Origin: Gammaproteobacteria bacterium | GTDB taxonomy: Bacteria; Pseudomonadota; Gammaproteobacteria; Enterobacterales; Neiellaceae | Length of the DNA stretch: 64,000 bases | NCBI GenBank assembly: GCA_017425245.1 | Contig: JAFOOX010000022.1 | Coordinates: forward strand, 62,001-126,000 | Direction of reading: 5' to 3' | Part shown: piece by piece, positions 1-64,000 of the stretch | Numbering within the stretch: the stretch's first letter is position 1 | Layout: each line of letters opens with the position of its first letter | Program-made: the position numbers and the translations under genes | The notes under the pieces: model-generated | Told to the model about the DNA's origin: nothing | Seen by the model: only the letters and a program-made list of their open reading frames with translations | Database searches by the model: none

Positions 1-465
1 GTCGTTCAACCCCTCAAAAGCAAAACGTAGCAGCAGAAACAGCACCACTCCGGGAGCGCCAGCGGTGACGCCGTGCAGGTAGCCCTTGGCGACAGTCAGC
101 ATCGCTTCGTCTTGCACCTGCCAGGCCAGAACCAGGTGCAGCAGTGGAATGGCCAAGAGTACCAAGGCCAGCAAGGTGACGGCCAAGTAGAACCCTTGCC
201 ACAGCCAAGGGCCAATTTCGTTGAATCTGCCAGCGCCGTAGCGATAGGCGATAGTGGGCGGCATGGCCATCAAAATGCCCTGCAGCAGTAACAGCAATGG
301 AAACCAGACACTGACCGCCACTGCCACGCCAGCCAGATCCGTAGCCGACACTGCACCGGCCATCACCGTATCGGTAAAGGCCATCAGTGTTTGCGACAGT
401 TGGGCAACCAGCACCGGCCCGGCAAGGGCCAGCAGCTGTCGGGTTTCAGCGCGCCACGGCGGCAT
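1..465 (-). CDS. MATE family efflux transporter, N-terminal part (cut by window edge)
   Basis: Reading the minus strand from the ATG at 465 gives 155 codons that stay open to base 1, so the gene runs off the window. The protein begins MPPWRAETRQLLALAGPVLV and continues through a LVAQLSQTLMAFTDTVMAG segment typical of the first helix and loop of MATE Na+/H+-drug antiporters of the NorM/MdtK type. Three to four hydrophobic helices are visible. It should sit in the inner membrane and export cationic drugs; the substrate cannot be told from this fragment. About 78 nt separate it from the next gene upstream, which lies on the same strand. Confidence 0.85.
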   Translation of the reverse strand, partial: MPPWRAETRQLLALAGPVLVAQLSQTLMAFTDTVMAGAVSATDLAGVAVAVSVWFPLLLLLQGILMAMPPTIAYRYGAGRFNEIGPWLWQGFYLAVTLLALVLLAIPLLHLVLAWQVQDEAMLTVAKGYLHGVTAGAPGVVLFLLLRFAFEGLND

Positions 466-543
466 CGTTTACTTCTCGGTAAAAACGGGGAGACAAAACG
501 GGGCGCCATTGTAGCCTGCCAACCGCTGCGGCCAAGGTGGCGG

Positions 544-744
544 TCAGTAGATCTGCTCGTCATCGGCGTCCAGCTCGATTGCCAGCGCCCCCTCCGGTTG
601 TTGGCGCAGGTGGACGACAAATTCGGCACAGCAAGCTGGGCAGGATTCGTAGTAGTCCTGTTCGGCCACGCTCAGATCGATGGTCAGGGGGTAGTGATGG
701 CCACAGTGTGGGCAGGTCACCCGGCGCCAACTCAACCCTTCCAT
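544..744 (-). CDS. CPXCG motif-containing small cysteine-rich protein
   Basis: A 66-residue protein with two CPxC knuckles, CPHCG near residue 11 and CPACC near residue 36, matching the small CPXCG-motif family, which is thought to bind zinc and has no known function. The acidic C-terminus (ELDADDEQIY) is also usual for this family. It starts 13 nt inside the end of the fructosamine kinase gene, so the two are probably translationally coupled. Function is unknown; assignment rests on the two cysteine pairs and the size. Confidence 0.8.
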   Translation of the reverse strand: MEGLSWRRVTCPHCGHHYPLTIDLSVAEQDYYESCPACCAEFVVHLRQQPEGALAIELDADDEQIY

Positions 745-1619
745 GCCCCTTCCTCACAGGCCAGCAATCGCTTTAGCTGCTGCCGACAGTCCTCGACATA
801 GTGGCCACCGAATACCCGGGCGTGGTGGATTAGGTAGTACAGCTGATAAAGCTCCCGGCGCTCACCATGGTCGGCTGGCAAGGGTGCTACCGTTTCATAG
901 CCCTGATAGAAGGCATCGGGCAGGGGACCGAACAGCCGGCTCATGGCGATATCCACTTCACGATCACCGTAGTAGACCGCCGGATCGAAGATCACCGCCC
1001 GTTCGCCGCAAAAACCGAGATTGCCGCTCCACAGATCGCCATGTAGCAGTGAGGGTTTGGGTTGATGGTGGCGGAGCAGGGCGGCGGCGCAGTCGATCAG
1101 GGTGTCGATGTCGCCAAACAGCAATCCTTGTTCGGCCGCCAGTTCCAGCTGCCAACCAAGACGTTGCTCGGCAAAGAAGCGGTGCCAGTGTTTGTGCCAG
1201 CGGTTGGGCTGCAGGCTGGGGCCCAGATAGTTGTCATCGTCAAAGCCGTACATCGCCTGATCGCTGGCCAGGTGCAGGGTCGCCAGCTGGCGACCAAAGG
1301 TCTGCCAGCAGTTGACACCAGCATTACGCTGCAGATCCAGCCACTCCAGTGCGAGCAGTGGCTGGCCATCCACTTTGCCCTGGCCGACCACGGTCGGTGT
1401 GGCAATGCAGCCAGTTCTGGCCAGATGGGCCAAACCATCGGCCTCGGCGGTCAGATTCTCACCGTCACCGCTGCGGCTGATCTTGATAAACAGCGGTCGT
1501 TGGCCATTGTCGATGCGGTAGCAGTGGTGGTAGTCACCGCCGCCCAGGGCTTGATGGTTGCTGATCCGATAGGGGCTGCCGAGCCAGTCACTCAGCTGCA
1601 AAGCTATGGCGTTCCACAT
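732..1619 (-). CDS. Fructosamine kinase family protein
   Basis: Member of the fructosamine/ketosamine-3-kinase family (E. coli YniA type), which phosphorylates sugar adducts on protein amines so that they decompose. The kinase fold is visible: an N-terminal QALGGGDYHHCYRI loop, the catalytic LLHGDLWSGNLGF segment (D and N of the Brenner-type motif), and VIFDPAVYYGDREVDIA in place of DFG. I chose the ATG at 1619 because a GGAGG lies six bases upstream and E. coli YniA starts with the same MW(Q/N)AI; an upstream in-frame ATG at 1643 would add eight residues. Length is about 295 residues, as usual for the family. Confidence 0.9.
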   Translation of the reverse strand: MWNAIALQLSDWLGSPYRISNHQALGGGDYHHCYRIDNGQRPLFIKISRSGDGENLTAEADGLAHLARTGCIATPTVVGQGKVDGQPLLALEWLDLQRNAGVNCWQTFGRQLATLHLASDQAMYGFDDDNYLGPSLQPNRWHKHWHRFFAEQRLGWQLELAAEQGLLFGDIDTLIDCAAALLRHHQPKPSLLHGDLWSGNLGFCGERAVIFDPAVYYGDREVDIAMSRLFGPLPDAFYQGYETVAPLPADHGERRELYQLYYLIHHARVFGGHYVEDCRQQLKRLLACEEGAWKG

Positions 1620-1864
1620 GAGTTCCTCCGCTTGCGGGGTCATGCCTGCACAGTATGGGCGATGCTGGTTAAAGCGGTGGGCTGCTGGGCGATATCTTCT
1701 GATCTCAGGCGGCGATCTCGACGGTTAGCTCTGCTATATTGCCGCCCTCGCCCGGTTGGTAGCGGGCGGCCCAAACCAGCTGTTCCGGGGTTATCCCCCG
1801 TGCGGTTTATCTTTTGTGCATGTGGCACTTGGTAGGTGTCACCACTGTAAGTAAGGACAATTCC

Positions 1865-3793
1865 ATGCCTGTGATTACCTTGCCCGATGGCAGCCAGCGT
1901 GTTTTTGATGATGCCGTCAGCGTGCTGCAGGTGGCTCAAGCCATTGGCGCCGGTCTGGCCAAAGCCTGCATTGCCGGCCGCGTGAATGGCCAGCTGGTGG
2001 ACGCCTGCGACCTGATCACCAGCGATGCCAACTTGTCGATCATCACCAGTCGCGATTCCGATGGCCTCGATATCATTCGCCACTCCTGCGCCCATTTGCT
2101 CGGCCATGCCATCAAGCAGCTTTATCCTGAGTGCAAGATGGCCATCGGTCCGGTAATCGAAAACGGCTTCTACTACGACATCGATCTGCCCCATGCCCTT
2201 AGTCAGGAGGAGCTGGATGCGCTGGAAAAGCGCATGCACGAGCTGGCTGAGCGCAACTATGAAGTGATCAAGAAAAAGGTCAGCTGGCAGGAGGCTCGCG
2301 ATACTTTCGCGGCCCGCGGCGAGAGCTACAAAATGGCGATCCTTGATGAGGATATTGCCCGCGATGCCCAGCCGGGGCTCTATCACCACGAAGAATACAT
2401 CGACATGTGCCGCGGTCCGCACGTGCCGAATATGCGCTTTTGTCACCATTTCAAGCTGATGCGTACCTCGGGTGCCTACTGGCGCGGTGATAGCAAGAAC
2501 AAGATGCTGCAGCGCATCTACGGCACCGCCTGGGGTGACAAGAAAGAGCTGGCAGCATACCTGCACCGTCTTGAAGAAGCTGAGAAGCGCGACCATCGCA
2601 AGATTGGCAAGGCGCTGGATCTGTTCCATTGGCAGGAAGAAGCGCCCGGCATGGTGTTCTGGCACACCCCCGGCTGGACCATCTTCAAGGAGCTTGAAGG
2701 CTTCATGCGCGGCCAGTTGGCCCGTTTCGACTACGAAGAGGTGCGCGCACCGCTGATCCTCGATCTGACCATGTGGGAACGGTCAGGCCATTGGGGCAAG
2801 TACAAGGACAACATGTTCACCACGGCTTCGGAAAAGCGCGATTACGCGGTCAAGCCGATGAACTGTCCCGGTCACGTGCAGATCTTCAACCAAGGGCTGA
2901 AGTCCTATCGCGATCTGCCGCTGCGCATGGCCGAGTTCGGCATGGTTCATCGCAATGAACCTTCAGGCTCGCTCCACGGGCTGATGCGGGTGCGCTGTTT
3001 CACTCAAGACGACGCCCATGTGTTCTGTACCGAAGATCAGATCCTGGATGAAGTGACCAGCTGCATCAAGATGGTGTTCGACACCTACAAAACCTTCGGT
3101 TTCAATGATGTTGCAATCAAGCTCTCGACCCGTCCGGAACAGCGGGTGGGCAGTGACGAGGTGTGGGATAAATCTGAAGCCGCGCTGGCTGAAGCGCTCA
3201 AGGCCAATGGATTGGCCTTCGATCTGCAGCCGGGCGAAGGGGCGTTTTACGGTCCCAAGATTGAGTTCACCCTGCATGATTGCCTTGGCCGTGCCTGGCA
3301 GTGTGGCACCATCCAGCTCGATTTCTCGATGCCCGGTCGCCTCGGCGCCTACTACATCGGTGAAGATGGCGAGAAGCATGAACCGGTGATGATCCATCGG
3401 GCCATTCTCGGCTCGCTGGAGCGTTTCATCGGCATTCTCATTGAGCACTATGCCGGATTCCTGCCCAGCTGGATCGCGCCGGTACAGGTTAAGGTGCTCA
3501 ATATCACCGATAACCAGGCCAGTTACGTCAAGCAGGTGGTCGCCCAACTGCGTGCCGCTGGCATCCGCGTTGAAGCGGACTTGAGAAATGAGAAGATTGG
3601 CTTTAAAATCCGCGAGCACACGCTCAGGCGCGTTCCTTACCTTCTCGTCGTTGGCGATAAAGAGATGGCCAATGGCGAGGTAGCCGTGCGTACTCGCCGT
3701 GGTAAGGACCTTGGTGTCATGCCGCTGGATGGCTTTGTCCAACAGCTGCTTACCGAGATCAACGCCAAGCAGATTGAAACCTTGGAGGAATAA
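1865..3793 (+). CDS. thrS: Threonine--tRNA ligase
   Basis: Class II threonyl-tRNA synthetase of 642 residues, the same length as the E. coli enzyme. In order: TGS domain (1-61, [11 protein letters not shown]), second additional domain with editing HxxxH ([10 protein letters not shown]), catalytic core, and anticodon-binding C-terminus. The zinc ligands are present: Cys in KPMNCPGHV, His in [11 protein letters not shown] and His in [10 protein letters not shown]. The start is the ATG at 1865 with AAGGA at 1853-1857; the reading frame is open further upstream but that sequence is not family-like. It heads the thrS-infC-rpmI-rplT operon. I could not recognise an E. coli-like autoregulatory leader. 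Confidence 0.98.
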
Positions 3794-3798
3794 CTATT
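3784..3798 (+). promoter_or_regulatory. infC ribosome binding site and AUU start codon
   Basis: GGAGG at 3784-3788 lies inside the last codons of thrS, followed by the thrS stop TAA (3791-3793) and the AUU start of infC at 3796. AUU initiation is the known basis of IF3 autoregulation: IF3 discriminates against its own non-canonical start. The arrangement is conserved with enterobacteria. Confidence 0.85.
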
Positions 3799-4353
3799 AA
3801 AGGTCGTGACGAAACCCCGCGTGGCAGCGCTCCTGCCAACAAGGGAAAAAACCGTATCAACGGAGAGATCCGCGCCCGTGAAGTCCGTCTGATCGGCGCG
3901 GAAGGCGAGCAGCTCGGGGTCGTGTCCCTGCGTCAGGCCCTGTTCAGCGCTGAAGAAGCGGGTCTGGATCTGGTCGAGATCAGCCCGACTGCTGAGCCGC
4001 CCGTCTGCAAAATCATGGATTTTGGCCGGTTCGTCTACGAGAAGAGCAAAGCTCAGAAAGAGCAGCGCAAGAAAACCAAACAGATCCAGGTGAAGGAAGT
4101 CAAATTCCGCCCTGGCACGGATGAAGGCGATTACCAGGTAAAACTACGCAACCTGCGTCGCTTTCTGGAAGAAGGGGACAAAACCAAAGTCACGCTGCGT
4201 TTTCGCGGTCGTGAAATGGCCCACCAGGAACTTGGCATTGAGCTCTTGACTCGCATCAAGAACGACCTTGCCGAGATGGCCGTGGTGGAATCGTTCCCGT
4301 ACCAAGCGGAAGGGCGCCAGATGATTATGGTGCTCGCCCCCGCCAAGAAGTGA
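3796..4353 (+). CDS. infC: Translation initiation factor IF-3 (AUU start)
   Basis: Translating from AUU at 3796 gives 185 residues beginning (M)[18 protein letters not shown] and then [20 protein letters not shown], the conserved IF3 N-domain start. An ATG- or GTG-only start would begin around 3922 and lose about 42 residues of that domain. The C-domain ([17 protein letters not shown]) is intact. IF3 binds the 30S subunit, prevents 50S joining and proofreads the initiator tRNA. The gene lies two bases after thrS and is probably autoregulated through the AUU codon. Confidence 0.96.
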
Positions 4354-4417
4354 GTCAGGCACCCAAGTGACGCAAGTCCGCCTGGCCATGTGTAACCACA
4401 ATGCGGAGTAAGCAGTA

Positions 4418-4615
4418 ATGCCGAAGCAAAAAACCAACCGCGGTGCTGCCAAGCGCTTCAAGAAAACCGGCTCTGGCGGTTTCAAGCGCAAGCAGTCTCA
4501 CCTGCGTCACATCCTCACCAAGAAGAGCTCGAAGCGTAAGCGTCAGCTCGGTCCCAAGACTATGGTTAGCGCGTCCGATCAGGCCCGCGTTGAACGTTGT
4601 CTGCCGCACGCTTAA
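4418..4615 (+). CDS. rpmI: 50S ribosomal protein L35
   Basis: A 65-residue basic protein, [18 protein letters not shown] onward, full length for L35, with the conserved [11 protein letters not shown] and KRKRQL stretches. It lies 64 nt after infC and 16 nt before rplT, the conserved order in bacteria. In E. coli this pair is repressed by L20 binding to an mRNA structure upstream of rpmI; I could not confirm that structure here by eye. Confidence 0.98.
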
Positions 4616-4631
4616 GGGGAGGATGTAGATA

Positions 4632-4991
4632 ATGGCTCGAGTAAAACGTGGTGTGATCGCGCGCGCGCGTCACAAAAAAGTTCTGGATCGTGCAAAGGGC
4701 TATTACGGTGCCCGCAGTCGTGTCTATCGCGTTGCCTTCCAGGCCGTGATCAAGGCCGGCCAGTATGCGTACCGCGACCGCCGTCAGAAAAAACGCCAGT
4801 TCCGTCAGCTGTGGATTGCCCGTATCAACGCCGCTGCGCGTCAGAACGGTCTCTCTTACAGCCGCTTTATGGATGGTCTGAAAAAGGCGTCCATTGAGAT
4901 CGATCGTAAGGTGCTGGCGGATATCGCCGTGCACGACCAGACCGCCTTCACCGCGCTTGTCGGTCAGGCCAAGGTTGCTCTGACCAAATAA
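4632..4991 (+). CDS. rplT: 50S ribosomal protein L20
   Basis: A 119-residue basic protein, [18 protein letters not shown] onward, with the L20 signature [20 protein letters not shown] and the C-terminal RNA-binding globular part. L20 is an early 23S rRNA assembly protein and a translational repressor of its own operon. Last gene of the thrS-infC-rpmI-rplT block; a strong terminator follows 29 nt downstream. Confidence 0.98.
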
Positions 4992-5019
4992 GGTTGGAGG
5001 CCCGATCGGGTTGATTGAA

Positions 5020-5056
5020 ACGGGAAGTGCTTCGGCACTTCCCGTTTGTTTTTGTG
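5020..5056 (+). terminator. Rho-independent terminator of the rplT operon
   Basis: A stem of AACGGGAAGTGC and GCACTTCCCGTT with a TTCG tetraloop, followed by TGTTTTTGT. UUCG-capped GC stem plus a U-run is a classic intrinsic terminator, placed 29 nt after the rplT stop codon. Confidence 0.92.
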
Positions 5057-5087
5057 TCAACTGTTAGCCGCTCTGTGAGGTTTGCCC

Positions 5088-5861
5088 ATGCTCATTGACT
5101 CCCACTGCCATCTCGACATGCTGACGCCGGTCAAAGAGAGCGGATCTGTGGCGACCGTTGTGGCCCAGGCTGCAGCGGCAGGGGTCAACCATCTGCTCTG
5201 TATCGGCGTGACCCTTGAGGCCTTTCCGGCGATGAAAGCGCTGTGTGCGAACTACCCACAGATCTCGCTGTCGGTCGGCGTTCATCCGCTGCACGACGAG
5301 GGGGCCTGGGATCAGCCGACTGCCCTAGCGTTGGCGGGTGATCCCCAGGTGGTGGCGATCGGTGAAACCGGTCTCGACTATTTCTATGCCCCGGCCACCC
5401 GCGAGCGTCAGCAACAGTACTTTGCTGAACATGTGCGGCTGGCCCGGCAGGTTGGCAAGCCACTGATCATCCACACTCGCGATGCGCGTGCCGACACCTT
5501 GGCGATCCTGCGCGATGAGCAGGCGCAAGAGGTGGGCGGTGTGTTGCACTGCTTTACCGAAGATTGGCCGACCGCCAAGGCGGCGATGGATCTCGGCTTC
5601 TATATCTCGATTTCCGGCATCGTGACTTTTCGCAACGCCGATGCCCTGCGCGAGGTGGTGCGCCAGATCCCTCTCGACAGGTTGTTGGTCGAAACCGACA
5701 GTCCCTATCTGACGCCGGTCCCCCATCGTGGCCGGGAAAACACGCCTGCCTATGTACGTGACGTAGCAGCCTTTGTGGCGTCACTTAAAGGCGTGGCACC
5801 TGAGGCTCTGGCCGCTCAAACCAGCGCCAATTTCCGCGCTCTGTTCAACGTCGGCGGTTAA
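5088..5861 (+). CDS. TatD family metal-dependent hydrolase (YcfH-like)
   Basis: A 257-residue TatD-family DNase/hydrolase. Metal-binding residues are visible: DSHCHLD at 4-10, a GETGLDYF segment near 90, IIHTRDA near 125, LHCFTE near 150, and the terminal VETDSPYLTPVPHRGRENTP block. The start is the ATG at 5088 with GTGAGG seven bases upstream; a TTG two codons earlier is less likely. A paralogue of the YjjV type lies at 37708. Its stop codon shares the TTAA at 5858-5861 with the convergent gene. Confidence 0.92.
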   Translation: MLIDSHCHLDMLTPVKESGSVATVVAQAAAAGVNHLLCIGVTLEAFPAMKALCANYPQISLSVGVHPLHDEGAWDQPTALALAGDPQVVAIGETGLDYFYAPATRERQQQYFAEHVRLARQVGKPLIIHTRDARADTLAILRDEQAQEVGGVLHCFTEDWPTAKAAMDLGFYISISGIVTFRNADALREVVRQIPLDRLLVETDSPYLTPVPHRGRENTPAYVRDVAAFVASLKGVAPEALAAQTSANFRALFNVGG

Positions 5862-7276
5862 CTGCTGGCAGTGGGTACTTTGGCTGTGGCTGGCTGATGA
5901 TACTGGTCGATCAGTTTCTGTAGCTTGTCGCGGTTGGTAACGTCGCCAATCTGCAGCAGCAGCACCTCCAGATCAGTCATGATGCGCCCGCTCAGCCGCG
6001 CCGCCTGTTCTCGTTGACCAAGCGCTTCGGCCAGTTTGCGCTCGGTCTGTTCAAGTTGTCGCTGACGATCCTCCTGCTCTGCCTTGAGGTTGTGATAATC
6101 GCGCAACCGGCTGTTAAACTCCTTCAGCTGGTTTTGCATCTCTACCACTTTGGCCGCTGCTTGTTGCTGTTTCTGGGTCATCTCGCTACGTGTGGCAAGC
6201 AGTTGTGCTTCAAGTTCCCCCATCGCCTGCTGGGCAGTTTCCAGCGCTGAACTGAGATCGCCGATCTCGATGTCGCGCTCCACCAGCCGTCCCTGCACGT
6301 CGCTCACTTCAGCCTGAAGTCGCTGCAGTTCGGCGCTTGTTCCTTCATCGGCATCCGCTTTTGTGGCCTGCAGGGCAAGCTGCTCTTCCAGTGCAGCCAC
6401 ACGTGCGAGCGCATCTTGTTCGACCGTTACCAGCTGTTGTTGCAACTGGTTTACCCGCTGCGCGCTTGTTTCGGCGTGTTGGCGCTGGGCTGTCAGTTGC
6501 GCCTCAACAGTTGCCAGTGCTTGCTCGTGTTGCTGCTGACTGAGCGTCAACTCGCTGTTGCGGCTGGACAGCAGTTGCTCCAAGCGAGCGATTTCCCCGT
6601 CTTTTTGGGTCAGTAGGGCTTGATGCTGTTCCTCTTCAGAACCATCTCTATTTGTCAGTTCGTTCAGTGACTGCTTGAGCTGAGCGATCTCGCGCTGTTG
6701 CTCTCCCACTGTTTCCTGGTACTTCTTGCGTACTGCTTCCAGCGATTTGTTGAGTTGATAGATTTCGGCCTTGGCCGCTTCAAACTGCTTGTGATATTGC
6801 TCCGACTGGGCTTTTTCGTTGGCGGCGTTGTCCTGCAGCATACGGGTGTTGAGCTGGGCGGACTTGAGGGTTGCGATTTCGATACGTGTTTTGCCGAGCT
6901 GTTTCTGCAGGGTCTGCTCGGCCACAATGCGCGCCTTGAGCTGCTGATCGGTGGCCTGCAGCTGCTTCTTGAGGGCGATGATCTCGTGGCGGGCGTCGGC
7001 GGGCAGGGCCGCAGTTGGCGTGCCTTGATGCTCAGCAGCCAGCTGCACGGCCTGTTGCCACAGGGCTGCTGCCGCAGCAATCAGGCCAGGCGGTAGTTGT
7101 TCTTCGGTCGTGTCTGGCTCGGCCCGTAATACCGCTTCCAGCGCTGGCTGGCTGAGACCTGCTTGCTCGCCGAGCTTGGCCAAGGTGGCGCCATCAACAT
7201 GGCTGAGTAGGCGACGGGCGTCGCCGAGCAGATCGGCGGTTGATGCCTGTGGCTGCTGTGCGGTGACCTCTGACAT
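5858..7276 (-). CDS. Coiled-coil protein of unknown function
   Basis: About 472 residues, very rich in Gln, Glu, Ala and Leu. A helical, non-coiled-coil N-terminal part (residues 1-100, with LLSHVDGATLAKLGEQAGLS) is followed by some 320 residues of near-continuous heptad repeats and a short C-terminal segment (LLLQIGDVTNRDKLQKLIDQ). There is no signal peptide or membrane segment, so it is cytoplasmic. ATG at 7276 has a GGAG nine bases upstream; a TTG two codons earlier is possible. I do not recognise the family. The composition resembles structural or polar-organising coiled-coil proteins, but this is not evidence of function. Confidence 0.8.
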   Translation of the reverse strand: MSEVTAQQPQASTADLLGDARRLLSHVDGATLAKLGEQAGLSQPALEAVLRAEPDTTEEQLPPGLIAAAAALWQQAVQLAAEHQGTPTAALPADARHEIIALKKQLQATDQQLKARIVAEQTLQKQLGKTRIEIATLKSAQLNTRMLQDNAANEKAQSEQYHKQFEAAKAEIYQLNKSLEAVRKKYQETVGEQQREIAQLKQSLNELTNRDGSEEEQHQALLTQKDGEIARLEQLLSSRNSELTLSQQQHEQALATVEAQLTAQRQHAETSAQRVNQLQQQLVTVEQDALARVAALEEQLALQATKADADEGTSAELQRLQAEVSDVQGRLVERDIEIGDLSSALETAQQAMGELEAQLLATRSEMTQKQQQAAAKVVEMQNQLKEFNSRLRDYHNLKAEQEDRQRQLEQTERKLAEALGQREQAARLSGRIMTDLEVLLLQIGDVTNRDKLQKLIDQYHQPATAKVPTASS

Positions 7277-7403
7277 ACGCAACTCCGTGACTGCAAACGC
7301 AATAGCGCTGCTTGATTGGGGCTAATGGTAGCGGTCAACGGGCCTTCTGTACCGCTGCTGCGGTTGCGAACTGCTAGCCCCCTCACAGTTGTGGTTATGC
7401 GAG

Positions 7404-7442
7404 ACAAAAAAAGCCCGGAACCAGTCCGCACTGTCCCGGGCT
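7404..7442 (-). terminator. Rho-independent terminator downstream of rsmF
   Basis: On the minus strand AGCCCGG pairs with CCGGGCT across a loop of about 16 nt, followed by TTTTTTTGTC. It lies 74 nt past the rsmF stop and is oriented to end that transcript before the next minus-strand gene. Confidence 0.8.
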
Positions 7443-7515
7443 ATGGGCAAGGGCCCTTGGGCAGGGCCGGAAACGTCAAATGTCTACAACACAGTCGGTC
7501 AAACGTGAGTGTAGT

Positions 7516-8973
7516 TCAGCTGTCATGATCGGCAATGGTGGTTTGGCGCACCCGATCCCGGGGTAAGCGGTTGCGCAACCGTCCTTGGGCGGCCCGCGCC
7601 AGCCCTAACGGTAACCCCTGGTAGCAGAGCAGCCAGTCGCCTTTGCGGCCCGCATCATCCTCGATGTCCTGGCCGGCAAGAAAAGCCCGGGCCTGTTCGC
7701 CATTCACCGCGATGCGGCGCTGCAGCAGGGGCGCGAAAACGATGGCGGCATCGTGATCCAGCCGCAATTCGCGACCGTGAATTTCGCCGATCTTGAGGCC
7801 CGGCCGGTTGGTCAACAGCCGGCCCAGCAGGTCGCGTGCCGCTTCAGGAAACAACCAGATGGTGCCATCCCGTTGCCAGTAGTCGCCCTCAGGTAGTGAC
7901 AGCTGCTGGCTGTCGGCTGCCAGCTGGCGACATTGGAGCTGCTCTTTGGCAGAGAGCGGTTGATAGGGAAAACGGGGCGATAAGCGAGCTTCCGTCCGTG
8001 GCTGTTGCGCTGCATCGGCAGCTTTGCTCAGGGCCGCGACAAAAAAGCCCTCGGCATCAAAACGGTGAGGCCAGATCTTGAGATGACCCTGAGGGTGATG
8101 AATGGCCGCCAGCTGCGGCCATAGCGGTCGCAGATCATGGCGCTCGGCGTCACCATGGTCAGCACAGAACCGGTCGATCAGCTGTTCGTTCTCCAGGGTG
8201 TTGAGGCTGCAGGTGGAATAGACCAGCAGCCCGCCGGGGCGCAGTGCCTTGAAGGCACTCTCCAGTAGCCGGCGTTGGGTGGCTACCAGTTCATGGATGG
8301 CAGGCAGCGACCAGTTGGCAAAGGCCTTGGCATCCTTGCGGATGGTGCCCTCGCCGGAGCAGGGAGCGTCCAGCAGAATGGCATCGAACCAGTCGGGAAG
8401 AGCGTTGCCGATGATGGCACCATCATGGTTGGTAAGGATCGTGTTGCCGACACCGCAGCGGCTGAGGTTGGTGTAAAGCGCCTTGAGCCGGCTTGCCGCA
8501 AACTCATTGGCCACCAGCGTGCCGTTGCCAGCCAACCAGCTGCCCAGCTGAGTGGTCTTGGAACCCGGGGCAGCGGCCATATCCAGCACCCGGGCTGGCG
8601 TTGACGGGCCATGCTGCTGGTGCCACAGCCGTTGCAGCACCGCGACTGGCAGCATGGAGCTGGCCTCCTGAATGTAAAATCCGCCAGCCACATGCTCAAG
8701 GGCGTTGCCCGGCGATTCTTCGCCCGTCAGCCAGTAACCGTCGTCGCACCAGGGAATCGGCTGTAATTGCCAGCCATGACCCGCAGCGATCTCACCATGG
8801 CGTTCGGCGGATGTCGTCAGCCTGTTGAACCTGATACTCTTTTTTGGTGGTTGAGCACAGGCATCAAGAAACGCCTGATGTTCGTTGGTGGCCAGCAGTT
8901 GCGGCAGATAGTCGATGAACCCGGCAGAGAGGGATAGCGGTGCAGACACATCAGGCTCCAGCAAACACGCCAT
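7516..8973 (-). CDS. rsmF: 16S rRNA (cytosine(1407)-C(5))-methyltransferase RsmF
   Basis: A 485-residue m5C methyltransferase of the Nol1/Nop2/Sun family that aligns along its whole length with E. coli RsmF. SAM-binding segment RVLDMAAAPGSKTTQL, catalytic LLDAPCSGEGTIRKD (releasing Cys) and YSTCSLNTLENE (nucleophile Cys), then a C-terminal PUA-like extension (LGLARAAQGRLRNRLPRDRV). N-terminal PPKKSIRFNRL and FYIQEASSMLPV are typical of RsmF rather than RsmB. It modifies C1407 of 16S rRNA in the 30S subunit. Divergent from the gene at 9014 with a 40-nt spacer. Confidence 0.93.
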   Translation of the reverse strand: MACLLEPDVSAPLSLSAGFIDYLPQLLATNEHQAFLDACAQPPKKSIRFNRLTTSAERHGEIAAGHGWQLQPIPWCDDGYWLTGEESPGNALEHVAGGFYIQEASSMLPVAVLQRLWHQQHGPSTPARVLDMAAAPGSKTTQLGSWLAGNGTLVANEFAASRLKALYTNLSRCGVGNTILTNHDGAIIGNALPDWFDAILLDAPCSGEGTIRKDAKAFANWSLPAIHELVATQRRLLESAFKALRPGGLLVYSTCSLNTLENEQLIDRFCADHGDAERHDLRPLWPQLAAIHHPQGHLKIWPHRFDAEGFFVAALSKAADAAQQPRTEARLSPRFPYQPLSAKEQLQCRQLAADSQQLSLPEGDYWQRDGTIWLFPEAARDLLGRLLTNRPGLKIGEIHGRELRLDHDAAIVFAPLLQRRIAVNGEQARAFLAGQDIEDDAGRKGDWLLCYQGLPLGLARAAQGRLRNRLPRDRVRQTTIADHDS

Positions 8974-9013
8974 CGGCGGCGGCCAAGTCTAGCATGGCGC
9001 TGGCACCATCCCG

Positions 9014-10237
9014 ATGCTGAGCCGGGTATGGCTGGGGCTGCTACTGGCGGCGCTAACGACCACCTTGGTCAAGACGGCGCTGGGCGATGCCGGGGCGGCG
9101 GCGGGGTTAACCGCTGCACTCTTTGCCAGCGCCAAACTAGCCGTTGAGGTCGCCATTGGTCTGGTGGGCATGCTTTGTCTGTGGCTGGGCATCGCCCGCA
9201 TTGCCGAAGGCTGCGGCGCCATACCCTGGCTGGCGCGTAAAGCCTCACCACTGTTTCGCTGCATCATGCCTGGGGTGCCGGCCGGTGATCCGGCTATCGC
9301 CAGTGTCACCATGAATCTGGCCGCCAATGTCCTTGGCCTGGACAACGCGGCAACGCCGCTGGGCATTAAGGCGATGCACGATTTGCAACGCTTGAACCCC
9401 GATCCGCAGCGCGCCACCGATGCCCAGATCATGTTCATTGTTCTAAACGCCTCCTCGGTCACCCTGTTTCCGGTGACGGTGTTTATGTACCGCGCCCAGC
9501 AGGGTGCCGCCCAGCCAACCGATGTTTTTGTGCCGATTTTGCTGGCGACTGTGGCCTCGACGCTGGCTGGCTTTCTGTCGGTGGCGATGATGCAGCGGCT
9601 GCCCCTGTGGCGCTGGCCGATTCTGTTGACTCTGGGGGTCGTGATGGCCCTGACCATGGGGGCGCTGGCCTGGGTCTCAATGGCTGGCGCCGATGTTGCC
9701 TCCCAGTCGGCGTTGCTCGCCAACTTGGCGCTACTGGGTTTGCTGGTCGCGATTTTTGGGGCGGCGCTGAAGCAGCGGGTGGCGGCTTTTGATCTCTTTA
9801 TTGAAGGCGCCAAAGAGGGTTTCAATACCGCGTTGACCATCCTCCCTTATCTGGTCGCCATGCTGGTGGCCGTAGCCCTGTTTCGCGCCAGTGGTCTGCT
9901 CGACTGGTTACTCGATGGGGTGCGCTGGCTGTGTCAGCTGTTGGCCGTGGACAGCCGTTTTGTCGATGCCTTGCCAGTGTCGCTGACCAAGACCCTGTCG
10001 GGCTCTGGGGCGCGGGCGATGATGCTGGATGTGATGCAGACGCAAGGTGTCGACTCCTTTGCCGGGCGGCTGGCGGCGATCATGCAGGGGTCGAGTGAGA
10101 CCACTTTTTACGTAATTGCCGTCTATTTCGGTGCGGTCGGGGTGACCCGTATTCGCCACGCGCTGGGCTGCAGTCTGTTGGCCGATCTGGCCGGCATGCT
10201 AGCGGCCATACTCGTCTGCTATCTGTTCTTTGGTTAA
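9014..10237 (+). CDS. Nucleoside-recognition (Gate) domain membrane protein, SpmA-SpmB-like fusion
   Basis: A 407-residue membrane protein with two repeats of the Gate/nucleoside-recognition domain. The first half (residues 1-200) carries the SpmA-type motif GVPAGDPAIASVTMNLAANV and LGLDNAATPLGIKAM; the second half carries the SpmB-type motif DALPVSLTKTLSGSGARAMM and MQGSSETTFYVIAVYFGAVG. In Gram-positives these are two separate spore-maturation proteins; in many Proteobacteria they occur as one protein of this length with unknown transport role. Ten or so hydrophobic helices. It precedes the Nif3 gene by 15 nt. Confidence 0.82.
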   Translation: MLSRVWLGLLLAALTTTLVKTALGDAGAAAGLTAALFASAKLAVEVAIGLVGMLCLWLGIARIAEGCGAIPWLARKASPLFRCIMPGVPAGDPAIASVTMNLAANVLGLDNAATPLGIKAMHDLQRLNPDPQRATDAQIMFIVLNASSVTLFPVTVFMYRAQQGAAQPTDVFVPILLATVASTLAGFLSVAMMQRLPLWRWPILLTLGVVMALTMGALAWVSMAGADVASQSALLANLALLGLLVAIFGAALKQRVAAFDLFIEGAKEGFNTALTILPYLVAMLVAVALFRASGLLDWLLDGVRWLCQLLAVDSRFVDALPVSLTKTLSGSGARAMMLDVMQTQGVDSFAGRLAAIMQGSSETTFYVIAVYFGAVGVTRIRHALGCSLLADLAGMLAAILVCYLFFG

Positions 10238-10252
10238 CCGGGGGAACACCGC

Positions 10253-11002
10253 ATGCAACGTGATGCGCTGGTGCGCTACGTCGATGAGCAGCTGCAGGTC
10301 AGCCGCTTCCGCGACTATTGCCCCAATGGCCTGCAGGTCGAAGGAAAGCCGCACATAAGTCGAGTTGTTACCGGGGTGACAGCTAGTCAGGCGTTGCTGG
10401 ATGCGGCAGTGGCGGCTCGTGCCGATCTGGTGCTGGTGCACCATGGCTATTTCTGGAAAGGGGAGAACCCGACGCTGGTCGGCATGCGCCGGCGCCGGTT
10501 GGCCACCTTGCTCCACCACGATATCAACCTGCTGGCCTACCACCTGCCGCTGGATTGTCATCCGGTCTGGGGCAACAACGCGCAGCTGGGACTGCGCTTA
10601 GGGCTGGCGGTGACTCCGCCCACCACCTTTGATCAGTTGCTGTGGCAGGGGGAACTGCCCCAGTCGGTGACGCTGGCGGAACTGGGGGCGAGGCTCGCCG
10701 CCGCTCTTGAACGTCAACCGCTGCTGTGCGACGGCGGCCATGATCGGCCGCTACGGCGGCTGGCTTGGTGTACCGGTGCGGCTCAGGATGAGATTGAGCA
10801 GGCGGCCCTGGTCGGGGCCGACTGCTTTATCAGTGGCGAGGTGTCCGAGCGCACCGTGCATCAGGCTCGCGAACTGGGGATCCATTTTATCGCGGCGGGT
10901 CATCACGCCACCGAGCGTTATGGGGTACAGGCCCTTGGTCAGCACCTCGCCGAGCAGTTCGGCCTTGAGGTGCAGTTCATCGACATCGACAACCCGGTGT
11001 AA
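10253..11002 (+). CDS. Nif3-like dinuclear metal centre protein (YbgI family)
   Basis: A 249-residue member of the Nif3/YbgI family, sometimes annotated as GTP cyclohydrolase 1 type 2. The metal-site residues are in LVLVHHGYFWKGE (double His near 63), YHLPLDCHPVWGNN (His and Asp near 95-105) and the C-terminal HHATERYGVQALG (His and Glu near 222). The N-terminal YCPNGLQVEG is also diagnostic. Physiological reaction is unsettled. The start with GGGGAA nine bases upstream and the 15-nt spacing suggest co-transcription with the upstream membrane protein. Confidence 0.92.
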   Translation: MQRDALVRYVDEQLQVSRFRDYCPNGLQVEGKPHISRVVTGVTASQALLDAAVAARADLVLVHHGYFWKGENPTLVGMRRRRLATLLHHDINLLAYHLPLDCHPVWGNNAQLGLRLGLAVTPPTTFDQLLWQGELPQSVTLAELGARLAAALERQPLLCDGGHDRPLRRLAWCTGAAQDEIEQAALVGADCFISGEVSERTVHQARELGIHFIAAGHHATERYGVQALGQHLAEQFGLEVQFIDIDNPV

Positions 11003-11008
11003 GGCGCG

Positions 11009-11764
11009 TCAGCTGCCGCCGAGCCGTTGCCACAGCAGACCGAGCGTTTCATACCAGGCGCGTTCAGCTTTGACTAGCTGCTCTGCTTTAGGGGCGTAGC
11101 CGTACCAGGAACGCTCGAAATCCGGCGCTGCCAGATGGTCTGCCGCCTTTGGCAGCGCTTTCACCCCCGCCATCTGGAAGTAGTTGAGCGCCCGTGGCAT
11201 ATGGCTAGCCGAGGTGACCAGCAATACAGGGCCATCGATTAGCTCGGCCACAGCGGCTGCTTCGGCTGAAGTGTCTGGGGCGTTGGTTACAGTTCTGACC
11301 CGGTTGGCAGGAACGCCCAGTTCCAGGGCTACGGCGGCCATTGCCTCGGCGACGCTGGGACACTCGCCGGTTCCGCCGGTAAACACCATCAGCGCCTGAG
11401 GTTGGCGCTGCCACTCGATAAAGCCCTGCATTACCCGTCGCGCCGCACAGCGTGACAGCCAGCTACTGGCTGGAGCGTTGGCAATCACCTCGAATCCGCA
11501 GCCCAGCACCACTATCGCTGCAACCGGCTGGTTGGTGGGCGCATTGATCGTGATGGCGGCTTCCCGTGGTGCCAGCCACCAGTCGGCCACCGGTGGTATT
11601 GAAAGCAGTAACAGGGTTAGCCAACCGCTGCCAATCAGCAACAATGCCCTACGTTGGCGCTGACGCAACAGGCAGTACAGACCCATGCCAATCAGCAGTA
11701 GCGACAGCGGTAACGGCGAACTCCAGCCTGCCACCAGCTTTTTGAAGATAAACAGCAGATCCAT
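11009..11764 (-). CDS. elyC: ElyC-like envelope biogenesis factor, DUF218 domain
   Basis: About 251 residues: two membrane segments in the first 60 (SSPLPLSLLLIGMGLYCLL and [20 protein letters not shown]) followed by a DUF218 domain with IVVLGCGFE, VFTGGTGECPS and VTSASHMPRALNYFQ. This arrangement and length match E. coli ElyC, an inner-membrane factor needed for peptidoglycan assembly at low temperature through undecaprenyl-phosphate carrier metabolism. Convergent with Nif3, six bases between stop codons. The alternative SanA/YdcF subfamilies lack the same two-helix N-terminus. Confidence 0.8.
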   Translation of the reverse strand: MDLLFIFKKLVAGWSSPLPLSLLLIGMGLYCLLRQRQRRALLLIGSGWLTLLLLSIPPVADWWLAPREAAITINAPTNQPVAAIVVLGCGFEVIANAPASSWLSRCAARRVMQGFIEWQRQPQALMVFTGGTGECPSVAEAMAAVALELGVPANRVRTVTNAPDTSAEAAAVAELIDGPVLLVTSASHMPRALNYFQMAGVKALPKAADHLAAPDFERSWYGYAPKAEQLVKAERAWYETLGLLWQRLGGS

Positions 11765-11832
11765 GGCTCAATCATTCACTAAGGGCAGGTTGGGGAATTG
11801 AAACAGATGCGTGGTATGCAGGCCAGCGTCAA

Positions 11833-12366
11833 TCAGAAGCGCAGACTGACGCCAACCGCCACGTTGCTTTCACCGTAGTGAGGAAGGTTGCCGGTACTGA
11901 ACAGCGCTTGCAGGGCAACATCGTTGCGCAAGTTATAACTGGCACCCATGCCAACAGCCAGATCGGCGTCTGCCAGTGTAGGGCTGTTACCGTAATGGTG
12001 GAACCAAGCATTGGCCATGCTGCCATTTTCGATATTGAGCAGGTAGCCCCGGTCGTTGTCGTAAAGCTGGCCTACCAATTCCACCCGGTAGGCGCTGCTA
12101 CCGTGCGCTGACAGCACCGGGACAGTCATCGATTGATAAAAGTCAGAGGCGGGGAACCAAGTCTCGGCTATTGACGGGGCGACCACCAGATTGCTGCGCA
12201 ACCGCAGCAACTCGTCACTCACCACCTGATAGACAGCAACGGTCTGCTGACGCCAGCCGCCGCCGGTTTCATCATTCGCACGTGCGGCAACGGCTGGAAA
12301 TAGCAGCAGCACTGTCAGCAAAGACAGGCGGCGCAACGTATGGCCAGACCAGCACCCCGTGCCCAT
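11833..12366 (-). CDS. Exported beta-rich protein, probable small outer-membrane barrel
   Basis: About 177 residues with a signal peptide (LRRLSLLTVLLLFPAVAARA, cleavage after ARA) and alternating-residue beta strands to a C-terminal phenylalanine (GVSLRF), the usual barrel end signal. Segments such as YRVELVGQLYDNDRGYLL and DADLAVGMGASYNLRNDVAL look like barrel strands. I do not recognise a family. Start is uncertain: the ATG at 12366 adds a polar stretch before the signal core. Its role is unknown. Confidence 0.6.
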   Translation of the reverse strand: MGTGCWSGHTLRRLSLLTVLLLFPAVAARANDETGGGWRQQTVAVYQVVSDELLRLRSNLVVAPSIAETWFPASDFYQSMTVPVLSAHGSSAYRVELVGQLYDNDRGYLLNIENGSMANAWFHHYGNSPTLADADLAVGMGASYNLRNDVALQALFSTGNLPHYGESNVAVGVSLRF

Positions 12367-12666
12367 AGCGGCAACCTGTGTCTGTAACAGAAGGTGACAG
12401 CCATTGTATGTCCGACTGTCGCCCCAGTCCCGGTGATGTGCAATAAATTTGATCAGGTTAGTGCTTTTGCCGTTGATGAGTTTCTGAACAGGGCCGGCGA
12501 GGTACGACCAGCAAGGCTTGGGAAAAGGCTCACGTTCTGATCATCTATTCTCTGCTCAAATAGCTATCAAGTTCACAGCGCGGGTGCTCGGCATGACCCA
12601 TTGTTGGTGTGGAGTGGCGATGCGGACCAATGCTGACCACAATTGGCTTTGGACCGGTTGAAGCAA
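12367..12666. other. Intergenic region between divergent genes
   Basis: About 300 nt between the minus-strand exported protein and the plus-strand LacI-type kinase. It must carry both promoters, but I see no convincing -35/-10 pair, operator palindrome or terminator. No coding sequence with a plausible start is visible. Confidence 0.5.
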
Positions 12667-14979
12667 ATGGTGTGCGCGCGAGGTCGAAACTTGACCCTGG
12701 TGGATGCTGAACAGCAATCCCGGCATGGGGATGAACCACAACTATTGCGTCTACCGGTGGCGCTTGTAGTGCCTTCGCTCGTCTATCAGATTGAACAGTC
12801 TCTGCTCAGCGGGGCGCGGGCGGTGCTGGAGGCTGCCGGTTATCCGGTGGTGTCGGTGGTGGGCGGCTACCTGCCAGCAGCCGATGAGTGGCCGGATAAC
12901 CGCAACTGGATTTATGACTATGTTGCCGGGCAGCAGCTTTCAGGCGTCATCTATTACGGTGGTGGCGTCGGCTATCGTGCTGGTCTGGTTCCTACTCGGC
13001 AACTGGCCCGCCAGTTTGGCAACGTGCCCGTTATTAACCTGGGTAGTGAGCTGGATGGTACTGCCTCGGTGGTGGCTGACAATTTCAGCGGGATGAAGGC
13101 CCTTGTCACTCATTTGATCGTCGAACGGGGCTTCAAGCGTTTCGCGTTTGTCCACGGTCCCTTGTGTAACAGCGAGGCGCTTGAACGCTTCAGCGGTTTT
13201 CGTGCCGCCTTGGCCGAACATCAACTGATGGTTGATGAACGGCTGTTGCTGGCTGGCGATTTTACCGCCGATGGCGGGCGACGGGCGGTGCATCAGATGC
13301 TTCAGCAGCGCGGCCCCCTGCCTCAAGTGGTGGTCTGTGCCAACGATTTGAGCGCCACCGGCGTGGTTGCTGCACTGCAGGCCAATGGGTTGCAGATTCC
13401 CGATGAGATTGCGGTGGTGGGGTTTGATGATTTTGAATATGCGGTTGCGCTGGAACCACCGCTAACCACTGTTCATTACCCGGCTACCGACATGGGCGCG
13501 CTGGCGGCCCGCTTGCTCCTCCAGCAACTTGCAGGCGAAGCCTGTGCTCCTTACTCCCAAGTAATGGCGCGGCCGGTTATTCGGCGGAGCGCTGGTGATG
13601 AGCGCGGGGTGGAGGATGAGGATGCCTCGGTGCTTTATCGCAATCGCTGGAAACAGATTCAGGCGCGTGACCGCCACGCCTGCCGTTTGCGTTTCGATCG
13701 TGCCGTATTTCAGGCCGCAGATCTCAGTGAACTGTTCCGTCAGCATGCGTCGGTACTGGCGGAAGCCGGTTTTGCCGACCTCTATTTGTGTGCTTGGCCA
13801 ACCCTGGCCGAAGGGGGCGCGCTATGGGTACGCCATGCCGTCAGCGATGGTCAGCGACTGGCGTTGACCTCGGAGCAGGCACGCATCCTACCCGGCCAGC
13901 TGTTGCCGCCAGCGGTGGATATCGTTGCCACTAGTCGTCGCCGGCCGGAGCTGGTTTGGGTGGTGCACCCACTGGGCTTTGAGGATCAGCGTTTCGGTTA
14001 TCTCGTGGTCGCGGTCGACGAAGTGGTTGTCAGTTTTGCTGAATCCTTGGGTGTTCAGCTGTCAGAGGCGATCAATCGGCAACGTCTACAGGAGGACGCG
14101 ATAGCGCGGCGCCAGGAGCTGGAATGCTCACTGGATGCGCTCAAACAGGCTCACCTGCGTCTCGACAAAGCTGAGAAGATTGCGACGCTGGGTCGTTTGG
14201 TGGCGGGTATTGGCCACGAACTCAATACGCCGGTGGGGGCTGGCATTACCATGGCATCTTTCGTCATGGAAGAACTGGCCCAACTGCAGGAGGCGCTCGG
14301 TGCCGGACGTCTGTCACGGCCACGGCTGGAGCAGGCGCTGGAGCAGAACCGCCAGGCCGCCGACAGCATCTTCCGTTCGCTGGTGCGCTGCGCCAGCCTG
14401 ATCGAACTGTTTAAGTCGAGTAGTAGCCAGGGTGCGGGGCGCCAGGTGATCGACGTCTCGCTATGGGAAGTGGTACACGCTGCCTTTTACCGCTGCCGTG
14501 ACGAATTAGCCGTAGATTTGGCCTACGAGGTGGATTGCCCACAACAGCTTCGGCTGAAAACCGATGTTGACGCACTGACCTCGGTCCTCGTTCACCTGAT
14601 TGAGAACGCTGCCGCCCACGCCTATGCCGGTCAACCGAACGGACGGGTCAGGGTGGAGGTTCGTGATGATCCCATGACTCACCGACTGATGATTCGCTTT
14701 CGTGATTATGGTTGTGGCATGGATGGCGAACGGCTTGCACGTTTGTTCGAACCCTTCAACACCACCGATCGAGGTCAGGGACGGACGGGCCTTGGCCTTT
14801 ATCTCGTCTACAACCTAGTCAGCCTGCGTTTGCGTGGCATTGTCACAGTGCATAGCTCCATTGGTAAGGGCACGGTGTTTACCCTGGAGCTGCCTCTGCT
14901 AAATGATGAGGGTGAGGAACAGGATGACAATGTCATCAGCCCGATGTTCGCATCAAGGGTCGAACGGCGAGCCAACTGA
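12667..14979 (+). CDS. Soluble histidine kinase with LacI-type sugar-binding sensor domain
   Basis: About 770 residues with no membrane helix or signal peptide. Residues 20-310 form a LacI/PurR-type periplasmic-binding-protein fold without the helix-turn-helix: VALVVPSLVYQIEQSLLSGA at the N-terminus, VVCANDLSATGVVAALQANG and EIAVVGFDDFEYAVALEPPLTTV. A GAF-like region (340-475) follows, then a coiled coil, a dimerisation box with GRLVAGIGHELNTPVG (His near 516) and a HATPase with HLIENAAAHAYAG, DYGCGMDG and GRTGLGLYLVYNL. It should autophosphorylate in the cytoplasm in response to a small ligand. The response regulator is not adjacent. Start uncertain: ATG 12667 chosen; TTG 12643 is possible. 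Confidence 0.82.
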   Translation: MVCARGRNLTLVDAEQQSRHGDEPQLLRLPVALVVPSLVYQIEQSLLSGARAVLEAAGYPVVSVVGGYLPAADEWPDNRNWIYDYVAGQQLSGVIYYGGGVGYRAGLVPTRQLARQFGNVPVINLGSELDGTASVVADNFSGMKALVTHLIVERGFKRFAFVHGPLCNSEALERFSGFRAALAEHQLMVDERLLLAGDFTADGGRRAVHQMLQQRGPLPQVVVCANDLSATGVVAALQANGLQIPDEIAVVGFDDFEYAVALEPPLTTVHYPATDMGALAARLLLQQLAGEACAPYSQVMARPVIRRSAGDERGVEDEDASVLYRNRWKQIQARDRHACRLRFDRAVFQAADLSELFRQHASVLAEAGFADLYLCAWPTLAEGGALWVRHAVSDGQRLALTSEQARILPGQLLPPAVDIVATSRRRPELVWVVHPLGFEDQRFGYLVVAVDEVVVSFAESLGVQLSEAINRQRLQEDAIARRQELECSLDALKQAHLRLDKAEKIATLGRLVAGIGHELNTPVGAGITMASFVMEELAQLQEALGAGRLSRPRLEQALEQNRQAADSIFRSLVRCASLIELFKSSSSQGAGRQVIDVSLWEVVHAAFYRCRDELAVDLAYEVDCPQQLRLKTDVDALTSVLVHLIENAAAHAYAGQPNGRVRVEVRDDPMTHRLMIRFRDYGCGMDGERLARLFEPFNTTDRGQGRTGLGLYLVYNLVSLRLRGIVTVHSSIGKGTVFTLELPLLNDEGEEQDDNVISPMFASRVERRAN

Positions 14980-15046
14980 CCATCGCAGGCCGTTTGCTTG
15001 GTGCTAGCATCGTGACCCCCGACCGTTGCAGATCTGAGGAGTCATC

Positions 15047-15979
15047 ATGCGGGCTGGCATTATCGGCAGCAACTGGGGTCTGGTGCATCTGGTACCCTTG
15101 CGGAATGCAGGGGTGGATGTGGTGGCCCTCTGCGGTCAGGACGCTGCCAATACCGCCCGAGTGGCTGCGCGCGAAGGGATTGGCCGATGTCACACCAACG
15201 CCGCTGAGTTGCAGGATCTCGACCTGATTGTGATCGCCACTCCTGCCATCACTCACCCTCAGCTGCTAGAGCTATTTCCCCATCAATTCGTCATCTGTGA
15301 GAAGCCGCTGCTGGGCATTGGTCATCCACTGGCCCGCGCTGCCTCCTTACCGCGGCAGCGGGTGTGGGTCAACTATGCCTTTGCTTTTCTCGACTGCGCC
15401 CAGGCGGCTGCGGCGGCGCTGGCCCAGATCGGCCCGCTGCAGCGGGTTCGGGTCGAGTCTACGGTCAATATTCCGCTGACCTTCAGCTGGCCTCAGTGGT
15501 TTATGGAGGTCGCCAGCCACCCCCTGAGCTGGGTACTGCATCAGTTGGGACCGGCTTGGCCGCGCACCGTCCGGCCGTTGCCTCAAGGTCATCTGGTTGA
15601 GGCCTGGTGGCCGTCAGGCACGACGGGTGAGTTTGTCGTCGGTCATCAGCCACAAGCGGGTATTCACCATCGCCTGCATCTGGTGGGAGAGGGCGGCAGC
15701 ATTGAACTGCAGGGGCAGCTAATCTGGGGCGAGAACTGGCGCTATGGTCCGCTGCGCGTCAACGGCGAGGTGCTCGAACTGGCAAATGGCGGATCCGGTG
15801 ATCCTTGGGTTTTAGCCAACCATGAGGCGGTCACCGCCCTAGTGGCGGTCGCCCGTGGCCGCACCAGCCGTGATCAGGCATTGGCCAGCGGCTTGTTTGA
15901 TCTGGACAAGGCGCTGTGGGTAGAGCAGCTGGTTGGCCAGATGGCGGCAGTGCCACTGATGACTGAACACGGCCAGTGA
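15047..15979 (+). CDS. Gfo/Idh/MocA-like oxidoreductase
   Basis: A 310-residue protein with an N-terminal Rossmann fold (MRAGIIGSNWGLVHLVPLR, a GxxGxxG-like loop) and the family's DLIVIATPAITHPQ and FVICEKPLLG segments, the latter holding the conserved EKP lysine. The C-terminal half is the alpha/beta domain of Gfo/Idh proteins. Substrate is unknown; sugars and their nucleotide conjugates are usual. TGAGGAG lies ten bases before the ATG. It sits between two signalling genes and I see no pathway partner. Confidence 0.75.
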   Translation: MRAGIIGSNWGLVHLVPLRNAGVDVVALCGQDAANTARVAAREGIGRCHTNAAELQDLDLIVIATPAITHPQLLELFPHQFVICEKPLLGIGHPLARAASLPRQRVWVNYAFAFLDCAQAAAAALAQIGPLQRVRVESTVNIPLTFSWPQWFMEVASHPLSWVLHQLGPAWPRTVRPLPQGHLVEAWWPSGTTGEFVVGHQPQAGIHHRLHLVGEGGSIELQGQLIWGENWRYGPLRVNGEVLELANGGSGDPWVLANHEAVTALVAVARGRTSRDQALASGLFDLDKALWVEQLVGQMAAVPLMTEHGQ

Positions 15980-16086
15980 TCGTTGTCTCATTGCCGGCGG
16001 ACAGCAGTACAGGTTGTTGGAGAATACGCTGGCAACTGCCATGGTTACAGGGCTAAGTTGCTGAAACCAAGAGGTTAGCTTTGGCC

Positions 16087-17682
16087 ATGCTGTCATCCCG
16101 TTTCGGCCTGCGCGGTCAGTTGTTGACCGCTTTGGTACTGGCACTGACGGCTATCACCGCTCTGCTGCTGTTGATACTTGTTGGTCAGCAGGCGATCACC
16201 GTGGGGGGCCCGCTGGATGACCAACTCCAGCGTGATCGCGCCATGTTGGCGGCTCTCAGCCCGTCGCCGCTGTATGTGGTGGAGGCGGTCGGTCACGTTG
16301 AAGAACTGATGAACAGCGACAGTGCCGCCACCTTTGGTGAGGCCCTGATTGCCATCAAAGCAGTGCAATCGCGCTTTGAAGAAGCGCGTCAGCAATGGGC
16401 CGGCATGACCCTGTCGGCGGCGGCAACGCCCCTCTACAGCCGGGCCATGACCGAGGCCGATACCCTGTTCACCCTGATTGAACGGCAGCTGGTGCCCGCC
16501 CTGCGCGCTAACCAGCGAGAGCAGGCGCGGCAGCCCTATCTGCTGATTCGCGACGCCTTGGTCCGCCATCGGGCGGCGCTGAAGGAGTTGCAGCCGCTGT
16601 TGGCCGAAGAGCTTGGTGCCAGTCAGCAGCACGCCGCGCAACAGGTGGTTCATTTTACCTGGGTGGTCGTTGGGGTCGGGGTGTTGCTGGTGCTGATGAT
16701 CAGCGCCTTCATGCTTTGGTCGTGGCGCGATCTGCTGCGTCGCTTTGGCGCTGAAGCCGAGGTGTTGGTCGAGCGTTTGAGGTTCGGCGACATGGCCGGA
16801 CAACCAGCTGAGCTCAGGCCGGCACCAGCCGGTAGTGTGCTGGCTGAGATCGAGCTCCTGTTGCTGCGTGGCCGGGTGGCCGGGCAAGGTGCCGATCAGG
16901 ACCGCCAATTGCGTCAGCTGCTGCAGCATCACGATGGCTGCATCATGCTGGTCGATGCCAGCTTGCAGATTCTGCTGATTTCATCACGCTTGCAGGCTGG
17001 CTGGGCGGCACTCACGGCTGCCGACGATCAGCCGCTGTCGCTGCCGGCAGTGGGCAGCAATTTTGAGCAATGGTATCCAGCGGCCGATGCGCCAGCGCGG
17101 CTGAGCCGGGCGGCCGAGTACGGCTCGCGGGTACGGTTGACGCTGGGGACCGTGGATTACCTGCTGGCGCCGCGTCGCCTGGTAGATGAAGACGGACAAT
17201 TGCTCGGCCTTTGGCTGGAGTGGCTGGATGGCGGCGAGATTGCCCGCCAGGCTCGTGCCGCTCAGCGTCAACGCTTTAACAGCGTGCGCGCAATGGTGAT
17301 CGAGAGCCGGCCAGCGACGCGGACCCAGCAGGTCAAGCTGCTGTCGGCCATTGGCATGGTCGAGGTTGATGAGGTCTCTCAGGGCGAAGAGGTAGAGCGG
17401 CTGCTGGCGCAACACCCCTATGACCTTATCATCTGCGATTGGGAGATGACCGGCATGACCGCTCTGACTCTGCTCACCCGGCTGCGTGCTAACCCAGCCA
17501 CGGCTGGCGTGCCCTTCGTCATGTGCACCTCGGTGGCCAGTCGTGACAACATCAAGGCGGCGGTGGCTGCAGGCGCTACCGATTACATCGTCAAGCCGTT
17601 CGAAGCGCGAGTGTTTCAGGAGAAGCTGGCTCGCTTGCTGCTGCGTCAGCAGGCGGCAGATAAGCCTCAGTCGTCGCTGTAA
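16087..17682 (+). CDS. Membrane sensor with chemoreceptor-like input and C-terminal receiver domain
   Basis: About 531 residues. An N-terminal helix (LLTALVLALTAITALLLLIL), a periplasmic helical domain (residues 30-185), a second helix (VVVGVGVLLVLMISAFML), a PAS-like segment (280-390) and a receiver (400-525). The periplasmic domain resembles that of the MCP at 24111 (shared PLYVVEAVGHVEELMNS versus [17 protein letters not shown]), but no MCP signalling domain follows. The receiver keeps the phospho-acceptor (LIICDWEMTGM, Asp near 451), Thr and the KPFE lysine, but the usual acidic pair is replaced by VIES. GAGG at 16071 fits TTG 16081 (6 nt) or ATG 16087 (12 nt). Confidence 0.75.
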   Translation: MLSSRFGLRGQLLTALVLALTAITALLLLILVGQQAITVGGPLDDQLQRDRAMLAALSPSPLYVVEAVGHVEELMNSDSAATFGEALIAIKAVQSRFEEARQQWAGMTLSAAATPLYSRAMTEADTLFTLIERQLVPALRANQREQARQPYLLIRDALVRHRAALKELQPLLAEELGASQQHAAQQVVHFTWVVVGVGVLLVLMISAFMLWSWRDLLRRFGAEAEVLVERLRFGDMAGQPAELRPAPAGSVLAEIELLLLRGRVAGQGADQDRQLRQLLQHHDGCIMLVDASLQILLISSRLQAGWAALTAADDQPLSLPAVGSNFEQWYPAADAPARLSRAAEYGSRVRLTLGTVDYLLAPRRLVDEDGQLLGLWLEWLDGGEIARQARAAQRQRFNSVRAMVIESRPATRTQQVKLLSAIGMVEVDEVSQGEEVERLLAQHPYDLIICDWEMTGMTALTLLTRLRANPATAGVPFVMCTSVASRDNIKAAVAAGATDYIVKPFEARVFQEKLARLLLRQQAADKPQSSL

Positions 17683-18115
17683 CGGGTGCAGCGGTTGCGG
17701 CCACTGCACGCTAAAGGGCGCTGTCAGCGCGTCTTAGAATCGCTGCAGGCTCTGATCATCGCGCGCCAGCAACGCTGTCGCCCCACAGCTGGTTAACCCC
17801 GCTGTTTAAGCCGCGTTACGCATAACCCCGCTATCACACCACCTCTGGCTTCCCTTTGTGTTGGATCCTGCGCTTTCGCTGATTTGTGACCGCTGCCGTT
17901 GTTTTACCGACACATCCATCAGCGCTGTCGTCGAACGGTTAGTTGCTGGAAATGCTCGAGATTTACGCGTGGGACCTGGGCCACGGATTGTGAAAATTGT
18001 GGACTTGGCAGGCACCGCCAATTGGCACTTTTACTGCTGTTACCTAAGGTTAGGGCAATAGCGGTGAATTATGCGCATTGCACTCAGGACATGATGGAGC
18101 AGGGGTGGACAAGGC
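17683..18115. other. Intergenic region upstream of the chemosensory operon
   Basis: About 430 nt without a credible gene. It includes the inverted repeat GGCGCTGTCAGCGC near 17718 with no U-run, and the candidate sigma-54 promoter listed separately. It probably carries the promoter of the chemosensory operon. Confidence 0.5.
18023..18038 (+). promoter_or_regulatory. Candidate sigma-54 promoter
   Basis: TGGCACTTTTACTGCT fits the -24/-12 consensus TGGCAC-N5-TTGC with one mismatch (CTGC for TTGC) and correct GG-GC spacing. It lies about 78 nt before the first gene of the chemosensory operon. Found by eye; one such match could arise by chance. Confidence 0.35.
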
Positions 18116-19261
18116 ATGAGCAGGGACCAGGTGATGGCATGGGCTAAATTGACATTGCCTTGGTTGGTAACGGCGGTGTTGGCGGTCGGTGGTTTGTCAC
18201 CTTGGCTAGCGGCGCTGGTTGGTTTGCTGGCGTTGGGATTAGTGCTGTGGCTGATTGATCGCCAGCCACAGCAAGTGGCGCAACAGACCCCTATTGAGCC
18301 GATGGTGGCAGTACCGGACTGGCAACGATTGGGCAGTAATCTGGACCACGAAGTAGCGGAACTACAGCAGCATGTGGCTCGGGTGCAAACGTTGCTGGCC
18401 GAAGCGATTGAGCAGCTGACAGCCAGCTTCAATGGCCTGAGCGATCAGATCGAACGCCAACACAAACTGGCTGCGTCGCTGATCAAACGCTACAGCGAAG
18501 CGGGGCTGGAGGGTGATGACATCAACTTCGGCACCTTTGTCGAAACCACTCAGCAGACCATGGGGCTGTTTGTCGACGCGACCGTCGACACCAGCCATAC
18601 CTCAATGCAGCTGGTGGATCGCATGGATACCATCAGCAAGAAAATTAGCGAGATCCTGATTTCCACCGAGGATATGGAAGATATCGCCAAGCAGACCAAT
18701 CTGCTGGCCTTGAATGCCGCCATTGAAGCCGCTCGTGCCGGCGAGGCCGGCCGCGGTTTCGCCGTAGTTGCCGACGAAGTGCGCTCGCTGTCGATGCGTG
18801 CCAGTGAGTTTTCTAACCAGATCCGCGATCACGTTGGCGGTGTTCACCATGAACTGAAGCAGGCCGAACAGTCGGTGAGTCAGCTGGCGGCCAAGGATAT
18901 GAGTTTTGCCCTGACCTCGAAAAAGCAGGTAACCAACATGCTCGATCAGCTGGATCGCATGAACGGTCGCACGGTGGGTGTGGTACAGGAGCTGGACGGG
19001 ATCGCCCGTGAAGTGAACTGCCGGGTTGGTCAGGCTATTACCGCCTTGCAGTTTCAGGATATGACCAGTCAGTTGCTGGGCCAGCTCAGCCAGCATCACC
19101 AGCGATTACAGCATGTGTCTCAGTTGCTGCAACAACTGGGGGCCGCACCCGCTGCTGATTGGGTCGGGCTGGTTGGCCGGGCCAGTGACCATCTGGCCGA
19201 GGGGGTGGCGACACCCGTCGCTCAACGCACCTTCGCCGCTGGCGATGTGGAACTTTTTTAA
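18116..19261 (+). CDS. Short methyl-accepting chemotaxis protein without ligand-binding domain
   Basis: A 381-residue receptor: two tightly spaced N-terminal hydrophobic segments ([20 protein letters not shown] and [15 protein letters not shown], residues 12-50), no periplasmic domain, a coiled coil, then the MCP signalling tip [20 protein letters not shown] followed by [14 protein letters not shown]. The C-terminus ends GDVELF, almost the same as CheD of this cluster (GDVDLF). It probably senses membrane or cytoplasmic state, or acts in the array via other receptors. First gene of the cluster, 12 nt before the STAS gene. Confidence 0.88.
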
Positions 19262-19272
19262 GGGACTGAGCC

Positions 19273-19569
19273 ATGAATACCAGTAGCAATAATGTGGTCA
19301 CCGTACGTCCGGCCCCCCGCTTCGATTTCAATTCCTACCGCGAGTTTCGCGATCTGATTGACAAGGCATTGAGTGGTGCCGGGGTTAGCTGCTTGGTGAT
19401 TGACATGGGCGAGGTCCAGTACATGGATTCGGCGGCGCTCGGCATCCTGCTCTATGTCCGTGACCGGGCCAAAGCGACCGGCCGCGAGGTCGAACTGGCC
19501 AATTGTCGTGGAGCGGCCTTGGAAGTTCTTGAAATTGCGAATTTTCCGCGCATCTTTACGATGAGATAA
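19273..19569 (+). CDS. STAS-domain anti-anti-sigma factor (HsbA-like)
   Basis: A 98-residue single STAS domain of the SpoIIAA/RsbV/HsbA type. The phosphorylatable serine is in QYMDSAALGILL (Ser53). In partner-switching systems the unphosphorylated STAS protein binds the anti-sigma HATPase protein, and a PP2C phosphatase reactivates it. The next gene encodes both a PP2C and a HATPase domain, so this is its natural partner. RBS GGGACTGAG precedes the ATG by a few bases. Confidence 0.88.
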   Translation: MNTSSNNVVTVRPAPRFDFNSYREFRDLIDKALSGAGVSCLVIDMGEVQYMDSAALGILLYVRDRAKATGREVELANCRGAALEVLEIANFPRIFTMR

Positions 19570-19573
19570 CGCT

Positions 19574-21304
19574 ATGGCTGCGCTGCGCATCATGGTCGTA
19601 GATGACTGTCCAATGCTGGCTGTGGCGATCGCCAAGCTGGTGCGCGACTTTGGTCATGAGGCAGAGGCGTTTACCGACGGTTCGGGCGCAGTAGCTGCGT
19701 ATGGCGGCAGCAACTGGCATATGGTGATCGTCGATCAAAGGATGCCTGGTATGGATGGCTTGGCGGTGATGCGAGCACTGCGCCAGCACCAGCAACAGAG
19801 TGGCTGGCGGCCTATTCTGATGGTTTCGGCGTTTAGCAGTGCAGAAGAGCAGGTCGCCGCACTGCACGCCGGTTGCGATGATTTTCTGCCCAAGCCGGTC
19901 AGTGCTGCGGTTCTTGCCGCCAAGATCGCTGCTTTCGCCCGCATTTTTGACCTGCAGGAGCAACTCGCCAGCCAGAACCGAACATTGCTGCAGTTTCAGG
20001 CCGACCGCGAAGAAGAAGCGCGGGTTGCCGAGCAGTTGATGAAACGGTTGGTGCTGCGGGCCGAACTGGATCGCAAGGTATTGCAGCATTTCGTGCGGGC
20101 CACCGCGCAGATGTCGGGCGATCTGATTCTGGCGACCAGCAGCTCTACCGGCGATCGCTATGTGATGCTGGCCGATGCTACTGGTCACGGCTTGCCAGCG
20201 GCCCTGACCCAGATCCCGCTGTCGCAGACCTTCTACGAGATGGCGGCTCGTGGCTTCAGTCCGGTATCGATCGTGGCCGAAATGAATCGTCACCACCGCC
20301 AGTACGCCCCGGTTTACCGCTCGGTGGCCGCCTTTGTGGCCGTTCACCGGGTGCGAGAGCAGACACTGGAGGTTTGGAATGGCGGTATGCCGGATGCCTT
20401 GCTGGTAGAGAGCAACGGTCAGGTGGTGCGGCGTTTTAAATCGCAGAATCTGCCGCTGGGGATCGATAGCGACATGAGCTATTACCGCGACAGTGAAGTG
20501 GTGGCTGTGGTCAATGGCCACCATCTGGTGCTCTGCTCCGATGGCGTGTTTGAAGCCGAAAACAGCCTGGGCGATTGGTTTGGTGGCCACGGCGTTGAAG
20601 ATGCCCTGCTTGCCGCCGGCACTGCAGGCGGCTTCGGCCGGGCGGTAGAGGAGGCCCTCGATCGCCATTTGGCCGGGCACCGGGCTCATGACGATCTCTC
20701 TTGCATGATCCTGGATTGTTCCCCTTGTGCCAGCGATATGGCCCTGCCTAGGGCCAATGGGGATGAGCAGGTGACGACCGGTAACCATCAATGGCAGCTG
20801 GAGATTGCGCTCGGTGGGGCGCGGTTGCGCCAGTTCGATCTGGTGCCCTCGATGATCGCTTGGCTGCGCGAGCTGGGGTTGGCGGATGGCGATGTGGCAC
20901 GGTTGTCACTGGTGATGGGTGAACTGGTCACCAACGCCATCGATCACGGTCTGCTCGGCCTTGACTCCGGTCTCAAGAACGGGCCCGACGGTTGGGAGCG
21001 CTATGCCACCCTGCGCGAACAGCGGCTGGATCAGCTGGCCAACGGTTCCCTGACCATCAAGGTCCGCCAGAGCGGGCCGGGCGAACTCTTACAACTGCAG
21101 GTGCAGGATAGTGGCGATGGTTTTCACTGGCAGGGCCGCCAAGGCGCCCAAGCCCAGGACTATCACGGGCGTGGCCTGCAGCTGGTGTGCGCCTTGAGCA
21201 ACCGGCTGGAGTATCGCGGCGCCGGTAATGACGTTTTTGTTGAAATCGCTTCGGCTTCCGCCGCTCACGGCGCAGCCGGGCCCCGAGGTGGGGAGCAGCA
21301 ATGA
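19574..21304 (+). CDS. Response regulator with PP2C phosphatase and HATPase anti-sigma domain (HsbR-like)
   Basis: A 576-residue three-domain protein. Receiver (1-125) with the acidic pair VVDD, phospho-acceptor Asp54 in VIVDQRMPG and lysine in LPKPV; a coiled linker; PP2C/SpoIIE phosphatase (190-390) with VMLADATGHGLPAALTQ and LVLCSDGVFEAEN metal-binding Asp residues; and a C-terminal RsbW-like HATPase (420-570) with MGELVTNAIDHG and DSGDGFHWQ. The architecture is that of Pseudomonas HsbR, which controls the HsbA STAS protein as both kinase and phosphatase. Phosphorylation by the CheA downstream would link the array to this switch (inference). It overlaps cheY by four bases. Confidence 0.88.
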   Translation: MAALRIMVVDDCPMLAVAIAKLVRDFGHEAEAFTDGSGAVAAYGGSNWHMVIVDQRMPGMDGLAVMRALRQHQQQSGWRPILMVSAFSSAEEQVAALHAGCDDFLPKPVSAAVLAAKIAAFARIFDLQEQLASQNRTLLQFQADREEEARVAEQLMKRLVLRAELDRKVLQHFVRATAQMSGDLILATSSSTGDRYVMLADATGHGLPAALTQIPLSQTFYEMAARGFSPVSIVAEMNRHHRQYAPVYRSVAAFVAVHRVREQTLEVWNGGMPDALLVESNGQVVRRFKSQNLPLGIDSDMSYYRDSEVVAVVNGHHLVLCSDGVFEAENSLGDWFGGHGVEDALLAAGTAGGFGRAVEEALDRHLAGHRAHDDLSCMILDCSPCASDMALPRANGDEQVTTGNHQWQLEIALGGARLRQFDLVPSMIAWLRELGLADGDVARLSLVMGELVTNAIDHGLLGLDSGLKNGPDGWERYATLREQRLDQLANGSLTIKVRQSGPGELLQLQVQDSGDGFHWQGRQGAQAQDYHGRGLQLVCALSNRLEYRGAGNDVFVEIASASAAHGAAGPRGGEQQ

Positions 21305-21666
21305 GCAAATCGATCCTGATTGTTGATGATTCGGCCTCTATTCGGCAGATGCTGGGTTTTACCCTCAAGTCCGCCGGTTTTGATGTCGACGAGGCCCCTA
21401 GCGGCCAGGACGCGGTGACTAAGTCCCAACGCAAGAACTACAACCTGATCTTTACCGACCAGAATATGCCGGGCATGGATGGCCTGACCCTGATCAAGAC
21501 GCTCAGGGGCACTGCCACTTATCGCAGCGTGCCGATCTTGATGCTGACCACTGAATCCAGCGATGCCATGAAACAGGCAGGGCGAATGGCCGGTGCCACC
21601 GGCTGGCTGGTCAAGCCGTTTGATCCGGTGAAACTGCTGGAAGTGGTGCGCAAAGTTCTGCCCTGA
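21301..21666 (+). CDS. cheY: Chemotaxis response regulator CheY
   Basis: A 121-residue stand-alone receiver. Acidic residues Asp9-Asp10 (LIVDDSASI), phospho-acceptor Asp53 (IFTDQNMPGMDG), Thr84 (LMLTTESS) and Lys105 (LVKPFDP). No output domain. Overlaps the preceding gene's stop by four bases and precedes cheA by 22 nt. It could drive the motor or another output of this array; a flagellar role is not proven from sequence. Confidence 0.92.
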   Translation: MSKSILIVDDSASIRQMLGFTLKSAGFDVDEAPSGQDAVTKSQRKNYNLIFTDQNMPGMDGLTLIKTLRGTATYRSVPILMLTTESSDAMKQAGRMAGATGWLVKPFDPVKLLEVVRKVLP

Positions 21667-21688
21667 ACGCCTGAGCCCAGGGGGCAGC

Positions 21689-23608
21689 ATGAACTTCGAT
21701 CTACAACAGTTTGCTTCAGTCTATTTTGAAGAGACTGACGAACATCTCGCCGACATGGAGGCATTGCTCCTCGGCCTCGAACCGCATGCGCCCGATCTAG
21801 AAGCGCTCAATGGCATCTTTCGCGCCGCTCACTCGATCAAGGGGGCCAGCGGCATGTTCAACTTCAGCGATGTAGTGGCCGTTACCCATGTGCTGGAGAA
21901 CCTGCTGGATCGGTTGCGCAGTGGTCGCATGCAGCTGCAGCCGGATCAGATTGACCTGTTTCTGGAGGCCCGCGATCTTATTGCCGAACTGGTCGCCGCT
22001 CACAAGGCTGGGGCCGAGCAGGGGCCCGATACCCGGCTGATGGTCAGCCGCCTCAACGACTGTCTCAATAGTTCTGCAGCGCCGCTGGCCGATCCGGGTG
22101 GGGCCTGGGGGCTGTTTGCGCCGCTGGATGACGCGGTAACGGCAGCCTTAAATGAGATCGCTGACGACAGCTTTGGCTTTTTTGACGATGCGCCCGGAGC
22201 ACCAGTTGCCGCCGAAACCGCATACGGCCTGTTCGAGGATGCCCCCGGTCTGGCACCGCCAGCCGATGATAGCTTCGGTTTGTTTGAGGATGCGCCGGGG
22301 CTACCGGCGGCAGCGGCTGAGGCCACCGTGGCGCAGGCCTTGCCAGCGTTAGCCAGCTCGGCCCCCGCCATCGAACCGTCCGCCAGGGTGCCGGCGACGG
22401 CCAGCAAAGGAAGCGCAGCGGCTGAAGGTGAGGCCAATACCATCCGCGTGCCGGTGCGCAAGATAGATTCGCTGATCAACATGGTCGGTGAGTTGGTGAT
22501 CACCCAGGCGATGCTGGCCCAGGAGATCGGCGGCCACAACGACGAGGTGCAGGAGCGGCTGCAGCAGATTCTCGCCCAGCTCGATCACAACACCCGCGAT
22601 CTGCAGGAAACGGTGATGTCGATCCGCATGCTGCCGATCAGCTTTGTTTTCTCACGCTTTCCGCGGCTGGTGCGCGATGTTGGCACCAAGCTTGGCAAAC
22701 AGCTCGATTTGGTGCTGTCAGGCGAAACCACTGAACTCGACAAGAGCATGATCGAGCGGCTGATTGACCCCCTCACCCATATTGTCCGCAACAGCATCGA
22801 CCATGGCATCGAGACCCCTGACGAGCGTCGCGCCAGCGGCAAGAGCGAGCGTGGTCGCATCAGTCTGTCAGCCTTCCATCAAGGGGGGCGGGTGGTGGTG
22901 GAGATCAGCGATGACGGCCGTGGTCTCAACCGAGAACGCATTCTGGCCAAGGCGCGCGAGCAGGGGATGGCGGTGCATGACGCCATGGCCGACAGCGAGG
23001 TGTGGCAGCTGATCTTCATGCCCGGATTCTCCACTGCCGAGCAGGTGACCGACCTGTCGGGGCGTGGGGTGGGCATGGATGTGGTGCGTCGCAACGTCCA
23101 GTCGGTGGGCGGGCGTATCGATATTCAGTCGGTAGCAGGTGCAGGCACCCGCATCAGTCTGCGCCTGCCGCTGACCCTGGCCATAGTCGACGGCATGATC
23201 GTGCAGGTGGAGCAGACTAACTACGTGATACCGCTGGCCCACATTGTCGAATCACTGCAGCCGTCAGCGGCGGATGTGCGCGGCATCGGCGGCGATGGCC
23301 GTGTCGTCAGGGTGCGCGGCGACTACCTGCCGCTGTTCACCATGCATGGGCTGATGGGCCACCCGCCTGCCAAGGATGGCAACCATGAAGCCTTGATCAT
23401 CATTCTTGAGGCCGACGGCACCCGCTTTGGTCTGTTGGTTGACCGTCTGCTTGGTCAGCAGCAGGTGGTGATCAAGAGCCTTGAGCACAACTTTCGCCGG
23501 CTGGATGGTATTGCCGGCGCCACCATCATGGGCGACGGCAGCGTCGCCCTAATTGTCGATGTTGAACAGCTGCCCGCAATGGCGGCGACCATGGGAAACA
23601 CAACATGA
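21689..23608 (+). CDS. cheA: Chemotaxis histidine kinase CheA
   Basis: A 639-residue CheA. P1 HPt domain with the phosphorylated His48 (FRAAHSIKGASGMFNF); a linker (140-250); dimerisation P3 (VRKIDSLINMVGELVI); HATPase P4 with HIVRNSIDHGIETP, DDGRGLNRE and GRGVGMDVV; and a C-terminal CheW-like P5. A recognisable P2 CheY-binding domain is absent. In its place are repeats of a short motif: WGLFAPL near 140, DSFGFFDDAPG near 160, AYGLFEDAPG near 178 and DSFGLFEDAPG near 194. These may be docking motifs. Overlaps cheW by four bases. Confidence 0.95.
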   Translation: MNFDLQQFASVYFEETDEHLADMEALLLGLEPHAPDLEALNGIFRAAHSIKGASGMFNFSDVVAVTHVLENLLDRLRSGRMQLQPDQIDLFLEARDLIAELVAAHKAGAEQGPDTRLMVSRLNDCLNSSAAPLADPGGAWGLFAPLDDAVTAALNEIADDSFGFFDDAPGAPVAAETAYGLFEDAPGLAPPADDSFGLFEDAPGLPAAAAEATVAQALPALASSAPAIEPSARVPATASKGSAAAEGEANTIRVPVRKIDSLINMVGELVITQAMLAQEIGGHNDEVQERLQQILAQLDHNTRDLQETVMSIRMLPISFVFSRFPRLVRDVGTKLGKQLDLVLSGETTELDKSMIERLIDPLTHIVRNSIDHGIETPDERRASGKSERGRISLSAFHQGGRVVVEISDDGRGLNRERILAKAREQGMAVHDAMADSEVWQLIFMPGFSTAEQVTDLSGRGVGMDVVRRNVQSVGGRIDIQSVAGAGTRISLRLPLTLAIVDGMIVQVEQTNYVIPLAHIVESLQPSAADVRGIGGDGRVVRVRGDYLPLFTMHGLMGHPPAKDGNHEALIIILEADGTRFGLLVDRLLGQQQVVIKSLEHNFRRLDGIAGATIMGDGSVALIVDVEQLPAMAATMGNTT

Positions 23609-24099
23609 GCAGCAACAGCGCCGTTGTCGACGCCGTCCAGGGGCAGCACGAAGTGTTGACCTTCACCCTGGGGGCCGAGGAGTACGCCATCGATATCCTC
23701 AGTGTGCAGGAGATCCGCGGTTATGACCGGGTCACCGCCATCGCCAATGCTCCACCCTTTATCAAAGGGGTGATCAATCTGCGTGGCGACATCGTGCCGA
23801 TCATCGATCTGCGCATCAAATTCAACCTCGGTCATGTCAGCTATGACCAGTTCACCGTGGTCATCATCCTCAATGTCGGCCAGCGGGTGGTGGGGGTAGT
23901 GGTCGATGCGGTGTCTGATGTGGTGTCACTGGCGGTGGCCGATATCAAGCCGCCGCCGCAACTGAGCAGTGCTTTGGATCTCGCCTACCTCAAGGGGGTG
24001 GCGACCTGTGGCGAGCGCATGCTGATTCTGGTCGATATTGAACGTTTGATTACCAGTGATGAGATGGGTCTGGTCGATAACCTGGCGGCAAACCGGTAA
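23605..24099 (+). CDS. cheW: Chemotaxis coupling protein CheW
   Basis: A 164-residue CheW with the family segments [37 protein letters not shown] and [15 protein letters not shown]. It bridges receptors and CheA in the array. The ATG overlaps the cheA stop and the next MCP gene starts about 11 nt later, so it is in the middle of one operon. Confidence 0.95.
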
Positions 24100-24110
24100 G
24101 GGGTATGAAC

Positions 24111-26501
24111 ATGGCAATCAGCAAGGGGCTGACCTTCCGTCAGCAATTATTGGCCATCGGTAGCGTCGCTGTAGTCGCGCTATTGGTGGTGTTCGGCATC
24201 GCCGTGGTTCAGCACCGTCAGACCGGCATCGGTGGCACGGTTTATCGGCAGCTGGCCATGGACAGTGAACTGACCGCAGACATCTTGCCGCCGCCACTGT
24301 TTGTGGTCGAGACCATGCTTCATGTCGAGGAGCTGGCCAACCCGGACGGTCAGGCGATGTTCGACAACGCGCTCAACGAAGTACGTGAGCATCAGCTTGA
24401 GTATCAGCAGCGGGTGGCGCGCTGGGCCGATGTTGCCTTGCCGCCAGATGTACGCCGCACCCTTGATCAGGGCCACGCGACCGTGGAACAACTCTATCGG
24501 TTGGTCAGTGAGCAGTTGATTCCGGCAATCAAGGCTGGTGATGCCACGGCGGCCGATGAGGCTCACCATCAGGCACGCATGCTGTTTGAGCGCCATCGTG
24601 GCGAAATTGCGACGCTGGTCGAGCAGGTGAATATCTCGGTCAAGGAGCATGAAGCTACCGCCCAAGCGACAGCGTCGTTTTACCTCATGCTGCTGATCGT
24701 CGTAGGATTGATCGCCGTCGCCCTGACGGCGTTGCTGGCCTGGCGTATCAGTCAGCGGGTGACGGGGGCGCTGGGTGCTGAGCCGGCCGAGCTGGCCTCT
24801 ATTGCCCAAGCAGTAGCCAAGGGTGATCTGTCCAGGCAGCTGCCAGCAACTATCGCCGAGGGTAGTGTATTGGCCTCTATGGCGGCCATGCTGAGCAAGC
24901 TGCGCGAAGGTCAGGCCCAGGCGATCACCAATCTGCGCATTCTGGGGGCGCTGGATAACACCAGCACCAATCTGATGATTGCCGATGCCGACCGCACCAT
25001 CATCTACATGAATAAATCGGTGGAGAAGATGCTGCGCGGGGTCGAGGCCGACATGCGCAAGGCCCTGCCGCAGTTCTCGGTCGACAAAATTGTCGGCACC
25101 AATATGGACAGCTTCCATCGCAATCCTGCCCATCAGGCCAATCTACTGGCCAATCTTCAGCAGCAGTATGTGTCGCAGATTACGGTGGCCGGCAATACCT
25201 TCCGCCTAACTGCCAGCCCGGTGTTCGCGCCTGATGGCAAGCGTTTAGGCACTGTTGTCGAGTGGCTGGATCGCACCGCCGAGGTCAAGGTGGAAGCGGA
25301 AGTAGCCGACGTGGTCAACCGCGCTGGTGCGGGTGATTTTACCCAGCGGCTGACGCTCGCCGGTAAAGAGGGGTTCTTCAAGACCCTGGCCGAGGGTTTG
25401 AATAGCTTGATGGAAACTACCGCTAGCGGCTTGAGCGACATTGCCACGGTGCTGGGGGCGCTGGCCAAGGGGGACCTGACGGCGCGTATTACCAAGGACT
25501 ACCAAGGCACCTTTGGTGAGCTCAAGCAGTACGCCAACGATACCACTGAAGCCTTGACCGGCATGATGGCCCAAATCCGTGAAGCGGCAGATACCATCCA
25601 CACCGCTGCCAGCGAGATCGCCGCCGGCAACGCCGATCTGTCGTCGCGTACCGAGCAGCAGGCCTCCAGCCTGGAGGAGACCGCCTCGAGCATGGAGGAG
25701 CTGACCAGCACCGTGCGTCAGAATGCCGATAACGCCCGTCAGGCCTCAGGTTTGGCCAATAACGCCTCGCAGGTGGCCAGCTCCGGTGGTGCCGTGGTCA
25801 GCGACGTGGTGGTGACCATGGCCTCGATCAATGCCTCGGCGCGCAAGATCTCCGACATCATCAGCGTCATTGATGGCATCGCCTTCCAGACCAATATCCT
25901 GGCCTTGAACGCCGCCGTCGAAGCCGCCCGAGCCGGTGAGCAGGGGCGTGGCTTTGCGGTGGTGGCCGGCGAAGTAAGGACGCTCGCCCAGCGCTCGGCG
26001 GCCGCAGCCAAAGAGATCAAGGCGCTGATCTCCGATTCGGTGGAGAAGGTGGACGCCGGTAACGCGCTGGTGTCCAAAGCTGGCAGCACCATGAACGAGA
26101 TTGTGGTGGCGATCAAACGGGTCACCGACATCATGGCCGAGATTGCGGCGGCCTCGGCCGAGCAGAGCACCGGCATTGAGGAGGTCAACGCCGCCGTCAC
26201 CCAGATGGATGAGATGACCCAGCAAAACGCCGCACTGGTGGAAGAAGCTGCCGCCTCGGCCGAGTCGCTGCAGAGTCAGGCCAACCTGTTGGCCCAGTCG
26301 GTAGCCGCCTTCCGTTTCGACCACAGCGGTGGTGGTTCACCCCTACTGGCCGCTCCTGTGGTGCACCCCGGGGGGCACGGCGGCCGGCCGCTGGCCGCCC
26401 CCAAACCTGTGACCAAAGGGCCAGCCAAAGGCAATCTGCCGGCCAAGCCGGTGCGCAAGCCGGCGGCTCGCCCAGCGGAAGATGAGTGGGAGGAGTTCTG
26501 A
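24111..26501 (+). CDS. Methyl-accepting chemotaxis protein with PAS domain and CheR-tether pentapeptide
   Basis: About 796 residues. TM1 ([20 protein letters not shown]), a periplasmic helical domain (30-185), TM2 ([20 protein letters not shown]), a HAMP, a PAS domain (about 275-390, [20 protein letters not shown]), another HAMP-like region and the MCP signalling domain with tip [20 protein letters not shown] near 590. The C-terminus is a Pro/Ala/Lys linker ending EWEEF, matching the xWxxF pentapeptide that tethers CheR and CheB. ATG 24111 is seven bases from AAGGGG; ATG 24105 is too close to it. The cheR gene overlaps its end. Confidence 0.92.
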
Positions 26502-27352
26502 GCAGGGGCGGCGCAGTCAGCGCCGAGGACCGCGAGTTTGCTTACAGCGCGGCTGATTTCGAGCAGGTGCGCAGCCTGCTCTATCAGCGCGCCGGGATCA
26601 GCCTGGCAGCGAGCAAGGCGTCGATGGTCTACAGCCGACTGGCGCGTCGGCTGCGCGCCCTGCGCCTGACCAGCTTTAGGCAGTATTTCGCCTATCTGCA
26701 TGAGCATGAGGATGAGTTGGAGCAGTTCACCAATGCGCTGACCACCAACCTCACCTCGTTCTTTCGCGAGGAACATCATTTCCCGATGCTGGCCGCCCAC
26801 CTGCAGCGCCTTTACCGCGAACAGCGGCGGCCGTTGCGCATCTGGTGTACCGCCTCAAGCACTGGCGAGGAGCCCTATTCGCTGGCGATGACTGCGGTTG
26901 AAGCCTTTGATTGCAGCACACCGCCGGTGACCATTCTGGCATCGGATATCGATACCAAAGTGCTGGCGCACGCCGCTGCCGGTATTTACGAGCTGGAGCG
27001 GCTGAGCGGGCTGGATGAGCAGCGCAAGCGCCGCTTTTTCCTGCGTGGCCGGGGCAGCCATGAGGGTCAGGCACGGGTCAAGGATGAGTTGCGCCAGCTG
27101 CTGCAGTTCCGCCAGATCAACCTGCTGGCGCCTGACTGGCCGGTGAAGGGCGGGCTGGATGCGATCTTCTGCCGCAACGTCATGATCTACTTTGACCGGC
27201 CAACCCAGCTGCAGTTGCTGGGGCGGCTGATGCCGCTGTTGCAGCCGGAAGGGCTGTTTTTCGCCGGCCACTCCGAGAGCTTTGGCCACGCCGGCCATCT
27301 GGTGAAACTGATCGGTCGCACCGTCTATCGCCATGCCGGGGTGGCGCCATGA
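26486..27352 (+). CDS. cheR: Chemoreceptor methyltransferase CheR
   Basis: About 288 residues with the CheR N-domain ([18 protein letters not shown]), SAM-binding [31 protein letters not shown] and [15 protein letters not shown]. It methylates receptor glutamates for adaptation. The start is uncertain: GTG 26486 lies within the end of the MCP gene, whereas the strong GGAGGAG at 26489-26495 would favour a non-ATG start a few codons later. No ATG is available in the family-like region. Followed by cheD with an ATGA overlap. Confidence 0.93.
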
Positions 27353-27948
27353 GTCATCAGGAGCCGGTCGCCGCCAACACCTACTTTGATCGCCATCTGA
27401 ACATTGAGGCGGTCAAGATCCTGCCCGGCGAATACTTCGCCACCACTCGCGATCTGGTGGTGGTGACGGTACTTGGCTCCTGCGTGTCGGTCTGCCTGCG
27501 TGATCGTCGCAGCGGCATCGGCGGCATGAACCACTTTATGCTGCCCGGTAATGACGAGCATTCGCCGGTGTCGATGTCGGCCCGCTATGGCGTGTACGCC
27601 ATGGAGATGCTGACCAACCAGCTGCTCAAGCTGGGGGCTGATCGTCGTCAGTTTGAGGCCAAGATCTTTGGCGGTGCCAATGTCTTGTCCGGCTTGACCA
27701 TGGCCAATGTCGGACCGCGCAACGCCCAGTTTGTCACCGACTATCTGGTCACCGAGCGCATTCCCATCGTGGCCAGCAGCCTGCTCGATATCTATCCACG
27801 CAAGGTTTACTTCTTTCCGGCCAGTGGCAGGGTGCTGCTGAAAACCCTCAAGCAGCTGCACAACAGTACCCTGCTCGAACGCGAAGCCGAATACAGCCTG
27901 CGCATCCGCCAGCAGCAGGGCGGTGGCGGCGACGTCGATCTGTTTTAA
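27349..27948 (+). CDS. cheD: Chemoreceptor glutamine deamidase CheD
   Basis: A 199-residue CheD. Catalytic Cys and His are in [15 protein letters not shown] and [11 protein letters not shown], and the Thr/Ser region in [18 protein letters not shown]. It deamidates receptor glutamines. The C-terminal tail ends GGGDVDLF, which matches the end of the MCP at 18116. Overlaps cheR (ATGA) and precedes cheB by eight bases. Confidence 0.94.
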
Positions 27949-27956
27949 GGATTGTG

Positions 27957-29009
27957 ATGGCTATCAAGGTGTTGATTGTTGATGACTCGGCGCTGATCCG
28001 GGAGCTGCTCAAGCAGATCTTTGCCAGTGATCGTGAGTTTGTAGTGGTCGGCGTAGCGCCGGATGCCTACGTCGCCCGCGAGCTGATCATTGCCGAAGCG
28101 CCCGATGTCATCACTCTGGATGTTGAGATGCCACGCATGGATGGCCTCACCTTTCTGGAAAAGCTGATGAAGGCCCGGCCGACGCCGGTAGTGATGGTGT
28201 CGTCGCTGACGGCTGAAGGCGCCGATGCCACCTTGCGGGCATTGGAGCTGGGGGCCGTGGACTTTGTCACCAAGCCCGCCATCGGTATTCGTGACGGTAT
28301 GCTCGCCTACGCCGAGGAGCTGAAAGAGAAGGTGCGGGCGGCGGCCAGCTCCCATGTTCGGCGGCTCAAGCCCCACGGTTCTCCCGTGACCGCCAGCAAA
28401 CCTTATCCGCTGCTGGGGACAGAAAAGCTGATTGCCATTGGCGCCTCTACCGGCGGCACTGAGGCGATTAAAGAAGTACTGCTGGGGTTGCCCGCCAATA
28501 GCCCGGCCGTGGTGATCACCCAGCATATGCCGGCCGGCTTTACCCGCTCCTATGCGGAGCGCCTTAACCGCCTGACCCTGCTGACGGTCGCCGAAGCGCA
28601 GGATGGTCAGCGACTGTTGCCCGGCCACGCCTATATTGCGCCGGGTGACTATCACTTCGAGATCACCCGCTCAGGTGCAGATTACGTGGCCCGGCTGCAT
28701 CAGCAGGAGCCGGTCAACCGTCATCGGCCGGCGGTCGATCTGCTGTTTGAGTCGGTCGCCCAATGGGCCGGTGCTAATGCGGTGGCGGCGCTATTGACCG
28801 GTATGGGTAAGGATGGGGCCGTCGGCCTGAAACAGATCCGTGATGCCGGCGGCTACACCATCGCCCAGGATGAAGCCAGCTGTGTGGTGTTCGGCATGCC
28901 GCGGGAGGCGATCGCGATTGGTGGGGCGATAGCGACAGTGCCGCTGGAAGAGATCGCCGCAAACTTGCTGCACGAGCTGAAAAGCCGAGGGGCCGGTAAC
29001 CGCGTGTAG
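27957..29009 (+). CDS. cheB: Chemotaxis response regulator methylesterase CheB
   Basis: A 350-residue CheB. N-terminal receiver ([11 protein letters not shown]; phospho-acceptor Asp in [17 protein letters not shown]) joined to the methylesterase with the catalytic triad Ser ([11 protein letters not shown]), His ([10 protein letters not shown]) and Asp ([11 protein letters not shown]). It removes receptor methyl groups when phosphorylated by CheA. ATG 27957 follows AAGGA by five bases; GTG 27954 is too close to it. Last gene of the tightly packed che operon. Confidence 0.94.
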
Positions 29010-29153
29010 TTGTTACAGAACTTGCTTGATCGCGACCACAGCGCTGAGCAAATGCCCAGTGGTGAGCTGTGGCTTTGCTACTGTTTGATTGGAACTGAGG
29101 GCTAGTTATACGGGTGATGAGCGCTCCAGCCATCAGCCGGGCAGGGACAGGGC

Positions 29154-30731
29154 ATGAGAAACAACCAACCGGTAACGCAGCGCGAAGCGGTTTTCCATGA
29201 CCATCAGCGCATTGTTTCGACGACCGATCTCCATGGGGTAATTACTTACGCCAATCGGGATTTTCAGCAGATATCCGGCTTTGACGCCGATGACCTGATT
29301 GGTCAGGGGCAAAACATCGTCCGCCATCCGGACATGCCGGCCGTCGCCTTTAAAGAGCTATGGCAGTGCATCAAGGCGGGTAAGCCTTGGATGGGGGTGG
29401 TCAAAAACCGTTGCAAGAACGGTGACCATTACTGGGTCGATGCCTTTATTACGCCGGTGATCACCGAGGGCCAAATTAGCGGCTACCAGTCGGTGCGCCT
29501 GAAGCCGGCCGCCAAAGTGGTAGAGCGTGCAACCCATCTTTATCCGCAGTTATGTAAAAGCCCAGCGCGGGCAGAGCGGCCCGTGTGGCGACCGCGCTTG
29601 TTCGCCCAGCTTTATCTGGCCATGGCCGTGGTCATGGCTGTTGTGGGTACGACCCAGTGGTTCGTTGGCCTGTGGCCAGCATTGCTGGTGGGCGCCGCCG
29701 TGGCTGGCCTGCTGGCTCACTGGCTCAGTCTTCCATGGCGGCGGGCAGCGCAGCGGGCACGCGATCTCTATGACAGCCCAGTGGCTCGCGCTGTTTACTG
29801 TGGCCGCCACGATGAGCTGGCGGATCTGCAATTGGCCATTCGCATGCTGCAGGCCCAGCAAGAGACGCTGGTGTGGCGCCTTGGCGATGCTGCGGCGCAG
29901 CTGGATCAGGGTGCCGAGCAGGCGGCAGTGGCCACTCATCAAGTGTGTGGCGAGATGAATAACGAGAAGCAGGAGCTGGAACGGATCGCCACCGCCATGC
30001 ACCAGATGACGGCCACCATCCATGAGGTTGCCCGTCACGCCAGTCAAACGGTGACGACCGCCCGTCACGTCGATGAGGTGGTGGGCTCTGGGCAGGGCGA
30101 GGTTAAATCGACCGTCGACGGCATTCACCAGTTGGCGACCACCATGGACAGCGCCGTGGCCACCATGGAGCAGCTCGATGATGCCAGCCAGCGGATTGGC
30201 ACAGTGGTTGAAGTGATCCGCAGCATTGCCGATCAGACCAACCTGCTTGCGCTAAATGCCGCCATTGAAGCGGCCCGCGCTGGCGAGGCTGGCCGGGGCT
30301 TTGCGGTGGTCGCCGATGAGGTCAGGACCCTGGCATCGCGCACCCAAAGCGCCACTCAGGAGATTCAGGAGATGGTGCAGCGCTTGCAACAGCAGGCGAG
30401 CCTGGCAGTAAATGCCATCCAGAGCGGGCATGAGGGTATCAAGTCAGGGGTGACGCAGGCGGGCGCAGCGGGGCGGGCGCTGGCTGAGATCACTGAAGCC
30501 GTCGGTCAGATCACCGACATGATCGCCCAAATTGCCACCGCCGCCGAGCAGCAGGGGGCCGTCGCCGAAGATATCAACCGCAGCATTGTCAGCATCGACC
30601 ATATGGCTATGGCCACCCTGTCCGGCGCCCAGCGCAGCGACGACGCCAATCGGCAGTTGCAGGCGCAGATCAGCCGGCTACAGGTGATGGTCGATCAGTT
30701 CGGGCGCAATGGCGCGATGAAAGAAAACTAA
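29154..30731 (+). CDS. aer: Aer-type PAS-containing methyl-accepting chemotaxis protein
   Basis: A 525-residue receptor of Aer architecture. A cytoplasmic N-terminal PAS (20-120) carries the Aer-specific [17 protein letters not shown] and [15 protein letters not shown], which in Aer surround the FAD pocket; a hydrophobic hairpin (about 155-190, [18 protein letters not shown]); then the MCP tip [20 protein letters not shown]. There is no periplasmic domain. Aer receptors sense redox or energy state for aerotaxis. It stands 144 nt after cheB, so it may have its own promoter. Convergent with the cyclase gene; the stop codons are 3 bp apart. Confidence 0.9.
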
Positions 30732-30734
30732 AAA

Positions 30735-31691
30735 CTAGTCGTCGCTGGCGGCAGTGCAGTTCCGGCCGCTGTGTTTGGCCTGATAGAGGGCCGTATCGGC
30801 CGCTTGTTGCAATGCCGTGCAGCCGTCATTGTCGCTGACAATGGTCGCGGCAATGCCGCGGCTGATGGTGACTCGGAGATGGCTGGCGGCCGTAGCCGCC
30901 TTGAGTGCCAAGGCTTCAACCGCATCGCCCAGCGCATCTGCGACCTTGCGCGCCCCTTCAATCTCAGTAGTGGGTAGTAGGCAAACAAACTCTTCGCCAC
31001 CGTAGCGCGCCAGCAGATCACCCGGCCGCCGCAAACATTTGCGCATGGCCACGGCGATCTGGCGCAGGCAGTCGTCGCCAGCCTGATGGCCGTAGGCATC
31101 ATTGTAGAGTTTGAAATGATCGACATCGATCATCACCAGTGCCAGCGGCTCGCCACTGCGGCGCGCCCGGCGCCATTCGACATCTAGCGCTTCATCGAAG
31201 CGGCGGCGGTTGAATACCCCGGTCAGGCCGTCGATGAACACCATTTGACGCAGCAGATCTGCCTGGGACTTGAGCAGCAGGTGGTTGCGCACCCGTGCCA
31301 GCACCGCTGGGGCGCGGAAGGGTTTGGTGATGAAATCGACCGCGCCGGCATCCAGCCCCTCGGCTTCATCCTCACCGGTATCGCGGCCGGTGACGAAGAT
31401 CACCGGGATGTCGCGGGTCGCCGGATCAGCCTTGAGCCGTCTGCACACCTCGATGCCATCGATGCCCGGCATGATGATATCGAGCAGCACCAGATCAGGC
31501 CGTACCTGGGCACACAAGGCGATCGCCTGCAGCCCGTCGCGGGCCATGGAGACATCCACCATGGGTTGCAGAATGTGGTTCAGCAGCTGAATGTTGGTGA
31601 CCTGATCATCGACCACCAGCACCCGTTTGCGCTCGCTGGACAAGACGCTGGCAGCCGGGCTGTCGCTGTAAGGGGCGGCGGCTTGGGTCAT
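30735..31691 (-). CDS. Response regulator diguanylate cyclase (REC-GGDEF)
   Basis: A 318-residue protein. Receiver (15-135) with VLVVDDQVTN, phospho-acceptor Asp in LVLLDIIMPGIDG and TKPF lysine; then a GGDEF domain with the active signature RYGGEEFVCLL. An inhibitory I-site RPGD lies five residues before GGEEF, so product feedback by c-di-GMP is expected. Its start overlaps the stop of the 1961-residue hybrid kinase by four bases, so the kinase or its HPt domain is the likely phosphodonor. Confidence 0.93.
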   Translation of the reverse strand: MTQAAAPYSDSPAASVLSSERKRVLVVDDQVTNIQLLNHILQPMVDVSMARDGLQAIALCAQVRPDLVLLDIIMPGIDGIEVCRRLKADPATRDIPVIFVTGRDTGEDEAEGLDAGAVDFITKPFRAPAVLARVRNHLLLKSQADLLRQMVFIDGLTGVFNRRRFDEALDVEWRRARRSGEPLALVMIDVDHFKLYNDAYGHQAGDDCLRQIAVAMRKCLRRPGDLLARYGGEEFVCLLPTTEIEGARKVADALGDAVEALALKAATAASHLRVTISRGIAATIVSDNDGCTALQQAADTALYQAKHSGRNCTAASDD

Positions 31692-34600
31692 GCGTCCGGG
31701 TACTCCTGCGGTGGGCGATCAGAAGCCAGCAGCAGTTCGATGCGGGCAATGGCTGCAGCATAGTCGCAGCCGTCTATCTCGTCCTTGAGCTGGGCGACAA
31801 AAGCAATGAGTGTCGGCTCGTCGTTGTCGATTTCGGCGAGCAGCCGACCGGCGCCCAGATCGCCCAGTTGCAGCGCCTTCAGCAGGCGGGTCATCACCTG
31901 CTGTTGGCTTGGGGTCAGGCGCAGTGGCGCGGCTGGTGCGTTGTTCGCTGGCGCTGTGGCGGGAGCTTCGCTGCCGCTGTTGATCGCGGCGATGGTGGCG
32001 ACCAAGGTGTCGTCCATGGTCACCAGTTCGGCAACGGTGGGCGGATCGTCGCTGCGCGCCCGATGTTCAAGGCTGGCGGCAGCGGCGGCCAACTGCTCGG
32101 CGCCGATGGTGGCAGCCACCCCCTTGATGCTGTGAAACAGACGCAACCGCTCATCAGCGGGTTGTTGCCAGAGGCTGGCCGCCGGCGGTAGGCGGCCGTA
32201 CTGCTGCACAAACTGCTGCAGCAGGCGCTGATAGAGCGCGTCGTTACTACCCATTCGATCGAGCGCAGCGCCGCGATCAAGCAAAGCGAAATGTGCCGGT
32301 TGGGCTGACGGACGAAGGAGCCGACCTGTCGGCCCGGTCCCTGCGGTCAATCGGCAGATCACCCCTACCAGCTCTTCGACGTTGACCGGCTTGCCGATAT
32401 GATCGTTCATGCCGGCTGCCAGGCAATGGTCGCGGTCGCTGGTCATGGCATTGGCGGTCATGGCCACGATCGGCAGCGTGGTGAGGCCCAACTGGTGGCG
32501 GATCTGGCGGGTCGCTTCAATGCCATCCAGCTCCGGCATCTGCAGATCCATCAGTACCAGATCAAAGCGCTCTGGCTGGTGGCGCAGCGCATCAATGGCT
32601 AGCAGGCCGTTGGTGGCGATCTCGACGCTGGCTCCCTCCAGCCGTAGCATTTCGGCTGCTACTTGCTGGTTGAGCGGGTTGTCCTCGACCAGCAGCAAAT
32701 GGCGACTGCCAAGTCGCTGCGGCCTTTGTTCGATAGGTGCCGTCGGCGTCTTTGGTTGCAGGCTGGCACGCAGCTGGTTGAGGGTGACCGGCTTGGTCAG
32801 AATGCTGTCCACCTGCTGGGCCAGATGGCTGCCTAACAGTTCGCGGCCGTGGGCGGTGACCATCACCACCCGCGTCGGTTGGTGCTGCAGTTGCGGCTGC
32901 AGGGCGGCGATCAGGCTCAGGCCATCCATCTGTGGCATCTGCCAGTCGACCAGTAACGCGTTGAACGGGCGTTGTTGTTGGTCGGCGGTGATGGCCAGCG
33001 CCAGCGCGTCTACGGCGTTGTCACTAGCGCACACCTCGGCGCCGAGCAGCGCAGCCAGCTCGGCCATAGCCTGCAGGCTGATCGGGTTGTCATCCACCAC
33101 CAGCAGCCGTTTGCCGGCCCAGTCGCCAGCAGCCGGCTGGCATTCGTCGCTGCTGATGGCCAAGGGCAGGCTGAAACTGAACTCACTGCCCACCCCCAGG
33201 CTGCTGTGCACCTCAATGTCGCCGCCCATAAGCCGCACCAGCTGGCGACTGATGGCTAACCCCAGCCCAGAGCCACCGAAGCGGCGGGTGGTGGAGGCCT
33301 CCGCCTGACTGAAACTGTCAAAGATCTGGGCCAGCTGCTCGGGGGCGATGCCGATGCCGGTATCGCGTACGGTGAAGGTCAGCTCGACCTGAACGGCGTT
33401 GCGCTGATTGACCTGCAGTAGCAGTTCAACACTGCCGCTGGGGGAGAACTTGATGGCGTTACCAAGCAGATTGATCAGCACCTGCTGCAGGCGCATGGCA
33501 TCGCCCACCAGCATCTGCGGCAGTTGTGGGTCGATGCGGAAACAGAGTTCCAACTCGTGGCTGCGAGCGCTGCCGGCGGCAATCACCGCAAGGTTGTCGA
33601 GCAATTGGTGGAGGTCAAATGGGGCGTGCTCCAGCGTCAAGCGTCCAGCATCGATTTTGGCGAGATCGAGTACGTCATTGAGCAGTGCCAGCAGGGTGCG
33701 GCCAGCGCTGTCGATCTTGTCGACGTAGTCACGTTGCTGGCCATTCAGCGCCCCTTGCTGCAGCAGGTAGGTCAGCCCCAGCACTGCGTTCATTGGGGTA
33801 CGTATTTCATGGCTGATGTTGGCCAGAAACTGGCTCTTGGCGCGGTTGGCATCTTCGGCCAGCACCTTGGCCCGGCGCAGTTCAGCTTCAGTGCTTTTGC
33901 GGATACTGATCTCTTGAAAGAAGCCATACCAGACCACCGTCATCACCCCCTGACGCTGGGGCACTGCCTGCACCGCCACCCAACGCGGCTCGCCATCGCC
34001 GTTTAGGCGGATCTCTTGCTCGATGGTGGTCAGGTTGTCGGCTGAAGCCTCCAGCGCCTGCATCAGGCGTTGGGCATCATCCCGTTCTACTTTGCCAAAG
34101 AGCAGGCTGACATCATCTTCGGCAGCACTCAGAGGCAGGCCAAACAGGCTATCTACGCCACTATTGATAAAGTTGAACTGATAGCTGCCGCTGGCGTCGC
34201 GCTCCAGCTCAAACACCACCAGCGGCACCTTGTCGGTAAGGGCGCGCAGACGCGCCTGACTGCGCATTAGCGCTGTGGTTGCTTCACGTTCGGCGGTCAC
34301 ATCCCAGAACAGGATAAGAACGCCGTTGATGTGGTCATCGTCGTCGCGTACCGGCACCTTGATGGTGTGCACGATCTGGTTATCACCAGCATGATTGAAC
34401 GCTTCATCAAAAGACTCTGTCACGCCAAGGGCCATTACCCGCAGATCATCGGCGCGATACTTGGCCGTTAGTTCAGCGGTGAAAAAGTCGCGGTCGCAGC
34501 GGCCAACCAGTTGCTCTGCGGTCAGCCCCAGTAGTTGGGCGTAGGCCGGATTGGCCGCCAGATAGTAACCGTCACTGTCTTTGTAGAGTACGTTGAGCGG

Positions 34601-37573
34601 CAGGTGGTCGAGTAGCTCCTTGAGCCGCTTGCGGCTTTGGTTCAAGGCCAGTTCGGCCTGTTTGCGCTCGCTGATGTCAGTAATGTAACCATGCCATAGG
34701 ATGCTACCGTCTGCTTGTTGCTGCGGCGTTGAGTAGCCTTCAACCCAGATTTGGCCACGACTAGGGTGGTTGACCCGGTATTCGCAGCGCCAGGAGCTCA
34801 GCTGTTGTGCTGACCGCTGTACGCTGGCAATAACCTGGGATATATCGCCGGGATCGATCACGCCGTAGACGGTACTGGCGTCATCGGCCACTTGGGCAGG
34901 AGTGACGCCATAGATACCCCACAGACCGTCACTGGCCCACGGAAAACAGCTGCTGCCGTCTGGCCGCAGTTGATATTGAAAGATCACACCGGGCACCTGC
35001 TGCGACAGTTTGCGCAGCAGTTCGTCCCGCTCGCGCAAACCGGCTTCGGCCGCTTTGCGTGCCGAAATGTCGGTATGAGTGCCGATGATGCGGTTCGGTT
35101 GACCGGGTGCTGAGCCGCTCACTATCTTGCCGCGATCGAGGATCCACAACCATTGGCCATTTTTGTGGCGCATGCGGATCTCAAGGGCGAAGTTGGGGAT
35201 CTCGCCATGGGTGTGGCGCTCAACCAGTGCCAGTGCCCGAGGCAGATCATCCGGATGAACACGGCTGGTCCACTCATCCAGCGTGTCGCCGATCTCATCA
35301 TCTCGGTAGCCAAGCATTGCCTTCCAGCGGCGGGAATAGAACACCTCACCGCTGGTCATGTTCCAGTCCCAGACACCATCGCCGGAGCCTTCAAGAGCGA
35401 AGTTCCAGCGCTCTTCGTGCAGTCGGATGCGCTCTTCGATGGCACGCCGCTCGGTGACATCGGAATGGGTACCGATCACCCGGGCCGGCTGGCCATCGGC
35501 CTGCCACGCGACCACCATGCCCCGATCCAGAATCCACAGCCAGCGACCATCCTTGTGGCGCACCCGGTGTTCATTGACATAGAGCGGCGCCTGACCGCTG
35601 AAGTGGCGCTGCAAATCGGCCATGCAGGCGGCCAGATCATCCGGATGAACACGGCTCGACCACTCCTCCAGGCTGGTACCGACTTCATCATCGGCGTAGC
35701 CGAGCATTGCTTTCCAACGGCGGGAAAAGAAGACGCTGTTGGTCACTGCGTCCCAGTCCCAGATGCCATCGCCTGAACCTTCCAACGCAAACTGCCAGCG
35801 CTGTTCGGCCAGTGCCAGCTGATCGCTGGCCCGTTGCTGGTCTGCGGACATACGCAGGTTAACGATGATCTGGGCGGCGGCGGTGAGTAGCGGTTGCAGC
35901 TTGTCAGCCAGCAGCTGGTCATAGCCGCCGGGGCGGTTGGCGACTCCGACCATACCCACCATCACCCCTGCATGCAGCAGCGGCAGCCCGAGGTAGCAGT
36001 TCATGGCCGGGTGGCCGGGGGGGAGCCCGCCAGCGCGCGGATCTTGGGTTGGATCGTTGCTGATTACCGTGCTGCCGGTGCGCATGGTGTGGCCAAACAG
36101 ACTATGCAGGTTACGAAACTCAAGGCCTTTGGGGGCTTGGCCTGCGTAGAATTGGCGAGTCTCATCGTTCCAGGCGACGTTGGTGATGGCGTAGGTATTG
36201 AGATAGGGGTTGCCATCATCGTTATGCAGAACTTCGCCGACAAAGCCGTAGCCACTGACGGTCAGGGACAGCAGATCCTGCAGCATGCGGTCGAAGGTTT
36301 GTTGGCGGTCCTGGCTCTCGATAAAGATCTGCTGCAGCCGTGATACGGCGGCCAGTAGGTCGGTGGAGAATTTAAGCTCCGCTTCCGCCCGCTTGCGGTC
36401 GCTGATATCCACCACCTGAGAGACGAAGTAAAGCGGTGCGCCGCTGCCATCGCGCACCAGCGACACCCCCAGCAGCGCCCAGACGATCCGTCCATCGCTG
36501 GCGATGTAGCGCTTTTCGATCTGGTAGTTGTCACGCTCACCGGCGAGCAAACTGGCGACCTCGGCCAGATCGGCGCGTAGATCGTCGGGGTGGGTTACGG
36601 CCTGAAAATCGGTGGCCAGCAGTGCCTTTTCGCTAAAGCCGAGCATGGTGCACAGTGCCCGGTTAACCTGCAGCCATTTACCGTCCAGGGCGACAATGGC
36701 CACGCCATTGGTGGAGGTGGCAAATGCGCCGCGAAACCGCCGTTCGCTCTCGGCCAGCTTGTGCTCATGTTGCTTGCGTTCGCTGATATCCACGGCATTA
36801 CCGAGAAAACCGCTGATCTCGCCGCGCTCGTTATGGATGGCACTGACCGACAGCAGCACCGGCACCGGCCGTCCATCCTTGCGGATGTAGGTCCATTCAT
36901 GTTCGTTGGCCAGCCCCAGCCGGGATTTGGCGACAAACACCTCGAACCCCGGCTCCAGCGGCAGTCCCAGCTCGCGTGAGAACTCGGCGGCGCGCCGCAC
37001 CACCTCCTGCGGATCATGGAAACGGGCCGGGGTAAGGCGGCCGATCAGCTCACCGGCGCCATAGCCCAGCAGCCGTTCGGCGGCCGGATTGAACATGCTG
37101 ATGATGCCGTCGACATCAGTGGCAATCACGGCGTGGGCGGCGTGCTCCAGCACCTGCTGGTTAAGCAGGGTCGCATGCTGTAACGCCTGTTGCTGAGCAA
37201 TGCTCTCAGTCAGATCGCGCAACATGCCGATGAAGTGGGGAACGCCTTTGATGGATATCTTGTCAACTTTAAGGAGTAGGTCGACCAGCGAGCCGTCTTT
37301 GCGCGTGCCCTTAACCTGGCGTTTATGGCCAATTATCTTTGGAAGACCACCAGCGAGATAATTCTGAATATAGTGATCATGCTGAGTCGCATGGGGCTCT
37401 GGCATTAGCATTCGCAGGTTTTGGCCAATCAGCTCGTCCGGGCGGTAACCGAAGATGCGCTCGGTGGTGCTGTTGACCTGAACGATGCAGCCGCGCTGAT
37501 CAGCGGTGATCACTGCATCATCCAAGTGATCCAGCAGCACTTCGAGCATGTTTGACGAGAGTGTGGTGGTCAT
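31688..37573 (-). CDS. Large soluble hybrid histidine kinase (multi-PAS, GAF, HK, REC-REC, HPt)
   Basis: 1961 residues with no membrane segment. Three PAS domains (to about 400), a GAF (about 415-575), five more PAS domains (about 590-1235), HisKA with SQFLANISHEIRTPMNAV (His near 1254), HATPase, receiver 1 (about 1489-1610; Asp in LLVDWQMPQMDG near 1543), receiver 2 (about 1635-1755; Asp in VLMDLQMPELDG near 1673) and HPt with LFHSIKGVAATIG (His near 1811). PAS domains four and five are near-identical tandem copies. It should run a complete His-Asp-His phosphorelay to the adjacent REC-GGDEF protein, with which it overlaps by four bases. Ligands are unknown. Confidence 0.93.
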   Translation of the reverse strand: MTTTLSSNMLEVLLDHLDDAVITADQRGCIVQVNSTTERIFGYRPDELIGQNLRMLMPEPHATQHDHYIQNYLAGGLPKIIGHKRQVKGTRKDGSLVDLLLKVDKISIKGVPHFIGMLRDLTESIAQQQALQHATLLNQQVLEHAAHAVIATDVDGIISMFNPAAERLLGYGAGELIGRLTPARFHDPQEVVRRAAEFSRELGLPLEPGFEVFVAKSRLGLANEHEWTYIRKDGRPVPVLLSVSAIHNERGEISGFLGNAVDISERKQHEHKLAESERRFRGAFATSTNGVAIVALDGKWLQVNRALCTMLGFSEKALLATDFQAVTHPDDLRADLAEVASLLAGERDNYQIEKRYIASDGRIVWALLGVSLVRDGSGAPLYFVSQVVDISDRKRAEAELKFSTDLLAAVSRLQQIFIESQDRQQTFDRMLQDLLSLTVSGYGFVGEVLHNDDGNPYLNTYAITNVAWNDETRQFYAGQAPKGLEFRNLHSLFGHTMRTGSTVISNDPTQDPRAGGLPPGHPAMNCYLGLPLLHAGVMVGMVGVANRPGGYDQLLADKLQPLLTAAAQIIVNLRMSADQQRASDQLALAEQRWQFALEGSGDGIWDWDAVTNSVFFSRRWKAMLGYADDEVGTSLEEWSSRVHPDDLAACMADLQRHFSGQAPLYVNEHRVRHKDGRWLWILDRGMVVAWQADGQPARVIGTHSDVTERRAIEERIRLHEERWNFALEGSGDGVWDWNMTSGEVFYSRRWKAMLGYRDDEIGDTLDEWTSRVHPDDLPRALALVERHTHGEIPNFALEIRMRHKNGQWLWILDRGKIVSGSAPGQPNRIIGTHTDISARKAAEAGLRERDELLRKLSQQVPGVIFQYQLRPDGSSCFPWASDGLWGIYGVTPAQVADDASTVYGVIDPGDISQVIASVQRSAQQLSSWRCEYRVNHPSRGQIWVEGYSTPQQQADGSILWHGYITDISERKQAELALNQSRKRLKELLDHLPLNVLYKDSDGYYLAANPAYAQLLGLTAEQLVGRCDRDFFTAELTAKYRADDLRVMALGVTESFDEAFNHAGDNQIVHTIKVPVRDDDDHINGVLILFWDVTAEREATTALMRSQARLRALTDKVPLVVFELERDASGSYQFNFINSGVDSLFGLPLSAAEDDVSLLFGKVERDDAQRLMQALEASADNLTTIEQEIRLNGDGEPRWVAVQAVPQRQGVMTVVWYGFFQEISIRKSTEAELRRAKVLAEDANRAKSQFLANISHEIRTPMNAVLGLTYLLQQGALNGQQRDYVDKIDSAGRTLLALLNDVLDLAKIDAGRLTLEHAPFDLHQLLDNLAVIAAGSARSHELELCFRIDPQLPQMLVGDAMRLQQVLINLLGNAIKFSPSGSVELLLQVNQRNAVQVELTFTVRDTGIGIAPEQLAQIFDSFSQAEASTTRRFGGSGLGLAISRQLVRLMGGDIEVHSSLGVGSEFSFSLPLAISSDECQPAAGDWAGKRLLVVDDNPISLQAMAELAALLGAEVCASDNAVDALALAITADQQQRPFNALLVDWQMPQMDGLSLIAALQPQLQHQPTRVVMVTAHGRELLGSHLAQQVDSILTKPVTLNQLRASLQPKTPTAPIEQRPQRLGSRHLLLVEDNPLNQQVAAEMLRLEGASVEIATNGLLAIDALRHQPERFDLVLMDLQMPELDGIEATRQIRHQLGLTTLPIVAMTANAMTSDRDHCLAAGMNDHIGKPVNVEELVGVICRLTAGTGPTGRLLRPSAQPAHFALLDRGAALDRMGSNDALYQRLLQQFVQQYGRLPPAASLWQQPADERLRLFHSIKGVAATIGAEQLAAAAASLEHRARSDDPPTVAELVTMDDTLVATIAAINSGSEAPATAPANNAPAAPLRLTPSQQQVMTRLLKALQLGDLGAGRLLAEIDNDEPTLIAFVAQLKDEIDGCDYAAAIARIELLLASDRPPQEYPDA

Positions 37574-37707
37574 CGCGCCGACTGTTGGGCTGGAATCTGG
37601 TTTTGAGTCTAACCGCCTGTTACCAATGGGCCAATTGAGGTCATGAAAGTGTGCACCGGGTAGGCTCTAGGCTTGTAGGGCAGTAATTGCCGTGAGGGGA
37701 GTCAGCC

Positions 37708-38469
37708 ATGTCGTTGTTTGACAGTCACTGTCACCTCGATTTTGCCGAGTTCGATGACGATCGCGACGCGCTGTGGGCGCAGTGCCGGGCCGCCGGCATC
37801 GAGAGGCTGCTGATCCCGGGCGTCTGTCTGGCTGACTTCCAGCGCCAGGCGGCGGTGGTCGCCAGTTGTAGCGGCACTGTGGCCGCGTATGGCTTACATC
37901 CGTGGTGGCAGCAGCACCATCGCGCTGACCACTTGCAGCTGCTGGCGAATTGGCTGAGCCGCTCGGAGTGCGTGGCGGTGGGCGAGTGTGGGCTGGATCT
38001 GGCCATCGACGGCGCTGATCTGGCGCTGCAGCGTCAGCTGCTCAACGCCCAGCTGGCGCTGGCGGTCGACTTCAACAAGCCGGTGGTTTTGCATGTGCGT
38101 AGCGCTCATGAGCCGCTGCTAAATCTGCTCAAAGCCTTCCGCCTGCCCAAAGGTGGGGTGGTCCACGCCTTCTCCGGCCCGCCAGAGCTGGCGGCGCAAT
38201 ATGCCCGCCACGGCCTCAAACTGGGCATTGGCGGTACCATCAGCTACCTGCGGGCGGCCAAAACCCGGCGCACCGTGGCCGAGGTCCCGCTTGACTGGCT
38301 GGTGCTGGAAACCGATGCCCCGGCCATGCCGCTGGCGGGCTATCAGGGCCAGCGCAACAGCCCGCTGCAACTGCCGCTGGTGCTTACCACCCTGGCTGCA
38401 CTGCGCGATGAGCAGCCGTTAGCCCTGGCGGATCAGCTGTGGCGTACCAGCTGCGAGCTGTTTGGCTGA
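37708..38469 (+). CDS. TatD family metal-dependent hydrolase (YjjV-like)
   Basis: A 253-residue TatD-family protein with DSHCHLDF at 5-12, GECGLDLAI near 93, VLHVRSAHEPL near 130, VHAFSG near 150 and the closing LETDAPAMPLAGYQGQRNSP. Fairly distant from the TatD at 5088; the shorter loops and AMPLAG end are those of the YjjV branch. TatD proteins are metal-dependent nucleases or hydrolases. GAGGGGAG precedes the ATG. Confidence 0.9.
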   Translation: MSLFDSHCHLDFAEFDDDRDALWAQCRAAGIERLLIPGVCLADFQRQAAVVASCSGTVAAYGLHPWWQQHHRADHLQLLANWLSRSECVAVGECGLDLAIDGADLALQRQLLNAQLALAVDFNKPVVLHVRSAHEPLLNLLKAFRLPKGGVVHAFSGPPELAAQYARHGLKLGIGGTISYLRAAKTRRTVAEVPLDWLVLETDAPAMPLAGYQGQRNSPLQLPLVLTTLAALRDEQPLALADQLWRTSCELFG

Positions 38470-38540
38470 CAGCGCCCGCTGTCACCGGACTGTCATCATG
38501 CTGACCAACACTGCCCGCAGTGGTTGACGAGGGCAGTGGT

Positions 38541-39776
38541 ATGCGTTTGATGATCGTGGTGTTGACCGCGCTGGTGCTGTCTGGCTGCGGCAGTATGGCC
38601 CGTGGCGTGACTGAGGCGATGATGGCCGAGGCGCGACGGCCGGTAATCGGCCGCTGTGAGGTTGAAGGCAGCAGCTTTGTCGGCGTGGGCGGCTATCAGC
38701 GCCCCGGGGTCCCGCTCAAGGTGCTGATGGTCCATGGCGTGGGTGATTACCGCCAAGGTTACAGCGATGCGCTGGCGGCGGGGATCGCTCGGGAGCTGGG
38801 CTTTGGCACCCGTTCGCGGGTCAGCAAGCAGCTGCAGCTGATGGGGCCCCTGACGGCCGCCGGTAGAACCTTGCCGGGGCCGGTACAACAGCCCTTGGGC
38901 GAACTTAAGGTCAACCAGTATCAGCGTCATGACGGCGCCACGCTTGAGGTGCATGAACTGCTGTGGAACCCGCTGACCAGTCATGAAAAGGCATTGTTGA
39001 CCTTCGATAGCAGCGCCGATCTGGGACGGCAGCGCGCGTCGCTGAACCGCGACTTCAAGCAGCTGCTCAATGCCCATATCGCCGATCCGTTGATCTATCT
39101 GGGGCCTACCGGTGGCGCCATTCGCCAGTCGGTGGCGCAGGCGCTTTGTCTGCTGCGCCGGCAGCGCTGGTCACAACTGGCCGAGGAGGGCAGTTGGCAA
39201 TGCCCGGTCGATGCCACGCCGTCAGCGGCCGCTGATGATCCACTGGTGATTGTCAGCCACAGCATGGGCAGCCGTATCGTGATCGATGCACTGGCCGAGA
39301 TCAGCGGTCGCGCTGCTGCCGATGGCAGCCGGCTATGGCGCGATCAGGTGGTGCCGGTGTATATGCTCTCCAACCAGCTGCAGTTGCTGCAGCTGGGGCG
39401 CACGGCGCCTGCGGTGGCTGAGCGCCGTGGCCAGTTTTGTGGTCCCAAGGCCACTTCGCCAGCCCAACGCCAGCTGGCGCGACTGGAGATTGTGGCCATC
39501 AGCGATCCCAATGATCTGCTCAGCTACAGCGTGCCTCAACCCTTTATCGACCGCTTCATCGACAGCCGGCTTTGCCCGCAGCTGACCAACGTCAGCTTTA
39601 CCCTGACCACGCCGGTCGAGCTATTTGGTATCGGTCAGCTGGCGATGCCGATGGAGGCCCACAAAGGCTACCTCGACAACCCGGAACTGATCACGCTGCT
39701 CGCTCACGGCCTGGTAGCCTCGGCGGGGCTGAACGGCATGCGCCCCTGTCGTCAGCTGTTGCTTGAGGAAGGCTAG
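38541..39776 (+). CDS. Lipoprotein with alpha/beta-hydrolase fold
   Basis: About 411 residues. A lipoprotein signal (MRLMIVVLTALVLSGCGSMA, lipidated Cys17) puts it in the envelope. The hydrolase core has LKVLMVHGVGDYRQGY near the oxyanion region, a nucleophile elbow VIVSHSMGSRIVID (Ser), an Asp in AISDPNDLLSYSVP and a His in MEAHKGYLDNPEL. This is a plausible Ser-Asp-His esterase or lipase; substrate unknown. ATG 38541 with GAGGG eight bases upstream is preferred to GTG 38520, since it places the signal peptide at the N-terminus. Confidence 0.8.
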   Translation: MRLMIVVLTALVLSGCGSMARGVTEAMMAEARRPVIGRCEVEGSSFVGVGGYQRPGVPLKVLMVHGVGDYRQGYSDALAAGIARELGFGTRSRVSKQLQLMGPLTAAGRTLPGPVQQPLGELKVNQYQRHDGATLEVHELLWNPLTSHEKALLTFDSSADLGRQRASLNRDFKQLLNAHIADPLIYLGPTGGAIRQSVAQALCLLRRQRWSQLAEEGSWQCPVDATPSAAADDPLVIVSHSMGSRIVIDALAEISGRAAADGSRLWRDQVVPVYMLSNQLQLLQLGRTAPAVAERRGQFCGPKATSPAQRQLARLEIVAISDPNDLLSYSVPQPFIDRFIDSRLCPQLTNVSFTLTTPVELFGIGQLAMPMEAHKGYLDNPELITLLAHGLVASAGLNGMRPCRQLLLEEG

Positions 39777-39880
39777 GGCGGCGCCGCTGTGATCCTGGCC
39801 CGGGCCTGGCACCGCGCCCCTTGGGGGATGGCTGCGCCACTGGCACACTGGCCGTAACAACCTTGATAACGGAACGAGCA

Positions 39881-40111
39881 ATGAGCGGCGAACTGCTGTT
39901 GGCAACCCTGATCAACCTTGGCACCAACCTGATCTACACCCTGGTAGCGCTGGCCCTTGGCGTCAGCGCGCTGCTGTTTATCGACCGCAAGTTGCTGCAC
40001 AAGGTGGATATCGAAGAGGAGCTGAAGAAGGGTAATATCGCGGTGGCCATCTTCGCCTCCACCATCCTGATGTTTGTCGCCCTGATCGTCAGCTTCGGCC
40101 TGCGCGGCTAA
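39881..40111 (+). CDS. DUF350 family small membrane protein
   Basis: A 76-residue protein with two hydrophobic helices (LINLGTNLIYTLVALALGVSA and VAIFASTILMFVALIVSF) and the central LHKVDIEEELKKGNIAVAIF that identifies DUF350 proteins. Function is unknown. ATG 39881 follows GGAACG; an upstream in-frame extension to 39821 is not family-like. The transglutaminase-like gene starts three bases after its stop, indicating an operon. Confidence 0.85.
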   Translation: MSGELLLATLINLGTNLIYTLVALALGVSALLFIDRKLLHKVDIEEELKKGNIAVAIFASTILMFVALIVSFGLRG

Positions 40112-40114
40112 GCC

Positions 40115-40903
40115 ATGCGCTGGTGGTGGTTGCTGGCTTTGGTGCTGGGGTTGCTGCAGCTGTGGCCGCAGCCTGATGACCGTGCCGCCGGGCACGATGA
40201 ACTGCGGCAGCAGTTGGCGACAGTGGCTCCGGCTGCTGTTTATGACCAGCGCGGTGACATGGTGAGCGCCGATGGCGACATGCTGCTCGATGCCGCTGAA
40301 CTGGCCCGGCTGACTGCCGGTGCAGACTGGCCCGGCTCGCCGGTATGGCGCGATGGTCAGGGGCGAGATCTGGTGATGGCCGCCCGCCATGCCAGTCAGC
40401 AGTACTACTTTGCCAATAGCTATCTGGTCGGCTTTGCTCCCTGGCTCGACGCACCGCTTTGGCAACCGTTGCAGGTGGCAGCGCTGCGTAAAGGCTATCG
40501 CCTTGACGAGCAGCTCTATGGCCGGCCTGAAGTGTGGCAAAACAGTGCCGAAGCCTTTGTTAGTCCTTGGGGCGACTGCGAAGATCATGCGCTCTTTGTC
40601 GCCGATTGGCTGATCGCCCTTGGCCATGACGCGCGGGTGGCGCTAGGTAACCATGATGGTGAAGGGCATGCTTGGGTGGTGGTGGCCATCGACGGTATCG
40701 ATTACTTGATCGAGGCAACCGACAAATCGCGGCTGCGTGGTGCAAACCCCTATCCACCGGCGATTAGCCAGCGCAGCTATCAGGCCGACTATCAGTTCAA
40801 CCGCCAGCAGTTCTGGGTGCGCCAGCATCCCGGTCGTAGCTACGACCGAGAGGGTCGTGAGTGGCGGCTGGCATCACGATTTTTGCCGCAAAGTTCAGAC
40901 TGA
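40115..40903 (+). CDS. Transglutaminase-like exported or membrane-anchored protein
   Basis: A 262-residue protein with an N-terminal hydrophobic helix (WWWLLALVLGLLQLWP) followed by an extracytoplasmic transglutaminase-like domain: WGDCEDHALFVADWLIALG (Cys near 155), GHAWVVV (His) and YLIEATDKS (Asp). The triad order matches the transglutaminase-like cysteine protease superfamily. It is paired with DUF350. Target is unknown; peptidase or amidase action in the envelope is an inference. Confidence 0.8.
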   Translation: MRWWWLLALVLGLLQLWPQPDDRAAGHDELRQQLATVAPAAVYDQRGDMVSADGDMLLDAAELARLTAGADWPGSPVWRDGQGRDLVMAARHASQQYYFANSYLVGFAPWLDAPLWQPLQVAALRKGYRLDEQLYGRPEVWQNSAEAFVSPWGDCEDHALFVADWLIALGHDARVALGNHDGEGHAWVVVAIDGIDYLIEATDKSRLRGANPYPPAISQRSYQADYQFNRQQFWVRQHPGRSYDREGREWRLASRFLPQSSD

Positions 40904-40985
40904 GCTTGCCCGAACGCCCACCATTGACCACGATCGAACTCCCCATCCGCTCAGCCCATGGCGCCAGCAAGCGCCGGAGTAAGCC

Positions 40986-42602
40986 ATGTTAAGTGTGCGA
41001 GAGCAGTTCCCCATCTTCGGCCAACTGGTGGAGGGGCAGCGTCTGGTCTATCTCGACAGCGCCGCCACCACCCAGAAACCGCAGCCGGTGCTCAAGGCCC
41101 TTGGCGACCACTACCGGCTGCGCAACGCCAATATCCACCGCGCCACCCATGCCCTTGGCCGCCAAGCTACCCGAGCCTTCGAGGCCGCCCGCGATGAGCT
41201 GGCTCAGTTCGTTAACGCCCCAGAGCGCGAGAGCCTGATCATCACCCGTGGTGCCACCGATGGCCTCAACCTGATTGCCAATGGCTATCTGGCCCCACGG
41301 CTGATGGCCGGCGATGAGCTGGTGATCACCGCCCTTGAGCACCACGCTAACCTGCTGCCGTGGCAGCGGCTGGCCCACAGGCATGGCGCTCAGCTCAAAG
41401 TGGCGCCGCTCGATGGTGACGGTAATCTGGATCTGGCGGCCTATGCCCGGCTGCTTGGGCCGCAAACCCGGCTGGTAGCTATGGCTCATGTCTCCAACGT
41501 GCTGGGCACGGTATTACCCGTGGCCGAGATGGTGCAGTTGGCCCACGAGGTGGGGGCGGTGACCGTGGTCGATGGCACCCAGGCGGCCGCCCATCTGGCC
41601 ATCGACGTGCAGGCGTTGGGCTGTGATTTTTATGTGCTCTCGGGCCACAAGATGTATGGCCCCACCGGCGTTGGCGCCCTCTATGGCCGGCTCGAGCTGC
41701 TCGAAGCGCTAGAGCCGGTAACGCTCGGCGGCGAGATGGTGGCTGAAGTCGACTATCACAGCGTGCGCTTTGCCGAACTGCCTTACCGGCTGGAAGCAGG
41801 CACCCCGCCCATTGCCGAGGCGATCGCCATGGGCGCTGCCGCCATGTTTATCACCGGCCTTGATCGCCAGCGACTGCGCGAGCATGAGGCTGATCTGCTG
41901 GAACAGCTGCGCACCACGCTGGCGGCCATCGATGGCGTTACCCTGATTGGCTCGCCCGAGTCGCAGGTGGCGCTGCAGAGCTTCACTGTCGCCGGCTGGC
42001 ATCCCCATGATTTGGCCCGTGCCCTGGATCTGCGCGGCATCGCCGTGCGCGCCGGCCACCACTGTGCCCAGCCGCTGGTCAAGGCGTTGGGGCTGGTGGG
42101 CACGGTGCGCGCCTCCCTTGGTGTGTACAGCGGCAGCGACTGCATTACTGCCCTTGGTCTGGCGCTGCGCGATCTGCTGGCCGACAGCGACCAGCCCTCG
42201 CAGCAGCTGGGGCGGGTGCAGCTTCCCGCTGGCCCCTGGGCCCAGCGTTATCAGGCGCTGCTTAAGCTGGGTCGGGAACAGCCACGCTGGCTGGCCGCTG
42301 AACAGGTCGCCGCCACTGCGGTGATCGGCTGCGAGAGCAAAACCTGGCTGCGCCTGTGGCAAGAAGGGGAGGCGGTTTATGCCGCAGGCGACTCCGATTC
42401 AGCGCTGATCCGGGGTGTCATCGCCCTGCTGGTGGCCCAGGTCAACGGCCTGCCGCCGGGGCAGATGCGCGATTTTGATTACGACGACTATCTCGATCGT
42501 GAGGGGCTCTGGCGTGAGCTGTCGCCGTCACGCGGCAACGGCCTGCGCGCCATCATCAACGCCCTGCGTCATCTGGCCGGGGAGCGGGATAGGGTGATCT
42601 GA
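40986..42602 (+). CDS. Cysteine desulfurase fused to SufE/CsdE sulfur acceptor
   Basis: A 538-residue fusion. Residues 1-405 are a class V aminotransferase of the SufS/CsdA group: PLP lysine in [14 protein letters not shown] (Lys222) and the persulfide Cys in [11 protein letters not shown] (Cys360). Residues 410-538 are a SufE/CsdE domain with its acceptor Cys in [10 protein letters not shown] (Cys449) and [15 protein letters not shown]. The desulfurase should pass sulfur from Cys360 to Cys449 within one chain, for Fe-S or other thio-cofactor synthesis. CsdA and CsdE are separate genes in E. coli. GGAG lies six bases before the ATG. Confidence 0.92.
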
Positions 42603-42614
42603 CGGCGGTTGCAA

Positions 42615-42756
<142 letters not shown>

Positions 42757-42761
42757 CAAGC

Positions 42762-42950
42762 ATGCCCGCTGCGCCGCGTTAGATCCGCTCGTATCTCGTT
42801 ACTCGACTCTCGTATCTGAGCGTGCCACTGCGTGGCAGGCGTTGGATGCCCGCTGCGCCGCGTTAGATCCGCTCGTATCTCGTTACTCGACTCTCGTATC
42901 TGAGCGTGCCACTGCGTGGCAGGCGTTGGATGCCCGCTGCGCCGCGGCAG
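42762..42950 (+). repeat. 84-bp tandem repeat, two full copies and a partial third
   Basis: Copies at 42762-42845 and 42846-42929 are identical as far as I can read, and a third begins at 42930 and runs into the element at 42946. Each unit holds a TGC-loop hairpin (GCCACTGCGTGGC) and TCGTATC heptamers that are the reverse complement of the neighbouring 7-bp array. Confidence 0.93.
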
Positions 42951-43191
42951 ATTGCGAGGTTACCCACCTCGCGCTGGGGCAGAGGGGCGTATCGCCACGC
43001 CCCTCTGCACACCCGGGCGTCCCCGCGATCACCACCACCAAGATCAGGCTGATGTTCTGCCGGCCTCCGGGGTCGCCACAAAGTCACCTCCCTGTGCCTT
43101 AGTGGCTCTCGGCAACGTCCTGTTGCCTCGACCCCTACACCCGGCTGGCCGTGGGTTGTTTAGCGCCGTGCGGGTGGTGATTGAGGGGTAA
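42946..43191 (-). ncRNA. Dispersed GGA-hairpin element, copy A1 (putative structured RNA)
   Basis: Element of about 245 nt; the minus strand is proposed as sense. Hairpins: H1 42954-42972 (GCGAGGT/ACCTCGC), H2 42979-43008 (12-bp perfect stem GCAGAGGGGCGT, hexaloop), H3 43075-43106 (outer GCCAC/GTGGC, inner CAC/GTG; sense loop AGGGAG) and H4 43111-43127 (GGCAAC/GTTGCC; sense loop AGGAC). H3 and H4 loops carry GGA closed by C-G, like CsrA sites. Transcription and function are not shown. Confidence 0.55.
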
Positions 43192-43206
43192 GGCAAAGAG
43201 ACTTGC

Positions 43207-43248
43207 CACTTCCCACTTCCCACTTCCCACTTCCCACTTCCCACTTCC
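43207..43248 (+). repeat. 7-bp tandem repeat CACTTCC, six units
   Basis: Six heptamers followed directly by two TCGCATC units, the reverse complement of GATGCGA from the array at 42615. Lies between element A1 and the exported-protein gene at 43269. Confidence 0.9.
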
Positions 43249-43268
43249 CACTCGCATCTCGCATCTCG

Positions 43269-43715
43269 CTACTGCAACGGTGGCAGGCAGCGCAGCGGTT
43301 GCAGGTGGCCGTCTGCCAGTTTGACTTCGCAGTACCAGTTCAGGGTGCTGCCATCCAGCGGCATCAGCTCGGCGGCGAAGCGGACCCGGCCGTTGATAAT
43401 GGCCAGATCGGCAAAGTCGACACGGGCCACGTCGTAGCGCAGATCCAGCGGCTGGCCGTTGGCGCCGGGCAGGGTGCAGATCTCCTGGCGCTCCAGCAGT
43501 TCCAGCGCCGGAGTGGCCAGCAGTTCGACCCGCAGGCAGGGGTATTCCGATTCGCTGCTGTAGCGCACCCAGCGCAGTAGCTGGTCACCTACCCGCTCTT
43601 GGCCGATGGCTATGGCTAGCGGGCTGACCACGTAAGGGTCGGTGTCGGCGGCTGGTGCGGCGAGCGGCGCCATGACCAGAGCCACAACCAGCAGGTTTGC
43701 AATTGGCATTCTCAT
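43269..43715 (-). CDS. Periplasmic protein of unknown function
   Basis: About 148 residues with a signal peptide (MPIANLLVVALVMAPLAAPA, cleavage near AAPAA-D). The mature part has four cysteines (YPCLRVE, EICTLPG, WYCEVKL, LRCLPPL), which could form two disulfides in the periplasm. ATG 43715 has GGAG six bases upstream. I do not recognise a family. It precedes no obvious partner; the SugE gene lies 45 nt upstream on the same strand and may be co-transcribed. Confidence 0.7.
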   Translation of the reverse strand: MRMPIANLLVVALVMAPLAAPAADTDPYVVSPLAIAIGQERVGDQLLRWVRYSSESEYPCLRVELLATPALELLERQEICTLPGANGQPLDLRYDVARVDFADLAIINGRVRFAAELMPLDGSTLNWYCEVKLADGHLQPLRCLPPLQ

Positions 43716-43760
43716 GCAGGGCTCCTGAGCGGGCGGTGATGGCGCAGCCATGAGGCTGAC

Positions 43761-44078
43761 TCAGTGCGCCAGCTTGAGGGTGGCCACCCCGGCCACGATC
43801 AGCGCTACCCCCAGATAGCGGGCGATGGAGGTGGGGTCGCCGTAATAGAGTACCCCCACGATAAAGGTGCCAGCCGCGCCGATGCCGGTCCACACCGCAT
43901 AGGCGGTGCCGATCGGGATCTGGCGCTGGGCGAGCCATAGCAGCCAGCCGCTGACCGCCATAAAGGCCACTGCCAGAGCAATGCCAGACCAGCGGCTGTC
44001 GGCGTTTTGCGCCATTTTCAGACCCACGGGCCAGCCAATCTCAAACAGGCCAGCCAGTACCAGATAGATCCAGGCCAT
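43761..44078 (-). CDS. sugE: SMR family exporter, SugE/Gdx type
   Basis: A 105-residue four-helix small multidrug resistance protein. MAWIYLVLAGLFEIGWPVGL contains the essential Glu in helix 1, and GTAYAVWTGIGAAGTFIVG with LIVAGVATLKLAH matches SugE/Gdx rather than EmrE. Gdx proteins export guanidinium. The ATG at 44078 has GGAGG five bases upstream; the 11-codon upstream extension is not part of the family. I looked for a guanidine riboswitch in the 160 nt upstream and could not identify one. Confidence 0.9.
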   Translation of the reverse strand: MAWIYLVLAGLFEIGWPVGLKMAQNADSRWSGIALAVAFMAVSGWLLWLAQRQIPIGTAYAVWTGIGAAGTFIVGVLYYGDPTSIARYLGVALIVAGVATLKLAH

Positions 44079-44204
44079 GGTTACCTCCGGGTAGAGTGCC
44101 GACATCCTCATCGCTGATGATGGCGAGGTGATGACCGGCCAAGGCTATTAACGCTTTTCGCCTGTTGGCGGCGGGCTGTCAAGCGCTGACCGGGTTTGTT
44201 GCGC

Positions 44205-44285
44205 CTGCTGGCAGCGGGTTAGCTGAAGCCGTGCCGGTGGTGATCAAGAGGGCGGGGTTATAGCGCTGTCGCTGGTCGTTGAAGG
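44205..44285 (-). repeat. Truncated tail of the GGA-hairpin element family
   Basis: About 80 nt that match the terminal part of copy A2 (compare GCCGTGCCGGTGGTGATC with GCCGTGCCAGTGGTGATC, and TATAGCGCTGTCGCTGG with TACAGCGCTGCCGCTGG). H3 and H4 are missing. The copy overlaps the last 14 or so codons of the REC-REC kinase gene. Confidence 0.6.
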
Positions 44286-45878
44286 GGGGCTGTTCACCAT
44301 CCCGCTGTGGCCGCGAAGAATAACGGTCAGAAGGGTTGTGTTGCTGCTGTCATTGGTGTCCATGGTGATGGTGCCACCCTGTGCCTCCACCAGCCGTTTT
44401 GCCGTGTAAGCACCAATGCCGCGATTGGGTTTCGGCGTTTGCTGCATTCGATTTTCGAAGAAAGAGGAGCGAAAACGGGGGGGGACAACCCCTTTGTTGG
44501 TAATGGTGACCACCAACTCACTGGCACCATTGAGCTGGATCAGCACCGTACCGCCTTGCGGTGAGGCTTCACAGGCGTTGCGCACCAGTGCCTGAAACAA
44601 GGCGTAGCAAAGCATGGTGTTGCCTTGAGCGAGCCAGCTGGTTCGGTCTTCGCGGGCCACCGCAAACGTCACGGAGAGCGTCTTGGCACTGAAGCTTCGC
44701 GAGGCGATGGCTGCTAGCCGTGTCAGTACCTGTTTGAGATCGACCGGCTGGACGTCCAGTTCAAAGGTGCCGGTTTCGATTTTGTAGAGTTCCTGGTCGA
44801 TGCTGGCCATACCCAGCACCGTAATGGCCGTCTCTTCTACCAGCTGTAGCTGGGCCTTTTGTGGGCCGCTCAAGTTGGTGGATTCGGCCAGCTCCTGAAT
44901 GATGCCAATCATGCCGGCGATGGGGATCTTCAAGTCATGGCTGGTCAGCAGCTCCAGTTCATAGCGGAGTTTTCTGTTGGCCAGCATCTCGTCGTAATCC
45001 GCCTGCAGGCAGCGGTGCAACTCGACATAGCCCATGAAGTTGCGGATGCGGGCCAACAGATCATGGGGTTCCAGCGGTTTGTTGATGAAGTCGACCGCCC
45101 CCAGCGCCAGAGCTTGGCGGCGGGCTTCAACATCAGTAACGCCGGTGATGAAGAGGATCGGCATGGTTTCCGTGGACGGATGTTGGCGCAGCTGAACCGC
45201 AACATCGAAACCGCTAAGGCCGGGCAGCATGATATCGAGCAACACCATGTCTGGTGGGGTGTCGCTGTGGCAGATGCGTAACGCGCTCTCGCCGCTGGTG
45301 GCCACCTGCACGCGGTAACTTTCTTTGAGCAGATTGATCAGCAAACCGATCTGCCCAGGCTCATCGTCCACCACCAGAATGGTGGAGCGGCGATGACTGG
45401 ATGCTGGCTCCGTCAGTGGCGCGCTTGCTGTTGCAGCAGTCTGTTGTTTGGGCTGGAACTGCCAGCGCGTGGCGCGGAAGATTCGCTCGATCAGCATGCC
45501 TGTGGTGTAGGGTTTGACCAGCAATTCCGACACGCCGCTGTTGATCGCCTCGACGATCAGCTCGCGCTCGACCTCTGAAGTAATTAACAAAAAAGGGATG
45601 TTTCGGAGCTGCTCGTCGCTGCGCATGGCCCGCAGTAGTTCAAGGCCATTCATACCCGGCATTGACCAATCGGACAGCACCATAACAACCGTCTGGCTGT
45701 TCAAGATCTGCAGGGCTTCATGGCCGTTGGTCGCCGTCGCCACCCTGGTGACCCCCAGCCGGCGTAGCACAGCCGAGTTAATGCTGCGCATCGGCTCAGC
45801 GTCATCGACAACCAGCCACAGGCCTGATTGCTGCTCCGCCGTCAAGGTGAAAGGAAATGGGCGAGGGGGAGTACTCAT
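44244..45878 (-). CDS. Soluble double-receiver histidine kinase (REC-REC-HK)
   Basis: A 544-residue protein. Receiver 1 (18-140; LVVDDAEPM, Asp in VLSDWSMPGMNG, VKPYT), receiver 2 (165-285; ILVVDDEPGQ, Asp in VLLDIMLPGLSG, NKPLE), a HisKA-like helix with LTSHDLKIPIAGMIG (His near 314) and a HATPase with ALVRNACEASPQGG and RGIGAYTAKRLVEAQGG. No membrane segment. Having two receivers before the kinase is typical of kinases whose activity is controlled by other phosphodonors. The last residues (SAITPPS) lie in repeat-derived DNA. Its partner is unknown. Confidence 0.88.
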   Translation of the reverse strand: MSTPPRPFPFTLTAEQQSGLWLVVDDAEPMRSINSAVLRRLGVTRVATATNGHEALQILNSQTVVMVLSDWSMPGMNGLELLRAMRSDEQLRNIPFLLITSEVERELIVEAINSGVSELLVKPYTTGMLIERIFRATRWQFQPKQQTAATASAPLTEPASSHRRSTILVVDDEPGQIGLLINLLKESYRVQVATSGESALRICHSDTPPDMVLLDIMLPGLSGFDVAVQLRQHPSTETMPILFITGVTDVEARRQALALGAVDFINKPLEPHDLLARIRNFMGYVELHRCLQADYDEMLANRKLRYELELLTSHDLKIPIAGMIGIIQELAESTNLSGPQKAQLQLVEETAITVLGMASIDQELYKIETGTFELDVQPVDLKQVLTRLAAIASRSFSAKTLSVTFAVAREDRTSWLAQGNTMLCYALFQALVRNACEASPQGGTVLIQLNGASELVVTITNKGVVPPRFRSSFFENRMQQTPKPNRGIGAYTAKRLVEAQGGTITMDTNDSSNTTLLTVILRGHSGMVNSPPSTTSDSAITPPS

Positions 45879-45954
45879 GCGTCAGCGTGACCATCCGTTG
45901 TTGATCTGACAATCAAAGCTTATATGCGCGCGAGCAACGGCTGTCAAAGGCTGT

Positions 45955-46089
45955 AGATTGCGCCTGCGGCGCCCGGCTGTTTACCCCACTTTGGCAAAGG
46001 GGGGCTGGGGGGATTTTCTGGCAATGCCACTGCGTGGCGGCCGTCATTGGGATGCCACTGCGTGGCAGCAGATTGCGCCTGCGGCGCCC
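45955..46089. repeat. Cluster of TGC-loop hairpins and a CCCC-TTTGGCAAAG-GGGG repeat
   Basis: Four short hairpins with a TGC triloop: GCGCCTGCGGCGC near 45960 and 46076, and GCCACTGCGTGGC near 46026 and 46053. Between them at about 45980-46026 is a G/C-run hairpin ending GGGGGGATTTTCTGGCAATG, which recurs at 48826-48870. Confidence 0.85.
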
Positions 46090-46336
46090 GGATGCGGGGT
46101 GCCGCCCCCGCGCGACGGGCAGGAGGAGGGTAGCCGGACCCTCCTCCTGCACCACCAGCCGGCCCGGTAGAGCAGCGCAGTTAATGCCTGTGACCTGTTC
46201 TGGTGCTGCTGTCAGGCCGCTCGACGGCACATCCCTGTGCCGGGCTCGCTCTCGGCAACGTCCTGTTGCCTCGACCTGCCAGCTGCACCAAGGCTGGTGT
46301 GGGCTGATGGGCGATCTGGGCGCTGCTCAAACGGGG
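46090..46336 (-). ncRNA. Dispersed GGA-hairpin element, copy B1 (putative structured RNA)
   Basis: Subfamily B; minus strand proposed as sense. H1 46094-46111 (GCGGGG/CCCCGC, hexaloop), H2 46119-46150 (13-bp perfect stem GCAGGAGGAGGGT, hexaloop), H3 46225-46242 (CGGCAC/GTGCCG, sense loop AGGGAT, giving CAGGGATGT) and H4 46254-46270 (GGCAAC/GTTGCC, sense loop AGGAC). Nearly identical to B2. It lies about 210 nt upstream of the REC-REC kinase on the same strand. A further tail fragment is at about 46385-46447. Confidence 0.55.
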
Positions 46337-46650
46337 TTTGAGTTACAGCGCTGCCGCTGTGATCCAAGTGAATGTACTCGGCACTGCGCCCCCTACGTCC
46401 GGCTGTGGGTTAGTCGCACCATGCGTGTGGTGATCAACGGGGTTGCAGAAATCGGCGGCACGGTTTGCTGTCCGCTCGCCCTGAGCTTGTCGAAGGGCGT
46501 AATTGCCGGGATCGTGACCCAATCGCGTGGTTGTCACGGGCCTGTTATGAAAGCGTCAAAATGAGATCCGGGTAACAGATCAGGTGGTCGGCAATCTGAA
46601 ACGGTGCTGTTACCATTTTTCTGCCCAATGTGCATGGTAAGGACACCACA

Positions 46651-47862
46651 ATGACATGGAAGTACGAGGGTAAAACCTCCGCGTTTGCGCACCTCAAATT
46701 TGACCATCGTTCCAACTGCGCCCTCGACTATGGGCTGGACCCGAAGCTGTTTCTGCGTGGCCCGGTGTGCCTGAACCATCAGGCGGTGGTGATGCTGGGC
46801 AGCCTGAACAGCTACGACCAAGAGCAGGTGATGAAGGAGATCTATTACCTCATCGCCAACCCAACCCACCCCTCAAGCCTTAGGCACTCACGCATCCCGT
46901 TCACCTATCTGTGGCGCACCCGCTACCCCTTTCGCAACTACCACTACCTGATCCGCTACAAGCGCCAGGGCAATGGTGAACTGGTGTTTGAGGAGATCCT
47001 CTACGACCACAGGCTGCCCGGTAACTGCCAGCCCCACCGTGAGGGCTTGTGTGCCCCGGCCACCCAGCGACCGATGCTCTATCACGTCAAATCGGATGAA
47101 TACTTGCCCTATGATGGCCCGAAGACTGACGAGCAGCTCAGGGCGCTGGCAGGAACATGGGTGGTTCCTAAAACGCAGCACCATCAGGTCACCACCGCCC
47201 ATGCGGCGGTCAATGGTATGCAGAACAACTTTGAAAAGGCCGTTTGGCTGATGGGGGTGCACAGCCAGGCGGCCTACCCAAATGACCGGGTGCGCGAATA
47301 CACCCTGGTGCATAACCCCACTGACGGCTTCGTGCTGGATGTGGTCGAATCCTGCTTCGACAAGCAAAAGAGCCGCAAATCGCACAATGCTCAGCAGCTG
47401 GCAGCGGTAATGCAGCAATGCCAGCAGCAGGGGCGGCGGGTGAAGTGGACAGTCCATAGTCAGGGGGCGGTTATCTGTTGCGCCGCGCTGGAAGAGCTGC
47501 ACAAGCGCAACGCAAGCATTCCCGGCCAGATGCTGGCCATTCATGGCTCTGGCGCCAACATTGATCGGCTACAGAATAAAGCCAAAGCGGTGGGCATGGA
47601 GATTGTGCGCATGGCCAACAACCCCTTTGATCTGGTGCCCAATCTGGCGGGCAACGTTGACCGTTCCCTCAGTGGCCTGCGCCGCAGTATGGCGTTTTGG
47701 GGGTTGGTGTTCGGCGACAGCATCGGGGCTAGCCCTCATACCTTGCCCTATCTGGGTGCCGAGACCTATCGCACCCAGTTGCAGCTTCTCGGCAACCATG
47801 ACGACGCCAGGAAGGTCGGCCGCTATATCGATCAGCAGATCAAAAAGGGCATCATCACATGA
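46651..47862 (+). CDS. Alpha/beta-hydrolase-like protein, possible secreted lipase effector
   Basis: About 403 residues with no signal peptide. A nucleophile elbow VKWTVHSQGAVICC (Ser in HSQG), an Asp in NPFDLVPNLAGN and a His in SPHTLPYLGAE give a plausible hydrolase triad in the correct order. The N-terminal 200 residues (YEGKTSAFAHLKFDHRSNCA onward) I do not recognise. Cytoplasmic hydrolases of this type paired with a small downstream gene are often type VI lipase effectors with immunity, but no secretion marker is seen here. ATG 46651 follows AAGGA by seven bases. The next gene starts 13 nt later. Confidence 0.6.
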   Translation: MTWKYEGKTSAFAHLKFDHRSNCALDYGLDPKLFLRGPVCLNHQAVVMLGSLNSYDQEQVMKEIYYLIANPTHPSSLRHSRIPFTYLWRTRYPFRNYHYLIRYKRQGNGELVFEEILYDHRLPGNCQPHREGLCAPATQRPMLYHVKSDEYLPYDGPKTDEQLRALAGTWVVPKTQHHQVTTAHAAVNGMQNNFEKAVWLMGVHSQAAYPNDRVREYTLVHNPTDGFVLDVVESCFDKQKSRKSHNAQQLAAVMQQCQQQGRRVKWTVHSQGAVICCAALEELHKRNASIPGQMLAIHGSGANIDRLQNKAKAVGMEIVRMANNPFDLVPNLAGNVDRSLSGLRRSMAFWGLVFGDSIGASPHTLPYLGAETYRTQLQLLGNHDDARKVGRYIDQQIKKGIIT

Positions 47863-47875
47863 AGGGGCAGTACAG

Positions 47876-48760
47876 ATGGGGCTGATCCGCAACCTGTGGC
47901 GTGGCTATCGCGGTGGGCCGAACTTTGCGTGTGCCCAGTGGCAGTCGTTTGTCATCGGTGAACAGCTGTTGCAGCTACATCTGCCTAACACCCCTTTTTA
48001 TACACGCCAAGAGTTGCGACCAGAGCGATATCCCATTGATGAACAGGGCTGGTTTGAGGCACATAAAAAGCAGCTGCTTCATCACCATTATGTTCACCTG
48101 ATCACCAAGATCTGGCCCTTTGGTTACGCGATCCCGATCCCCTTTCCGGGGGCTGATCAAGAGGTGGGGCAACTGAGTTTTCAGGCCCAGCTCAAACAGG
48201 TGCCCGAACAGGCCAAAATGGACGCCTTTGATCTGGAGCGGTTGGGGCAGCTGGAGTGTTTGAGCCGCGAGGCTCACTACTGGGGTGAGCCACCACCGGA
48301 GGATGCCGAGAGCCAAAGGGGATGGCAGGGGGCGAACACTAGGTTAAAGCGCGAGTGCCTAGATGATTTCCACCATTATCAGTCTTTCTATCCCTCGCTG
48401 GAGGCCTATATTGACGAGTGCATTGCCGTCTATGGTTACCCACCCATTCACCCCGAAGTGCGCGAGGTCGCCGGTCGCCAGTTTGTGTTCTACATCGAAG
48501 GGCGCGGGCGGCAACAGTATGACCGCACCTACTGCCTGCCGTTGACCAGTCGATATTACCTGCTATTGAGTTTCCGCCATGATGTGATGGGCTGCAGCCA
48601 ACGCATTCAGCAGGCGGCACTGGCCGCCGAGCAGCGGATTTTGAGCGAAATGAGCCTGGGCCAGATGGTGGCTGAACGCCCCCCAAGCCACGGCGAGCTG
48701 GGCGAGCAGCGCTCCAGAATAGTTGATGCACAAGAGGTCACATTGGTGGATGGCCGTTAA
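47876..48760 (+). CDS. Protein of unknown function paired with the lipase-like gene
   Basis: About 294 residues, rich in aromatic residues, no clear signal peptide or membrane helix. Notable stretches are HYVHLITKIWPFGYAIPIPF and HPEVREVAGRQFVFYIEGRG. The open frame extends far upstream in the shadow of the previous gene, but ATG 47876 with AAGGGG upstream is the likely start. Position directly after the hydrolase suggests a partner, either an immunity protein or an accessory factor; this is inference from synteny only. Confidence 0.6.
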   Translation: MGLIRNLWRGYRGGPNFACAQWQSFVIGEQLLQLHLPNTPFYTRQELRPERYPIDEQGWFEAHKKQLLHHHYVHLITKIWPFGYAIPIPFPGADQEVGQLSFQAQLKQVPEQAKMDAFDLERLGQLECLSREAHYWGEPPPEDAESQRGWQGANTRLKRECLDDFHHYQSFYPSLEAYIDECIAVYGYPPIHPEVREVAGRQFVFYIEGRGRQQYDRTYCLPLTSRYYLLLSFRHDVMGCSQRIQQAALAAEQRILSEMSLGQMVAERPPSHGELGEQRSRIVDAQEVTLVDGR

Positions 48761-48764
48761 CCGT

Positions 48765-48922
48765 CCTTGAATGCCGCTGCGGCGGTCGATGTTGATTAGC
48801 CGATACGCGGCGGCCTGGGTTTGTGTTCCCCCTTTGGCAAAGGGGGATACCAGGGGGATTTTCTGAGAATGCCGCTGCGCGGGAGATGCCAACTGCGTTG
48901 GCCATTGCGCCTGCGGCGCGGC
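48765..48922. repeat. TGC-loop hairpin cluster and CCCC-TTTGGCAAAG-GGGG repeat, second copy
   Basis: GCCGCTGCGGC near 48773; the G/C-run hairpin at about 48826-48870 (CCCCCTTTGGCAAAGGGGG); then GCCAACTGCGTTGGC (6-bp stem) near 48889 and GCGCCTGCGGCGC near 48907. It leads directly into element B2, as the cluster at 45955 leads into B1. Confidence 0.85.
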
Positions 48923-49169
48923 GGATTGCGGGGTGCCGCCCCCGCGTGACGGGCAGGAGGAGGGTAGCCGGACCCTCCTCCTGCACCACCAGCCGGCCCG
49001 GTAGATCAGCGCAGTTAATGCCTGTGGCCTGTTCCGGTGCTGCTGTTGGGCCGCTCGACGGCACATCCCTGTGCCGGGCTCGCTCTCGCCGACATCCTGT
49101 CGCCTCGACCTGCCAGCTGCACCAAGGCTGGTGTGGGCTGATGGGCGATCTGGGCGCTGCTCAAACGGG
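48923..49169 (-). ncRNA. Dispersed GGA-hairpin element, copy B2 (putative structured RNA)
   Basis: Nearly identical to B1. H1 48928-48945, H2 48953-48984 (same 13-bp stem), H3 49059-49076 (sense loop AGGGAT), H4 49088-49104 (sense GGCGAC/GTCGGC, loop AGGAT). In H4 an A-T pair of B1 is a G-C pair here, and one pair is lost. Antisense to both flanking plus-strand genes. Confidence 0.55.
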
Positions 49170-49305
49170 TGGAGATGTGCAGTTGCCGTTCACGCTTGCG
49201 ACATTTTGTGGCGTGGCGCCACAATGGGTTGCTGCGGGTGGTGGGGCGGCCTATAGTTCTGGAGCGGTAACGGGGCGGCTGGCCGCCGGTAATGAGGAAT
49301 TGACC

Positions 49306-49536
49306 ATGGCGACTTCGGTTCGTCTTGATGACAGCTTTGTGCAGGACGTTAAGGTTCACGCCGATGCGTTGAGCCGCAGCCTGCCCAAGCAGATTGAGCA
49401 CTGGGCCAAGATTGGCCAGATCGTGGAGGAAAACCCCGATCTGTCATACGCCTTCATCAAGGAGGTGTTGTTGGCCAAGAGTGAGGTTCAGCAAGGATTG
49501 GTAACCCGCTATGAGCGACGGACAAAACGCGATTGA
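49306..49536 (+). CDS. ParD-like type II antitoxin
   Basis: A 76-residue protein, MATSVRLDDSFVQDVKVHA onward, with a ribbon-helix-helix-like N-terminus and SRSLPKQIEHWAKIGQIVEE, matching the ParD-like antitoxin family. It would bind the operon promoter and neutralise the downstream toxin. ATG 49306 with GAGG eight or so bases upstream; the frame is open further upstream through element B2 but that is not coding. Its 3' end overlaps the toxin start by 26 nt. Confidence 0.85.
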   Translation: MATSVRLDDSFVQDVKVHADALSRSLPKQIEHWAKIGQIVEENPDLSYAFIKEVLLAKSEVQQGLVTRYERRTKRD

Positions 49537-49807
49537 GGTGTTTGAGAGCCGCCGCTTTGGCAAGGCCCTGAAAAAGCTACCGGATGCCGCGCTCAAGGTG
49601 GTGGAAGACGAGATCGACAAGCTGATCGCCGATCCGCTGTTGGGCGAACAGAAGAAGGGCGACCTGGCCTTCTTGCGGGTGCACAAGTTCCCGCTCAATC
49701 GCCAGCAGATGCTGCTGGCCTACAGCTGGCAGCAAGAGCGCCTGCACCTCTACCTGCTGTCGTTCGGGGCTCACGAGAACTTCTACGACGAGCTGATGCT
49801 CGGCTGA
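49511..49807 (+). CDS. RelE/ParE family toxin
   Basis: A 98-residue protein with the RelE/ParE fold signs: FGKALKKLPDAALKVVEDEI (N-terminal helices), LAFLRVHKFPLNRQQMLLAY and LHLYLLSFGAHENFYDEL (C-terminal strand with the family's HENFYD ending). Such toxins cleave ribosome-bound mRNA or poison gyrase; which applies is not clear. It overlaps the antitoxin gene, the usual antitoxin-first order. Confidence 0.87.
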   Translation: MSDGQNAIEVFESRRFGKALKKLPDAALKVVEDEIDKLIADPLLGEQKKGDLAFLRVHKFPLNRQQMLLAYSWQQERLHLYLLSFGAHENFYDELMLG

Positions 49808-49863
49808 TGCCTGCGGCGCGCTAGATCTGCCACTGCGTGGCACGCAAACGAGGTGGTCAATTG

Positions 49864-50253
49864 ATGCGCTTATTATTGACTGGCGGCCGTTATTGCCTCG
49901 GCTTTGGCATGGCTGCGCTGCTTCTTGCCTGTGGTAACGCCGAACTTCAACAATCGCTGACCATTGCGGTCCGTTGCGATCCGGGTGTTAGTGGTTCACT
50001 GCTCGTGGAGCTGGAGGACGGCACTCAAGGCCAACAAATGGATCTGCAGATGCTGTGCCGCCAAGGAACCATGCAGTTGGCGGAATACCAACGAGGACAG
50101 CAGATTCGGTTTCGCTGGTCTGAGGGCGCGGTTGAGAAAGCGACGTTGACTTCTGAATTTCCTGAACATATCCAGTCGCAGGTGAACGATGGTTACTATC
50201 TGGTCATTGCAGTGCGTGCACAGCCGCCATTGTTGAGTAATGAGCGGCTATGA
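49864..50253 (+). CDS. Small lipoprotein of unknown function
   Basis: About 129 residues with a lipoprotein signal: hydrophobic core YCLGFGMAALLLACGN, lipidated Cys near 24. The mature part has two more cysteines (VRCDPG, MLCRQG) that could form a disulfide. I do not recognise a family. ATG 49864 is preferred to the upstream in-frame start because it places the signal core correctly; GAGG is about ten bases upstream. Lies between two repeat clusters. Confidence 0.65.
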   Translation: MRLLLTGGRYCLGFGMAALLLACGNAELQQSLTIAVRCDPGVSGSLLVELEDGTQGQQMDLQMLCRQGTMQLAEYQRGQQIRFRWSEGAVEKATLTSEFPEHIQSQVNDGYYLVIAVRAQPPLLSNERL

Positions 50254-50294
50254 CGTTCAGGTAGTAATGTCAGGCCTAAAGGCGCTTCGCGGCT

Positions 50295-50371
50295 GAGATG
50301 CCTGCTGCGCAGGCAGATTGCGCCTGCGGCGTAGCGGCCCAACTGCGTTGGCCATTGCGCCTGCGGCGCGG
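50295..50371. repeat. Tandem TGC-loop hairpins
   Basis: Four hairpins in a row, about 20 bp apart, each with a TGC triloop but a different stem: GCCTGC/GCAGGC, CGCC/GGCG, CCAAC/GTTGG and GCGCC/GGCGC. Stem turnover with a fixed loop suggests the hairpin itself matters. It leads directly into element A2. Confidence 0.85.
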
Positions 50372-50637
50372 CGGATTGCGAGGTTACCCACCTCGCGCTG
50401 GGGCAGAGGGGCGTAGCGCCACGCCCCTCTGCACACCCGGGCGCCCCCGAGATCACCACCATCAACATCTGTTGGTTGTTCTGCCGGGCTACGGGGTCGC
50501 CACAATGTGCCTTCCCTGGCCCATAGTGGCTTTCGTCGCCATCCAGGCGACTCAACCCCTCCGCCCAGCAGGCCGCTGGTTTGCCGGCGCCGTGCCAGTG
50601 GTGATCCAGGGGTAGGGGGCTACAGCGCTGCCGCTGG
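50372..50637 (-). ncRNA. Dispersed GGA-hairpin element, copy A2 (putative structured RNA)
   Basis: Minus strand proposed as sense. H1 50378-50396, H2 50403-50432 (12-bp perfect stem, hexaloop), H3 50499-50530 (outer GCCAC/GTGGC, inner GCC/GGC; sense loop AGGGAA), H4 50535-50551 (sense GTCGCC/GGCGAC; loop TGGAT). The H4 stem differs from A1 at several positions with compensation. The tail ends in TACAGCGCTGCCGCTGG, shared with A5 and B1. Confidence 0.55.
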
Positions 50638-50816
50638 TTGTTGAATGGGTGCTCTCGGAGTCACTGTCAGGGCCAGCTCTATCGCGAATGCTGTGATCAA
50701 CTGCGGAAAATGTCGATTTCCTACTGACTGTTCACTGCTGCGTTGGCGTGGGTCGGGATATGGTGTTAAGGATTCGGTGGGTGTTCCACTAGGCCCCGAT
50801 ATGGCAGGATGCAAAA

Positions 50817-52418
50817 ATGAGAAAAGAGAAGTTGTCTATTTACCTCGCGAGAGAGGGCAATAAACAAGATTCGGATGTTATAAAGCTAGAAAATGTCAAA
50901 GGACCTATCAAGCTATCTTTGCCAGAAGCGGAATCTGCCGCTCTCTACATAAAAAGGCAACCACCCAAGAGTGCGCCGCCATGGACTAGGTTATTCACGC
51001 TAAATAATCAGGTTGATGCTTCTGAATTTGGATTCTCCTCTAACGTTGGGGCTGTTTTTATAGTTAGAGTGTCCGGCGCGACTTTTATACTTTCGTTTGG
51101 TACAGGTTTTCATCTATTAAAACCAGAGTCTATTGAACGCGATTTCGGTTTAAAAGTGACATTGAATTCAGTTGATCCTGATAAGTTAAGGAGCCTTGAC
51201 AAGGCAAGTTATGACCATAATCCATTAAACTCTAGAACTCAAAGTACAAAAGATGTTGATATATTTAATCTCCATTTAGATTCCGAGATGGAAATGCTCT
51301 ATGCAGTGACGGGGGCATCTTTAGTTAAAGAATTCGGTAGCCATGTGACTGGGCGAGACGCTCTTACAATAGCAGTTGAAGCTAACCTGTCTGATATCCC
51401 GGGTATCTTGTTCGAATCGCTAAAACGGTATCGCTCTAACTTGCCGGCTAAGTTTAGTTGGGTTGAGAACATTAATAGGGTGCGAGACTTAGATGAGATT
51501 GAAATATTGGATTTGGAATTGAATGCTTGTTTGGCCAATAAGAAATTTGATAGCCTCTGGCTGGGCGAGCCAGAAATAGTAGATTGGGAAGGCCAAATTG
51601 GATACTCATTTGAAAAGAGCGCAAGAGCCTTTCGTTACACCGTATTGTCCTTTGATGACTACATAAAGCATCTAAATGGTGCAACTCCCACAATTGATTT
51701 AATGAAGGAAAATGTCATTCATGTAAATAACAGTGAGTATCAGCCCATTAAGAGCTGGTCAGTCTATCGTTGTTTGTATGCGGAAATCACATTTGGTCAG
51801 AGTTGTTATGTATTGAGGAATGGCATTTGGTACAAGATTAACTCTACTTTCGTTTCGGCAGTTAATGACTATCTTGCTGATGTTTGCATTCACTCATTTA
51901 AGTTCCCTGTATATTCTCATGATGATGAGGGTGAATATAATGAGCATGTGTCTATAACTCAAAGTGGATTCTGCTTGATGGACAAGAAAAACATTCATAT
52001 CGGCGGGCCATACGACAAATTGGAACATTGCGATTTGATTAAAGATGGAAAAGAGTTTGTTCATGTCAAACTATACCGAAGCTCTGGCACTTTAAGTCAT
52101 CTTTTCGCTCAAGGGTTTGTCGCTGCGGAGGCGTTTATAAAAGACAAGGATTATAGAGAGAAACTAAATCCAAAGCTGCCGGCACCAATAAGGCTTAGAG
52201 ATCCTAAACCTAGGCCAGATCCAAGCAAATACACGATCGTGTATGCAATAGCGACCACAAAAGATATACCAAGGGAGCTGCCATTTTTCTCAAAGATAAC
52301 TCTAAAGAACGCCTTAAAAACCCTGCGAGCTCTAAACTATAATGTAGCTCTTTCGAGAATAGAGATAGATGCGAAATGGCTAATGACCAAAAAATGTAAA
52401 CCAACGAAATGTAGTTAG
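50817..52418 (+). CDS. TIGR04141/DUF6119-like sporadically distributed protein
   Basis: A 533-residue protein, beginning MRKEKLSIYLAREGNKQD, that resembles the sporadically distributed TIGR04141 (DUF6119) family: an N-terminal beta-rich part with GAVFIVRVSGATFILSFGTG, and the C-terminal FVHVKLYRSSGTLSHLFAQG block. Function is unknown; its patchy spread and occurrence among accessory genes make a defence role plausible but unproven. The gene is clearly AT-richer than its neighbours, with different codon use (many TTA, ATA, AGA), which indicates recent transfer. No partner gene is adjacent. Confidence 0.65.
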   Translation: MRKEKLSIYLAREGNKQDSDVIKLENVKGPIKLSLPEAESAALYIKRQPPKSAPPWTRLFTLNNQVDASEFGFSSNVGAVFIVRVSGATFILSFGTGFHLLKPESIERDFGLKVTLNSVDPDKLRSLDKASYDHNPLNSRTQSTKDVDIFNLHLDSEMEMLYAVTGASLVKEFGSHVTGRDALTIAVEANLSDIPGILFESLKRYRSNLPAKFSWVENINRVRDLDEIEILDLELNACLANKKFDSLWLGEPEIVDWEGQIGYSFEKSARAFRYTVLSFDDYIKHLNGATPTIDLMKENVIHVNNSEYQPIKSWSVYRCLYAEITFGQSCYVLRNGIWYKINSTFVSAVNDYLADVCIHSFKFPVYSHDDEGEYNEHVSITQSGFCLMDKKNIHIGGPYDKLEHCDLIKDGKEFVHVKLYRSSGTLSHLFAQGFVAAEAFIKDKDYREKLNPKLPAPIRLRDPKPRPDPSKYTIVYAIATTKDIPRELPFFSKITLKNALKTLRALNYNVALSRIEIDAKWLMTKKCKPTKCS

Positions 52419-52667
52419 CGTGTACTTTAGAGCGCGGCACCAGCGGGCGTCTATTATCAGGGCTGCTGGGCCTGCTGAAGTTTAAGACAAATGAATGTTA
52501 ATGTCTTACGGAGCTGAGACCCTTGGTGGAGCAATTAAATTGCGAGGTTAAAAGGTGTGGGCCGTGTACGGATTTACGGGCGAGCTGTGGAGAGCACATA
52601 CGCGTTGCAAGATTCGAGTAGCGAATAAGACCAGAGCCTGCACGGGGCGACATTTCTTCCAACCCCT

Positions 52668-52945
52668 TGCCCACCACCCGCACCCACGCCAGCCAACCCA
52701 CGGCCAGCTGGTCGAAGGGATTGAGCTGGCAGGGATGCCAGCGAAAGCAAATCTGGGCAGGAGAGCCCATATTTGCGACCCCGTAGCCCGGCAGAACTTA
52801 CGCCAGTACGCGATGGTGGTGAGCTTGGGGGCCGCCGGGATTGGTAAGGGCCGGGCGGGACCGGCCCTTGCCCGGCCTGCGCCGGCCGGTCGGCGCTCTT
52901 ATCAAATCGCCACGCGATTTGTCTCAACGCCTGCGGCGCAAGCGC
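52668..52945 (+). ncRNA. Dispersed GGA-hairpin element, copy A3 (putative structured RNA)
   Basis: Plus strand proposed as sense. H4 52725-52742 (GCTGGC-AGGGAT-GCCAGC), H3 52747-52776 (GCAAAT/ATTTGC outer, TGGGC/GCCCA inner, loop AGGAGA), H2 52843-52872 (GGTAAGGGCCGG stem with one G-T pair, hexaloop) and H1 52879-52896 (GCGCCG/CGGCGC). This copy has the most diverged stems and yet all hairpins are kept, so it is the best evidence of covariation. It lies 250 nt downstream of the DUF6119-like gene on the same strand. Confidence 0.6.
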
Positions 52946-52962
52946 CGCTACGGACTTTCGTC

Positions 52963-53301
52963 TCAATTGGCGCGACCTTTCGTCAACGCACGCCGAGAAG
53001 TTAGAGTTACAGCGGCCAGCAGCAGGGCAAGGGCGATCAAAATTGTGGTGGCATGCCCTACCAGAAACTGATAGAGCGTGAAGCCGATAAAGCCGTTCTC
53101 ATCGCTAAGTAGCCGTATCCAGTACTGGGACGGTTCCGCATCCTGCAGGAGGTTGGACCAGGACGGCATGGCTTTGACCACCAGCAAGGTTGTTGGGTCG
53201 TCGCTGAACAACACAACCGCCGTCATGGTTTTCAGTGCCAGTAATACAATCCCGAAGCCAACAAGAACGAGCGAGATTATTCTAGGGAGCGGATAGCGCA
53301 T
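52963..53301 (-). CDS. Two-helix membrane protein, probable immunity protein
   Basis: A 112-residue protein with two membrane helices (IISLVLVGFGIVLLALKTMT and FLVGHATTILIALALLLAAV) around a polar loop of about 45 residues that would face the periplasm. Its start overlaps the end of the amidase gene by 20 nt. The pairing of a peptidoglycan amidase with a periplasm-exposed small membrane protein is that of effector and immunity (inference). A truncated second copy is at 54444-54592. Confidence 0.65.
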   Translation of the reverse strand: MRYPLPRIISLVLVGFGIVLLALKTMTAVVLFSDDPTTLLVVKAMPSWSNLLQDAEPSQYWIRLLSDENGFIGFTLYQFLVGHATTILIALALLLAAVTLTSRRALTKGRAN

Positions 53302-53839
53302 GTCTTTTCCTCAAAGTGCTTATCACGGGCAACAGCTCGCTTCCTGGGCAAGAGTAATCTTGCCCTTTGAGAACTTCCTTATGTCCACCGAGCTTGGATA
53401 TTGGAAAATACGTCTTAAGCAATTTTATGAGCCGCTCCAGCGCTTGAAGCTGCTGAGCTGACAGGTCATCGTCGATATCCCACCACTGATGGTCAAAGTC
53501 ACCCATCATCAAGATCCCGATCTTTCCCGTATTGCTCAGCTTGACGTGGCTGCCTTTGTATACAATTTCTCTGCCTTCATAAAGCTTGCCCGTTTTACCT
53601 ACAAGGTAATGGTAGCCAACGTCATCATACTTATTTATGGCCATGTGGTGACGTTCTACGTCAATGGGGTCGTCTTTGCCACTATTTCCTGAATGATGGA
53701 CGACAATGCTGTTGTAGGCCCAGTCTTCAACAAGTTTTTAATAATTGGGTGTCAACCGACCCCAGTTAAGGCGTCGCTCAATACTCAGTTGGGTAAGGAT
53801 GATGTTCTGAATGGCGCGTCGACCGACAATATTTGACAT
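53282..53839 (-). pseudogene. N-acetylmuramoyl-L-alanine amidase (PGRP/amidase_2), broken by a nonsense codon
   Basis: From ATG 53839, with AAGGAGG five bases upstream, the frame reads MSNIVGRRAIQNIILTQL...NWGRLTPNY, then TAA at 53738-53740, then continues in frame KLVEDWAYNSIVVHHSGNSG to 53282. The downstream part has the amidase_2 zinc ligands: His in VVHHSGN, His in KLGGHKEVL and Cys in YSCPGSELL, with GYHYLVGKTGKLYEG. A single CAA-to-TAA change would explain the stop. Restart at ATG 53644 would lose the first zinc His, so the gene is probably dead unless read through. No signal peptide; it resembles secreted antibacterial amidase effectors. Confidence 0.8.
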
Positions 53840-54145
53840 GTAACCTCCTTGTTTTCATGGCCCGCGTATCCGTGCGGACTTTGTCTTCGATACTCGCTCA
53901 ACTTACATGGCTAGAGCTGTAAGCGGACCAGCGATCAGCCGTTATGTGATGCGTTTCAAGAAATTTTCACCTCCAGCCGTCAGCTGCACCACCACTCCCA
54001 CCCTTGCTCACCACCCGCACCCACGCCAGCCAACCCACGGCCAGCTGGGTGACGGGCGAGCGGACCGAATGGCCGCGAGAGTCACTAAGGTGATCAACTA
54101 AGGACGTCAAATCGATGCGTGGCGAAAGCCCTGTATTCCCCACAC
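53840..54145. other. Intergenic region with a truncated element tail
   Basis: Upstream of the amidase gene. At about 53983-54050 is a fragment of the dispersed element (CACCCGCACCCACGCCAGCC and ACCCACGGCCAGCTGG), without H3 or H4. No coding sequence with a plausible start is visible. Confidence 0.5.
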
Positions 54146-54427
54146 CCTTGCCCACCACGCACACCCAAGCCAGCCAACCCACGGCCAGCCGGGTGTAGGG
54201 GTTGAGGCAACAGGACGTTGCCGAAAGCCACTATGGGCCATGGAGGGCACATTGTGGCGACCCCGTAGCCCGGCAGAACTTACGCCAGTAACAGATGGTG
54301 GTGAGCTTGGGGGCCGCCGGGATTGGTAAGGGCCGGGCGGGTCCGGCCCTTACCCGGCCAGCGCCGGCCGGTCGGCGCTCTTATCAAATCGCCACGCGAT
54401 TTGTCTCAACACCTGCGGCGCAAGCGC
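54146..54427 (+). ncRNA. Dispersed GGA-hairpin element, copy A4 (putative structured RNA)
   Basis: Plus strand proposed as sense. H4 54206-54222 (GGCAAC-AGGAC-GTTGCC), H3 54227-54258 (GCCAC/GTGGC outer, GCC/GGC inner, loop ATGGAG), H2 with the perfect 12-bp stem GGTAAGGGCCGG near 54325-54355, and H1 GCGCCG/CGGCGC near 54360. Part of a duplication with A3. Confidence 0.55.
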
Positions 54428-54443
54428 CGCTACGGACTTTCGT

Positions 54444-54592
54444 CTCAATTGGCCGGACCTTTTGCCAGCGCACGCCGAGAAGTTAGAGTGACAGCGGTCA
54501 GCAGTAGGGCCATGGCGATCAAAATTGTGGTGGCATGCCCTACCAGAAACTGATAAAGCGTGAAGCCGATAAAGCCGTTCTCATCGCTAAGT
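54444..54592 (-). pseudogene. Truncated copy of the 52963 immunity gene
   Basis: The minus strand encodes LSDENGFIGFTLYQFLVGHA and on to the stop, about 95% like the last 49 residues of the protein at 52963. Homology ends abruptly at GCTAAGT (54592, matching 53111), with unrelated sequence beyond. No start codon or RBS remains. Confidence 0.88.
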
Positions 54593-54789
54593 GAAATCTG
54601 GGACACCCATCTTCAGTTGTCCTGGACGGCGACGCGGCAGAAAGTGGGTGACCCCCAATTGGGTCAAGCAATTTGGGAGCTTCACCTCAATATTGACGGC
54701 TATTCGTACTATTGAGTCGTCGGCGTGGGGTATATTGGATCCAACGGTTAGAGAAGGACGCCCTCAGGGCTTGGTCCTTCAGCGCCTTG
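54593..54789. other. Unassigned sequence at a rearrangement break
   Basis: Starts at the break with TGAAATCTGGGACACCCATC and includes the inverted repeat TGACCC-CCAATT-GGGTCA near 54648. It looks like mobile-element debris, but I cannot name the element. A stem GACGCCCTCAGGGC near 54759 has no clear U-run. Confidence 0.35.
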
Positions 54790-55242
54790 TTACTTATTTT
54801 TAAGGTCGGGACCGCATTCAATAAACGATTGGATGTATACGATGTCCCGAACAAACAACCACTGGTGAGATGCCTCCTCGCAAACAGCATAACCTTGTTT
54901 CTTAAAATATTTGTCAGCAGCGAAATGTGCAACATGAGGAAATGCGAACGCTAGAACCACACCAGATATAGCCAAGCGGGAGAAAAAAGTAGTCTGCTCG
55001 TTTGTTAACGGGCGACTTAACCAAAACTCCCTAATAATCATATAAGCGAGTGCTAGTAGGCCAACACCAACACCAAGCATGTAGTAAGAACCTTTGTCGA
55101 AAGTAACTATTGGTGATGCCCTATGGCTAAATAGCGAAAAAAGCCGATATAAAAACCATACAATGGCGCTAACGCCGAAGGCCAAGAGGAACACCGGCGT
55201 ACCAATGCGGTCAATTAATGAAGGTGAATCTACTTTTTCCAT
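54790..55242 (-). CDS. Membrane protein, probable immunity to the adjacent pore-forming toxin
   Basis: A 150-residue protein with about three to four hydrophobic segments (FLLAFGVSAIVWFLYRLFSL, YYMLGVGVGLLALAYMII, LAISGVVLAFAFPHVAHF). Multi-helix inner-membrane proteins encoded next to pore-forming toxins are typical colicin-type immunity proteins. Its ATG is two bases after the toxin stop codon, on the same strand, and the DNA is similarly AT-rich. Family not recognised. Confidence 0.65.
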   Translation of the reverse strand: MEKVDSPSLIDRIGTPVFLLAFGVSAIVWFLYRLFSLFSHRASPIVTFDKGSYYMLGVGVGLLALAYMIIREFWLSRPLTNEQTTFFSRLAISGVVLAFAFPHVAHFAADKYFKKQGYAVCEEASHQWLFVRDIVYIQSFIECGPDLKNK

Positions 55243-55243
55243 A

Positions 55244-56116
55244 CTAGCTGACTTTCGGGAATTGGGATAAGTATTCGCGTAACGTCTTTCTCACCCAAGT
55301 AACTGCAATTGCTCGTGCCGATGTCACTGCGCAATCAATCACTTTATCTATAGCTTTACCGGCAGCGCCTAGCATTTTAATCTTTTTCTGATTGATACCA
55401 TTTTCTGCGTTGTCTGCCATCTCATCTATACCGGCGATCACGCGGTTGGTAATTCCTAAACGGTTATCCGCATATTCAAGAAGCATGGAGGCGCCCACAC
55501 CCACTAGAACAACAGCGACAATTGGACCTACTGCGAATGTTGCGACAACAGTAGATGAAGCGATTAAAATTGCCGCACCAGTTGCGATCCCTACCTTTAC
55601 GACATCGGTAGCCAAAGTCCCAATTAACTGGGTTAACGTGGCTTGGTCCGTGAGAAAATAGTCGGCCACCCTATAAGCAGAAAGTAATGCTACTGTAATA
55701 ATGCACCCAACTTTGGCTGAATTGACTGCACCAGCTCTACCCAATCCCATGCTAATCACTTTAGGACTTTTAATCCCATACTTAGTGCCAGTGAGCACAG
55801 TTCTTAATCCGGCGTGGCCTTTTATAATGATATGAGGCTTGCCGCCATAGTTCTTAATGTACGTCCTTGCTCCAACCCCCCCCAAATCACCAATCAACTT
55901 GGCCATGGTTACTGCATCATCCGCAGAAGCGTAATAGCTTGCGCCCACGCCCACTTTGCCTTTTATTTTCTGCCAAGCGGTTTGAACGGCCTCTTGTCTC
56001 CCTTTGGGTGAAGATTTAATGATGGCATCCATCTCTGCAAATGAAACGACATAAATTTCGTGCGTGTTCGACAGGATTTTTTCTTGTAGTTCTTTCTTTT
56101 CGCTCTCTGTAAGCAT
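55244..56116 (-). CDS. Probable pore-forming toxin/effector
   Basis: About 290 residues. An amphipathic N-terminal part (residues 1-140, with AWQKIKGKVGVGASYYASAD) is followed by hydrophobic segments VGCIITVALLSAYRVADYFL near 150 and a long hairpin near 190-232 (GIATGAAILIASSTVVATFA, GPIVAVVLVGVGASMLL), then a charged helix. One long hydrophobic hairpin inside a soluble helical protein is the pattern of pore-forming bacteriocin or type VI effectors. No signal peptide or delivery domain. ATG 56116 has GGGAG eight bases upstream. AT-rich compared with the flanks. Confidence 0.6.
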   Translation of the reverse strand: MLTESEKKELQEKILSNTHEIYVVSFAEMDAIIKSSPKGRQEAVQTAWQKIKGKVGVGASYYASADDAVTMAKLIGDLGGVGARTYIKNYGGKPHIIIKGHAGLRTVLTGTKYGIKSPKVISMGLGRAGAVNSAKVGCIITVALLSAYRVADYFLTDQATLTQLIGTLATDVVKVGIATGAAILIASSTVVATFAVGPIVAVVLVGVGASMLLEYADNRLGITNRVIAGIDEMADNAENGINQKKIKMLGAAGKAIDKVIDCAVTSARAIAVTWVRKTLREYLSQFPKVS

Positions 56117-56528
56117 TTTTTCCACTCCCTTGGTTGAAACTGAGACAAGAAATAACAGTATTATTAACCGGCATGCACATTTTCACACACCGGTGATCGG
56201 CGACGACCAGATTCCTGTAGATCTGCTGATCAGTGACGTATGTCATGTCGACGCTGGTACGACGCGAGTTGTGATCGCTGGCGCCATTCGCAGCAGATAA
56301 CCCTGCTGGCGCTTGGTGGCGATCTTGACGGGCCAAATAAGTTGTTGGGGTTCGGAAAAATTCATCGGGGGTCCATCCCTTGCGGCAGCTCGTCTTGAGC
56401 ACTGGCTTACTCTATAAGCGGCGGTGCGCAGAGCTAAGTAAAAATTCCCGATTTGTGGATCTTGATCACAGCGAGAACGGCCCGGAGGAGAACGTCGCGG
56501 CGCCGTCTCGGCGGACATCCATCTCATA
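56117..56528. other. Intergenic region upstream of the toxin gene
   Basis: About 410 nt presumably holding the toxin promoter. A 40-codon minus-strand frame (MNFSEPQQLIWPVKIATKRQ, start near 56366) has no convincing RBS and no relatives I recognise; it could be a small gene or a remnant. Confidence 0.4.
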
Positions 56529-56815
56529 ACCAGCGGCAGCGCTGTATTTCCCACCCCTCGATCACCACCCGCACCACGTCAGCCAACCCACGGCCAGTCG
56601 GGTGTAGGGGTTGAGGCAACAGGACGTTGCCGAGAGCCGCTATGGGCCATGGATGGCGCATTGTGGCGACCCCGTAGCCCGGCAGAACAACCGACGGATA
56701 TTGATGGTGGTGATCGCGGGGACCGCCGGGATTGGTAAGGGCCGGGCGGGTCCGGCCCTTGCCCGGCCTGCGCCGGCCGGTCGGCGCTCTTATACAAATC
56801 GCCACGCGATTTGTC
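56529..56815 (+). ncRNA. Dispersed GGA-hairpin element, copy A5 (putative structured RNA)
   Basis: Plus strand proposed as sense. It begins CCAGCGGCAGCGCTGTA. H4 56615-56631 (GGCAAC-AGGAC-GTTGCC), H3 56636-56667 (GCCGC/GTGGC outer with a G-U pair in the sense strand, GCC/GGC inner, loop ATGGAT), H2 near 56732-56762 (GGTAAGGGCCGG, one G-U) and H1 GCGCCG/CGGCGC near 56768. Antisense to the flanking toxin and csiV genes. Confidence 0.55.
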
Positions 56816-56920
56816 TCAACGCCTGCGGCGCAGCCGCATTCTCAGGTATGAAGTACGAGATACGAGCAGCGAGCGCTGCATAGCCCCGCAGCTGCCGGGC
56901 TATGGCGCTGGTACTAGCGG

Positions 56921-57907
56921 TTATGGCGCAGCAGGCGCCGCCGCTGGTGCGGCCTCAACGCCATCGCGAACCTGCACAATCACCCCATACAGCGGGTGAT
57001 CGAGGTAGTAGGTTTCGCCTTTTTTCAGCGGGCGCAGCTGGGCCAGCGGGTAGGCGAACAGGAAGGGTTCGCTGCTGCTGGTGGGGGCGGTGTTGCTGGT
57101 TTCGTCGCCGACGGCCAGCACCTGAACATCACCTTCCACTTTCACTGCGCCGCTGCTCAGGCTGTCGTTACCGGAGGCAGTGGTGGTTGCCGTTTCGCCG
57201 TTGTCGCGCACCGGCACTGTGCCCGGCTGGCGCCACTGCAGGCTGGTTTCCACCACCAGCGCGCCGCTTCGATACAGGCTGAGGGTGCCATCCAGCTCCC
57301 AGCGCGGGGCCGGGCCGGTGATCAGGGGCTGGCCCAGTTCAGCGGCGGCTTCGGCCTGCAGATCGCCGACCAGATCGGTGGTCGGTTTGGCGGGCGGGGT
57401 AGGCGGCAGCTGGTAGCCATCGTCACCAAACTGCGGGCCATAGTTGCGGCCGCCGATCAGGCGCACCGGCAGGGCGGTGGTGCGGCTGGCGGCCAGCGCC
57501 TGCTGCCAGCCGGTATGCAGCAGCACCCGGTAGTTGCCCTGACTGGCCAGTTTGCTGCGGGCGTCAGCCAGTTTCAGCTGGTCGGCGGCAAGCAGGCGGA
57601 TGCCGTTGTCGGGCTGGGGCTCGACATTGGCACTGGTGATCACCGGCTCGATCTGATCCGGCAGCGGGCTCAGCTTGCAGGTGATGCCAGGGGTGTTGCA
57701 CGGCACCCAGGGGTAACGGCCGAGGGGCAGGCCGGCGCTGTCAAAGCGCTGGATCTGCTGACGGTCGGGCCAGGCTTCATCGACGCTGTCGGCGTTGATG
57801 GTGCGGGCAAAGACGATCACCTCCACCTCCAGCGGGGCGGCGCGACTGGTAGAGGCCCATAGCAGGGCGGCGGCCAGCAGCGGCAGGGCGATCAGATGAC
57901 GCATCAT
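56921..57907 (-). CDS. csiV: CsiV family protein (peptidoglycan-binding, exported)
   Basis: A 328-residue exported protein (signal MMRHLIALPLLAAALLWAST, cleavage near SRAA). The mature start LEVEVIVFART and the late segments GTLSLYRSGALVVETSLQWR and YYLDHPLYGVIVQVRDG are those of CsiV, an envelope protein of Vibrio and relatives linked to cell-wall integrity under D-amino-acid and osmotic stress. As in those genomes, it lies directly next to mfd; here its ATG overlaps the mfd stop. A Ser/Thr-rich linker near 245-280 and an Ala/Pro-rich tail are present. Confidence 0.8.
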   Translation of the reverse strand: MMRHLIALPLLAAALLWASTSRAAPLEVEVIVFARTINADSVDEAWPDRQQIQRFDSAGLPLGRYPWVPCNTPGITCKLSPLPDQIEPVITSANVEPQPDNGIRLLAADQLKLADARSKLASQGNYRVLLHTGWQQALAASRTTALPVRLIGGRNYGPQFGDDGYQLPPTPPAKPTTDLVGDLQAEAAAELGQPLITGPAPRWELDGTLSLYRSGALVVETSLQWRQPGTVPVRDNGETATTTASGNDSLSSGAVKVEGDVQVLAVGDETSNTAPTSSSEPFLFAYPLAQLRPLKKGETYYLDHPLYGVIVQVRDGVEAAPAAAPAAP

Positions 57908-60900
57908 GCAGAGACTCCTCGGGCTGAATGGGCGGTCGCCGCAGCCGGACCACCAAGGGCGGTGAGCAGACCGTCCACCGCTGCCAGCCGCTCGCTGGCG
58001 TTGTGGTTGGCACGGAACAGCCGCAACTTGCTGGCCCCTTCCAGTTTGTAGTCACTGGGGCGGGACTGAATGAGGCGGATAATAGCGGTCGGGTCAACGG
58101 CTGTCGATGAACGGAACTCGAGGCTGACCCCCTGGGGCCCGGCGTCGATGCGGCGCACCCCGATGGCCTCGGCCAGCTGACGCAAGCGGGCGATGGCAAA
58201 CAGGTTTTTGGCCTGCTCCGGCAACAGCCCGAAGCGGTCTATCATCTCCACCTTGAGCTCGTCGAGCCCCGCTTCGTCGTCGCAGCCGGCGATGCGCTTG
58301 TACAGCGACAGCCGCAGGTTGACGTCGGGGATGTAGTCATCGGGCAGCAACGCCGGGATGCGCAGCTCCAGTTCGGTGGCATCACCGAGCAGGGTGTCGT
58401 TGTCGATCTGGCGCCCTTCGCGCAGCGCCTTGACCGCCTCTTCCAGCATCTCCATGTAGAGCGAGAAGCCGATGGCATTGATCTGACCGGACTGATCATC
58501 CCCCAGCAGTTCGCCGGCACCACGGATCTCCAGATCGTGGGTGGCCAGGGCAAAGCCGGCCCCCAGATCCTGCAGCTGGGCCACCGCCTCCAGACGCTTG
58601 GCAGCATCGCCGGTGAGCAGCTTGGGCGGCGGCGTCATCAGGTAGGCATAGGCCTGATGGTGGCTGCGACCGACGCGACCACGCAGCTGATGGAGCTGGG
58701 CAAGGCCGAGATGATCGGCGCGGTTGATGATGATGGTGTTGGCCGAGGGGATGTCGATGCCGGTTTCGATGATGGTGGAGCAGAGCAGCACATTGAAGCG
58801 CTGGTGATAGAAGTCGCTCATCACCCCTTCCAGATCGCGCTCGCCCATCTGGCCGTGGGCCACCCGCATGCGCGCTTCGGGCACGATCTTCTGCAGCTTT
58901 TCCAGCTCGTTGGCGATGGTCTCCACCTCGTTATGGAGGTAGAACACCTGGCCGCCACGCAGCAGTTCGCGCATCACCGCTTCGCGGATGGTGGGGCCAT
59001 CCCATTGGCGGACAAAGGTACGCACCGCCAGCCGGCGGGCCGGCGGGGTGGCGATGATCGACAGATCACGCATGCCGCCAATGGCCAGATTGAGGGTGCG
59101 CGGAATGGGGGTGGCGGTGAGGGTGAGGATGTCGACATCGGCACGCAGCGCCTTGATCTGCTCCTTCTGGCGCACCCCGAAGCGGTGCTCCTCATCGACG
59201 ATCAGCAACCCCAGATCGGCGAATTTCACCTCTTTCTGCAGCAGCTTGTGGGTACCAATGACGATATCCACTTTGCCGGCAGCCAGATCCTCCAGCACCT
59301 TTTTCTGCTCGGCGGCCGAGCGGAAGCGCGACATCACCTCGATGCGCACCGGCTGGTTGGCAAAGCGGTCGCGGAAGTTCTCAAAGTGCTGCTGGGCGAG
59401 CAGGGTGGTGGGCACCAGCACCGCCACCTGCTTCTGGTTATGCACGGCAATAAAGGCGGCGCGCATCGCCACTTCGGTTTTGCCGAAGCCGACATCGCCA
59501 CAGACCAGCCGGTCCATGGCCACCGGCAGGCTCATGTCGCGCAGCACGGCGCCGATGGCGGCGGCCTGATCGGCGGTTTCGACATAGCGGAAATCGGCGG
59601 CGAAGGCGGTGTAGGCCGACTCGTCGATGGCAAAGGCAAAGCCCGGTTTGGCGGCGCGGCGGGCGTAGATCTCAAGCAGCTCGGCGGCCACATCGCGCAC
59701 CTGTTCGGCGGCTTTGGCGCGGGCCTTGGCCCAGGTTTCGCTGCCCAGCTTGTGCAGCGGCGGCTGGTCTGAATCACCGCTGTAACGGCTGATCAGATGA
59801 AGCGAGGCCACCGGCACATAGAGCTTGCTGCTGCCGGCGTACTCCAGCGCCATAAACTCGGCCTCGATGCCGCCAGCGGCCAGTTTCTCCAGCCCCAGAT
59901 AGCGGCCGACGCCATGGTTGACGTGCACCACCGGCTGGCCAACGCGCAGCTCGGCCAGATTGCGAATCAGCAGCTCGGGGTTGACCCCGCGCTCCCGCTC
60001 GCGGCTCTTGCTGCGCTGTTCGATGCGGGCACCGAACAGCTCCTGCTCGGTAATAAGGGCAAAGCCGCCGTCGTCATGGACAAAGCCCTGATGCCAGGGG
60101 CCGACCACCATGGCCGCCCGCTCGTCGCCAGCCAGAAAGGCCTCCAGCGACGGGGCGATATTCAGCGGCAGCTGATGGCGGGCCAGCAGCTCATGCACCT
60201 GTTCGCGGCGGCCGGCGGTTTCAGCCACCAGCAGCCAGCGGCCGCCAAACTGTTCGCTGAACTGGCGCAGCCGCGCCAGTGGATCGGCGCTGCCATGGTG
60301 GATCGCCAGATCAGGCAGAGTCCGGCAGCCGAAATCGACATGCACCTTGTCGCTGCTACCGCCGATCTGCACCCGGGGCAGCAGGTTCAACTGCTGGCCC
60401 AGCTCATCGCTTTTGAGGAACAGCGCTTCGGGCGGCAGCAGCGGACGCAGCGGATCGACGCGGCGGTCTTCATAGCGCTGGCGCAGATCCAGCCAGAACT
60501 GCTCGGCGCTGGCGTTGAGATCGCCAAGACCTATCGCCAAGGCGTTAGTGCCGAGGTAGTCGAACAGGGTGGCAGTGGCGTCGAAAAACAGCGGCAGGTA
60601 GTACTCGATACCGGCCGGTAGTGTTGACCGTGTTACCTGCTGGTAGAGCGAATCGCGGTGGTTGCTCACCTCAAACTGCTGGCGATAGCGGATGCGGAAA
60701 CCTTCGATGCCGCTGCTGTCGGTGGGAAACTCATGGGCCGGCAGCAGCCGGATCTGGTCGATAGCGGCCAGCGAACGCTGGCTCTCGACATCGAAGGGGC
60801 GGATCGAGTCCACCTCGTCATCGAGAAAATCGACGCGCAGCGGCTGGCTGGCGCCCATCGGGTAGAGATCGAGCAGCGAGCCGCGCACCGCATATTCGCC

Positions 60901-61389
60901 GTGCTCCAGCACCTGCTGTACCAACGCATAACCGGCCTGATTGAGCCGCTCGCGCATCTGCTCCAGCCCCAGCCGGTCGCCGGCCTTGAGCACCAGACTA
61001 TAGCGGTCGAGGAAGGCCGGTGGCGAGGTGCGCAGTAGCAGGGTGGTGACCGGCGCCAGCACGATGGCGCGTTGGCCGCTGCGCAGCTGATGGAGGGTGG
61101 CCAGACGCTGGGAGATGATGTCCTGGTGAGGCGAAAACTGGTCGTAGGGCAGGGTTTCCCAGTCGGGAAAGAGCAGCACCGGCAGACTGCCCTGCAGTGC
61201 CTGTAGCTCGCTCTCCAGCATCAGCGCGGTGGGGGTGTCGGCGGTGATCACCAGACAGGGGCCGCTGTGGGCGCTGGCTGCGGCGTGGATCGCCAGCGCC
61301 TGGCTGGCACCGGTCAGCCCGGCCCAGCGCAGGGGGGCCCCGGCCGCCTTGGGCAGGCCGGGGGCGAACAGGGATTTGGCGTTGGTCAT
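57904..61389 (-). CDS. mfd: Transcription-repair coupling factor Mfd
   Basis: 1161 residues, full length. UvrB-like N-terminal module (SGPCLVITADTPTALMLESE onward), RNA-polymerase-interacting domain (VGQPVVHVNHGVGRYLGLEK), the RecG-like translocase with Walker A CGDVGFGKTEVAMRAAF and DEEH box LLIVDEEHRFGV, motif III LTATPIPRTLN, motif VI QLRGRVGRSHHQAY, and the C-terminal UvrA-binding-like domain. It removes stalled RNA polymerase at lesions and recruits UvrA. The next gene upstream ends 7 nt before base 61396. Confidence 0.97.
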   Translation of the reverse strand: MTNAKSLFAPGLPKAAGAPLRWAGLTGASQALAIHAAASAHSGPCLVITADTPTALMLESELQALQGSLPVLLFPDWETLPYDQFSPHQDIISQRLATLHQLRSGQRAIVLAPVTTLLLRTSPPAFLDRYSLVLKAGDRLGLEQMRERLNQAGYALVQQVLEHGEYAVRGSLLDLYPMGASQPLRVDFLDDEVDSIRPFDVESQRSLAAIDQIRLLPAHEFPTDSSGIEGFRIRYRQQFEVSNHRDSLYQQVTRSTLPAGIEYYLPLFFDATATLFDYLGTNALAIGLGDLNASAEQFWLDLRQRYEDRRVDPLRPLLPPEALFLKSDELGQQLNLLPRVQIGGSSDKVHVDFGCRTLPDLAIHHGSADPLARLRQFSEQFGGRWLLVAETAGRREQVHELLARHQLPLNIAPSLEAFLAGDERAAMVVGPWHQGFVHDDGGFALITEQELFGARIEQRSKSRERERGVNPELLIRNLAELRVGQPVVHVNHGVGRYLGLEKLAAGGIEAEFMALEYAGSSKLYVPVASLHLISRYSGDSDQPPLHKLGSETWAKARAKAAEQVRDVAAELLEIYARRAAKPGFAFAIDESAYTAFAADFRYVETADQAAAIGAVLRDMSLPVAMDRLVCGDVGFGKTEVAMRAAFIAVHNQKQVAVLVPTTLLAQQHFENFRDRFANQPVRIEVMSRFRSAAEQKKVLEDLAAGKVDIVIGTHKLLQKEVKFADLGLLIVDEEHRFGVRQKEQIKALRADVDILTLTATPIPRTLNLAIGGMRDLSIIATPPARRLAVRTFVRQWDGPTIREAVMRELLRGGQVFYLHNEVETIANELEKLQKIVPEARMRVAHGQMGERDLEGVMSDFYHQRFNVLLCSTIIETGIDIPSANTIIINRADHLGLAQLHQLRGRVGRSHHQAYAYLMTPPPKLLTGDAAKRLEAVAQLQDLGAGFALATHDLEIRGAGELLGDDQSGQINAIGFSLYMEMLEEAVKALREGRQIDNDTLLGDATELELRIPALLPDDYIPDVNLRLSLYKRIAGCDDEAGLDELKVEMIDRFGLLPEQAKNLFAIARLRQLAEAIGVRRIDAGPQGVSLEFRSSTAVDPTAIIRLIQSRPSDYKLEGASKLRLFRANHNASERLAAVDGLLTALGGPAAATAHSARGVSA

Positions 61390-61395
61390 CGGCGA

Positions 61396-62274
61396 TCAGT
61401 CGCGATAACGGCGCAGCAGATCGCCATAGGCATCAATGCGGCGGTCACGCAGATAGGGCCAGATGCGGCGTACCGCTTCCGAGCGGGCCAGATCGACTTC
61501 GGCGGTGAGGATGGTTTCATCCTGGGTGTTGGCTTCGGCCAGCAGTTCGCCCTGCGGCCCGGCGACAAAGCTGGTGCCCCAGAACAGGGTGCCGGGGCCG
61601 CCGCTCGGGTCCGGCTCGTGGCCGATGCGGTTGCAGGAGAGCACCGGCAGGCCGTTGGCCACGGCATGGGCGCGCTGGCTGATCACCCAGGCCTGACGCT
61701 GGCGCTCTTGCTCGTCGCTGCTGTCGCGTGGGTCCCAGCCAATGGCGGTGGGGTAGATCAGCAGCTGGGCGCCGGCCATCGCCATCAGCCGCGCCGCTTC
61801 CGGGAACCACTGATCCCAGCACACCAGCACGCCGAGGCGGCCGACGGCGGTATCGATCGGCTCAAAACCGAGATCACCGGGGGTGAAGTAGAACTTCTCG
61901 TAGAAGCCCGGATCATCCGGGATATGCATCTTGCGGTATTTGCCGGCGATAGAGCCGTCGGCATCGAGCACCACGGCGGTGTTGTGGTAGAGGCCGGCGG
62001 CGCGCTTTTCAAACAGCGAGCTGACGATCACCACCTTCAGCTCTTTGGCCAAGGCGCCGAGCAGCTCGGTGGAGGGGCCGGGGATGGTTTCGGCCAGATC
62101 GAAGATGGCGGTGTCCTCGGTTTGGCAGAAGTAACGGCTGCGGTGCAGCTCCTGCAGCACGATCAGCTTGGCGCCACCAGCGGCGGCCTTACGGATCAGG
62201 GCGGCGCTGTGGGCCAGGTTAGCGGCCAGATCATCGCCACAGGCGTGCTGCAGCAGGGCTACGGGCAGAGTCAT
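61396..62274 (-). CDS. aguB: N-carbamoylputrescine amidase
   Basis: A 292-residue nitrilase-superfamily enzyme with the Glu-Lys-Cys triad: Glu in LIVLQELHRSRYFCQ, Lys in KYRKMHIPDD and Cys in VLVCWDQWFPEAAR. The ELHRSRYFCQ loop, FAGPQG and the SDEQERQRQAW segment are typical of AguB. It hydrolyses N-carbamoylputrescine to putrescine, CO2 and ammonia, the step after AguA, whose gene is 35 nt upstream on the same strand. Confidence 0.94.
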   Translation of the reverse strand: MTLPVALLQHACGDDLAANLAHSAALIRKAAAGGAKLIVLQELHRSRYFCQTEDTAIFDLAETIPGPSTELLGALAKELKVVIVSSLFEKRAAGLYHNTAVVLDADGSIAGKYRKMHIPDDPGFYEKFYFTPGDLGFEPIDTAVGRLGVLVCWDQWFPEAARLMAMAGAQLLIYPTAIGWDPRDSSDEQERQRQAWVISQRAHAVANGLPVLSCNRIGHEPDPSGGPGTLFWGTSFVAGPQGELLAEANTQDETILTAEVDLARSEAVRRIWPYLRDRRIDAYGDLLRRYRD

Positions 62275-62309
62275 GTCAGGGCTCCTCTCAAACTCGGTTC
62301 GGTCTGGCG

Positions 62310-63398
62310 TCAGGCCAGGGTGCCACGGGGAAACTGCATGGTGACGCAGTGCAGGCTGCCATGCTGTTTGATCAGCGGCAGGCAGTTGATGGCGATGATG
62401 GCGCGCTCGGGGTGAGCCTCGGCCACCACCGCCAGCGCCTGTTCATCGGCCGGGTCGTCATACACCGGCACCAGTACGGCATCGTTGATGATCAGGTAGT
62501 TGGCATAGGTAGCCGGCAGTCGGTGACCATCCTCGGCATAGACCGCCTTGGGCCAGGGCAGCTCGAGCAGGCGATAGCCGTGGCCATCGCTGGTCTTGAG
62601 TGCCTCAAGTTCGGCTTTCATCGCCTGCAGCTCGGCATAGTGCTCATCGGCCGGATCATCGCAGCTGACATAGACAATGGTTTCGCCGGGGGCGAGACGG
62701 GCCAGGGTGTCGATATGGCTGTCGGTGTCGTCGCCAGCCAGATAACCATGGCCCAGCCACAAGACGCGGTGGGCGCCCAGATGGTGCTTGAGGTGGGCTT
62801 CCGCCTCGGCCTTGGTCAGGCCGCCGTTGCGGTTGGGGTTGGTCAGGCAGGTGGCGGTGGTGAGGATGGTGCCAAAGCCATCGCTTTCGATGGCGCCCCC
62901 CTCCAGCTCCAGTGCGATCTCTGGCACCCGGGCCGCGCGGAATACGCCGGCCTGGGTCAGGTTGGCGGTGATGGCGTTATCCAGTTCTGCTGCAAACTTG
63001 CCGCCCCAACCGTTGAAACGGAAGGAGAGCGGCTGCACCCGGCCGTGGTACTCGACGGTGATGGCGCCATGATCGCGGGCCCAGGTGTCGTTGGTGGGGG
63101 CCACCACCAGCCGGCACTGTTCCAGATTGACGCCAGCATCGGTCAGCAGCTGGCGCACATGGCTGCGCAGCTCCGGATCATGGCAGACCACCAGCAGCCG
63201 TTCGAAACGGGTCACCGCCTTGGCGATGGCCACGAATACCGGCTCCACCTCATCAAGAATATCAGCCCAGTCGGTGGCGGCGTGGGGCCAGGTCAGCTGC
63301 ACCCCATCCTGCGGTTCCCATTCGGCCGGTAGGCGGAAATCGGGGTGGAGGTGATGGCTGTGATCGTGGTGGTCATGGCCGTGGTCACCGTGGCTCAT
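62310..63398 (-). CDS. aguA: Agmatine deiminase with His-rich N-terminus
   Basis: A 362-residue PAD/guanidino-modifying enzyme: FRLPAEWEPQDGVQLTWPHA at the start of the core, NDTWARDHGAI, ELEGGAIESDGFGTIL, HGYLAGDDTDSHIDTLARL (catalytic His/Asp) and the nucleophile Cys in QHGSLHCVTMQFPRG. It converts agmatine to N-carbamoylputrescine. The first 19 residues contain nine or more His alternating with Asp and Gly (MSHGDHGHDHHDHSHHLH), a possible metal-binding tail not needed for catalysis in the family. It overlaps the PilZ gene by four bases. Confidence 0.95.
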   Translation of the reverse strand: MSHGDHGHDHHDHSHHLHPDFRLPAEWEPQDGVQLTWPHAATDWADILDEVEPVFVAIAKAVTRFERLLVVCHDPELRSHVRQLLTDAGVNLEQCRLVVAPTNDTWARDHGAITVEYHGRVQPLSFRFNGWGGKFAAELDNAITANLTQAGVFRAARVPEIALELEGGAIESDGFGTILTTATCLTNPNRNGGLTKAEAEAHLKHHLGAHRVLWLGHGYLAGDDTDSHIDTLARLAPGETIVYVSCDDPADEHYAELQAMKAELEALKTSDGHGYRLLELPWPKAVYAEDGHRLPATYANYLIINDAVLVPVYDDPADEQALAVVAEAHPERAIIAINCLPLIKQHGSLHCVTMQFPRGTLA

Positions 63399-63949
63399 GG
63401 CTGCTCCTTTCGTGCGGCCCGCTCACGCAGCAAGCGGGTTTGTTGATGCAGGGTGGCGCGGATCAGCAGTTCCTGATCCTGCTCGCGCAGCCTGACAAAA
63501 CGGATACGGGTGCTGTCATCGTCATGGCTAACCACCTCGCCCAAGGCGTAGATGGCCACATGCTCGTCGCTGACAAACAGCTTGAGTTCGACCAAGGTGC
63601 CAGCGCTGTATGGCAGCCGGGTCTCGAGCACCAACTGATCGGCGCCTAGTTCGCGGCTGTAATGGCGGTACTCGGCCTGATCCTGCTGCATCAATACGTG
63701 GCCCATCACCGCATTGATCTTGCGGCTGAGCAGATTGAGGTAATCGGCCAGTTCGCGGGCAGTGTCGCCTACCAGTCGCAGGCCACGCAGGGCGCTGCTA
63801 TCGATGTTGGCCACATCGCTGGCGAGGCGGAAAATGTCAGGAATGCGGGCTTCAAACTCGGCCTGTTCGGGCAGTGCACTGCCCTCTGGCAGCGGCGTGA
63901 CATTGAGCGCCACGCGGTAGGGAATCGAGAAAAAGGCCGGAGATTCCAT
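63395..63949 (-). CDS. PilZ-like c-di-GMP-binding protein
   Basis: A 184-residue protein with an N-terminal helical part (SIPYRVALNVTPLPEG, TARELADYLNLLSRKINAVM) and a C-terminal beta-barrel (LVLETRLPYSAGTLVELKLF, AIYALGEVVSHDDDSTRIRF) like the PilZ proteins of this size in gammaproteobacteria. The RxxxR motif is not obvious (YRHYSR is a candidate), so c-di-GMP binding is uncertain. It starts the PilZ-aguA-aguB run, with an ATGA overlap to aguA. The last 51 bases of the window, upstream of it, show nothing further. Confidence 0.6.
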   Translation of the reverse strand: MESPAFFSIPYRVALNVTPLPEGSALPEQAEFEARIPDIFRLASDVANIDSSALRGLRLVGDTARELADYLNLLSRKINAVMGHVLMQQDQAEYRHYSRELGADQLVLETRLPYSAGTLVELKLFVSDEHVAIYALGEVVSHDDDSTRIRFVRLREQDQELLIRATLHQQTRLLRERAARKEQP

Positions 63950-64000
63950 GGGGCTGCCTGTTACTCTTGTTGCACTGCAAGGGGGCGCTTATTATCCACC

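Follow-up and report, generated by a model that had tools for sequence, protein, structure and literature searches.

The gene at 16087..17682 on the forward strand of the 64,000-nt window (the whole stretch of DNA analyzed here) encodes a chemoreceptor-type sensor that carries a receiver in place of the MCP end, a real and unusual combination that has so far been seen in one genus. The original prediction, that a chemoreceptor-like sensor here ends in a receiver and not in an MCP domain, was borne out by Pfam. The receiver (residues 403-513, E 1.6e-19) was the sole above-cutoff match in the 531-aa product, P0001, and no MCPsignal (PF00015), HisKA, HATPase, or CheW domain was found at E 0.1; Pfam does find the MCP domain in P0009, the Aer2-like MCP encoded downstream. 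Nor is P0001 a hybrid histidine kinase, as Pfam gave no HisKA/Hpt plus HATPase in the chain. The frame is uninterrupted from ATG 16087, or from the alternative start TTG 16081, through 17682. The source bacterium is a relative of Corallincola, and the sole ortholog found is encoded in a Corallincola MAG (G001; Psychromonadaceae) on contig JAGOCY010000100.1, and is 81% identical over residues 1-334. That contig stops at residue 334, inside the PAS domain and before the receiver, and the receiver half of P0001 was seen in one genome only.

From the N-terminus, P0001 consists of TM1, a periplasmic four-helix domain, TM2, a HAMP-like segment, an Aer2-type PAS domain, a linker, and the CheY-like receiver. 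The hydropathy scan gave two transmembrane peaks, corresponding to TM1 (about residues 12-34, 16120..16188; a helix at 7-34 in the AlphaFold2 model) and TM2 (about residues 188-213, 16648..16725). The sequence between them, LSPSPLYVVEA...HVEEL (about residues 35-187, 16189..16647), was assigned by AlphaFold2, VIA-align, and alignment to P0009 as a four-helix ligand-binding-type domain, and P0001 thus has the two-TM periplasmic ligand-binding-type domain of MCPs. After TM2, a segment placed by alignment only (about residues 214-262, 16726..16872) matches the HAMP-like segment of P0009 with a three-residue gap, yet gives no Pfam HAMP match. It is followed by the PAS domain (about residues 271-385, 16897..17241; alignment and Foldseek) and by a linker at 17242..17283, which is the fusion region: BLAST paralogy to P0009 stops at residue 381, and strand 1 of the receiver starts at about residue 401. 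The receiver itself (about residues 400-521, 17284..17649) is supported by Pfam, by a PDB phmmer match to CheY (E 3.2e-18), and by AlphaFold2. All of these features lie on the forward strand.

A full-length AlphaFold2 model built on a six-row alignment was of low confidence except in the periplasmic domain (mean pLDDT 64.8, pTM 0.35, residues 389-427 below 50), and domain contacts were therefore not interpreted. In this model, the periplasmic part forms a helical bundle (block pLDDT 74-92 over residues 61-170 and 65-68 at residues 41-60), and PAS-like strands and helices follow TM2 at lower confidence. The top VIA-align matches of the periplasmic domain were Vc1313-LBD (Z 15.3, rmsd 3.0, 156 residues) and the PcaY_PP LBD (Z 14.9, rmsd 2.2, 136 residues), and the third structural match was a histidine-kinase sensor domain (4k0d, Z 15.1); for a helical bundle, a Z of about 15 is only slightly higher than the value of about 13 where VIA-align cautions that a match may reflect no more than a common arrangement. 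In a Foldseek search with the P0001 model, CheY structures ranked first, and the Aer2 PAS structure 4hi4 ranked eighth at E 2.8e-5. Modeled alongside eight other receivers, residues 389-531 reached a pLDDT of 90.2 with the alternating strands and helices of a receiver.

By BLAST, alignment, and tree, the input module closest to that of P0001 is that of P0009 (24105..26501, forward strand). Residues 2-381 align to P0009 at 26% identity (BLAST E 6e-23), and nothing in P0001 corresponds to the MCP part of P0009. The periplasmic domain had been predicted to be a paralog of that of P0009 on the basis of a common HVEEL motif, a claim that holds (26%, E 6e-23) and in fact understates the relationship, since paralogy runs beyond the periplasmic domain through TM2, the HAMP-like segment, and the Aer2-type PAS to residue ~381-390, and so spans the whole input module. 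HVEEL is common to P0001, its ortholog, and P0009; the three further MCPs in the alignment lack it. A tree built from six sensor-region sequences placed P0001 and its ortholog with P0009, apart from the MCP of the related genome G044 and two other MCPs (ultrafast bootstrap 91), and in a BLAST comparison P0001 matched P0009 at E 3e-23 and the G044 MCP at no better than 2e-5. These data suggest, rather than prove, a duplication in or near the lineage of P0001 followed by replacement of the output, as the sensor sequences compared share little identity (26% for P0001 and P0009, 20% for P0001 and G044, and 24% for P0009 and G044). In P0009, a two-TM periplasmic module stands before the PAS domain; its counterparts in the genomes G018 and G011 instead match the P0009 PAS more than once, from which it seems that the input end of this Aer2-like MCP is exchanged often.

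The PAS domain of P0009 matches that of Pseudomonas aeruginosa Aer2 (3vol) at E 6.6e-35, and keeps both a Trp near its end and the stretch FHRNPAHQ, the His of which we take to be the heme-coordinating His of Aer2. In Aer2 proteins, a conserved His coordinates heme and a Trp stabilizes oxygen, according to the available text of PMC9855816. The homology of the P0001 PAS to that of Aer2 was established through paralogy with P0009 and the Foldseek match to 4hi4; a direct Pfam scan and a PDB phmmer search with the P0001 PAS gave no believable match. In an alignment that split one receiver row and was used for the PAS domain alone (A2), the P0001 stretch opposite FHRNPAHQ reads WY--PAADAP, and that of the ortholog WY--GAAD. 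The Trp is kept (W379), while the His of FH[KR]NPAHQ is replaced by Tyr in both P0001 (Y330) and its ortholog. Lacking the presumed heme His, the P0001 PAS is unlikely to bind heme in the manner of Aer2.

To place the active site, the P0001 receiver was aligned with 30 others of the source genome, plus one each from G780 and G003. The source genome is spread over 74 contigs and rated 89% complete, and its aligned receivers, a subset of those it encodes, were taken from places matching P0001, two further loci, and the window. The acidic pair of CheY, D12-D13, corresponds to E406-S407 (17302..17307), and the phospho-acceptor D57 to D451 (17437..17439). Ser407 is the only non-acidic residue at the D13 place among the 33 receivers; Glu at the first place is ordinary, as 9 other aligned receivers have E-D. 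D451, W452, T481, Y500, and K503, the equivalents of CheY D57, W58, T87, Y106, and K109, are all kept. Judged as a PF00072 receiver, P0001 therefore has the fold, the phospho-acceptor Asp, the Thr/Ser, and the Lys, with the second acidic metal-site residue missing. The degenerate acidic pocket of the original prediction is thus confined to S407: E406 is unremarkable, and D451, T481, and K503 are intact. In CheY chemistry, a Ser in place of Asp as the second metal ligand should weaken metal binding, and hence phosphoryl transfer. Within the source genome, the nearest relative of this receiver is a CheY-like protein encoded beside a PilZ-like gene (40% identity, support 0.87); identity to the CheY of the che cluster in the window is 29%, and the two do not group together. 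At the locus concerned (L004:9480-10494, contig C26), a PilZ-like gene, named by eye, is followed by the single-domain CheY-like gene closest to the P0001 receiver.

Upstream of P0001, on the same strand, lie the genes for P0002 (12643..14979), which combines a LacI-type ligand domain with HisKA and HATPase domains, and P0003 (15047..15979), an oxidoreductase of the Gfo/Idh/MocA type, both assigned by Pfam. P0002 has no receiver or DNA-binding domain match by Pfam and no transmembrane peak in the hydropathy scan. The gaps between P0002, P0003, and P0001 are 67 and 107 nt, and this order of kinase, Gfo/Idh gene, and P0001 is kept in both the source genome and G001. Downstream, 433 nt separate P0001 from the McpA-like gene that begins the che cluster and, given the much shorter gaps upstream, P0001 lies outside the che operon proper. 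No Rfam match was found within 12000-31000, and promoter and terminator scans did no better than chance level. Homologs of the LacI/PurR-type kinase P0002 were found at E 1e-60 in 5 of 59 relatives, the source genome included. In the stretches read around those of G004, G039, and G015, no receiver gene directly adjoins the kinase gene, so the pairing of P0002 with P0001 is not general; a receiver-like gene is found some 3 kb off in G004, and in G039 and G015 the neighbor matches a GGDEF part.

Since P0001 couples a receptor input to a receiver and contains no enzymatic domain, its action must consist in taking up phosphate or in binding. Our preferred explanation, put forward tentatively, is that P0001 may be a ligand-gated, membrane-tethered receiver that is weakly phosphorylated and holds a local histidine kinase in check by docking on it. 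Slow phosphorylation combined with control by binding is preferred because one metal ligand is lost while the Asp, Thr, and Lys are kept. In such a scheme, a duplicated receptor gene would have had its output swapped for a receiver. Ligand binding in the periplasm, and perhaps also at the PAS domain, would move the TM2-HAMP-PAS unit, and this movement would expose, pair, or hide the receiver, which would then dock on a nearby histidine kinase, at its phosphorylated domain. With Ser replacing the second acidic metal ligand, the receiver would take phosphate weakly or slowly, and would act mainly by docking and restraint instead of as a fast phosphate sink. The kept D451, T481, and K503 argue that phosphorylation still matters, and speak against an emphasis on docking. 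That P0001 is a transmembrane receptor controlling a histidine kinase from the receiver side, with an outside ligand gating a CheY-like domain whose weakened metal site goes with restraint of the kinase, is conceivable, if doubtful.

Candidate partners are the orphan LacI-domain kinase P0002, two genes upstream, and the CheA of the che cluster, P0007, which starts at 21689. The gene order kept in two species slightly favors P0002, and the absence of a receiver from P0002 is consistent with the preferred explanation. For CheA, the link comes down to proximity and paralogy, since the cluster lacks P0001 in relatives and the synteny in G001 is with the orphan kinase and the Gfo/Idh gene. Given the kinship with a PilZ-linked receiver, a different partner is possible. 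The flagellar CheA of contig C17 (named by eye) is a further candidate, and the partner may also be none of these kinases.

That same kinship enters into a different account, in which P0001 would be a phosphorylation-independent adaptor whose receiver, on ligand binding, brings a partner to the membrane (the flagellar switch, a chemoreceptor array, or a PilZ/c-di-GMP protein). The uniqueness of S407 among the 33 receivers, the position of the nearest relative beside a PilZ-like gene, and the kept equivalents of CheY W58 and Y106 would all fit, while the three other catalytic residues are intact, which we would not expect had phosphorylation been abandoned; we regard this account as possible and on balance unlikely.

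The che1/F7-type cluster next to P0001 (18116..29009, forward strand) encodes, in order, McpA-like, CrsA-like, and CrsR-like proteins, CheY, CheA, CheW, the Aer2-like MCP, CheR, CheD, and CheB, with the names CrsA, CheR, CheD, and CheB given by eye and by match to the Shewanella che1 locus. As far as the available text of PMC9855816 describes it, that locus has the same gene content (two MCPs, CrsA, CrsR, CheY, CheA, CheW, CheR, CheD, and CheB), and CrsR/CrsA control RpoS in Shewanella (available parts of PMC9855816 and PMC6482189). Alongside this cluster, P0001 could in principle act on the F7-type CheA P0007 as a membrane-bound competitor or phosphate sink, drawing phosphate from it and so limiting how far CheY, CrsR, and CheB are phosphorylated, with control by a stimulus of the same kind as the Aer2-like MCP senses. 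Its sensor is paralogous to the cluster MCP, its gene adjoins the cluster, its phospho-acceptor Asp, Thr, and Lys are kept, and CheY-like domains borne by CheA are phosphate sinks in some species (available text of PMC10782961). Against this stand the 433-nt gap, the closer relationship of the receiver to the PilZ-linked CheY-like protein than to the cluster CheY, and the distribution of the gene: in all three relatives read (G044, G018, and G011), the same ten-gene cluster is present without P0001 beside it, and none of these genomes contains a P0001 match at E 1e-25 anywhere. P0001 is therefore an addition beside the cluster and not a conserved part of it. The check proposed with the original prediction, co-occurrence with the che cluster in relatives, thus speaks, to the extent that it could be run, against the suggested role as a phosphate sink or as a sensor recruiting CheA-type kinases. 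A homolog of P0009 was not found in G001 at E 1e-80, in a MAG that is 60% complete. As S407 should also hamper phosphoryl transfer, we consider a sink rather unlikely.

The distribution of P0001 is narrow. At E 1e-25, matches were found in 2 of 99 relatives (the source genome and G001), at 1e-22 in 1 of 369 genomes of the class (the source genome), and at 1e-20 in 2 of 398 genomes of the phylum, the second of which (G780) gave a receiver-only match to a soluble-looking protein without a sensor. A genome-contig search returned 2 loci, the G001 contig (L007) and a receiver-only match at 24%, and none of 42 plasmid records covers 80% of P0001. In these searches, scoring extended to the best 3 candidates per genome for class and phylum, 14 for the 99 relatives, and 4 for the order profile, at which depth a weak relative could be missed. 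An ortholog was absent from the five other family genomes searched; the best match in each was a receiver within a frame of 526-539 aa, similar in length to P0001, and all five were rejected, as in these proteins the receiver comes first, followed by a second receiver and an ATPase-like end (by eye), with no N-terminal sensor.

The genomic search for further sensor-receiver fusions that was suggested with the original prediction found none beyond P0001 and its cut-off ortholog among the matches listed. For 394 genomes of the order, searched at E 1e-20 with a 383-position profile that excludes the receiver, 10 of the matches listed (a count by eye) span the sensor from the beginning: P0001, G001 (cut off), P0009, G044, and six more. 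As candidate fusions the others were discarded. P0009 has an MCP domain, the G044 protein aligns to P0009 over its full length, and the frames of the six further matches all match the P0009 MCP domain (G031 was found by the profile only). A sensor match in G166 has, by eye, an MCP domain at its end, and the frame of one in G214 stops within HAMP-like repeats. A chemoreceptor-type sensor ending in a receiver was not described in the literature matches listed, which comprise titles and abstract openings, with most subscription journals outside coverage.

Restriction to one genus in these searches, one lost metal ligand, and the lost PAS His might together be taken to mean that P0001 is a functionless, decaying by-product of duplication. 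Between P0001 and G001, dN/dS is 0.106 over 334 codons (residues 1-334) and 0.083 for the periplasmic part; in the same genome pair, the kinase P0002 gives 0.042 and the Gfo/Idh gene P0003 gives 0.108, with all ratios being rough since dS between the two species, at 1.18, exceeds 1. The sensor part of P0001 is, on these sequence comparisons, under purifying selection, by which decay of the sensor half is already disfavored; the receiver, for its part, is full length, has an open frame, and folds at a pLDDT of 90 in AlphaFold2. Decay is thus improbable. Less probable still is a chimeric assembly artifact, in which an MCP fragment and a receiver gene would have been wrongly joined. Although the genome is fragmented (74 contigs) and the fusion point was seen in no second genome, a single reading frame stays open across linker and receiver, the ortholog corroborates the gene as far as residue 334, within the PAS domain, and no genome site is closer to the sensor half than P0009 at 26%, so that no missing other half is seen.

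The preferred explanation, of a gated receiver that restrains a kinase, can be set against several known systems. P0001 shares the TM/periplasmic module and HAMP-like segment with P0009, and the PAS fold with Aer2-type chemoreceptors such as P. aeruginosa McpB/Aer2 and Vibrio cholerae Aer2. Unlike these, it lacks the MCP signaling domain, has Tyr for the PAS His, and has no C-terminal pentapeptide: P0001 ends in PQSSL and P0009 in DEWEEF, and the McpB pentapeptide is given as GWEEF in the available part of PMC7698151. VieB of V. cholerae is, like P0001, a receiver protein without a DNA-binding output, and is described in the accessible text of PMC4352251 as hardly phosphorylated, binding its kinase and inhibiting it noncompetitively. 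In that text, VieB consists of an N-terminal receiver and a TPR domain with no TM sensor described, whereas P0001 has a TM sensor. CheY-like domains also tune CheA (available text of PMC10782961), and those fused to CheA resemble P0001 in being extra CheY-like domains in a chemosensory context, but the receiver of P0001 is carried by a receptor-like sensor and not by a kinase. In CheV, a CheW-receiver fusion (as covered by the available part of PMC12691637), a receiver is likewise joined to a chemosensory protein; P0001 differs in having no CheW domain by Pfam and in being membrane bound. Finally, archaeal REC-PAS-PAS-HAMP-MCPsignal proteins (PMC5847659, in the part available) resemble P0001 in uniting receiver, PAS, and chemoreceptor elements within a single chain, but there the MCP domain is kept and the receiver sits at the other end, while in P0001 the receiver replaces the MCP domain.

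If the preferred explanation is correct, stimulus control would sit on the receiver instead of the kinase, by way of an output-domain swap in a duplicated chemoreceptor, and the usual order of sensor, kinase, and receiver would be run with the sensor attached to the receiver. This would provide a natural wiring of an outside signal to the inhibition of a two-component or chemosensory pathway. Mechanism aside, P0001 presents a clear exchanged output domain beside a conserved chemosensory cluster, the Shewanella counterpart of which is tied to RpoS control.

Several other features of this region were observed. The CheA P0007 has no Pfam P2 match, and its linker (22106-22288, residues 140-200) carries four [WYF]G[LF]F repeats. 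The CheA proteins of the G044, G018, and G011 clusters have four, four, and three of these, and the flagellar CheA of the source genome has none; the repeats may be short docking motifs that replace P2. In all four clusters read, a GD[VI][DE][LF]F motif occurs at or near the C-terminus of the McpA-like protein and of CheD (in the window, at 19241-19258 in P0004 and 27928-27945 in P0011), and is perhaps a common docking tail. Beyond the cluster, on the reverse strand, 31688-37573 encodes a 1961-aa protein with, by eye, many PAS repeats, a histidine kinase, two receivers, and an Hpt-like end, adjoined by a receiver-GGDEF protein at 30735-31691.

Follow-up and report, generated by a model that had tools for sequence, protein, structure and literature searches.

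The window, that is, the whole stretch of 64,000 nucleotides that was analysed, carries several copies of a short repeat. The genes noted around them include one for a DUF6119/TIGR04141 protein, which adjoins the repeat cluster and belongs to a sporadically distributed group.

49511-49807: ParE-like toxin gene
50817-52418: DUF6119/TIGR04141 protein gene
53282-53644, minus: Amidase_2 domain protein gene
56921-57907, minus: CsiV gene

The copies of the repeat lie on both strands and are the following, with the evidence for each in brackets:

43020-43189, minus: sibling copy of the GGCAAC + CACTAAGGCAC type (family model, type tally)
46163-46335, minus: sibling copy of subfamily C (family model 68 bits, type tally)
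48997-49169, minus: sibling copy of subfamily C with a different outer stem, CCCGTTTGAGCAGCGCC.. (family model 51 bits, type tally)
50444-50613, minus: sibling copy of the GTCGCC type (family model, type tally)
52662-52831, plus: copy A3, a complete element of subfamily A of about 170 nt (R1 covariance model 188 bits; end-to-end alignment with 41 other copies)
53999-54105, plus: copy, truncated or decayed, that immediately precedes the next one (31.5 bits)
54143-54313, plus: sibling copy of the GGCAAC type (family model; Rfam TwoAYGGAY match at 54196-54266, 39.8 bits)
56553-56722, plus: sibling copy of the GGCAAC type (family model, type tally)

The R1 covariance model was built from a MAFFT alignment of 42 copies. 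Within and directly behind copy A3, the following parts are recognised:

52663-52678, plus: 5' arm of the outer stem P1, resembling a terminal inverted repeat (partner 52815-52830; arms 81% complementary)
52707-52711, plus: 5' arm of the basal helix P2 (partner 52788-52792; alifold and pair counts)
52717-52720, plus: 5' arm of the junction helix P3 (partner 52779-52782; GGGGTTGAG..GCGACCCC scaffold kept in other copies)
52725-52742, plus: hairpin H4, CTGGC type, GGA in the loop (fold -12.0 kcal/mol, z -3.6; 4/6 pairs covary)
52747-52776, plus: hairpin H3, CAAATCTGGGC type, AGGAGA loop (fold -14.7 kcal/mol, z -3.7; 6/9 pairs covary)
52779-52792, plus: 3' arms of P3 (52779-52782) and P2 (52788-52792) (alifold, pair counts)
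52815-52830, plus: 3' arm of P1 (arm complementarity and covariation across subfamilies)
52832-52872, plus: downstream hairpin module of type M1, GGTAAGGGCCGG/CCGGCCCTTGCC (inverted repeat; module types tallied)

The initial annotation had placed two hairpins at 52725-52776; both the coordinates and the letters are confirmed, and the hairpins are stable. H4 reads GCTGGC-AGGGAT-GCCAGC and H3 reads GCAAAT-C-TGGGC-AGGAGA-GCCCA-T-ATTTGC, with 1/200 and 0/200 dinucleotide shuffles, respectively, folding as well as the real sequence. The spacer between them, given as GAAAGC, is a linker of GAAA, the trailing GC being part of H3. The ends of A3 form an imperfect inverted repeat, CCCCTTGCCCACCACC / GGTGGTGAGCTTGGGG, and the 5' arm of P3 reads GGGA, with an A.C mismatch at the inner end of the helix. 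As mismatches are present in P1, P2 and P3, with H4 and H3 intact, this individual copy may be decaying.

Copies and subfamilies

By BLAST, copy A3 matches 47 places in its own genome of 3.45 Mb, and with the covariance model the number of matches there is at least 117, a few of them fragments, with 150 of the 3310 first-look candidates scored. In a sister genome from this genus, the model has 34 matches, a few of them weak and antisense to a copy, and the positions of the 34 are identical to those in Corallincola sp. Go_UH_bin_55. R1 found no match in any of 38 further genomes from the family and order; thus, the amplification either took place recently or is limited to the genus.

Regarding the standing of A3 among the copies, it had been taken as the most diverged one, a single deviant in which the stems were replaced wholesale. 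Neither statement holds, since A3 scores 188 bits against 68 and 51 bits for the minus-strand copies at 46163-46335 and 48997-49169, and its stems are the allele of a major subfamily, common to dozens of copies. The proposed search for further copies of this type was productive: among 128 aligned copies from the own and the sister genome, H4 is of the CTGGC type in 40, GGCAAC in 39, GTCGCC in 26, a rarer type in 21 and unassigned in 2, and the A3-type H3 is present in 39 of the 40 CTGGC copies. Copy number, model score and type tally rule out that A3 is a singular, diverged version.

In subfamilies B and C, the inner scaffold is the same but the outer stems differ, and behind most copies stands a hairpin module of one of at least five stem types (M1-M5 in the tally). 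As the types of hairpin, outer stem and downstream module are found in many combinations, the family is a mosaic, and the block-like stem change in the window reflects recombining subfamilies. Consequently, with a stem type that is common and types that are recombined, inheritance and recombination of subfamilies explain the presence of A3 here; compensatory evolution took place among the subfamilies, not as an event in A3.

Other repeated features accompany the copies. A direct duplication of 300 nt with 93% identity relates 52760-53059 to 54242-54541, spanning the 3' part of the element, the module behind it and the 3' end of the ORF at 52963-53301. At 52873-52990 and 54355-54470, as well as 3' of many copies, there are arrays of tiny hairpins, such as TGCGGCGCAGCCGCA, TGCCACGCAGTGGCA and GCCAACGCAGTTGGC, whose loops are CGCAG/CGTAG-like and whose stems change. 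Judged by eye only, a pattern of kept loops and changed stems also seems to hold for the CGCAG-loop hairpins, and the bare 5-mer CGCAG shows no excess in the window (266 versus 309 expected). In addition, units of the GAGATAC type stand in tandem near several copies, in the flanks of L014, L042, L171 and L170.

Selection on the fold and the folded strand

Across the 128 copies, standard pairs fill 96.3% of the pair cells, compared to 76.7% with the 3' partners shuffled and 35-51% with the partners slid by 1-3 columns, and double-sided compensatory changes occupy 816 cells, compared to 236 in shuffles; this alignment was fitted to the structure and its copies are related, so that the figures lean in favour of pairing, by a large margin. 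In H4, four of the six pairs switch between several pair types, while in the outer stem 7/9 pairs of helix 2 covary across subfamilies, as seen by pair counts. Selection on structure is well supported by these figures from the whole family, and not by the single copy A3, from whose stems it had been argued. As for the loops, which had been described as retained, this is true of the GGA in each of them and of the closing C-G pair of H4, which is invariant, but not of the literal letters, as the H4 loop is AGGGAT or AGGAC and the H3 loop AGGAGA or CATGGAGG, depending on the copy type. GGA is present in both loops of all copies having sequence there (127/127).

The region is G+C-rich and holds many small hairpins, as would be expected if the pattern had arisen by chance or from the composition of a G+C-rich repeat, with stem differences that come from comparing unrelated repeats. 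Such an origin is hardly conceivable, as the covariation lies far above that of shuffled and slid partners, the same pattern persists for H4 and H3 in the structure-blind MAFFT alignment of 42 copies, GGA is invariant and a similarity to the Rfam family RF01731, described below, is independent of these tests.

G.U wobbles outnumber A.C mismatches by 154 to 34, in cells that are not independent, and, since a G.U pair would turn into A.C on the opposite strand, the excess suggests that the GGA strand is the RNA that folds. A transcript of this strand would fold into a long basal stem leading to a three-way junction and two GGA-loop hairpins. On this reading, both the fold and the GGA loops are under selection, the letters of the stems drift by compensatory change, and recombination between subfamilies makes the stems appear swapped as blocks.

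Relation to TwoAYGGAY and a proposed link to CsrA

No curated RNA family reaches its gathering score in the window; below-threshold matches to Parecho_CRE, Cis90_sRNA and Xist_exon4 are regarded as chance. The Rfam family TwoAYGGAY (RF01731, clan CL00106), with a curated gathering score of 43 bits, matches the window copy at 54196-54266 with 39.8 bits (E 2.6e-4), and its matches at 38 places in the own genome all stay just below this cut-off, the best with 42.8 bits and A3 not among them. A copy in the sister genome (L058:4538-4683) exceeds the cut-off with 47.3 bits, and R1 also finds this place, with 126 bits. Therefore, the element is called a relative of TwoAYGGAY, an affinity that these scores support, and not a filed member. 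Both have two GGA-loop hairpins in tandem that rise from one basal stem, and they share a scaffold of a G-rich strand, GAG, H4, GARAGC, H3, GCG and a C-rich strand, as well as a distribution over Gammaproteobacteria and Clostridia. The literal AYGGAY terminal loops are absent from A3, which has AGGGAU and AGGAGA, and AUGGAU occurs in H3 of sibling types. Compared to TwoAYGGAY, the window element scores below the cut-off, has more than 100 copies in one genome and comprises three outer-stem subfamilies and five downstream modules.

The original description of TwoAYGGAY, from 2010, presents it as a probable RNA and scores cis-regulation 'n' (PMC2864571), and Rfam labels the family Cis-reg. If the copies were host-domesticated cis-regulatory or 3'-end elements, each would act on the adjacent mRNA through its stability, termination or response to CsrA, as the Rfam label and the 10 of 22 own-genome copies lying between convergent ORFs (crude ORF calls) could indicate. 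However, this is distinctly unlikely, since a consistent orientation to neighbouring genes was not found with the crude ORF calls and orientation is mixed above all in Lachnospiraceae, no common neighbour gene was noticed, the copies are limited to one genus among the relatives searched and the original score is itself against it (PMC2864571).

Regarding a binding partner, TwoAYGGAY has been proposed to bind CsrA on the basis of a CsrA-site model and motif matches (PMC4333381). The SELEX consensus of CsrA is RUACARGGAUGU, and the CsrB repeat is CAGGA(U/A/C)G (PMC7652899). The H4 loops CAGGACG and, in A3, CAGGGAUG match both this repeat and the core of the consensus, CAGGGAUG corresponding to CARGGAUG; the hairpin loops offer GGA in a CsrA consensus context, and GGA itself is present in both loops of 127/127 copies. 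As a point against, the stems of H4 and H3, with at least 6 bp, are longer than those of most SELEX ligands of CsrA (PMC7652899). The own genome encodes csrA.

The co-occurrence of csrA was followed in 299 Lachnospiraceae genomes, of which 45 are positive for TwoAYGGAY, often with many copies, at up to nine candidates scored per genome. csrA is present in 44/45 positive genomes compared to 110/254 others (Fisher 1.7e-13), and the flagellin control gives 45/45 compared to 111/254, while Cas1 shows no association in this family (16/45 versus 98/254, by our own count from the listed genomes). As a specific proof, the co-occurrence is weakened, because flagellin associates equally and the two are fully confounded; thus, the csrA link is consistent with CsrA but inseparable from motility or shared ancestry.

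The sRNAs CsrB, CsrC, RsmX, RsmY and RsmZ are encoded by dedicated genes, one or a few in number, that each carry many sites. They resemble the element in having multiple hairpins, GGA in the loops and CAGGA(U/A/C)G, whereas the element is scattered through the genome as a repeat, each copy holding two core sites, and none of the CsrB/Rsm models of Rfam reaches its gathering level in the window. As to function, our leading proposal is binding of CsrA, and the most likely job of the element would be the presentation of paired CsrA sites. Together, the two hairpins would serve the CsrA dimer as a paired site, and transcripts of the element would bind or titrate CsrA, or CsrA would protect or silence the element RNA. 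This hypothesis is directly testable, as one genome offers more than 100 natural variants with GGA loops kept and stems swapped. Should CsrA bind, so large a number of sites could be of consequence for a global regulator; otherwise, something else in the life cycle of the element would have to recognise the loops.

Probable MITE-like spread

In Lachnospiraceae, 20 copies were read from three genomes, and nine of these, from two genomes, have recognisable shared ends. These nine elements are palindromic, of about 314 bp, and enclose the core between terminal inverted repeats (TIRs) of the GATTCGGGTGTCAAAAGG type. The direct-repeat identity of their flanks is 75% at length 7, compared to 44% at lengths 6 and 8, a signal reached by a fraction of 0.00015 of flank permutations (0.015% of trials), and 7-bp target duplications are exact in four elements, 6/7 in three and absent in two, with ends picked by reading the sequences and a duplication test that was not blind. 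Inverted TIR pairs of this type also lie so near to each other that the core would not fit between them, in apparent miniature derivatives such as those at G217 C3:125708-125792, C5:144229-144316 and C22:68826-68913, which suggests that the core is not needed for movement. Facing TIR pairs within about 500 bp, surveyed in two genomes, leave no room for a transposase gene, and a full-length transposon with these ends was thus discarded as a candidate.

In the window genus, the inverted outer stem is present and the 3' boundary is indistinct, and scanning of 5' offsets, 3' offsets and lengths 4-12 gave no signal of target duplications. The element is short, non-coding and of high copy number, with a core of about 170 nt, too small for a transposase, and at least 117 matches. 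From this copy number, the dispersal and the relatives, we infer that it has probably been mobile in this genus as well. A search for a plasmid or phage origin gave no match. Similar to bacterial MITEs and REP/BIME-type repeats, the element is short, non-coding, palindromic and dispersed, and the Lachnospiraceae relatives add TIRs and 7-bp target duplications to this likeness; it differs from them in carrying a conserved, covarying RNA core and, in the window genus, in having no detected target duplication.

A purely selfish repeat, whose fold and GGA are recognised as single-stranded DNA or RNA by a transposase or host machinery during mobilisation, with CsrA irrelevant, would account for the high copy number, for the palindromic ends and 7-bp duplications in Lachnospiraceae and for a flagellin association as strong as that of csrA. 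However, the excess of G.U over A.C favours RNA of one strand over DNA, the apparent TIR-only miniatures suggest a core that is dispensable for movement, and the GGA loops match known CsrA sites, which makes this explanation rather unlikely, if by no means negligible. The preferred reading, to which we give a probability of roughly 60%, is that A3 is a CTGGC-type copy of an amplified, structured RNA related to TwoAYGGAY, selected for its fold and GGA loops, probably a CsrA site and spread in a MITE-like manner, for which the target duplications of the Lachnospiraceae relatives give support and which would extend to the window genus.

More tentatively, and with more doubt than confidence, TwoAYGGAY could be the conserved cargo of MITE-like mobile elements that take a paired RNA target of CsrA across phyla, repeatedly seeding genomes with CsrA decoys or CsrA-controlled sites; the window genome, with more than 100 copies, would then be an extreme case. 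What is new is the amplification, the division into subfamilies whose stems are exchanged, and the carriage of the Lachnospiraceae relatives in MITE-like elements, and the literature searched held no link of TwoAYGGAY to mobility or of MITEs to CsrA. For TwoAYGGAY, an orphan motif since 2010, the transposon-like carriage with target duplications and the more than 100-fold amplification in one gammaproteobacterial genome provide a way of spreading.

Some copies form close inverted pairs at a distance of about 40-125 nt, all arranged head to head, minus then plus, and similar minus/plus pairs also occur in Lachnospiraceae. Those of the head-to-head type are the following:

G000:C58:28648-29029, minus then plus: head-to-head copy pair
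G000:C54:9245-9623, minus then plus: head-to-head copy pair
G001:C257:968-1347, minus then plus: head-to-head copy pair
G001:C174:4226-4687, minus then plus: head-to-head copy pair
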